Positions 1-26,389 of a stretch of 26,389 bases of DNA are shown here, piece by piece. The position numbers were made by a program, and so were the translations under genes. The notes under the pieces are model-generated. The model was not told the DNA's origin and made no database searches. It saw only the letters and a program-made list of their open reading frames with translations. Source of the stretch: a virus; the IMG/VR virus record IMGVR_UViG_3300017720_001038, positions 1 through 26,389 of that record; one strand, written 5' to 3'. Within the stretch, counting starts at the first letter, position 1, and each line of letters opens with the position of its first letter.

Positions 1-1122
1 AACTCTGGTTCATTTATGTGTAATACAAGAAACGCAATGTTAACTTGTAATAACAAACTTACTTCTGCTTTACTATTTGAGAAGTTTGGTATACCAACAC
101 CTAAAACAGCATTTATATCTAACGAAAAAAATATAGATGACGCATTAGAATTAATTGGTGGTGTAGATAAGTTTCCTGTAATCTTAAAGTCATTAACTGG
201 TACACAAGGTATCGGTGTTGTAAAGGTAGATAGTTATGACGGACTAGTATCTACTATTCAGGCACTATGGAAACACGGTGCTGAACTATTGATACAAGAA
301 TTTATGCCAAGTGATTTTGACATTAGAACATTTGTAGTAGATAATAAAATCTTTGCAAGTACAAAAAGAATTCAAGGCTCAGACGATTTTAGAACTAATA
401 CACATAGAGGTGCTGACGCTGTTCCTTATAAGTTGAAAGACGAGGAAATAGACATCATACTACGAGCCAGCAGGGCGTCCAAGGCGTATCTATGTGGAGT
501 TGACCACATTATACACAAAGGAAAACCTTATGTATTAGAAGTCAATGGTTCACCTGGTACTGGTGCAGAATACGAAGGATATGTTTATAAAGACTTCTAT
601 TCGGATCCAGAAAATAGTGGTGCAATCAAAGGAGATAAACTGGTAACTAACTTAATTAAATGGTTATCAGAAAGAAAGAATTGGGACAGACAATCTATTT
701 CAGAAGTAGGTTGGTTAGAAACAATAGAAGTAGGCGACATCGGTAAGATGAGAGCAAAAATGGATACTGGTAACGGTGCTCACGCTTGTTCAATGCACGC
801 TGAAAATATTAAAGTAGAAGGTAAAAAGGTAACCTGGAAGTATAATGGTAAGACATATTCAGCACCGAAGTACGGGGAGAGTAAAGTCTTTCGTGCTAAT
901 GCAGAAGGTGAAGAACCATCAGAAACTAGAACAACAATTCAATTACCACTTACCTTTAACGGTTTCACATATCCTGATATAGAATTTGGACTTGACCAAC
1001 GACCAAGGTCTGGTTCAGATGTATTACTAAATAGAGAAGTAATCAGATTATTCAATGCGTCTGTTAATCCTAATAGAACATTTGTTTTATCAAAACGATT
1101 ACCACCTATTGACAAAGACTAA
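1..1122 (+). CDS. RimK-type ATP-grasp ligase fused to RimB-like peptidase domain (5' partial)
   Basis: The frame is open from base 1, so the real start lies upstream and the first visible ATG at 16 is probably internal. Numbered from that ATG, residues 1-220 are an ATP-grasp ligase of the RimK class: the lid and nucleotide-binding segment lie near 55-70, QEFM at 94-97, and the metal-binding L-E-V-N-G-S-P at 174-180. The N-terminal pre-ATP-grasp domain is mostly cut off. Residues 232-368 match the RimB/ATP-dependent zinc protease family, a retropepsin-like fold, with D-T-G at 250-252 and a late L-L-N-R-E segment in the usual place of LLGR. RimK adds glutamates to ribosomal protein S6, and RimB is known to trim such tails. 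Here both are one chain. The substrate in a phage is unknown. Ligase class is fairly sure; the peptidase domain is likely. Confidence 0.8.
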   Translation, partial: NSGSFMCNTRNAMLTCNNKLTSALLFEKFGIPTPKTAFISNEKNIDDALELIGGVDKFPVILKSLTGTQGIGVVKVDSYDGLVSTIQALWKHGAELLIQEFMPSDFDIRTFVVDNKIFASTKRIQGSDDFRTNTHRGADAVPYKLKDEEIDIILRASRASKAYLCGVDHIIHKGKPYVLEVNGSPGTGAEYEGYVYKDFYSDPENSGAIKGDKLVTNLIKWLSERKNWDRQSISEVGWLETIEVGDIGKMRAKMDTGNGAHACSMHAENIKVEGKKVTWKYNGKTYSAPKYGESKVFRANAEGEEPSETRTTIQLPLTFNGFTYPDIEFGLDQRPRSGSDVLLNREVIRLFNASVNPNRTFVLSKRLPPIDKD

Positions 1123-1137
1123 CAACTAATATATAAT
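1109..1137 (+). promoter_or_regulatory. perfect sigma-70-type promoter
   Basis: TTGACA at 1109-1114, 17 bp spacer, TATAAT at 1132-1137: a 12/12 match to consensus. The -35 lies inside the 3' end of the ligase gene. Transcription would begin near 1144, only a few bases before the ATG at 1147, so the GGAG at 1138-1141 would not be in the mRNA. Either the first gene is read leaderless or this promoter mainly serves the ferredoxin and polymerase downstream. Confidence 0.75.
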
Positions 1138-1146
1138 GGAGATATT

Positions 1147-1446
1147 ATGCAAAAAAATATAAAGATAGTACGAATAATTACAGGTGAAGATATAATTGGC
1201 GATTTCAGTCAAGGCAATGGTGAAGTAGTTGTTAAAAAACCTTACATCATTTATCCAACATCAGCGCCTAAACCAGGCGAAGCAATTAAATTTGGTATGT
1301 TCACATACATTCCGTATGCAGAAACAGAAGAAATAAAATTTAAAGATGATAAGATTATAACGGTAGTAGAACCTAAACAGGATTTACTTGCGTCATATGA
1401 ACAATCAGTTTCTAAAATTTTAACTGGACCAGGTTTAATAACTTAA
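1147..1446 (+). CDS. small beta-rich conserved phage protein, possibly Sm-like
   Basis: A 99-residue protein opening with I-K-I-V-R-I-I-T-G-E-D-I-I-G, followed by alternating beta-strand segments and the phrase F-T-Y-I-P-Y-A-E. I recognise this pattern from small proteins of marine T4-like phages that look like LSm/Sm folds, but I cannot assign a function. No membrane segment or catalytic motif is seen. GGAG lies 5 bases before the ATG. The stop overlaps the next start (TAATG at 1444-1448), so translation of the ferredoxin is probably coupled to it. The Sm-like idea is a guess from the strand pattern. Confidence 0.75.
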   Translation: MQKNIKIVRIITGEDIIGDFSQGNGEVVVKKPYIIYPTSAPKPGEAIKFGMFTYIPYAETEEIKFKDDKIITVVEPKQDLLASYEQSVSKILTGPGLIT

Positions 1447-1811
1447 TGAGTGATAGTATCCAAACAAAGGATACTATAACTATTAACTTCATAAGTAAGA
1501 ACGGCAAGACACAACAAGTTATAGTACCTACAGGTTATACAATTATGGAGGCGGCAAGAACATTTGCCGAACCTACGATTGATGAAGTACCAGGCGATTG
1601 TGGTGGGTGTACTGCTTGTGGTACTTGTCATATTAATATACGAGAGGATATTGACAAAGTAGGAAGAGTAGAGTATAATAGTTTAGAAAATGAGATATTA
1701 GAAATGAATATGGAATATGATAGAATGTATTCCAGACTAGGTTGTAATGTTATGTTAGAAAAGAAACATAACAATTTGAAAATATATTTGAGAAGTATGG
1801 AGAGTGTGTAG
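1446..1811 (+). CDS. 2Fe-2S ferredoxin, adrenodoxin type
   Basis: A 121-residue electron carrier. The four cluster ligands match the adrenodoxin/ISC ferredoxin spacing C-x5-C-x2-C...C at C52, C58, C61 and C100, with the family phrases A-C-G-T-C-H and S-R-L-G-C. An extra cysteine at C55 lies inside the binding loop. The protein is soluble with no signal peptide. Phage ferredoxins are known in cyanophages (plant type); this one is the vertebrate/ISC type and could feed host iron-sulfur assembly, a hydroxylase or a reductase. It overlaps its neighbours on both sides by one base (TAATG, TAGTG), so it is probably co-translated with the DNA polymerase. A perfect promoter consensus lies inside it. 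Confidence 0.9.
   Translation: MSDSIQTKDTITINFISKNGKTQQVIVPTGYTIMEAARTFAEPTIDEVPGDCGGCTACGTCHINIREDIDKVGRVEYNSLENEILEMNMEYDRMYSRLGCNVMLEKKHNNLKIYLRSMESV
1651..1679 (+). promoter_or_regulatory. perfect sigma-70-type promoter inside ferredoxin gene
   Basis: TTGACA at 1651-1656, 17 bp, TATAAT at 1674-1679, again 12/12. It would start transcription near 1686, about 125 bases upstream of the DNA polymerase start at 1811, and so could give polymerase its own promoter independent of ferredoxin. The bases are coding, so chance is possible, but two perfect matches in one window are unlikely by chance. Confidence 0.55.
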
Positions 1812-4303
1812 TGAATTTTTATAAAGATGTAGTTGAACATAGAGGTAAATTGTTGGTTCGTGGTATATACGACGGACAAGAGTTTAAAGAAAAGGTTTCT
1901 TTTAGACCTACAATGTATGCACAAACACAAGAAGAAACTAATCATAAAACTTTACAAGGCAACAATCTAAAACCTATTACCTTTGAAAGTATTTCAAAAG
2001 CAAGAGAATTTAAAAGAAGTTATGCAACTTCTAATAGTCCACTATATGGTAATGATAGATGGCACTTTCAATATATCAGTAAAGAATATCCAAAACAAAT
2101 TGAGTTTGATAAAAGTTTAATTAAAATCTTTACAATTGATATTGAAACAACTGCTGAAGGTGGTTTTCCTGATGTAGAAAATCCGACAGAAGAAATTATT
2201 TGTCTTACAATTAAAAATCAATCTAACAAACAAATTATTACTTGGGGTACTAAACCATTTCTTGTCAAACAAGATAATGTTACCTATGTAGAATGTGCTA
2301 ATGAAAAACAATTGTTAATGGAGTTTTTCAAATTCTGGATGAAGAATTATCCTGATGTTATTACAGGTTGGAATACTAAATTTTTTGATATACCATATCT
2401 ATGTAATAGAACTAAAAGACTTGTAGGTGATAAAGTTATTAATAAACTATCGCCTTGGGGTTTGATTGAAGAAGAGAAACTAACCGTTAGAGGTAGACAA
2501 CAAACAATATTTAAGATTACAGGTATATCTAATTTAGATTACCTAGACTTGTACATAAAATTTATTCCGACTAGACAAGAAAGTTATAAACTTGATTATA
2601 TCGCAAAGGTAGAATTAGGTGGTGATGGTAAAGATAATAATCCATATGAAACTTTTAGAGAGTGGTATAAGAATGATTTTCAATCTTTCGTTGAGTACAA
2701 TATTAAAGATGTTGAACTCGTTGATAAACTAGAAGATAAGTTAAGATTGATTGAATTGATTATGACTATGGCCTATGAGGCAAAAGTTAATTATACAGAT
2801 GTGTTTTCAGAAGTTAGACTTTGGGATACATTAATTTACAATCATCTATTAAAAGACAATGTACATATTCCTCCTCGTACTGATAATATTAAAGAAGAGA
2901 AATATGTCGGTGCATATGTTAAGACACCACAAGTTGGTCAACACAAATGGATTGTATCGTTTGATATTAACTCACTATATCCTCATTTGATTATGCAATA
3001 TAATATTAGTCCTGAAAAGATGATTGGTGTTAAACCTAATGGTATATCTGTAGACAAGTTATTAAAACACGCTACACCTCTTACACATTTACAAACACAA
3101 GGTGCAACTATTACACCTAACGGTGCAATGTTTAAAACAGATAGTCAAGGTTTCTTACCGAAGATTATGGAAGGTATGTATAATGATAGAGTACATTACA
3201 AACAATTAGAATTTCAGGCAAAGAAAGAATTTCAAAAAACAAAAGACCCAATCTATGAGAAAGAAATATCTCGTTGTCATAATATTCAATGGGCAAAAAA
3301 GATTTCATTGAATAGTGCTTATGGTGCAATCGGTAATCAGTATTTTAGATTTTACAATGTCAATCAAGCGTCAGCAATTACAACTGCTGGTCAGTTTATT
3401 ATTCAGTATGTTGAACAACAAGTCAACAAATATGTAAATGATATATTACAAACAAAAGATAAGATTGATTATATTGTTGCTTCTGATACTGATAGTATCT
3501 ATTTGTGCCTAGACAAATTAGTAGATAAGTTTTGTAAAGATAAAACTAAAGAACAGAAACTAAACTTTGTTGATAAGGTTGCAAAAGGTAAGATTGAACC
3601 ATTTATTGAAAAGTGTTTTGAAGAAGTCGCAGGTTATACAAATGCGTTTCAACAGAAGATGGTTATGAAACGAGAAGTTATCGCAGACAAAGGTATCTGG
3701 ACTGCCAAGAAAAGATATATGTTGAATGTGCTAGATGAAGAAGGTTTCCGTTTTGAAGAACCTAAACTAAAGATTATGGGTATTGAAGCAGTAAAATCTT
3801 CAACACCAGAAGTTTGTCGTGTTGCAATTAAAGAAGCAATCAGATTGATTATGAATAAAGATGAAGACGCATTGCATAATTACATTTCAGATTTCAAAGA
3901 AATTTATAAGAAGTACGAACCTGAACAAATTGCATTTCCTAGAAGTTGTAATAATTTGAGAAAGTACTCATCATCAAGTGATATATTCATCAAAGGTACA
4001 CCTATTCATATCAAAGGTAGTTTGATTTATAATTGGCATTTGAAAAATCAGAATTTAGACCAAAGGTATCCGTTGATACAAGAAGGTGATAAAATCAAAT
4101 TTATATTGTTGAAAGAACCTAATCCTTTCAAGTTTAATGTGTGTGCTTATTTGTCCACATTACCTAGAGAGTTTAAGTTGCAAGACTATATAGATTACGA
4201 GGTGCAGTTTGAAAAAACATTCCTAGACCCAATGAGATTTATTCTTGGTGCAATAGGTTGGCACGCTGAACCACAAGCAAGTTTGGAACAATTTTTCGGA
4301 TAA
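1811..4303 (+). CDS. 43: DNA polymerase, family B (T4 gp43 type)
   Basis: Replicative DNA polymerase with 3'-5' exonuclease, 830 residues (T4 gp43 is 898). Exonuclease motifs: Exo I D-I-E-T at 110-113, Exo II G-W-N-T-K-F-F-D at 186-193, Exo III Y-N-I-K-D at 296-300. Polymerase motifs: A, D-I-N-S-L-Y-P at 385-391; B, K-I-S-L-N-S-A-Y-G at 497-505; C, S-D-T-D-S at 558-562. All catalytic acidic residues are present, so the enzyme should be active in synthesis and proofreading. The start is GTG, overlapping the ferredoxin stop by one base (TAGTG). The next tiny ORF starts in its stop codon. An internal promoter in the ferredoxin gene may drive it. Confidence 0.97.
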   Translation: MNFYKDVVEHRGKLLVRGIYDGQEFKEKVSFRPTMYAQTQEETNHKTLQGNNLKPITFESISKAREFKRSYATSNSPLYGNDRWHFQYISKEYPKQIEFDKSLIKIFTIDIETTAEGGFPDVENPTEEIICLTIKNQSNKQIITWGTKPFLVKQDNVTYVECANEKQLLMEFFKFWMKNYPDVITGWNTKFFDIPYLCNRTKRLVGDKVINKLSPWGLIEEEKLTVRGRQQTIFKITGISNLDYLDLYIKFIPTRQESYKLDYIAKVELGGDGKDNNPYETFREWYKNDFQSFVEYNIKDVELVDKLEDKLRLIELIMTMAYEAKVNYTDVFSEVRLWDTLIYNHLLKDNVHIPPRTDNIKEEKYVGAYVKTPQVGQHKWIVSFDINSLYPHLIMQYNISPEKMIGVKPNGISVDKLLKHATPLTHLQTQGATITPNGAMFKTDSQGFLPKIMEGMYNDRVHYKQLEFQAKKEFQKTKDPIYEKEISRCHNIQWAKKISLNSAYGAIGNQYFRFYNVNQASAITTAGQFIIQYVEQQVNKYVNDILQTKDKIDYIVASDTDSIYLCLDKLVDKFCKDKTKEQKLNFVDKVAKGKIEPFIEKCFEEVAGYTNAFQQKMVMKREVIADKGIWTAKKRYMLNVLDEEGFRFEEPKLKIMGIEAVKSSTPEVCRVAIKEAIRLIMNKDEDALHNYISDFKEIYKKYEPEQIAFPRSCNNLRKYSSSSDIFIKGTPIHIKGSLIYNWHLKNQNLDQRYPLIQEGDKIKFILLKEPNPFKFNVCAYLSTLPREFKLQDYIDYEVQFEKTFLDPMRFILGAIGWHAEPQASLEQFFG

Positions 4304-4440
4304 TGCCATACGATTTATTTACGATATGGTTATGTTTATTGATTGGTTACAATCTTGGAAGAACAATAGCATATACAAGAATTACAACACCAGCGTTTTT
4401 GTTATCTTGTATATTAATTAAAATAGCAACTATGAGTTAA
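4303..4440 (+). CDS. small hydrophobic protein, 45 aa
   Basis: An ORF of 45 residues whose ATG overlaps the polymerase stop (TAATG) and whose stop lies two bases before the next gene's ATG, filling the gap exactly. It has two hydrophobic stretches: about residues 5-16 (L-F-T-I-W-L-C-L-L-I-G-Y) and 30-43 (P-A-F-L-L-S-C-I-L-I-K-I-A-T), separated by a positively charged segment with two arginines. This would suit a small membrane protein. No Shine-Dalgarno is evident beyond GGA two bases before the ATG, so it would depend on coupling. I recognise no family. The perfect fit between two genes supports it; short length and simple composition argue for caution. Confidence 0.5.
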   Translation: MPYDLFTIWLCLLIGYNLGRTIAYTRITTPAFLLSCILIKIATMS

Positions 4441-4442
4441 AG

Positions 4443-4940
4443 ATGAAATTTTTTAAAGATAAGACAGATGATTTTTTTAGATGGGTTAATGGAACTGAAC
4501 TAGTAGAGTTAGATGACATTGATGTATCAGAGGATCCAGTAAGACCTGAACTAACATTAGGTTGGCGTATTACTAAAGGTAGAAAGATATTTGGTTTAAA
4601 ATATAATGAAGAGATTGAAGGCATTATTTGTATTGCGTTTACAAATGATATTCCTACAAGTGTAAAAGAATTAGATATGATGTCTGAACTTGCAGACCTA
4701 AAGAACGAGAAACGAAATGCTATTGCATACACGGTATGGTCTCGTAAACGAGGTGCAGGTAAAGAGATTATTAATAAGGTATTAGAATATGCAAAAGCAA
4801 ATCACATTGAAAGAGTGGTAACATTATCACCTCTTACACCTATGGCAACACACTTTCATATTCGTAATGGTGCAAAACAAATATTAATTAACAAAGAGAC
4901 GCAAAATTTTGAGTATAAACTTACCGAAAAAAAAGTATAG
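4443..4940 (+). CDS. GNAT-family acetyltransferase-like protein
   Basis: A 165-residue protein. The C-terminal half has the GNAT acetyl-CoA site: a beta strand (A-I-A-Y-T-V-W), then R-K-R-G-A-G at 101-106, which fits the R/Q-x-x-G-x-G/A pyrophosphate-binding motif, then the long helix E-I-I-N-K-V-L-E-Y-A and a strand ending in V-V-T-L-S-P. The segment H-F-H-I-R-N-G-A resembles the family's F-Y-x-x-x-G-F motif. The substrate is unknown. The gene ends 32 bases inside the methyltransferase ORF that follows, if that one uses its TTG start. Confidence 0.75.
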   Translation: MKFFKDKTDDFFRWVNGTELVELDDIDVSEDPVRPELTLGWRITKGRKIFGLKYNEEIEGIICIAFTNDIPTSVKELDMMSELADLKNEKRNAIAYTVWSRKRGAGKEIINKVLEYAKANHIERVVTLSPLTPMATHFHIRNGAKQILINKETQNFEYKLTEKKV

Positions 4941-5448
4941 TGTAATCTATGCAGACCCACCGTGGTCTTTTAAATCGTTTAGTCCGAAAGGTGATGACAG
5001 AAATCCTAGTCAACACTATCAGACTTTAGAACTTAAAGATATAACAGACTTACCAGTAAAAGATATTGCAGATGACAATTGTACTTTATTGATGTGGGTT
5101 GTTGACCATAGTTTAGATTTAGCATTTGATGTAATAGACGCCTGGGGTTTTCAGTATAAGACGGTAGGATTTACTTGGGCAAAAACAAATAAGAATAAAC
5201 TAGGTTTCTTTACAGGTTTAGGATATTGGACTAGAGGTAATCCTGAAATGTGTTTACTTGCAACTAAAGGTAAACCTAAAAGAAAATCTAAATCAGTACC
5301 ACAATTAGTCGTATCACAAAGAGAACGACATAGTAAGAAACCAGATATAATGTATACACATATTGAAAACTTATTAAACGGTCCATACATTGAACTCTTT
5401 GCAAGACAGAAGAGAGAAGGTTGGGATAGTTGGGGGAACGAAGTATGA
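4909..5448 (+). CDS. MT-A70 family adenine-N6 methyltransferase
   Basis: A 179-residue SAM-dependent methyltransferase. The diagnostic catalytic D-P-P-W lies at 16-19, right after a short strand (Y-S-V-I-Y-A), followed by M-W-V-V-D, the K-T-V-G-F-T-W-A-K segment and a closing G-P-Y-I-E-L-F-A-R, all typical of the MT-A70/Ime4-like group that methylates adenine in DNA or RNA. The only plausible start is TTG at 4909: no ATG or GTG lies in frame before the catalytic motif. This gives a 32-base overlap with the acetyltransferase gene. Its stop overlaps the start of a GIY-YIG-like gene (ATGA at 5445), so the two are probably made together. Confidence 0.9.
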   Translation: MSINLPKKKYSVIYADPPWSFKSFSPKGDDRNPSQHYQTLELKDITDLPVKDIADDNCTLLMWVVDHSLDLAFDVIDAWGFQYKTVGFTWAKTNKNKLGFFTGLGYWTRGNPEMCLLATKGKPKRKSKSVPQLVVSQRERHSKKPDIMYTHIENLLNGPYIELFARQKREGWDSWGNEV

Positions 5449-6026
5449 ATGCTCTTGCCGAACAATTAGGATATGCAAAGAAAAATAAAATTCAACAATT
5501 AAAACTAGACAACTGGTTATGTTTAGGACAGATATATAAAGACCCAGGTTATTTACATCTACCAGAAACACCATTGAAAGTTAAGTTTGCAGTATCAAAA
5601 CAAGAACGACAAAATTCCTGTGGTAAAATATACATTATTACTTGTGATGATAAAATAGTTAAGATTGGTGGTAGTCAAACTAAAGGTGGTATTGAAGGTA
5701 CAATCAATGCTTATCTAGGTGGTTTTAGAGAAGGTAATTCTAAAAGAACTTATGCAGTATGGAACTATATCAATCAACAAGTCAAAGCAGGTAAAACAAT
5801 AGAAGTTTATTATTATAATCTACCAGAAGTTAAAGTCCAAATACAAAAAATGAATGGTGACTATCAATATCATTACATTAGTGTAGATTATCATACGATA
5901 GAAAAAAGTTATGTAGATGAATATAAATTACTCAATGGTGAGTTTCCTTACCTAAATGTACAAGAGAGTAATACTAAATGGGAAGACCTTGGATTAAGTG
6001 AAGGTTGGCCAGGTATGGGTGCTTGA
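5445..6026 (+). CDS. GIY-YIG-like (T5orf172-type) nuclease domain protein
   Basis: The chosen start is ATG at 5445 rather than an in-frame TTG at 5430, because GGGGGAA sits just upstream and the ATG overlaps the methyltransferase stop. The protein has 193 residues. Elements of a GIY-YIG fold: K-I-Y-I-I-T at 61-66, K-I-G-G-S at 73-77 in the place of Y-I-G, basic residues R95 and R101, and E159 followed by F-P-Y-L-N at 167-171, like the family's E...P-x-L-N ending. The central tyrosine/arginine pattern is divergent, so activity is uncertain. Pairing with an adenine methyltransferase suggests a modification-sensitive nuclease, by analogy with restriction-modification genes. It could instead be a homing-type or structural GIY-YIG relic. 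Confidence 0.6.
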   Translation: MNALAEQLGYAKKNKIQQLKLDNWLCLGQIYKDPGYLHLPETPLKVKFAVSKQERQNSCGKIYIITCDDKIVKIGGSQTKGGIEGTINAYLGGFREGNSKRTYAVWNYINQQVKAGKTIEVYYYNLPEVKVQIQKMNGDYQYHYISVDYHTIEKSYVDEYKLLNGEFPYLNVQESNTKWEDLGLSEGWPGMGA

Positions 6027-6051
6027 CAATGATGTATTTTTATAGTATATT
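6023..6051 (+). promoter_or_regulatory. sigma-70-type promoter for second methyltransferase
   Basis: TTGACA at 6023-6028, 17 bp, TATATT at 6046-6051. The -35 overlaps the stop of the GIY-YIG-like gene. The predicted transcript starts near 6058, giving a leader of about 47 bases before the ATG at 6105. TGC precedes the -35, as in the promoters at 10391 and 21602. Confidence 0.65.
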
Positions 6052-6124
6052 AACACTAATAATTATATTTTTAATACCAATAATTTTATTAATGATGTGG
6101 AATAATGAAGACCCTAGACCTTAA
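6029..6124 (+). CDS. possible 31-aa single-pass membrane peptide
   Basis: An ORF starting two bases after the previous stop and overlapping the following methyltransferase start by 20 bases. Residues 3-23 are almost purely hydrophobic (I, L, F, Y, M), followed by W-N-N-E-D-P-R-P, which looks like a type I or III single-spanning peptide. However, its ATG lies inside the promoter spacer at 6023-6051, so the transcript from that promoter would not carry its start; only read-through mRNA would. The A+T-rich DNA here may encode hydrophobic residues by accident. Confidence 0.25.
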   Translation: MMYFYSILTLIIIFLIPIILLMMWNNEDPRP

Positions 6125-7337
6125 ACAATACGCTGATGAAAACGGTTTGCCTATTATGGACACTATCCAGTTTGATAGATGGACAGAAGAACTAGGTAAA
6201 GAAAAATTTAGAGAATTACTAGCAGAATATATTGCTACTGAAAGACCAAAGTTTCCTCTCAAACAAATATCATATGAAGATATGAGAAAAAGTATTATTG
6301 ACTTATCAAAGTTTGATACTTCAAAGATATGTACGCCTAAAGAACAGATTGAAAAGAAAGTATTTGAGAAGTATGATGATTATGAATATGGTTTTGATAA
6401 GTATGGTCTAGGATTGATTGACGCTCCTAGTACATATAATATATCATCTAATTATTTTCATCAACATTTAAGATTAAATTGTAGTAGTTATGGTTTCAAA
6501 GCACCTATAGATGTATGGCAAAATGGTAATGCAAAAGATGTATGGCGTTGTCTAGGTCCTATCTGGCGTGGTATTAATAGTGAACGACATTTAAAAGAAG
6601 GTACATATATGAGTGCCTTTAGATTAGGTACATATATTGCAACACAATTTAAACCTGTTGTTGCAAAAACTTTATATGATATGACAAAGGCAAGAACGGT
6701 ACTAGATACTTCTTGTGGTTGGGGTGATAGACTTGCAGGTTTCTTTAGTAGTAATGCAGAAGAGTATTATGGTTGCGACCCAAACCCTAACACATATAAA
6801 CAATATATGAAACAGATTGAAGAGTATAGCAAATTCTTTCCTAATAAAAAAGTTAAGATATATAATTGTGGTGCAGAAGATTTGCCTTATGATGAATTAC
6901 CAGATATAGATTGTGCCTTTACAAGTCCACCATACTTTAGTACTGAACAATATAATAAAGGTGGTGAGAAAGAAGAAAATCAATCGTGGTTTAAATTCAA
7001 TGAATATGAGAAGTGGAGAGACGACTTCTATTTACCTGTTGCAGAAAAGACTATGAACAAATCAAAGTTTATGTTAGTTAACATTATGGATCCAAAGATT
7101 AAGAATGTAAGATATAGGTCAAGTGATGAGTTAATAAATAGACATAGAGAAAAGTTTTTAGGTCAAATCGGTATGGTTATTATGCAACGACCTCAAGGAA
7201 ATGCAAAGTTTAAAACTAAAGAAGAACTAAACGAATTTATGGCAATGAAGTATATTGAGAATGTTTGGTGTTTTGGTCCTAAGGATTATGACTTCTTCTC
7301 TGGTAGTAGAAAAGGTACATTAGAAAACTTTTTATGA
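6105..7337 (+). CDS. DNA methyltransferase (N6-adenine/N4-cytosine type)
   Basis: A 410-residue class I SAM methyltransferase. The SAM-binding motif I is V-L-D-T-S-C-G-W-G-D at 199-208, motif II contains G-C-D-P-N-P at 223-228, and the catalytic motif IV is T-S-P-P-Y-F at 273-278, the S/T-P-P-Y/F form of amino-methyltransferases that act on exocyclic N of adenine or cytosine. The 195-residue N-terminal part has no recognised domain and may read the DNA target. Two DNA amino-methyltransferases lie within 3 kb. Both probably modify phage or host DNA. A promoter at 6023 is placed to drive it. Confidence 0.88.
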   Translation: MKTLDLKQYADENGLPIMDTIQFDRWTEELGKEKFRELLAEYIATERPKFPLKQISYEDMRKSIIDLSKFDTSKICTPKEQIEKKVFEKYDDYEYGFDKYGLGLIDAPSTYNISSNYFHQHLRLNCSSYGFKAPIDVWQNGNAKDVWRCLGPIWRGINSERHLKEGTYMSAFRLGTYIATQFKPVVAKTLYDMTKARTVLDTSCGWGDRLAGFFSSNAEEYYGCDPNPNTYKQYMKQIEEYSKFFPNKKVKIYNCGAEDLPYDELPDIDCAFTSPPYFSTEQYNKGGEKEENQSWFKFNEYEKWRDDFYLPVAEKTMNKSKFMLVNIMDPKIKNVRYRSSDELINRHREKFLGQIGMVIMQRPQGNAKFKTKEELNEFMAMKYIENVWCFGPKDYDFFSGSRKGTLENFL

Positions 7338-7384
7338 TAAGAATGAAGTATACAAGCCTAGTCATAAAAAAACAAAACAGGCTG

Positions 7385-7413
7385 TTGACAAATAAGCTAT
7401 ATTAGTATACAAT
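7385..7413 (+). promoter_or_regulatory. sigma-70-type promoter for uvsX
   Basis: TTGACA at 7385-7390, 17 bp, TACAAT at 7408-7413, in a true intergenic gap (7338-7437). Predicted start near 7420, with GGAG at 7428-7431 before the uvsX ATG at 7438. Confidence 0.75.
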
Positions 7414-7437
7414 GTAGATAATTGAATGGAGTAATCT

Positions 7438-8451
7438 ATGAGTGATTTTTTAAAAGATATAATAAAAGAAACTGGCAATGAATATGCCACACTTGCAAGT
7501 GAAGGTGTGGATGCTGGTGATGTATCAAATTTTGTTGATACAGGTTGTTATTCATTAAATGCCTTACTATCAGGCAGTATATATGGTGGTATGCCAGGTA
7601 ATAAGATTACTGCTATCGCAGGTGAAGCTGCTACAGGTAAAACATTTTTCGCATTAGGTATCTGTAAACATTTTTTAGAATCAGATAAAGACGCAGGTGT
7701 TATTTACTTTGAAAGTGAAAGTGCCGTATCTAAAAATATGATTGAAGATAGAGGCATTGATAGTAAAAGATTTGTAGTTGTACCAGTTGCAACCGTACAA
7801 GAATTTAGAGCACAAGCAATCAAAGTAGTAGACAAGTACCTAGAACAACCAGAGAGTGCTAGAAAACCTATTATGTTTGTATTAGATAGTTTAGGTATGT
7901 TACCTACTACAAAAGAAATGGAAGATACTGCTGACGGTAAAGAAACAAGAGATATGACAAGAAGTCAAATTGTCAAATCTACATTTAGAGTTTTAACATT
8001 AAAACTTGGTAAAGCAAATATTCCTATGATTATGACCAATCACACTTATGATGTTATTGGTTCTATGTTCCCTCAAAAAGAAATGGGTGGTGGTTCAGGA
8101 TTGAAATACGCCGCTAGTAATATTGTTTATCTATCAAAGAGAAAAGTAAAAGACGGCACAGAAGTTGTCGGTAATATTATTCATTGTAAAAACTATAAGT
8201 CAAGGTTAACAAAAGAGAATGCTATAATTGATGTATTGTTAACTTATACAAAAGGTTTAGACAAATACTATGGACTATTAGATATTGCTGTTGATGAAGG
8301 TATCTTCAAAAAAGTATCTACTAGAATTGAAACACCTGATGGTAAGAAAGTGTTTGGTAAAACAATCATTGACAATCCAGAAGAGTACTTTACAAAAGAG
8401 ATATTAGAGAAGATAGATGAAGCAACAAAAAGAAAATTCCTCTACGGATAA
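7438..8451 (+). CDS. uvsX: UvsX/RecA-type recombinase
   Basis: A 337-residue RecA-fold strand-exchange ATPase (T4 UvsX is about 390). Walker A is G-E-A-A-T-G-K-T at 62-69, the E-S-E-S segment at 92-95 sits where the catalytic glutamate is expected, Walker B is I-M-F-V-L-D at 145-150, and T-N-H-T-Y at 200-204 matches the region ahead of the loop 2 glycines (G-G-G-S-G). It would drive recombination-dependent replication and repair with the gp41 helicase two genes downstream. GGAG lies before the start and a promoter at 7385 precedes it. The 3' end overlaps the next small gene by 35 bases. Confidence 0.95.
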
Positions 8452-8734
8452 AAGATACACTTTTGCACAAAGACCAGGAGACGATTATAGTTGTATAAAA
8501 ATCGTTGAAGGTAAGTACAAAGATGTTATATACAAGTACGGCAAAGTACAATTTGCAAAAGAAGAAAACGCAGATGGTAAGTTGCCTTTGCAGTTTGAAT
8601 GGACTCTATTAAAGAAACCAGAAGAACTTGACTTGGATATTGACAAAGAAGCATTTTTAGTGTATATTGGTGATATATTAATTGAACTTTTAGATGAGAG
8701 AATAAATGACGGAACAATCCTTGATGACAAATAG
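8417..8734 (+). CDS. conserved small protein between uvsX and gp41
   Basis: A 105-residue acidic protein. The C-terminal part is regular: a Y-K-Y-G-K-V-Q-F strand, a strand F-E-W-T-L-L, then [16 protein letters not shown], an amphipathic helix. I recall similar small proteins in the same uvsX-gp41 slot of marine T4-like phages, but none with a known role. Position suggests a replication or recombination accessory factor. It overlaps uvsX by 35 bases and the helicase gene by 29, so all three are probably co-translated. It contains a promoter for the helicase. Confidence 0.8.
8640..8668 (+). promoter_or_regulatory. sigma-70-type promoter for helicase gene
   Basis: TTGACA at 8640-8645, 17 bp, TATATT at 8663-8668, inside the small upstream gene. 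The predicted start near 8675 lies about 31 bases before the helicase ATG at 8706. The location is functional-looking but the bases are also coding. Confidence 0.5.
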
Positions 8735-10088
8735 ACTTGAAGACACAATACTGACAAACTTAATATTCAATGAAGAATATACTAGAAAGGTATTGCCGTT
8801 TTTAAAAGATGAATACTTTGGCACAAGAAGTGATAAACTTTTATTTACATCAATCTATGATTTCATAACTAAATATAATAATCTTCCTACAAAAGAGACC
8901 TTGATTATAGAATTAAACAATCGTAAAGATATTAACGAGGAAGAGTTTAAGGCTATTAAAACAACAATAAACGGATTAACTCCACAAGAGAGTGATATAC
9001 AATGGTTGTTTGACACTACGGAGAAATTCTGTAAAGACAAGGCGGTAAACAATGCAGTACTTAACGGCATTAAAATCTTGGATGGAAAAGACAAGGAAAG
9101 AAATGCGGAGGCCATTCCTTCAATTTTATCTGAAGCTCTTGCTGTGTCTTTTGATAATCACATTGGGCACGATTACATTGGGGATGCAGATGATAGATTT
9201 GATTATTACCATAGGAAAGAATTAAGACTTCCTTTTGATTTACAATATTTCAATAGAATAACTAAAGGCGGTGTGCCACAGAAGACATTGAATGTATGTC
9301 TTGCCGGTACTGGTGTAGGTAAATCTTTGTTTATGTGTCACCTCGCTGCTACTTCATTACTTGAAGGTAAGAATGTTTTATACATTACAATGGAGATGGC
9401 AGAAGAAAGAATCGCAGAAAGAATTGATAGTAATTTATTAGATGTTACCACAGATGACTTACACGCTTTACCTAAAGATATGTTTGATGATAGAATTAAA
9501 AAGTTAAAAGCAAAAAGTCCTGGTACATTAATCGTAAAAGAATATCCTACAGCGTCTGCTCATAGTGGACACTTTAAAGGATTATTAAATGAACTTGCAT
9601 TAAAGAAAAGTTTTAAACCTGATGTTGTATTCATAGATTATCTTAACATATGTGCTTCAAGTAGATTTAAAGGTGGTAACATATCATCTTATTTCTATAT
9701 CAAAGCAATTGCAGAAGAGTTAAGAGGTCTTGCAGTAGAATTTAAATTACCTATATTTACTGCTACACAAACAACAAGAAGTGGTTTTGTATCTACTGAT
9801 ATTGGATTAGAAGATACTTCTGAAAGTTTTGGTCTACCTGCTACTGCTGACTTTATGTTTGCTTTGATGACTAACGAAGAGTTAGATAGTCTTAATCAAA
9901 TGAAAGTAAAACAATTGAAGAACAGATATAGCGATCCCTCAATCAATCGTAGTTTTATTATTGGCGTTGATAGAAGTAAGATGAGATTGTATGATGTAGA
10001 GCAAAAAGCACAAAACATTGTAGACGCTAATCAGGAGAAAGAATTTGCTGAAGACCCTTACGACAAATTTTCAGATTTTAAAGTATAA
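8706..10088 (+). CDS. 41: replicative DNA helicase (T4 gp41/DnaB type)
   Basis: A 460-residue hexameric 5'-3' helicase of the DnaB/gp41 class (T4 gp41 is 475). Residues 10-110 are the helical N-terminal domain, with N-L-I-F-N-E-E-Y like T4. The RecA-like core has Walker A G-T-G-V-G-K-S at 201-207, the E-M-A-E-E-R segment at 230-235, Walker B V-V-F-I-D-Y at 307-312, and T-A-T-Q-T-T-R. An alternative start is ATG at 8724 (residue 7); 8706 is kept for the GAGAG upstream. It works at the fork with the polymerase and would be loaded onto recombination intermediates made by UvsX. Confidence 0.95.
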   Translation: MTEQSLMTNRLEDTILTNLIFNEEYTRKVLPFLKDEYFGTRSDKLLFTSIYDFITKYNNLPTKETLIIELNNRKDINEEEFKAIKTTINGLTPQESDIQWLFDTTEKFCKDKAVNNAVLNGIKILDGKDKERNAEAIPSILSEALAVSFDNHIGHDYIGDADDRFDYYHRKELRLPFDLQYFNRITKGGVPQKTLNVCLAGTGVGKSLFMCHLAATSLLEGKNVLYITMEMAEERIAERIDSNLLDVTTDDLHALPKDMFDDRIKKLKAKSPGTLIVKEYPTASAHSGHFKGLLNELALKKSFKPDVVFIDYLNICASSRFKGGNISSYFYIKAIAEELRGLAVEFKLPIFTATQTTRSGFVSTDIGLEDTSESFGLPATADFMFALMTNEELDSLNQMKVKQLKNRYSDPSINRSFIIGVDRSKMRLYDVEQKAQNIVDANQEKEFAEDPYDKFSDFKV

Positions 10089-10092
10089 ACTT

Positions 10093-10356
10093 ATGCCTAG
10101 AAAAAATACAAAACCAACAAAACAAAAACAAAGTAGACGGTTAGAGCCTGGCGAAAAACTACACTACACAAAGACAATGATTAAGAAGAGAGGTAAGATT
10201 TACTGGAGAGTAATAGAAAAACCTACTAATGTTATTGTCAAAGACTTCTTTTTTGAAAAGGATGCTAGGTCACTAGTTAGATTTCAGAATAAAGAAAGAG
10301 TATGGGAAGTTAACGGAGGCATACCTCATTTTCTTTGTGAAATGCAACCAAAATAA
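10093..10356 (+). CDS. small basic protein, unknown function
   Basis: An 87-residue, strongly basic protein starting at ATG 10093, four bases after the helicase stop. A TTG at 10045 in the same frame would add 16 residues but overlaps the helicase gene and lacks a ribosome site. Residues 1-25 are rich in K, R, T and Q; the rest alternates strands (K-I-Y-W-R-V-I, V-I-V-K-D-F-F-F). This would suit a nucleic-acid-binding accessory protein, but I recognise no family. No clear Shine-Dalgarno is present, so it is probably coupled to the helicase. Confidence 0.65.
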   Translation: MPRKNTKPTKQKQSRRLEPGEKLHYTKTMIKKRGKIYWRVIEKPTNVIVKDFFFEKDARSLVRFQNKERVWEVNGGIPHFLCEMQPK

Positions 10357-10372
10357 ATTCATTTTTTTTTAC

Positions 10373-10453
10373 TTTTTGCTCGTTTTTTGCTTGACACTAC
10401 GCTATGCGTGTGTTATAGTATATACATAATCAATGATGAAAGAAGGATATACT
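10373..10453 (+). repeat. promoter-leader module, copy A
   Basis: About 80 bp that recurs at 21584-21661. Shared parts in the same order: TTTTTGCTC, nine bases, TTGACA, CTAT in the spacer, TGTGTTA, a TA-rich -10, CATAAT, ATGAAA and AAGGATATA before the start codon. The two downstream genes (unknown protein here, HAD nucleotidase at 21662) are unrelated, so the repeat is regulatory and not a gene duplication. Confidence 0.75.
10391..10419 (+). promoter_or_regulatory. sigma-70-type promoter with T-rich upstream element
   Basis: TTGACA at 10391-10396, 17 bp, TATAGT at 10414-10419, preceded by a T-rich tract that could act as an UP element. Predicted start near 10426. AAGGA then precedes the ATG at 10454. 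Confidence 0.8.
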
Positions 10454-10735
10454 ATGAATTTTCCAAACACTAACTCAAACGACCCAATCAATTTCTTGTC
10501 TGCTAACAATGGTGAACTTGAAATAACTACCGAACAAGGTCTTATCTACAACACAGCGAAAGTAGAGACTATCGCTAAAATCATTACCAATCATACAATG
10601 CCTATTGACGGTGTTATGTCTTCTTCAACTATGGACTTTGCAGATGAAGAAGGTTTTGACACTTATGACGGTGCAACTAAACTATGGGAAAAGGCAGTTG
10701 ATATGGTTATCGCACAACAAACAATAGCCGCTTAA
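10454..10735 (+). CDS. 93-aa protein of unknown function
   Basis: The start is set at ATG 10454 rather than ATG 10433, because AAGGA lies about 8 bases upstream and the matching leader at 21584 uses the same AAGGATATA placement. The product is acidic and soluble, N/T/D-rich at the N-terminus, with a C-terminal helix (W-E-K-A-V-D-M-V-I-A-Q-Q). I recognise no domain. It has its own strong promoter and is followed by tRNA genes, so it may be a small, highly expressed early protein that acts on the host. Confidence 0.75.
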   Translation: MNFPNTNSNDPINFLSANNGELEITTEQGLIYNTAKVETIAKIITNHTMPIDGVMSSSTMDFADEEGFDTYDGATKLWEKAVDMVIAQQTIAA

Positions 10736-10743
10736 TCAGTTTC

Positions 10744-10828
10744 GCCACCGTGGTGAAATTGGTAAACACAACGGACTTAAAATCCGTCGGAGTAATCCTT
10801 ACCGGTTCAAGTCCGGTCGGTGGCACCA
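10744..10828 (+). tRNA. tRNA-Leu (TAA)
   Basis: Complete class II tRNA, 85 bases with CCA encoded. Acceptor GCCACCG pairs with CGGTGGC. The D stem is GTG/CAC. The anticodon arm is ACGGA-CTTAAAA-TCCGT with anticodon TAA, reading UUA. A long variable arm follows, then T arm ACCGG-TTCAAGT-CCGGT. UUA is the dominant leucine codon in the surrounding genes. Confidence 0.97.
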
Positions 10829-10839
10829 ATCTGGAGTAT

Positions 10840-10916
10840 GGCCTCGTAGCTCAACTGGATAGAGCACCAGTCTTCTAAACTGGATGTTGCAGGTTCAAGT
10901 CCTGCCGAGGTCGCCA
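10840..10916 (+). tRNA. tRNA-Arg (TCT)
   Basis: Complete tRNA, 77 bases with CCA encoded. Acceptor GGCCTCG pairs with CGAGGTC with one G-T. D arm GCTC/GAGC; anticodon arm CCAGT-CTTCTAA-ACTGG with anticodon TCT, reading AGA/AGG; T arm GCAGG-TTCAAGT-CCTGC. AGA is by far the commonest arginine codon here. Confidence 0.97.
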
Positions 10917-10918
10917 GC

Positions 10919-10947
10919 TTGACAAATCAATAAATATGTAGTAGTAT
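10919..10947 (+). promoter_or_regulatory. sigma-70-type promoter after the tRNAs
   Basis: TTGACA at 10919-10924, three bases past tRNA-Arg, 17 bp, then TAGTAT at 10942-10947, a weaker -10. It would drive the gene at 10976. An AATAAATA at 10929-10936 is a near match to the T4 late element and an alternative. Confidence 0.5.
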
Positions 10948-10975
10948 AAGAGAGAATATAAATGGAGAATTAACA

Positions 10976-12394
10976 ATGGCAGTTTTTACGAAGAACGATT
11001 TTATAAGAGATAATAAACCATATGCAGCCAAGAATGGTAAGTATGCTGGTAAGTCTCGTTTTGAAATTGTACAATTAATGATTAACAACAAAGAAAGATT
11101 TGTTGAAGGTAAAACATCTAGTGGTCGTAAACTAGAAGGTATCGCAATTGTATCAAAACCTAATGCTTGGCCTTGTGTTATTCAAGTCAAATCTTCTACA
11201 GGAAGTAAGATAGAAGAAATATCTCTTACACAAATTTATAAGTCACCACTATTTGGTGGTGGAGGTGGTTCAGGTGGTGGTGCAGCTGTGACCGCAATTA
11301 CTGAAAGTGGACAATGTTATTATTGTTCATTAGCATTTAATGTTAAAAAAGGTCCACTAAAGTTATCAGACATTACAGACGCCAATATGGAAAAGGCTTC
11401 TCGTTATGTACAGGCTACCGTTGCTTATACAGCATTTAAAGATAGAGTACCATCAGATTGGATTGAAAGTGGTACATTTATAAAAACAGCAAACGAAATT
11501 TATAAAAAGTATTCATCAAAGGTTACAGGTGGTGTTTACTTTCATAGAGGCAGTACTTTTATGGGTAAAGTATATGCAGCTAAAAAAGAAGTAATAAAAA
11601 TAGATAAACAAATGGCACAGAAAGATGGTAGAGCACCATTAGCACCAGGTAGTTTTTCAGATGATAAATGGAATCCAGGTGATATATGGATGACTACAAT
11701 GACACCAGGTTCGGATCCTCTTGCAATGTTTAAGCAAGATTGGGGAATACTAAATCAAGCAGTATTAGACAAAGCAGGTAGATTAAATACTCCTAGAACT
11801 TTCTTACTAGGTATCTCTCTAAAGAAATTAGGTAGTACCGTTAAGTTAGAAGAGTACAATGCTCCTGAAAGAGTGAAGTTAGTATCACACGCTTATAAGA
11901 ATTATGTATTTGGAAAAAATAACGATTTCTTTTCTTCAATTGATATGTATATGAATATGGGTAGTGCGAATGTTCAGTTTAGAGCATTTAACTCTTCTTC
12001 ATCTTGGCAAGGAGAGATAAAAGGATTGAGTGCTGCCGGTGGTAAAATCGGTGGTGGTAATTTAAATTTCTATTGTGAGAAACACATACGAAAATCTATA
12101 GGTTCACAAGGCTTATTATCTGGTTGGAAAGAAACACCAAGTAGTCAAGTCAAGTTAAATGATATGTATGTCCTATATAAGAAGTATGCGAAGAATCCAG
12201 TAGATGTTAAACCGTTTATCAAACAATGTTTAGATAAAGGTGGTAGTTTTATATTCAGTAAGAATATGTGTCTACTATTTTTAGATACTATGATGAGTGC
12301 AACATCAACACAAAGAAATAATGTATGTACGGATATTATAAAATACGCAGCTTCTAGTACTGATTTATCTTCTTTCTTTGTTAAGGTGTCATAA
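10976..12394 (+). CDS. two-domain protein with glycine linker, possible nuclease-like fold
   Basis: A 472-residue protein. Residues 1-92 form a small N-terminal domain; 94-102 are G-G-G-G-G-S-G-G-G, a flexible linker; 105-472 form a large second domain. In it D-K-W-N-P-G-D-I-W (230-238) is followed by L-L-G-I-S-L-K-K (277-284) and later W-Q-G-E-I-K-G. A D...S-x-K order of this kind resembles PD-(D/E)XK nuclease cores, but the acidic residue before the lysine is not in the classical place. I recall similar proteins in marine T4-like phages annotated only as structural or hypothetical. GGAG precedes the ATG. Function is unassigned. Confidence 0.8.
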   Translation: MAVFTKNDFIRDNKPYAAKNGKYAGKSRFEIVQLMINNKERFVEGKTSSGRKLEGIAIVSKPNAWPCVIQVKSSTGSKIEEISLTQIYKSPLFGGGGGSGGGAAVTAITESGQCYYCSLAFNVKKGPLKLSDITDANMEKASRYVQATVAYTAFKDRVPSDWIESGTFIKTANEIYKKYSSKVTGGVYFHRGSTFMGKVYAAKKEVIKIDKQMAQKDGRAPLAPGSFSDDKWNPGDIWMTTMTPGSDPLAMFKQDWGILNQAVLDKAGRLNTPRTFLLGISLKKLGSTVKLEEYNAPERVKLVSHAYKNYVFGKNNDFFSSIDMYMNMGSANVQFRAFNSSSSWQGEIKGLSAAGGKIGGGNLNFYCEKHIRKSIGSQGLLSGWKETPSSQVKLNDMYVLYKKYAKNPVDVKPFIKQCLDKGGSFIFSKNMCLLFLDTMMSATSTQRNNVCTDIIKYAASSTDLSSFFVKVS

Positions 12395-12398
12395 GACT

Positions 12399-12406
12399 TA
12401 TAAATA
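12399..12406 (+). promoter_or_regulatory. T4-type late promoter
   Basis: Exact TATAAATA, the T4 late promoter element read by the gp55 sigma with gp33 and the sliding clamp. It lies in the short gap after the 10976 gene, about 70 bases before the ATG at 12477, and would drive the enzyme block that follows. Confidence 0.8.
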
Positions 12407-12476
12407 GTAGCACAACGAAGTGAAGATTTATATTAATGGATAGTTTATTTGTATATGGAAAAAATGAAGGACAAAA

Positions 12477-13691
12477 ATGTTTAGTTTTAAAGGATATTCT
12501 AGCTCAGGTACGAACACACACCTTGAGCATTTAGAAGACGAAATAATTAATAACGGTGCCAAAGGCGGTAGAAACGCAATAGCGTTCTTACAATCTTTGC
12601 AGAAAATGTTAACAGGTAATGTTAGCAATAGAGTAAATGTAACCGTTAAGTGGGACGGCGCTCCTGCGATAGTATGTGGAACTAATCCTGAAAACGGCAA
12701 ATTCTTTGTCGGTACAAAATCTGTATTCAATAAAACTCCTAAAATCAATTACACTTCAGCAGACATAAGAAGAAATCACCCAGGTGGTGTTGGTGCAAAA
12801 TTAGAAGTTGCATTAAGAGAATTGAAAAAATTAGGTATAAGAGGCATTGTCCAAGGTGATTGTCTCTTTACTAATGAAGATAAGAAAGTGAATAACATTG
12901 ACGGACAATCAATGATTACCTTTACTCCTAATACTATAACATATGCTATGCCTGTTAATAGTGCTGTCGGTCGTAAGATTGCTCGTGCTAGAATGGGCAT
13001 AGTGTTTCATACTCAATATGTTGGTAATAAAATGTCAGAATTAAATGCTAACTTTGGATATGTTAGAGGAATCAGAAGTGGTAGTGTATGGGTACCAAGT
13101 GCAGAATACAAAGACGCTAGTGGTAGTGCAAGTTTCAATCGTGCTGAAGTTTCACAATTCAATGCTCAGTTAAGAATGGCACAAGGTAGTTTATCTAAAG
13201 CAGGACCTATGTTAAATCAGTTTGATAGTAGAGACGAGTTAAGTGTAGGTTTTAAAATTAAAACATATTTCAATAGTATCGTTAGAGGTACACAAGGTAT
13301 GGGTAGTGTTAAACAACTAGTAGATGGTTTTGAACCATACTATACAAGTTTCATTGACAAAGAAATAGATAATAGAAAAACAGAAAAAGGTAAAGCACCT
13401 TATATTAAAGCAAAAGCAGATAACATAAAATTTATTCAAAGAAATAAACAATCTTTATATTTCGCAATTGCAACATACATCACATTACAGAATTGCAAAA
13501 ACATTGTAGTAAGAAAAATAGCACAGATACAATCTATCGGACACTTTTTAAAAACCGATAATGGTTTTAAGGTAACATCACCTGAAGGTTATGTTGCAAC
13601 AGATAAGATTGGTAATGTAGTTAAACTTGTAGACAGATTAGAATTTAGTAGAGCAAACTTTACGATTGCAAAAGATTGGGTGAAAGGTTAG
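12477..13691 (+). CDS. DUF6267-like protein with nucleotidyltransferase/ligase motifs
   Basis: A 404-residue protein I recognise as a conserved marine T4-like phage family (DUF6267-type, from memory), opening with T-H-L-E-H-L-E-D. It shows the motif order of covalent nucleotidyltransferases (DNA/RNA ligases): K-W-D-G at 58-61 (motif I, K58 as the nucleotide-accepting lysine), G-T-K-S-V-F at 79-84, V-Q-G-D at 125-128 (motif III-like), I-V-F-H-T at 175-179, P-E-G-Y-V at 369-373 (motif IV-like) and V-V-K-L-V at 381-385 (motif V-like). Motif III has D where many ligases have E. AAGGA lies 5 bases before the ATG. It is led by a late promoter and followed by kinases. Family recognition is moderately sure; ligase activity is inference. 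Confidence 0.8.
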   Translation: MFSFKGYSSSGTNTHLEHLEDEIINNGAKGGRNAIAFLQSLQKMLTGNVSNRVNVTVKWDGAPAIVCGTNPENGKFFVGTKSVFNKTPKINYTSADIRRNHPGGVGAKLEVALRELKKLGIRGIVQGDCLFTNEDKKVNNIDGQSMITFTPNTITYAMPVNSAVGRKIARARMGIVFHTQYVGNKMSELNANFGYVRGIRSGSVWVPSAEYKDASGSASFNRAEVSQFNAQLRMAQGSLSKAGPMLNQFDSRDELSVGFKIKTYFNSIVRGTQGMGSVKQLVDGFEPYYTSFIDKEIDNRKTEKGKAPYIKAKADNIKFIQRNKQSLYFAIATYITLQNCKNIVVRKIAQIQSIGHFLKTDNGFKVTSPEGYVATDKIGNVVKLVDRLEFSRANFTIAKDWVKG

Positions 13692-13692
13692 T

Positions 13693-14292
13693 ATGGATAC
13701 ATTTAAACAATATCTATTCAATTTTTTGAACGAAGCAAAACAAACTAGAGTTATTATAATGGGTGGACCAGGAAGTGGTAAATCAACTTATAGTGAATAC
13801 ATTATAAGACACTTCGGTATCAAACATATTTACCCAGGTGGTTTATTAAGAAAAGAAATTGATAAAGGTGGTCCTGAAGGACAAAAGATTAAGAACTTAT
13901 TAGACCAAGGTAAGTTTGCACCTAACGATATAGTTTTAAAATTAGTGAAGAAAGCATTACAAGAGAAAGACGCTTCAAAAGGTTATGTGTTAGATGGTTA
14001 TCCTAGATATATGCAACAAGTAAGAGATATGGAAAAAAATGGTATCGCTTATGATGTTGTTGTATTCCTTGATGTGAGTAATGAAGAAGTTATTAGAAGA
14101 CTTACAAAGAGAGGAAGAAAAGATGATAAGCCAGATATTATTAATGATAGAATCCAGTTATACAAAAAAGAAACAGGACCTGCCATTGAACATTACAAAA
14201 AAAGACCTGGGTTTATATCTATCAAAGCTGAAGGAAAAGAACCTGGAGATATTGCGAAAGACATTATTAAGGAGATAGAAAATGCAATTTAA
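13693..14292 (+). CDS. adenylate-kinase-like nucleotide kinase with capsid-targeting-like N-terminus
   Basis: A 199-residue P-loop kinase. Walker A is G-G-P-G-S-G-K-S-T at 24-32, the NMP-binding D-G-Y-P-R-Y-M-Q-Q lies at 101-109 as in adenylate kinase (D-G-F-P-R), and R-L-T-K-R-G-R-K-D-D at 136-145 plus the later D-R...Y-K-K-E-T-G-P segment fit the arginine-rich catalytic region. The zinc/long LID insert is absent, so this is the short form. It would interconvert NMP and NDP. Residues 1-14 (M-D-T-F-K-Q-Y-L-F-N-F-L-N-E) precede the kinase fold and resemble the T4 capsid-targeting peptide ending in L-x-E. The gene overlaps mazG by 11 bases. Confidence 0.88.
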   Translation: MDTFKQYLFNFLNEAKQTRVIIMGGPGSGKSTYSEYIIRHFGIKHIYPGGLLRKEIDKGGPEGQKIKNLLDQGKFAPNDIVLKLVKKALQEKDASKGYVLDGYPRYMQQVRDMEKNGIAYDVVVFLDVSNEEVIRRLTKRGRKDDKPDIINDRIQLYKKETGPAIEHYKKRPGFISIKAEGKEPGDIAKDIIKEIENAI

Positions 14293-14599
14293 TGAATACC
14301 AAACTCTAGCTGCAAACACAGCAATTTATCCACTTGCAAGTAAGGTAACTTATCCTGCATTAGGATTATGTGGTGAAGCAGGTGAAGTCGCAGAAAAAGT
14401 TAAAAAGAATATTAGAGACGGTGCAAGTCCTACATTTAAAGAAGATATGAAAAAAGAATTAGGTGATGTGTTATGGTACATATCAGCACTTGCGAGAGAT
14501 TTAGATATTGATTTAGATACAATCGCACAATTAAATTTACAAAAATTAAAAGATAGACAAGAAAGAAACAAAATACAAGGTAGTGGAGATGACAGATAA
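14282..14599 (+). CDS. mazG: MazG-like nucleotide pyrophosphohydrolase
   Basis: A 105-residue all-alpha NTP pyrophosphohydrolase. The metal site follows the MazG pattern E-x-x-E...E-x-x-D: E35 and E38 in G-E-A-G-E-V-A-E, then E59 and D62 in K-E-L-G-D-V-L-W-Y. Single-domain phage MazG proteins are common in marine phages and hydrolyse nucleoside triphosphates, with dGTP/dCTP or alarmones proposed as targets. AAGGAGAT lies just upstream of the ATG, inside the kinase gene. It is flanked by nucleotide kinases and fits a nucleotide-pool role. Confidence 0.93.
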   Translation: MQFNEYQTLAANTAIYPLASKVTYPALGLCGEAGEVAEKVKKNIRDGASPTFKEDMKKELGDVLWYISALARDLDIDLDTIAQLNLQKLKDRQERNKIQGSGDDR

Positions 14600-14879
14600 G
14601 TATAGACCTTTACCTGATAATATAACAATAAAGTTATCGCCAATAGAAGGTTTTGGTTTATTTGCAACAGCAACAATTGATAAGATGACAGATTTAGGTA
14701 TCTCTCATTTGACTATGGGTAGAGAAATTTATAGAACACCACTTGGTGGTTTTTTAAATCATAGTGATAAACCTAATTGTCAAAAGATAGAAGTTGATGG
14801 AAAATATTATGTACAAACACTAGAAGATATAAAAGAAGGAGAAGAGTTAACTTTAAAGTATACTCTATACAAAGTATGA
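14589..14879 (+). CDS. small SET-domain protein (lysine methyltransferase-like)
   Basis: A 96-residue protein that is essentially a minimal SET domain. I-E-G-F-G-L-F-A at 19-26 is the SAM-binding start (G-x-G), F-L-N-H-S-D-K-P-N-C at 55-64 is the diagnostic N-H-S...P-N-C motif, and E-G-E-E-L-T-L-K-Y at 83-91 is the closing G-E-E-L...Y. SET proteins methylate lysines using SAM; chlorella-virus vSET shows that a domain this small can work. ATG 14589 is preferred over GTG 14583 because AAGG lies eight bases before it. It overlaps mazG and, through ATGA, the next kinase. The target is unknown. Confidence 0.85.
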   Translation: MTDKYRPLPDNITIKLSPIEGFGLFATATIDKMTDLGISHLTMGREIYRTPLGGFLNHSDKPNCQKIEVDGKYYVQTLEDIKEGEELTLKYTLYKV

Positions 14880-15550
14880 AAACTTTTAAACACATAATAC
14901 AAGAAGGCGTTTACGACCCAGGTATATTCAAAGCGTTCTTTTTAGCAGGTGGTCCTGGTTCTGGTAAGTCATATGTTACCAATAGAACAACTGCTGGTAT
15001 GGGTTTAAAATTAGTTAATTCAGATGTCAGATTTGAAATGTATTTAAAGAAGGCAGGTCTCTCATTAAAAATGCCAGATAAAGAAGCAGGTCAAAGAGAC
15101 CCATTAAGAGCGAGAGCAAAACAAATTACAGGCGACCAGATGGACTTATATATTAGAAATAGATTAGGTCTTGTCATTGACGCCACAGGTAGAGACTATG
15201 ATATTATTAATAAACAAAGAAGTATGTTAAGAATGTTAGGTTACGATACTTATATGATGTTTGTAAATACGAGTTTAGAAGTTGCATTACAAAGAAACAA
15301 AGTTAGAACTAGAACCGTGCCTGTAAATATTGCAACGAAGAGTTGGAATGTTGTACAAAGTAATATAGGTAGATTTCAAAATCTATTTGGTACTGGTAGT
15401 ATGATTGTAGTTGATAATAATAATGCAAGTGAAGATACACTTAACAAAGTTTACACACGAATTAGAGGACTCGTTAGAAAACCTGTTCAAAATTATGTCG
15501 CAAAGAAATGGATAGAACAAGAACTAGCGAAGAAAAGAAATGCCAGATAA
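14876..15550 (+). CDS. zeta-toxin/PNK-like P-loop kinase with capsid-targeting-like N-terminus
   Basis: A 224-residue kinase. Walker A is G-G-P-G-S-G-K-S at 25-32; S-D at 49-50 then R52 match the catalytic aspartate region of zeta-toxin/polynucleotide kinases; L-V-I-D-A-T-G at 99-105 is a second core strand; and R140, R144 and R146 form a lid-like basic segment. The substrate could be a nucleic acid 5' end, a sugar nucleotide or a protein. Residues 1-10 (M-K-T-F-K-H-I-I-Q-E) closely resemble the T4 internal-protein N-terminus M-K-T-Y-Q-E-F-I-A-E, including the I-x-E cleavage site. The ATG overlaps the SET stop. Confidence 0.85.
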   Translation: MKTFKHIIQEGVYDPGIFKAFFLAGGPGSGKSYVTNRTTAGMGLKLVNSDVRFEMYLKKAGLSLKMPDKEAGQRDPLRARAKQITGDQMDLYIRNRLGLVIDATGRDYDIINKQRSMLRMLGYDTYMMFVNTSLEVALQRNKVRTRTVPVNIATKSWNVVQSNIGRFQNLFGTGSMIVVDNNNASEDTLNKVYTRIRGLVRKPVQNYVAKKWIEQELAKKRNAR

Positions 15551-18464
15551 TTTTCAAAAGAAACATAGAATGGACTATGTTAAAGAACTATTAAAGAAGT
15601 GCAAGTCTGTAGCAGAAGACTTGAATGATTTAACACACCCTAAAGTTGACAACAAACCTGTACAGAATATTGTTGGTGACTGGAAAAAAATAGATGTTAA
15701 AGCACCTTCTGAAAATGATAGTCCTGAAACTAAAAGAGAATTAGAAATGATGACTGAACTATTTAAACAAAGAAATAGTGCAGTTGTAGAAAGCGTAAAG
15801 AACCACGACCAAGAAACATTTTATGGTATTGAAGCATACCTAATGAAATATAATTTAGAATATGATAAGAAAGATATATCTGAATTAAAGAAAGCAGGTA
15901 GTGGTGTAGTTAGACATTACAAAAACAAATTTCAAAGACCAAGACCATATGAACTTGCAAAAGAAATGAATATGGATTTTGATAGTATGGAATTAATTTC
16001 TGATAGTATGAAGACACCAGCATATCCATCTGGTCATAGTTTACAAAGTAGACTAATTGCAGAATACTATGGTAAATTATATCCTAAACATAAAGATAAT
16101 CTAATAGAACTTGCTGATGAATGTGGTTATGGTAGAGTTGTTGCAGGTTGGCACTATCCATCTGACCATACAATGTCTGTAAAGATTGCAGATAAGTTAA
16201 TCAATATGGTAGATATTCAGGAAAGTATTATTGACATTCCTAGAAAAACATATGCACCTGCTGTATTTGATAATGCAGATACAAATAATCCTAAAATAAA
16301 AGCAAGTGTAGTAAAACAAATACAAGACCAAATCAAAGTATTTGAAAAAGAATTTCCAGTTATTAAGTATGGTTTGATTGGTTCTATTCTAACACATAGA
16401 TATAGAAATGACGCAGACCTAGACATCAATGTATTATTTGATGTACCTGAAAGTGAAAGAGTTGCAGAAAGAGAAAGACTATCTTTACAATATCTTTCAT
16501 CAAAGAATCCAAATAACATACAAGGTAAATTAATACCTGGTACAAAACATCCTATTAACTATTATTTTGTAACCGATGAAGCAACATATAAAGACCAAGA
16601 GAAAAAAGCAGACGCAGTATTTTCAATTACAAGAAATGTATTTGTTAAAAGACCTGAAGATTTTACTTTTAATGTTGATGATTATATTGCTGACTTCAAT
16701 AAGAAAGTACAAGAAATAGATGTAGTCAAAGGTGAACTAAAAAGAGACATTGTTGACTATGACGAATTAAAAGAATTAAGTCCTGACGATATAGAAAACT
16801 TACAAGCAAGAGTAGAGAGTAAGTTAGAAGAAATAGAAACTGATATAGAGGACATAATAAAGATTGGTGACGGTGTTGACGCAGAAAGAAGAAGTGCGTT
16901 TGATACAGATATGTCGCCAGACGAAATCAGAAAGTATAGTATTAAAAACAGATTACCTAAAAATGTAATCTATAAGATGTTAGAGAAATATCATTACATT
17001 ACTTTCTTTAAGAAGTGCAAGAAGATTTTAGATGACGGTATAGTTACCGATAAAGAAATTGATAGTCTAAAAACTGAAGCAGTAGGCACACCTAAAAAAC
17101 ATATCGCATTTACATTTGGTAGATTTAATCCACCAACGATAGGCCACGAAAAGTTAATTAACAAAGTGGCGTCTGTAGGTGCTAATGATTATCTCATTGT
17201 GCCAAGTGGTTCGCAAGACCCAAAGAAAAATCCATTAAAAGTTAACGACAAGATTAGAGTTATGAAATCTATGTTTCCTAGACACGCAAGTAAGATAAAA
17301 CAAATTACTGGTGCTAGAACAGCAATTGAAGTTGTTAATAAATTAAATGGCAAAGCAAACGAAATAACAATGGTAGTTGGTTCAGATAGAGTAAGAGAAT
17401 TTGAAACACTACTAAACAAGTACAACGGTGTACAAGCAAGAGGAACAAATTACGAGTTTGATAAAATCAATATCGTATCTGCTGGCGAAAGAGACCCAGA
17501 CGCTGAAGGCGCTATGGGAATGTCAGCAAGTAAAATGAGAGCTGCGGCTCAATCTAATGACCTTAAATCTTTTAAACAAGGTCTACCTACATCTTTTAGA
17601 GATAAAGATAAACTATTTGGATTAATTAGAAAAGGAATGAACTTGGCTGCAGGTTATACTGGACCAGGTATCGGAACATATCAACCTATCGCTAGTGTTG
17701 AAAGCTTTACTAAATGGCATTTAAGAGACTTGTATATCCGTGAACAACTATTTAACATAAACGATAGTGTTGAAGACCAAGAACAAGAGATTACAGGTAA
17801 AGTAATTCGTAGAAGTACAAACTATGTTGTATTAGAAGACAATAATTCTAACTTACATAAATGTTGGATATGGAATTGTATTCCACAGACTAACATAGAT
17901 GAAACTAAATTACACGAAATTAATTTAAATGTAGACTATGGTTTTGAAGCAGTATCAGAAACGGAAGTCAAAATGAATGAAGAATATGGTAAGAAATTAC
18001 CACAAGATAAAGATGTAAAATCTAAAAAAGGTACACAACCTAAAAAGTATTACAAAGATATGAAGAAAGGTGAAAAAGAAAAAAGAGCAAAACACTTTTC
18101 TAAACAAAAATATAATAAATCAGATAATGATAAAGATTACAAAGCTGCACCAGGAGATAAAGACGCAAAGACAACTACTAGTGTACATACAAAGAAATAT
18201 CAACAAATGTATGGTAAAGAATCTTACGAGATAGGTAAAGATTATGCAGACCATACTAAAAGAGTAACCCCAGGACAGCGTGCAGAAACGAGTCCAGAGA
18301 CAATAAACCAAGAAGATATACAGAAATGGGCTTCTTCAAGTGAGACTATTGATAAATATAAGAAACGATACGGAGAAGAATATCAAGTAGAATTGAATGA
18401 CGCTGTGAAAAAAATGGAGGAGAGATTGAAAGTACAATCTTTTAAAGAATATGTTAAGATTTAG
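15540..18464 (+). CDS. PAP2 phosphatase + nucleotidyltransferase + NMNAT-like fusion
   Basis: A 974-residue multidomain enzyme. Domain 1 (about 75-225) is a PAP2/acid-phosphatase fold with all three motifs: K128-x6-R135-P136, P-S-G-H at 163-166, and R199-x5-H205-x3-D209. Domain 2 (about 255-380) is a Pol-beta-type nucleotidyltransferase with G-S at 281-282 and D-A-D-L-D at 291-295. Domain 3 (about 520-700) is an NMNAT/cytidylyltransferase fold with G-R-F-N-P-P-T-I-G-H at 527-536 and S-A-S-K-M-R at 662-667. Residues 750-782 form a small beta module (G-K-V-I-R-R...K-C-W-I-W), and the last 190 residues are lysine-rich and low in complexity. A second possible start is ATG 15570. It overlaps both neighbours. 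Substrates are unknown; nucleotide or NAD metabolism is likely. Confidence 0.88.
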   Translation: MPDNFQKKHRMDYVKELLKKCKSVAEDLNDLTHPKVDNKPVQNIVGDWKKIDVKAPSENDSPETKRELEMMTELFKQRNSAVVESVKNHDQETFYGIEAYLMKYNLEYDKKDISELKKAGSGVVRHYKNKFQRPRPYELAKEMNMDFDSMELISDSMKTPAYPSGHSLQSRLIAEYYGKLYPKHKDNLIELADECGYGRVVAGWHYPSDHTMSVKIADKLINMVDIQESIIDIPRKTYAPAVFDNADTNNPKIKASVVKQIQDQIKVFEKEFPVIKYGLIGSILTHRYRNDADLDINVLFDVPESERVAERERLSLQYLSSKNPNNIQGKLIPGTKHPINYYFVTDEATYKDQEKKADAVFSITRNVFVKRPEDFTFNVDDYIADFNKKVQEIDVVKGELKRDIVDYDELKELSPDDIENLQARVESKLEEIETDIEDIIKIGDGVDAERRSAFDTDMSPDEIRKYSIKNRLPKNVIYKMLEKYHYITFFKKCKKILDDGIVTDKEIDSLKTEAVGTPKKHIAFTFGRFNPPTIGHEKLINKVASVGANDYLIVPSGSQDPKKNPLKVNDKIRVMKSMFPRHASKIKQITGARTAIEVVNKLNGKANEITMVVGSDRVREFETLLNKYNGVQARGTNYEFDKINIVSAGERDPDAEGAMGMSASKMRAAAQSNDLKSFKQGLPTSFRDKDKLFGLIRKGMNLAAGYTGPGIGTYQPIASVESFTKWHLRDLYIREQLFNINDSVEDQEQEITGKVIRRSTNYVVLEDNNSNLHKCWIWNCIPQTNIDETKLHEINLNVDYGFEAVSETEVKMNEEYGKKLPQDKDVKSKKGTQPKKYYKDMKKGEKEKRAKHFSKQKYNKSDNDKDYKAAPGDKDAKTTTSVHTKKYQQMYGKESYEIGKDYADHTKRVTPGQRAETSPETINQEDIQKWASSSETIDKYKKRYGEEYQVELNDAVKKMEERLKVQSFKEYVKI

Positions 18465-18990
18465 TGATTATGCAGATAAGATAACGGTCTCGTTAAACTA
18501 TCATATTGAGAATAGCATACCTCTTGCTGAGAACATATATAGAGTACATAGCGAAGAGTTTTATGCCTTGTTTAGAGAAGCAAGACATATGTTTAATGAA
18601 GGTCTATTACAATGCGAAAGTGAATGGGATAGAACTTTATTAGAAACAGACATTGGAGAATTTGCTGAATATGAAGGTATGAAAGTACCTTTAGATTGTC
18701 CGATACAAGAAGAAGACGAAAAGAATCCGCCTTTAAATAAACCAAAAAAAGGTGGACCTAAAAAGTTTTATGTTTTTGTAAAGGACGGAGATAAGATTAA
18801 GAAGGTTACTTGGGGAGACACTACTGGTTTAAGAGTTAAGTTAAACGACAAACAAGCCAGAAAATCTTTTGCTGCTCGTCATAAGTGCGACCAACAAAAA
18901 GATAAAACAAGTGCTGCCTATTGGGCTTGCAACTTACCTCGTTATGCGAAGTCATTAGGACTATCGGGTGGGGGTAACTTTTACTGGTAG
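18451..18990 (+). CDS. conserved phage protein with basic Cys/Trp C-terminal domain
   Basis: A 179-residue protein in two parts. Residues 1-95 are acidic and helical, with the phrase P-L-A-E followed by N, an L-x-E prohead-protease-like site. Residues 97-179 form a conserved basic module: K-K-F-Y-V-F-V-K, W-G-D-T-T-G-L, S-F-A-A-R-H-K-C, Y-W-A-C-N-L-P-R-Y-A-K and a glycine-rich end. I recognise this module from many marine and large-virus proteins (I believe a DUF family), but its function is unknown. C-x(n)-C plus His could bind metal or nucleic acid. The gene overlaps the fusion enzyme by 14 bases. Confidence 0.82.
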   Translation: MLRFSDYADKITVSLNYHIENSIPLAENIYRVHSEEFYALFREARHMFNEGLLQCESEWDRTLLETDIGEFAEYEGMKVPLDCPIQEEDEKNPPLNKPKKGGPKKFYVFVKDGDKIKKVTWGDTTGLRVKLNDKQARKSFAARHKCDQQKDKTSAAYWACNLPRYAKSLGLSGGGNFYW

Positions 18991-18999
18991 GAGTTGACA

Positions 19000-19275
19000 A
19001 TGGAATTTTATGATGAAAGACCGGACGAAACAAAAACGGACGATTTCTTTCAACGGAGTTTCGGACAAGACGCCAAAGAAGAGAATTTAGTTTGGCACCG
19101 AGATAGACGAAATAGAACGATAAGAATTATTGCAGGAGTTAATTGGAAATTACAAATGGATAATAAACTCCCAGTCATTATGAAAGTAGGAGATGTTTTT
19201 GATATACCAAAGGAAACATTTCATAGAGTACACAAAGGTGAAGGTAGACTAATTATAGAAATAAAGGAATTTTAG
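19000..19275 (+). CDS. small cupin-like protein
   Basis: The start is ATG 19000, six bases after TAGGAG; an in-frame TTG at 18994 is less likely. The product has 91 residues. The second half is a single beta-barrel cupin pattern: W-H-R-D at 32-35, then I-R-I-I-A-G, M-K-V-G-D-V-F-D-I-P at 61-70, and T-F-H-R-V at 73-77, where H75 is a likely metal ligand together with H33. The role is unknown; small cupins of this kind recur in marine phages. It lies 14 bases before the large structural-type gene. Confidence 0.75.
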   Translation: MEFYDERPDETKTDDFFQRSFGQDAKEENLVWHRDRRNRTIRIIAGVNWKLQMDNKLPVIMKVGDVFDIPKETFHRVHKGEGRLIIEIKEF

Positions 19276-19289
19276 GAGAGAAATATAAG

Positions 19290-21254
19290 ATGACAAGATA
19301 TACACAAACAATGAGAGAAGCACTAGAAGAGGTGTGGGCAAACGATATTCAGATTGACGAAGGCAAGATGAAGACTATTGCTACTCTTTTTGACCAAGGT
19401 AAATCAGCTGAAGACATTGCAAAACAAATGAAGTTGCCTGTTGCAACCGTTAAAACTATTCTAGGTGAAGAAGACATCAAGGAAGAACAACTGGTTGAAT
19501 TTACAGACCAACAAATCAAAAAGTTAAAAGCAGAATATGCTAGTCTTGCAGGTAAGAGAATATCTATCGCAAGAGCAAATCAGTTAAGAAACATCTTTGA
19601 CAAAATTGCAGACGCACAACTTCCTAAACTCTTCAAAGCAGACATTCCTTTTATTTCAGCAATGGCAGTTAGTCGTATGATACAAAAAGGTATCAAAGTA
19701 CCTAAAGGTGTAAAACTTTCAGCATTTGAAAACAAATCTTGGGACCAAGTTATTTTAGAATATACTGATTATGTAGAGTATATGGCAAAGAACGGTGGTG
19801 AAGCAAGTAAGATTGCAAATATGTTTAAAGGTAAAACAGGTGGTGGAGAAATTTCTAAATCTGGTTCAGAAGTTAGAATTGATAGTGCAAAAGATGTAGA
19901 AGCAATCCATAAAAAAGTAATGGATAACTTCCCAGACACTAGAATACTAACTAAAGAAGAAGACGAATTAAACGAAGGTACAGGAACTATTAAAGGTTTC
20001 ACAAATGAAAAAGAGAAATCAAATATGGTTTCACTTGCAAAACAACACGGATTAAAAGTATCAGATGTACCTGGTGGTATTGAACTAAAAGGTAATATGA
20101 GAAAAATTTTAGATATGCAATTAGCAACTAGGTCTCACTTAAAGACTGAAAGTAAAATTGAAGAGGCAGTACTTGCTGGTAGAGATTACAAATATACTGG
20201 TAAAGGTCCTGTTGAAATCAGTAAAGCAAATTTCAAAAAGATTAATAAAGATTATAAGAAGACTACACCAGGACAAGAAATGATGGTAGTACTAGACCCA
20301 AAAACACACGGTACGGTATTAGCACCAGTTAAGTTTACAGAAGAAACAGAAAATGGTGAAGTTGAATCTGGTAAGATTAAGTTTAAAGACTTGAAGAAAG
20401 AGAAGAAAGATGAACCTAAAGTTGATGTAGACGCTCTTAAAGACCAGATACATATGTTAAAAACAAAATTAGAAAACGAAAAGAATAAAGCAATCAAACC
20501 AGAACCAAATCCTGATACAGGAGAAGTTCCATTACAAGTTGGATTAGCACAAAAGATATTAAGAGATAAACAAAAGAAAAATGTAAAAGAAGAAGTTATT
20601 TCAGAAGCTACATTTACTTCACAACAAATCAAAATGGCATATGGCGTTGCAAACGATAAGAGATATAAAGGTGGCGATATGACAGGTGCCATTAAGGCAA
20701 TTGAAAAAATCGCAAAAGGTTTATCTGACCATCCAGATGTTCAAAAAGTATTACAAAGAACTAACGAAGGCTTTGCTTCAGACGCACAAAGAAAAGCTGC
20801 TTTCGCAAATGGATATAAAGAACCAAAGAATAAAGAGAAAAAAGAAGATACTGATATGACTAAAGGTCAAATCAAACAAGTACATAAAATGGCTGATGAA
20901 TTACCGAAGAAGAAATTTAAAGACGCTTACGGTAAGAAAGGCGATAGTGTTAGATACGGAACTGCTACTAATATGGTTAAGAAGAAACTTAACATTGAAA
21001 ACAAAAATCATCCTGCAAAAGAAATGTATGAAGCAATTGAAGGATTAAAAAACAAAGCAGAAAAATCTGGAATGCCATATGGTATTCTAAAGAAAGTATA
21101 CGATAGAGGAATGGCTGCCTGGAAAGGTGGACATAGACCTGGGGCTAGTCAACACCAATGGGCGTTTGCTAGAGTAAATTCATTTATAACTAAATCAAGT
21201 GGAACTTGGGGTGGGGCAGACAAAGACCTTGCCGCTAAAGTAAAAGGAAGCTAA
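19290..21254 (+). CDS. large modular phage protein with HTH-like and DUF5824-like domains
   Basis: A 654-residue, lysine- and glutamate-rich protein. In order: an N-terminal helix (1-16); a helix-turn-helix-like segment at 28-60 (T-I-A-T-L-F-D-Q-G-K-S-A-E-D-I-A); a helical module at 70-135; beta/alpha segments at 230-350; a probable coiled coil around 385-410; an I-S-E/A site at 437-440 followed by a module with G-F-A-S-D-A-Q-R-K-A-A-F; and a C-terminal domain at 586-654 with H-R-P-G, Q-W-A-F-A-R-V and G-T-W-G, which I recognise as DUF5824-like. Such mosaics occur in marine T4-like phages, often labelled structural. AGGAGAG precedes the ATG. A virion or core role is likely but unproven. Confidence 0.8.
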   Translation: MTRYTQTMREALEEVWANDIQIDEGKMKTIATLFDQGKSAEDIAKQMKLPVATVKTILGEEDIKEEQLVEFTDQQIKKLKAEYASLAGKRISIARANQLRNIFDKIADAQLPKLFKADIPFISAMAVSRMIQKGIKVPKGVKLSAFENKSWDQVILEYTDYVEYMAKNGGEASKIANMFKGKTGGGEISKSGSEVRIDSAKDVEAIHKKVMDNFPDTRILTKEEDELNEGTGTIKGFTNEKEKSNMVSLAKQHGLKVSDVPGGIELKGNMRKILDMQLATRSHLKTESKIEEAVLAGRDYKYTGKGPVEISKANFKKINKDYKKTTPGQEMMVVLDPKTHGTVLAPVKFTEETENGEVESGKIKFKDLKKEKKDEPKVDVDALKDQIHMLKTKLENEKNKAIKPEPNPDTGEVPLQVGLAQKILRDKQKKNVKEEVISEATFTSQQIKMAYGVANDKRYKGGDMTGAIKAIEKIAKGLSDHPDVQKVLQRTNEGFASDAQRKAAFANGYKEPKNKEKKEDTDMTKGQIKQVHKMADELPKKKFKDAYGKKGDSVRYGTATNMVKKKLNIENKNHPAKEMYEAIEGLKNKAEKSGMPYGILKKVYDRGMAAWKGGHRPGASQHQWAFARVNSFITKSSGTWGGADKDLAAKVKGS

Positions 21255-21255
21255 T

Positions 21256-21576
21256 ATGTCATATTTAAAAAGTAAACCTGGTTCAGTTGAAGAAGCGATA
21301 ACAGCTGCAGTAATGCAAGAGAAGTTATCTCCGAAACAACAAAAATTAGATAAGAACAATAACGGTAAGATTGATGGTTCTGACCTTGCAAAATTAAGAG
21401 CAAAGAAAGAAGATAACACAAATAAAGATATGTCCGGAGATACGGTTCTACCTAAATCACAAGAACCTAAAGACCCTATGAACATCAAGTCAAAAGAACC
21501 TGAAAAGAAAACTACATTAAACGCAAGTAAATCAGACAAGATTGATGTTAATCCTAAGATAGATTATACAACATAA
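21256..21576 (+). CDS. EF-hand calcium-binding protein
   Basis: A 106-residue protein with one canonical EF-hand loop at 32-43: D-K-N-N-N-G-K-I-D-G-S-D, matching D-x-N-x-N-G-x-I-D-x-x-D. It is preceded by L-S-P-K-Q-Q-K-L and followed by L-A-K-L-R, as in the single EF-hand/dockerin-like half motif. The C-terminal 55 residues are polar, P/K/D-rich and probably disordered. GGAAG lies before the ATG, one base after the previous stop. Calcium could stabilise a virion part; a partner dockerin-type binding role is also possible. No strong terminator follows. Confidence 0.8.
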   Translation: MSYLKSKPGSVEEAITAAVMQEKLSPKQQKLDKNNNGKIDGSDLAKLRAKKEDNTNKDMSGDTVLPKSQEPKDPMNIKSKEPEKKTTLNASKSDKIDVNPKIDYTT

Positions 21577-21583
21577 TTACATC

Positions 21584-21661
21584 TTTTTGCTCATTTTGTG
21601 CTTGACAAAGCTATAGAAATGTGTTAATATAAAGCATAATGAAAAAAGGATATAAAACACT
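21584..21661 (+). repeat. promoter-leader module, copy B
   Basis: Second copy of the module described at 10373: TTTTTGCTC at 21584-21592, nine bases, TTGACA, CTAT, TGTGTTA, CATAAT, ATGAAA, AAGGATATA. It leads the HAD nucleotidase gene. Confidence 0.75.
21602..21630 (+). promoter_or_regulatory. sigma-70-type promoter for HAD nucleotidase
   Basis: TTGACA at 21602-21607, 17 bp, TAATAT at 21625-21630, in an intergenic gap. Predicted start near 21637. AAGGA then precedes the ATG at 21662. It is an early-type promoter placed between late genes. Confidence 0.78.
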
Positions 21662-22258
21662 ATGAAATTCAAAGAACTCCGAAGTGATGTTGTACATCAA
21701 GTCAAAAAACTATCATTAAAAAACGAAGCATTTAGACAAGACAATAAGAAGTTGCCTCGTATCTATTGTGATATGGACGGAGTCCTATGTAATTTTGAAC
21801 AAGCTGCACAAAAGGCAGTTAAAATGCCTCTATCACAATGGGCATTAGAACCTAGAAAGAAATTTAAAACAATAAGAGATAAGTGGCAACCAATAATGCA
21901 GACTAAAAATTTCTGGTCTACATTACCTTGGAATCCAGGTGGTCAAAGACTTTGGTCTTTCATATCAAAGTATGACCCACATATCTTATCTGCTTATGTA
22001 GAACAGACTTCGGATCCTAGTTGTATTCCTGGCAAATCAAAATGGGCTAGAACAAAATTAGGTATGTCCGGTAGTAAAGTGAATTTAGTAAAACGAAGAG
22101 AAAAACAGAATTTTGCTAAAGTTGGTGGTATGCCAACAATTCTAATTGACGACTATATTAAAAACATCAATCAGTTTAGAGCAAGAGGTGGTATAGGTAT
22201 TCATCATACTAGTACTGCTAAAACGATTTCTGAATTGAAGAAACTTGGTTTTAAATAG
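21662..22258 (+). CDS. HAD-family 5'(3')-deoxyribonucleotidase-like protein
   Basis: A 198-residue HAD phosphatase. The nucleophile motif is Y-C-D-M-D-G-V-L at 35-42 (D37 nucleophile, D39 acid/base). F-W-S-T-L-P-W-N follows, as in NT5C-type nucleotidases (substrate-binding region), and the metal site is I-L-I-D-D-Y at 160-165. It would remove phosphate from dNMPs or a related nucleotide. The N-terminal M-K-F-K-E-L-R is an extension of about 30 residues ahead of the fold. It has its own early-type promoter, unlike its neighbours, which argues that it also acts early, for example in nucleotide salvage. Confidence 0.85.
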   Translation: MKFKELRSDVVHQVKKLSLKNEAFRQDNKKLPRIYCDMDGVLCNFEQAAQKAVKMPLSQWALEPRKKFKTIRDKWQPIMQTKNFWSTLPWNPGGQRLWSFISKYDPHILSAYVEQTSDPSCIPGKSKWARTKLGMSGSKVNLVKRREKQNFAKVGGMPTILIDDYIKNINQFRARGGIGIHHTSTAKTISELKKLGFK

Positions 22259-22265
22259 TCAATCT

Positions 22266-22273
22266 TATAAATA
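22266..22273 (+). promoter_or_regulatory. T4-type late promoter
   Basis: Exact TATAAATA, 48 bases before the ATG at 22321 with GGAGAG in the leader. It drives the Ig-like structural gene. Confidence 0.82.
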
Positions 22274-22320
22274 TAAAAGATTAATCATTAAGTTAACTTA
22301 AATTAATAAGGAGAGATACT

Positions 22321-22899
22321 ATGAGTTTATGGGGATCAAGCTCCAGTGATGAAAGTAAACCTAAAAATCTTACTACAACTGAAAAAGCAGAAGTTTTTGC
22401 TAATGAAAAAGGTTGGGTTGTAAGAGCAGGGTCTGCTAGAACTGGAAACGGAAATACTTCCGCTACTCCTGAAGTACTAGTCGCAATTGGTGGATTAGCA
22501 ACAGCATTAGCTGCCGCTACAATTTCATCAACTGAATGGGATATATCAGAATTTGATGTATCTGCTGGTGGTACTTTATCGGTAACGGTAAACTATAACG
22601 AACAAATAACGGTTGCAGGTTCGCCTACAATCGCAGTAACCAACTCACAAGCAGGTGGTGGTTCAGCTGCGTCATTAACATTGACGAAATCGGCTGCAAC
22701 TGCTAACACGGTAACATTTACATTAGTTGTAGGTGCAGGTGGTTCAACTATTAGTGCAGATGATGTACTATCTATTGCGGCTCAGAATGTCGCTTTAGCA
22801 GGTGGAACTATTACTGATACGGTTGCTTCAAGTGCTGCTGCTGTCGCTATATCAGCTGCTGCTGGTTCTGGCGCAGGAACAATTACTGCTGTTGCGTAA
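22321..22899 (+). CDS. virion structural protein with Ig-like domain
   Basis: A 192-residue, A/T/S/G-rich protein. Residues 1-60 begin S-L-W-G-S-S-S-S-D and include a hydrophobic A/L stretch. Residues 75-165 resemble a bacterial Ig-like (SwmB-type) beta-sandwich: S-V-T-V-N-Y-N-E-Q-I-T-V, then S-P-T-I-A-V-T, then D-D-V-L-S-I-A-A. The tail is alanine-rich. This composition suits a head-decoration, fibre or other exposed virion protein. It is a single-gene late unit: TATAAATA upstream and a terminator directly downstream, which fits high expression. Confidence 0.75.
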   Translation: MSLWGSSSSDESKPKNLTTTEKAEVFANEKGWVVRAGSARTGNGNTSATPEVLVAIGGLATALAAATISSTEWDISEFDVSAGGTLSVTVNYNEQITVAGSPTIAVTNSQAGGGSAASLTLTKSAATANTVTFTLVVGAGGSTISADDVLSIAAQNVALAGGTITDTVASSAAAVAISAAAGSGAGTITAVA

Positions 22900-22932
22900 T
22901 AGATAATAAGAACAATAAAATTAACAATATTA

Positions 22933-22958
22933 GGGGATCCTTTGTGGTCCCCTTTTTT
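22933..22958 (+). terminator. rho-independent terminator
   Basis: Stem GGGGATC (22933-22939) pairs with GGTCCCC (22946-22952) with one T-G pair, a six-base loop, then six T (22953-22958). It ends the 22321 unit. Confidence 0.88.
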
Positions 22959-22963
22959 ATTTG

Positions 22964-22971
22964 TATAAATA
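22964..22971 (+). promoter_or_regulatory. T4-type late promoter
   Basis: Exact TATAAATA five bases after the terminator T-run. The leader of about 60 bases to the ATG at 23040 contains a small hairpin, GCGTA (22983-22987) with TACGC (22995-22999), and a GGAG ribosome site. Confidence 0.85.
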
Positions 22972-23039
22972 GTATTAATGGTGCGTATATGATGTACGCA
23001 GTAGTTTACCACAATTAGTGGAATTATAGGAGAACAAAA

Positions 23040-23489
23040 ATGGCAGACAAGAAAATTACAGCCCTAGATAACCTAGGCACATCATTGGCAGTAGAGGATT
23101 TATTTCATATTGTTGATGACCCTTCAAATACACCAATTAATAAAAAGGTAACAGCGAAAGATGTTTTTAATAACATCCCAACTTTTATCGGATTGACATC
23201 AACTAGTGAAGCATTAACTTCTACTAGTACAGCGATTAACACAACATCAGCAATTACAGAAGTAGACCAATCTGGCGGTGCAACAGCACTTTCAATGGCA
23301 GATGGTACTAACGGAATGATTAAAACAATTATTGCAGTAGGTACTGGTGGTAACGCCATCACTATTACACCAGATAATTTAAGAGGATATTCAACTATCT
23401 CTTTAGATGGTGAAGGTGAAACGGTAACTTGTTTATTTAAAAATTCTAAATGGAATGTAATTGCACATAATGGTGCTACACTCGCATAA
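23040..23489 (+). CDS. phage structural protein
   Basis: A 149-residue virion-type protein. The N-terminus M-A-D-K-K-I-T-A-L...L-F-H-I-V-D-D is the common opening of phage fibre, collar or head-fibre proteins, followed by N-K-K-V-T-A-K-D-V-F. The C-terminal half is beta-rich and T/S/G-rich (N-A-I-T-I-T-P, T-I-S-L-D-G-E-G-E-T-V-T) and ends W-N-V-I-A-H-N-G, as in small trimeric beta-structures. First gene after a terminator and a late promoter; GGAG precedes the ATG. The exact position in the particle is not known. Confidence 0.78.
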   Translation: MADKKITALDNLGTSLAVEDLFHIVDDPSNTPINKKVTAKDVFNNIPTFIGLTSTSEALTSTSTAINTTSAITEVDQSGGATALSMADGTNGMIKTIIAVGTGGNAITITPDNLRGYSTISLDGEGETVTCLFKNSKWNVIAHNGATLA

Positions 23490-23516
23490 TATTAATTAAT
23501 TTGAGGAGAAATAATT

Positions 23517-23759
23517 ATGGCTATATCACTTGGCGTAGTTGAGAAAGAATATAATCAACTATTTAAAGAAAGAGAAACACTAACTGAAAGTGTTAACAAA
23601 CTAGAGAATGAACTAGCAAGTACAAAGTCTCGTTTAAATGCTTTGCACGGTGCAGTACAAGTACTAGAAAAGTTAATGCGAAAAGCAGATAGCGATTTGA
23701 CATTAAGAGAAGCAGAAAAAGAGTTAACACCCGCTGTAGAGGAACAACCAAATGGATAA
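23517..23759 (+). CDS. small coiled-coil protein
   Basis: An 80-residue protein. Residues 8-60 are a continuous heptad coiled coil (Y-N-Q-L-F-K-E-R-E-T-L, then V-N-K-L-E-N-E-L), and the last 20 residues are charged and P/E-rich. GAGGAG precedes the ATG. It probably oligomerises; a virion chaperone or scaffold role is possible. The next small gene starts inside its stop region (ATGGATAA). Confidence 0.75.
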   Translation: MAISLGVVEKEYNQLFKERETLTESVNKLENELASTKSRLNALHGAVQVLEKLMRKADSDLTLREAEKELTPAVEEQPNG

Positions 23760-23901
23760 AATAACTGAAAAGTCAAATACTTTACAAGAGATTTTAACGG
23801 TTAACCCAAACGAGGTTAATACTGAAAATGACCTTAATGAATTTGAAGAAGATTTAGTACCTGGTACTAAAAAAGATAATAAAAAAGAAAAAGAGGAATA
23901 A
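23752..23901 (+). CDS. 49-aa acidic/charged protein
   Basis: An ORF of 49 residues overlapping the coiled-coil gene by 8 bases, with its stop directly abutting the next ATG (TAAATG). The N-terminal half is M-D-K-I-T-E-K-S-N-T-L-Q-E-I-L; the middle is acidic (N-E-F-E-E-D-L) and the end is lysine-rich (K-K-D-N-K-K-E-K-E-E). It fills the gap between two genes exactly, and L-Q-E-I-L offers a L-x-E site. It could be a small scaffold or internal peptide. No family is recognised. Confidence 0.6.
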   Translation: MDKITEKSNTLQEILTVNPNEVNTENDLNEFEEDLVPGTKKDNKKEKEE

Positions 23902-24324
23902 ATGAAAACTTTTAAAGAACACATAAAAGAAGACAAGATGGTCGGAACAGCTACATCAAATGCTGCTGAAGATAGTAATATCGGTACAGCAAATTTGAAA
24001 GACCCTAATGTACTTAAAAGAGTTAACGCATTTGTTGGTTCGGTTGCAGATATGGAATATATCAAACCACAACAAGCAGTTGATTCATTAAGAGAAAAGT
24101 TAATGAGAATTGGTTTAGACATTTCACCTATGAAATTAGAAGGTGACGCTGGAACGGTATCTGGTGAAGTAAAACAATTCGGTGGTACATACGGTAAAAC
24201 AACTGAAACGAAACCTGAAGATGTAGTAGTAGATAATGGTCCTGGTATTGATAACTTAAAATTAGAAGTTAAGTACGAAACATTGTCTAACGGTTCATCA
24301 AAGGTTTACGCTAAATTAAAATAG
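23902..24324 (+). CDS. internal virion-type protein with capsid-targeting-like N-terminus
   Basis: A 140-residue protein beginning M-K-T-F-K-E-H-I-K-E followed by D, like the T4 capsid-targeting peptide with an I-x-E cleavage site. Then comes an N-V-L-K-R-V-N-A-F-V-G segment, a helix A-V-D-S-L-R-E-K-L, and a beta-rich end with F-G-G-T-Y-G-K and L-K-L-E-V-K-Y-E. I recall this family in marine T4-like phages near structural genes, with unknown function. It is late, and a capsid-internal protein is the best guess. Confidence 0.78.
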   Translation: MKTFKEHIKEDKMVGTATSNAAEDSNIGTANLKDPNVLKRVNAFVGSVADMEYIKPQQAVDSLREKLMRIGLDISPMKLEGDAGTVSGEVKQFGGTYGKTTETKPEDVVVDNGPGIDNLKLEVKYETLSNGSSKVYAKLK

Positions 24325-24334
24325 GCGTAAGTTA

Positions 24335-24697
24335 ATGTTCAAACAGATAACCGATAAGAATTGGTTATTATATGCACAAAAGCATTATGATAATCCGACA
24401 TTTGAAACTGAAAAAGAATTTTGGGATGATATAAAGAGATTTAAATATCTCAAAAGATTGTTTCGGAAATATGAAACTACGAGCCTATTAAAAATTAGGT
24501 TGGTAACAAATCATATTATCGTACTACAAAATGTTTTCGGTACGGATGCCTGTATAACTTTATTGTTATATAAAAATGATACGAAGTATTGGCCAATCCT
24601 AAAGTCTGTTTTTAAATACCTAAACTATTTGTATCCGTCGGAACTAAATGAACTGACAGAAGACGAATATGTTAAACAGGAGTTAGAGAAACTATAA
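24335..24697 (+). CDS. conserved phage protein, unknown function
   Basis: A 120-residue mostly helical protein: N-W-L-L-Y-A-Q-K-H-Y-D-N-P, F-K-Y-L-K-R-L-F-R-K-Y, and N-H-I-I-V-L-Q-N-V-F-G, a pattern I recall from a conserved family in marine T4-like phages. No catalytic motif is visible. The upstream ribosome site is weak. Its stop overlaps the next start (TAATG), so the two are probably coupled. Confidence 0.75.
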   Translation: MFKQITDKNWLLYAQKHYDNPTFETEKEFWDDIKRFKYLKRLFRKYETTSLLKIRLVTNHIIVLQNVFGTDACITLLLYKNDTKYWPILKSVFKYLNYLYPSELNELTEDEYVKQELEKL

Positions 24698-25290
24698 TGG
24701 CAAGTAGAGCAGTAGATTTATTAATAGCTTATAGAGTAATTAAATTATTGGTTACTCCGTTTAAGAACCAAGCAGCGTTTAAAACAGGTATTATAGACGC
24801 AGATGGTAAAGTACTTAAACCATATAGACTATTAAAAACAGGTGCAGAAAAATCATCTTACACAATGCTACATAGATTTGTATTCAACTTAAAAAGAATA
24901 CTAGGTAGAGTAGGATTAGGTGGTAAGATAGGTTCATTTGCTGTTGCATTAGGTTTATTACTAAAAGAAGATAAAGAGTTTGCTTTAGACCAAGGTAAGA
25001 ACATAGAGAGTACACTTGTTAAGATATTAAAAGAGAAGAACGAATTAGTTTATTCTATGTCTCTTAATGAAGAGTACTTTACAGATTCAACTTTAAAAGT
25101 TGGAAGTTATCAATTAAAAGAAGAACTATTTACTGGCGAAGAATTTTTACCTAAAGGTACAGATGTCTTTACTTTAGAAGAACTTACACCTGATTCCACG
25201 GTGTTAGGTTTAGATATATATAAGATGAAGTACGGTAAAGATATGCAAGAAATATATGTTCCTGGAGACTATTTAGATGAGCGAAGATAA
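24697..25290 (+). CDS. conserved phage protein, probably virion or assembly
   Basis: A 197-residue protein. Residues 1-95 hold V-I-K-L-L-V-T-P-F, then F-K-T-G-I-I-D, then H-R-F-V-F-N-L-K-R-I-L, and a glycine/alanine stretch (V-G-L-G-G-K-I-G-S-F-A-V-A-L-G-L-L-L) that is hydrophobic but short. The C-terminal part is acidic with strand segments. I recall the first half as conserved across marine T4-like phages, without a known role. It overlaps the following gene by 14 bases. Confidence 0.75.
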   Translation: MASRAVDLLIAYRVIKLLVTPFKNQAAFKTGIIDADGKVLKPYRLLKTGAEKSSYTMLHRFVFNLKRILGRVGLGGKIGSFAVALGLLLKEDKEFALDQGKNIESTLVKILKEKNELVYSMSLNEEYFTDSTLKVGSYQLKEELFTGEEFLPKGTDVFTLEELTPDSTVLGLDIYKMKYGKDMQEIYVPGDYLDERR

Positions 25291-25867
25291 AAAATTAAAA
25301 GAATTTAAAGATGTATGGGAAGCTTGTTGGACAGGTTACAAACAAGTCGGCACTAAAAAGAAAGGTGACCGAGTTGTACCTAATTGTGTTCCAGAAGAAG
25401 CGCCTGCTAATGCAGTTGCACACGGTGGAGTATCTATGCCACCTGACGCTGTACAAGATAAGAAAAAAAAGAAAGATGTTCTAACTAGACTTGGTACAAA
25501 GATTAAAGAGAACAAAGATAACAATAACGCTGTACTGAATAGTGTATTAGACCAATTAGATAGACTAGATGTTATTGTAGACGAATTAACATACGGTAAA
25601 AACGAACCAGAGTTTGTCGTAGGTGAACAAAAAAAATCAATTTTAGAAAAAGCAAAATTAACTGATAGTGCCTTTGGTAGTATCGGTCAAGGTTCTTATG
25701 GTTCACTTAACCCAATACCAAGTTTAGGAGATACTCCTCCAGTTAGTGCAACACGACCTAGCAGGAAGATTGGTTTACAAGCCAACAAGGATCCTAGACA
25801 CGGAATAAAACAAGATAAGAAAACAAAGAACTTAAAAATAGTTAAACGAGAGGATAACAATGAGTAG
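25277..25867 (+). CDS. conserved phage protein with CWxGYKQVG motif
   Basis: A 196-residue, lysine-rich, low-complexity protein. The N-terminal C-W-T-G-Y-K-Q-V-G-T-K-K-K-G-D (17-31) and V-P-N-C-V-P-E are a motif seen in many marine phage proteins, sometimes as a tag on larger ones; the paired cysteines may bind metal. The rest is largely disordered, with a short leucine-rich helix (V-L-N-S-V-L-D-Q-L-D-R-L). GGAG lies nine bases before the ATG. Confidence 0.72.
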   Translation: MSEDKKLKEFKDVWEACWTGYKQVGTKKKGDRVVPNCVPEEAPANAVAHGGVSMPPDAVQDKKKKKDVLTRLGTKIKENKDNNNAVLNSVLDQLDRLDVIVDELTYGKNEPEFVVGEQKKSILEKAKLTDSAFGSIGQGSYGSLNPIPSLGDTPPVSATRPSRKIGLQANKDPRHGIKQDKKTKNLKIVKREDNNE

Positions 25868-26363
25868 TTTTAACGGATTATTAGACGCAATATTTTTACC
25901 ACCAAGAAACTGGGTATTAAATAAAGCGCTAAGGTTTAAATCAGATGATTTAGATAATACAGAAGTAGAAATGTTGAAAGAATGTAGCGTAGATGTTATT
26001 GATAATGGAAAAAATACAGCAACAATTACGGTACCAAAAAATTATATAACAGACCTTGCAAGTGTGCCAAGAATATGTTGGGCATTTATTGCTCCATTTG
26101 ATGTTGCAAGAGCAGCTGTAATACACGACATTTTATACGAAAAAATTAACGGTGCATTTAAAGAAGGTATCATATCTACAAAGAAACAAAGAGAACTATA
26201 TAGAAGTATAGCAGATAAGATATTCAGACAAGGTATGGAAAATTCAGAACCTTCAGTTCCTAAGTGGAAAATTAAATCTGCTTACTATAGTGTGAGAATG
26301 TTTGGTCGTTGGGCAATCAACTCAAGCGCTCCACGAGGTGCAAAACCACAGGCGAAAAAATAA
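25860..26363 (+). CDS. DUF1353-family phage protein
   Basis: A 167-residue protein with the DUF1353 core: the strand I-T-V-P-K-N-Y-I, then T-D-L-A-S-V-P-R and A-A-V-I-H-D-I-L-Y (T-D-x-A-S-V-P-R...H-D-x-L-Y), followed by a helical region and a basic C-terminus. The family is common in tailed phages and of unknown biochemical role; the conserved D, S and H-D give it the look of a metal-dependent hydrolase, which is a guess. AGAGGA precedes the ATG, which overlaps the previous gene by 8 bases. Confidence 0.8.
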   Translation: MSSFNGLLDAIFLPPRNWVLNKALRFKSDDLDNTEVEMLKECSVDVIDNGKNTATITVPKNYITDLASVPRICWAFIAPFDVARAAVIHDILYEKINGAFKEGIISTKKQRELYRSIADKIFRQGMENSEPSVPKWKIKSAYYSVRMFGRWAINSSAPRGAKPQAKK

Positions 26364-26364
26364 T

Positions 26365-26389
26365 ATGTGGTTCTTTTTAATAAAATCTG
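26365..26389 (+). CDS. start of a possible next gene (3' partial)
   Basis: ATG one base after the DUF1353 stop, with eight codons in frame (M-W-F-F-L-I-K-S) to the window edge. It could be a small membrane protein, but too little is visible to judge. Confidence 0.3.

Follow-up and report, generated by a model that had tools for sequence, protein, structure and literature searches.

Among the closest described systems is the capsid-targeting sequence (CTS) of phage T4: in the internal protein IPIII, residues 4 and 7 are needed for targeting and residues 8 and 10 for processing by gp21 (available part of the review PMC9026906). Enzymes have also been reported in the virions of marine T4-like phages. 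In the accessible parts of the reports, a cytidylyltransferase/NMNAT is described from virions of S-SM1, S-CREM2, S-SZBM1, and S-SCSM1; for S-CREM1, 14 virion proteins were found and the part available names no such enzyme. In the corresponding parts of two cyanophage virion papers, the authors raise the possibility that lysate carry-over accounts for such enzymes. A literature search, mostly of listings, returned no CTS tied to cyanophage or pelagiphage enzymes.

The window, i.e., the whole stretch of 26,389 nucleotides analysed here, is a 26-kb fragment of the genome of an ocean bacteriophage. The initial annotation had proposed that three of its products start with a T4-type peptide ending in I/L-x-E directly before the folded domain. 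All three peptides are present where they had been placed, on the + strand: MDTFKQYLFNFLNE in the adenylate kinase AK (13693..13734, +; predicted cut after E14), MKTFKHIIQE in the PNK/zeta-like kinase ZK (14876..14905, +; predicted cut after E10), and MKTFKEHIKE in the 23902 product (23902..23931, +; supported by homologue N-termini). Residues 4 and 7 are hydrophobic or aromatic (F4 and Y7 in AK, F4 and I7 in ZK, F4 and H7 in the 23902 product), and each peptide closes with a gp21-type site, I-Q-E in ZK and I-K-E in the 23902 product at residues 8–10, and L-N-E in AK at residues 12–14. This displacement of the AK site counts against reading it as a T4-type CTS. In both kinases, I/L-x-E is confirmed to border the folded domain. 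For AK, whose predicted mature domain spans 13735..14292 (+), the PF00406 match (ADK domain with P-loop; residues 22–171, 8.7e-41) and the PDB alignment agree: AK1-type enzymes are the best PDB relatives, the domain is aligned from about residue 14–20, and residue 19 is paired with residue 2 of E. coli Adk (1ake). For ZK, whose predicted mature P-loop kinase (14906..15550, +) matches AAA_33 and Zeta_toxin, residues 1–9 of the model have a pLDDT below 50 and the confident fold begins directly after the E. By profile, ZK matches the zeta toxin 1gvn (4.7e-6), and its best Foldseek match is the C. thermocellum PNK (CthPnkp), but adenylate kinases score alike. The predicted mature part of the 23902 product (23932..24324, +) is a small protein for which the family searches returned no family.

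Absence of the peptide from homologues had been named as an observation that would speak against this proposal. We gathered homologue N-termini for 31 genes of the window, of which 2 yielded none, and counted the distinct ones. The pattern F/Y/L..hh.E is found in 45 of the 63 N-termini of the AK, ZK, and 23902 families and in 5/11 of DUF6267, the family of a neighbouring gene, against 4/218 in the 25 other families; for [IL]xE within residues 5–20, the corresponding counts are 55/63, 6/11, and 35/218. The motif is matched in 28 of the 29 distinct N-termini of 23902 homologues, and [IL]xE is present in all 13 distinct N-termini of AK homologues, despite drifting letters and length. On sequence grounds, all three N-termini are capsid-targeting peptides of the T4 type, and homologues retain them even as individual letters change. 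Homologues of ZK and of the 23902 product are present in HTVC008M and Melnitz-2; no AK homologue was found in these two or in the other genomes of the whole-genome motif count.

In related contigs, we also profiled residues by position with F/Y at residue 4 as the sole requirement, comparing ATGs of the start zone (n = 322) with internal ATGs (n = 365). F/Y/H at residue 7 was found in 42.5% and 11.2%, respectively, I/L at residue 8 in 36.3% and 8.8%, and E at residue 10 in 32.6% and 4.1%. The tag motif occurs at the starts of 56/850 genes (30 distinct), against 6/3,587 internal ATGs, and a slightly wider motif applied to DUF6267 neighbourhoods is found at a start-zone ATG in 104 of 730 distinct genes against 7 of 3,989 internal ATGs, a comparison of genes with ATGs. 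K at residue 2 (47/73) and S/T at residue 3 (37/73) are frequent even though the motif demands neither. UvsX accounts for 14 of these 104 tagged genes and was counted as a false positive; it begins like a CTS, so such a start can be innocent. A loose motif counted over whole genomes was set aside: T4-like genomes barely exceed internal ATGs and controls (2/180 genes in HTVC008M, 3/146 in T5), so this count is no evidence. The tag signal is local to the cargo block. The motifs used for the genome, homologue, start-zone, DUF6267-neighbourhood, and S-CREM2 counts differ slightly in the residues that they allow.

The same peptide had been expected on unrelated enzymes of related phages, and the search for it was successful. 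After removal of UvsX (from 134 to 120 rows), the relatives have the tag on 120 proteins in 27 groups, some of them by chance; the groups include likely chance singletons, and AK and ZK are merged there through their P-loops. In marine T4-like phages, the tagged enzymes include the ligase-like DUF6267, an NMNAT-like cytidylyltransferase, a nucleotidyltransferase, a nucleotidase, and others. Some relatives string tagged domains into polyproteins, with tag-like L/I-x-E sites near the junctions. The polyprotein L026 contains 4 motifs against 0.084 expected (0/5,000 shuffles), located within about 12 residues of the points where separate homologous genes begin to align, and L030 contains 3 against 0.097 expected (P = 0.0002); the single motif of L028 does not reach significance by count alone (P = 0.064). 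In Atu_ph07 gp53 (AUZ94865; numbering from gp1 = AUZ94813), the ZK domain follows V-T-E. This gene sits in the cluster of CDS 31–76, 29 products of which were found in virions, according to the part of the report available.

Within the window, the multidomain 15540 product (15540..18464, +), in which domain searches detect PAP2, a weak NTP_transf_2, and a cytidylyltransferase, carries an internal I-Q-E (residues 226–228; 16215..16223, +), a cut site predicted from aligned homologues, which separates the PAP2-like from the nucleotidyltransferase-like domain. The E is present in 16/16 distinct aligned segments, with [ILM]xE in 11 and VxE in 1, and 7 homologues start here as separate genes, the tag (MRFKDFIKE and close variants) standing directly before the SIIDIPR shared with the 15540 product. 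This site, missed in the initial annotation, is a better candidate than the two that it listed, which are only partly conserved. For the L-A-E (18523–18531) of the 18451 product, [ILM]xE is kept in 5 and E in 8 of the 14 distinct aligned segments, and for the I-S-E (20598–20606, residues 437–439) of the 19290 product, [ILM]xE is found in 4/13 and V.E in 2 more. The 18451 product (18451..18990, +), a phrog_7595 protein, starts with MLRFSDYADK, i.e., with F4 and Y7 and without the 8/10 site; the 19290 product (19290..21254, +) is a multidomain protein with DUF5824. Two other candidates were not retained: MTRYxxTMxE, with which the 19290 product opens, was judged weak (6/9 distinct aligned segments have E at the residue-10 place), and the nearest homologues of the 25277 product keep V-W-E, not L-x-E.

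Directly upstream of AK lies the DUF6267 gene (12477..13691, +; N-terminus MFSFKGYSSSG), which keeps the aromatic residues 4 and 7 and lacks the cut site; many homologues have the full tag. Its alignment used 36 of the 52 intended rows (16 were dropped, and the last codon was trimmed in 4), and K58-W-D-G61, E370-G-x-V373, and K383 are invariant. We take the K-x-D-G and the further residues to be nucleotidyltransferase motifs of ATP-dependent RNA/DNA ligases. VIA-align run on the DUF6267 model lists RNA or DNA ligases in all of its 50 rows (best Z 8.5, rmsd 3.8, 181 aligned). On the other hand, Foldseek with the same model returned no match at E ≤ 0.001, adhesins and carbonic anhydrases coming on top (best E 7.5e-3) and a DNA ligase at rank 28 (E 0.18), and a PDB profile search gave no convincing sequence match. 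DUF6267 thus looks like an RNA/DNA ligase, on the basis of the VIA-align comparison and the motifs. Neither DUF6267 nor PF19782 was found in the literature searched.

A CTS calls for its protease. An S77 prohead protease was identified in 12/17 records, i.e., in 10/10 named T4-like or T4-related phages, 2/3 virus contigs, and 0/4 non-T4 controls; it is found in HTVC008M, Melnitz-2, G001, and G002, and not in the fragment G003. No protease match lies within the 26-kb window, and its own protease and scaffold are unseen because it is only a fragment. In the capsid proteins of S-SM1, S-PM2, Melnitz, HTVC008M, KVP40, and Atu_ph07, an L-x-E is present at the T4 capsid cut region; Syn9 is missing from this comparison, its capsid protein not being in the ORF list. 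As for the timing of synthesis, a TATAAAT (12399..12405, +), which we take to be a T4-late-promoter-like motif, stands in the gap before the 12477–18990 gene run. Its total count in the window is not above chance. The intergenic gaps (4% of the sequence) hold 4/5 of the plus-strand copies (binomial P = 1.3e-5, AT bias disregarded) and 1/10 of the minus-strand ones.

The published virion data concern other members of the tagged set and come without N-terminal ends. The S-CREM2 virion proteome contains 4 of the 5 strict-tag gene products against 48/214 of the others. The strict tag is found in 4/28 detected non-structural or hypothetical proteins, 0/24 structural proteins, and 1/167 undetected ones (one-sided Fisher P = 0.0016), and 24 of the 28 detected proteins without a structural name do without it. 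A loose [ILM]xE separates them weakly (9/28 against 25/167 undetected, P = 0.031; structural, 5/24). The tag opens the virion cytidylyltransferase/NMNAT of S-SM1, S-CREM2, S-SZBM1, and S-SCSM1 (4/4 N-termini read, S-CBWM1 being left out), and the SAM hydrolase and the APH/ChoK-like kinase of S-CREM2 virions are also tagged. T4-GC15, present in S-SM1 virions, and an S-SZBM1 virion protein identified through its length (457 aa) have no tag.

T4-type capsid targeting of the kinases, as originally proposed, is supported by the peptide match, the unrelated cargo, the S77 protease, the capsid L-x-E, and the S-CREM2 data, and we infer from these that the two kinases of the window are packaged, cut, and injected. 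The precursors of AK, ZK, and the 23902 protein would be made late and would bind the prohead scaffold through their peptide; the S77 prohead protease, the gp21 homologue, would cleave after I/L-x-E; the freed proteins would stay beside the DNA inside the head and reach the next cell together with it. Members of the wider tagged set would be synthesised individually or, in certain phages, joined in a polyprotein that has CTS-like sites close to its domain junctions. We hold this explanation as a whole, from the three CTS to the wider tagged set, to be probable. Alternatively, the kinases may be ordinary auxiliary metabolic enzymes acting late in the infected cell, the peptide being a leftover or having another role. 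The literature counts pelagimyophage adk among the auxiliary metabolic genes (PMC7029224, available part), and supplying nucleotides is an obvious task for an adenylate kinase; however, the constancy of [IL]xE in the 13 AK N-termini, the recurrence of the pattern on many unrelated proteins, and the S-CREM2 virion data make it unlikely.

The peptide could also direct these proteins to the head or scaffold, where they would escape cleavage or serve in assembly, with no delivery for action in the next cell. Targeting and cutting are separable in T4 (PMC9026906, part available), and the DUF6267 and 18451 products of the window keep the aromatic residues 4 and 7 without the 8/10 site. Yet AK, ZK, and the 23902 protein keep I/L-x-E at the edge of a fold or domain, and the junction sites of the polyproteins make most sense if they are cut, so that we regard this possibility as rather improbable. 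Finally, the proteins of AT-rich phages contain many F, K, and E residues, the UvsX start resembles a CTS, and a looser motif has no clear excess across whole T4-like genomes, all of which could point to chance resemblance. But the rate at starts, far above that of internal ATGs in the cargo neighbourhood, and the position-specific profile make chance unlikely, and with the recurrence of the tag on 27 groups we give it hardly any credit.

If the kinases are packaged and delivered, our guess is that, as infection begins, they repair nucleic-acid ends and provide nucleotides and NAD. More tentatively, the heads of marine T4-like phages might be preloaded with an end-repair and cofactor kit (DUF6267, PNK-like kinase, AK, and NMNAT-like transferase) under a shared CTS, in some lineages as a polyprotein diced in the capsid by the prohead protease, mending broken host or phage RNA/DNA from the first moment. 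From the tag one could read which proteins may be brought into cells by the abundant T4-like phages of the ocean, and an "auxiliary metabolic" kinase becomes a predicted injected effector. It bears on the packaged-or-carry-over doubt of the two cyanophage virion papers, as the question becomes testable through the N-terminal peptides alone, and the tagged polyproteins suggest a strategy of tailed phages in which polyproteins reside in the capsid.

Several known systems resemble this one in part. The polyvalent proteins (PMC5512222, a text in which "cyanophage" has 0 occurrences) are multidomain proteins for which the part available proposes packaging and injection; unlike some of them, which are linked to embedded peptidases, the sites described here fit a prohead protease. 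P1 DarB has an N-terminal head-targeting signal (PMC9024508, available part). The propeptides of the giant phages SPN3US and phiKZ are likewise cut by a prohead protease after x-x-E, but they are mostly longer, with A-x-E in SPN3US, in the sections available to us. The cyanophage virion enzymes (cytidylyltransferase/NMNAT, kinase, and SAM hydrolase) are tagged like those of the window and come from purified virions; the accessible parts of those reports name no packaging signal and mention no enzyme of the AK or ZK families. The likeness to the T4 IPI–III/Alt CTS extends to the N-terminal peptide of about 10 residues, the aromatic or hydrophobic residues 4 and 7, I/L at 8, E at 10, and the cognate S77 protease, here seen in relatives; unlike in T4, the marine cargo includes nucleotide and nucleic-acid enzymes and is encoded both by single genes and as polyproteins.

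The window is a piece of a pelagimyophage-like virus whose closest named relative is HTVC008M, and its gene order is like that of this phage (DNA polymerase, UvsX, helicase, then DUF6267, the PNK/zeta-like kinase (ZK) and the cytidylyltransferase). A tRNA-Leu(taa) gene and a tRNA-Arg(tct) gene lie at 10744-10916, directly upstream of the late block. The three peptides that the initial annotation had likened to the capsid-targeting sequence of T4 are present where it placed them, i.e., MDTFKQYLFNFLNE at the start of the adenylate kinase (13693 product), MKTFKHIIQE at the start of ZK (14876 product) and MKTFKEHIKE at the start of the small 23902 product. The kinase domains start directly behind them: by alignment, residue 19 of the adenylate kinase is the partner of residue 2 of the E. 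coli enzyme, and in the AlphaFold model of ZK, pLDDT is below 50 for residues 1-9 and the confident fold begins at about residue 10. Among homologues on viral contigs, the pattern is kept though letters and length drift, with MVQTFVNFLKE, MKTFRNFYEQQLLE and MKSFIEYINKFLEE beside the window's own peptide in adenylate kinases, and MKNLKEVQAFLNE, MKTFAELQE, MIPFILKE and MKKFSQFISEHEEFSIQDILNE beside it in ZK. Taking in 31 window genes (2 of which yielded no N-terminus), we found F/Y/L..hh.E in 45 of 63 distinct N-termini of the adenylate kinase, ZK and 23902 families, against 4 of 218 in 25 other families; DUF6267, tallied separately, gave 5 of 11.

The same peptide, which the initial annotation proposed to look for on unrelated enzymes of related phages, is widespread there. 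In ZK neighbourhoods, the tag motif follows the start-zone ATG of 56 of 850 genes (30 distinct) and 6 of 3,587 internal ATGs; in DUF6267 neighbourhoods, using a wider motif that also accepts L at residue 4, these counts are 104 of 730 distinct genes and 7 of 3,989. UvsX accounted for 14 of these 104 and was removed as a false positive. The remaining 120 tagged proteins of both sets, sorted by first domain, form 27 groups, some of them surely due to chance: kinases, DUF6267, cytidylyltransferase, a nucleotidyltransferase, phrog_7595, nucleotidase-like proteins, small unknown families and singletons. At L026:5909-6445 and L337:3148, tagged proteins containing FFHGTHKRNLEFIEKNG or VFHATDHAGLGRL look ADP-ribosyltransferase-like by eye, the same class as T4 Alt; for the former, Pfam and PHROG gave no match. 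With F/Y at residue 4 as sole precondition, start-zone ATGs (n = 322) exceed internal ones (n = 365) for F/Y/H at residue 7 (42.5% against 11.2%), I/L at residue 8 (36.3% against 8.8%) and E at residue 10 (32.6% against 4.1%). The tag thus matches T4 IPIII position by position: according to a review, residues 4 and 7 mainly govern targeting in IPIII, and 8 and 10 processing (PMC9026906).

DUF6267 (12477 product), in Pfam a family of unknown function, provides 34 of the 120 tagged proteins. Its invariant residues are K58-W-D-G, E370-G-x-V and K383. A Foldseek search with its model gave no confident match; in a second structural comparison, all 50 chains listed were RNA or DNA ligases, the best among them being Naegleria RNA ligase (Z 8.5), with T4 Rnl1 at 7.4 and Rnl2 at 6.8. 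A ligase-like nature is, on this model, a strong lead only, as such Z values may reflect a common arrangement. The starts of the 12477 and 18451 products keep the aromatics at 4 and 7 and lack the 8/10 site. Since the window DUF6267 retains F4 and Y7 without a cut site, it might, by T4 rules, be packaged uncut, and both products possibly form a class of targeted, uncut cargo.

Virion proteomes of relatives bear on whether such enzymes are packaged or carried over, which the authors of two cyanophage virion papers left undecided. In S-SM1, the cytidylyltransferase T4-GC190, reported in virions (PMC3037559), opens with the tag MKKFSAFLNE; T4-GC15, also detected there, has no tag. We mapped the S-CREM2 virion proteome, as given in Table 3 of PMC10665884, onto its annotated genome. 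Four of the 28 detected proteins that bear no structural name carry the strict tag, compared with 0 of 24 structural proteins and, among the 167 undetected ones, a single 55-residue ORF (one-sided Fisher P = 0.0016). The four detected carriers are a SAM hydrolase (MKDFDSFLEE), gp13 (MKDLHSFLTE), an APH/ChoK-like kinase (MKRFDAFLTE) and a cytidylyltransferase (MKNFSSFLTE). A loose [ILM]xE separates the classes less well (9 of 28, 5 of 24 and 25 of 167; P = 0.031). Near misses are gp15 (MNFSEFNE) and gp136 (MQTFSMFFSE), and Cas9 (S-CREM2, L342:7704-10313), listed in virions, carries a tag-like LRFASFMAE at residues 17-25, not at its very start. In S-SZBM1, a tagged cytidylyltransferase (MRFRQFIIE) is among the 30 virion proteins listed, and the untagged DUF6267 neighbour (MAKNTHLEH, 397 aa) matches no entry of 397 aa there; as a counter-example, an untagged 457-residue neighbour appears in it. 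The NMNAT of S-SCSM1, a virion protein according to PMC9602691, opens with MKSFLQFLKE, and the annotation gives virion proteins for the two genes that precede the NMNAT gene. SSCSM1_90, one of the two, is a homologue of the window 10976-12394 product (E 1.7e-31; 29% over 390 columns), which starts MAVFTKNDFI, with no clear tag. No such enzyme is named among the 14 S-CREM1 virion proteins in the accessible part of the source. Overall, the presence of the tag in these sequences speaks for packaging over carry-over.

The prohead protease gp21 (Peptidase_S77) was found in 10 of 10 T4-like or T4-related phages, 2 of 3 virus contigs and 0 of 4 non-T4 controls; it was not found in the window, a 26,389-base fragment. 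At L-T-E↓A, which we take to be the T4 capsid cut position, the aligned capsid proteins have L-G-E in HTVC008M, L-S-E in Melnitz, L-T-E in S-SM1, L-N-E in S-PM2 and KVP40, and L-M-E in Atu_ph07. This alignment leaves out Syn9, whose capsid protein was not recovered; a Syn9 ORF at 154429 of DQ149023 contains a 27-residue stretch resembling residues 49-75 of the S-SM1 capsid protein (E 5e-6), i.e., the cut-site region.

In four related contigs (L026, L028, L030 and L031), one protein of 1,100-1,300 residues, incomplete in L028 where it ends at the contig end, joins several cargo parts: cytidylyltransferase, basic, 25277-like, DUF5824-like, kinase and phrog_7595-like. Phage C48C1 encodes the basic, DUF5824 and phrog_7595 parts as individual genes, which open with the tags MLSFKQFVSE, MITFKKYLEE and MKKFKQYIDE; its DUF6267 gene has its own tag (MMLDFKNFITE), and its cytidylyltransferase, as annotated, has none. 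The L026 polyprotein carries FEMFLEE, FEAYLNE, FEAFITE and FESYLEE at 221, 354, 553 and 843, and separate homologues begin aligning at 232, 360, 564 and 841. By shuffling, 0.084 such motifs are expected, and 0 of 5,000 shuffles reached four; three motifs occur in L030 (P = 2e-4) and a single one in L028 (P = 0.064). In the window, the best candidate internal site, as judged from sequence, is NMVDIQE↓SIIDIPRK of the 15540 product: seven homologues are encoded on their own and open with MRFKDFIKE, or a close variant of it, ahead of SIIDIPR, and all 16 distinct aligned segments retain the E. The further sites named by the initial annotation, L-A-E in the 18451 product ([ILM]xE in 5 of 14, E in 8 of 14) and I-S-E in the 19290 product (4 of 13, plus 2 V.E), are present and partly conserved, and make poorer candidates. 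In some pelagimyophages (L045:4181-6595, L047 and L066), ZK is fused in frame to downstream sequence, a natural fusion of the cargo block of 805 residues that reaches the locus end. In Atu_ph07 (L154:322-5756), seven genes close in length (759-804 bases) follow one another head to tail, possibly a tandem duplication, shortly ahead of the ZK-containing gp53.

TATAAAT elements stand in the intergenic gaps before 10976, 12477, 22321 and 23040. Intergenic copies are 4 of 5 on the plus strand and 1 of 10 on the minus strand, the gaps being 4% of the sequence and AT-rich, which weakens the P value; the overall count in the window is not above chance. This placement suggests late synthesis of the cargo genes. 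Precursors would be made late and docked by the tag onto the scaffold, the prohead protease would then release the enzyme from its tag, and the freed enzyme would travel along with the DNA. Docking and release are proposed from the T4 analogy and from what was detected in virions of relatives; that the enzymes are injected and act in the new host cell we infer. A guess would be that ZK, the ligase-like DUF6267, the adenylate kinase and the NMNAT-like transferase provide nucleic-acid end repair and cofactor supply at entry.

The T4-like N-termini noticed initially are thus confirmed by the peptides themselves, their conservation and their spread. Their capsid-targeting reading is supported, and for the two kinases themselves it would hold by analogy. 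Capsid targeting of this kind is known from T4; as far as literature searches show, what is new here is the cargo, the breadth and the polyprotein form.
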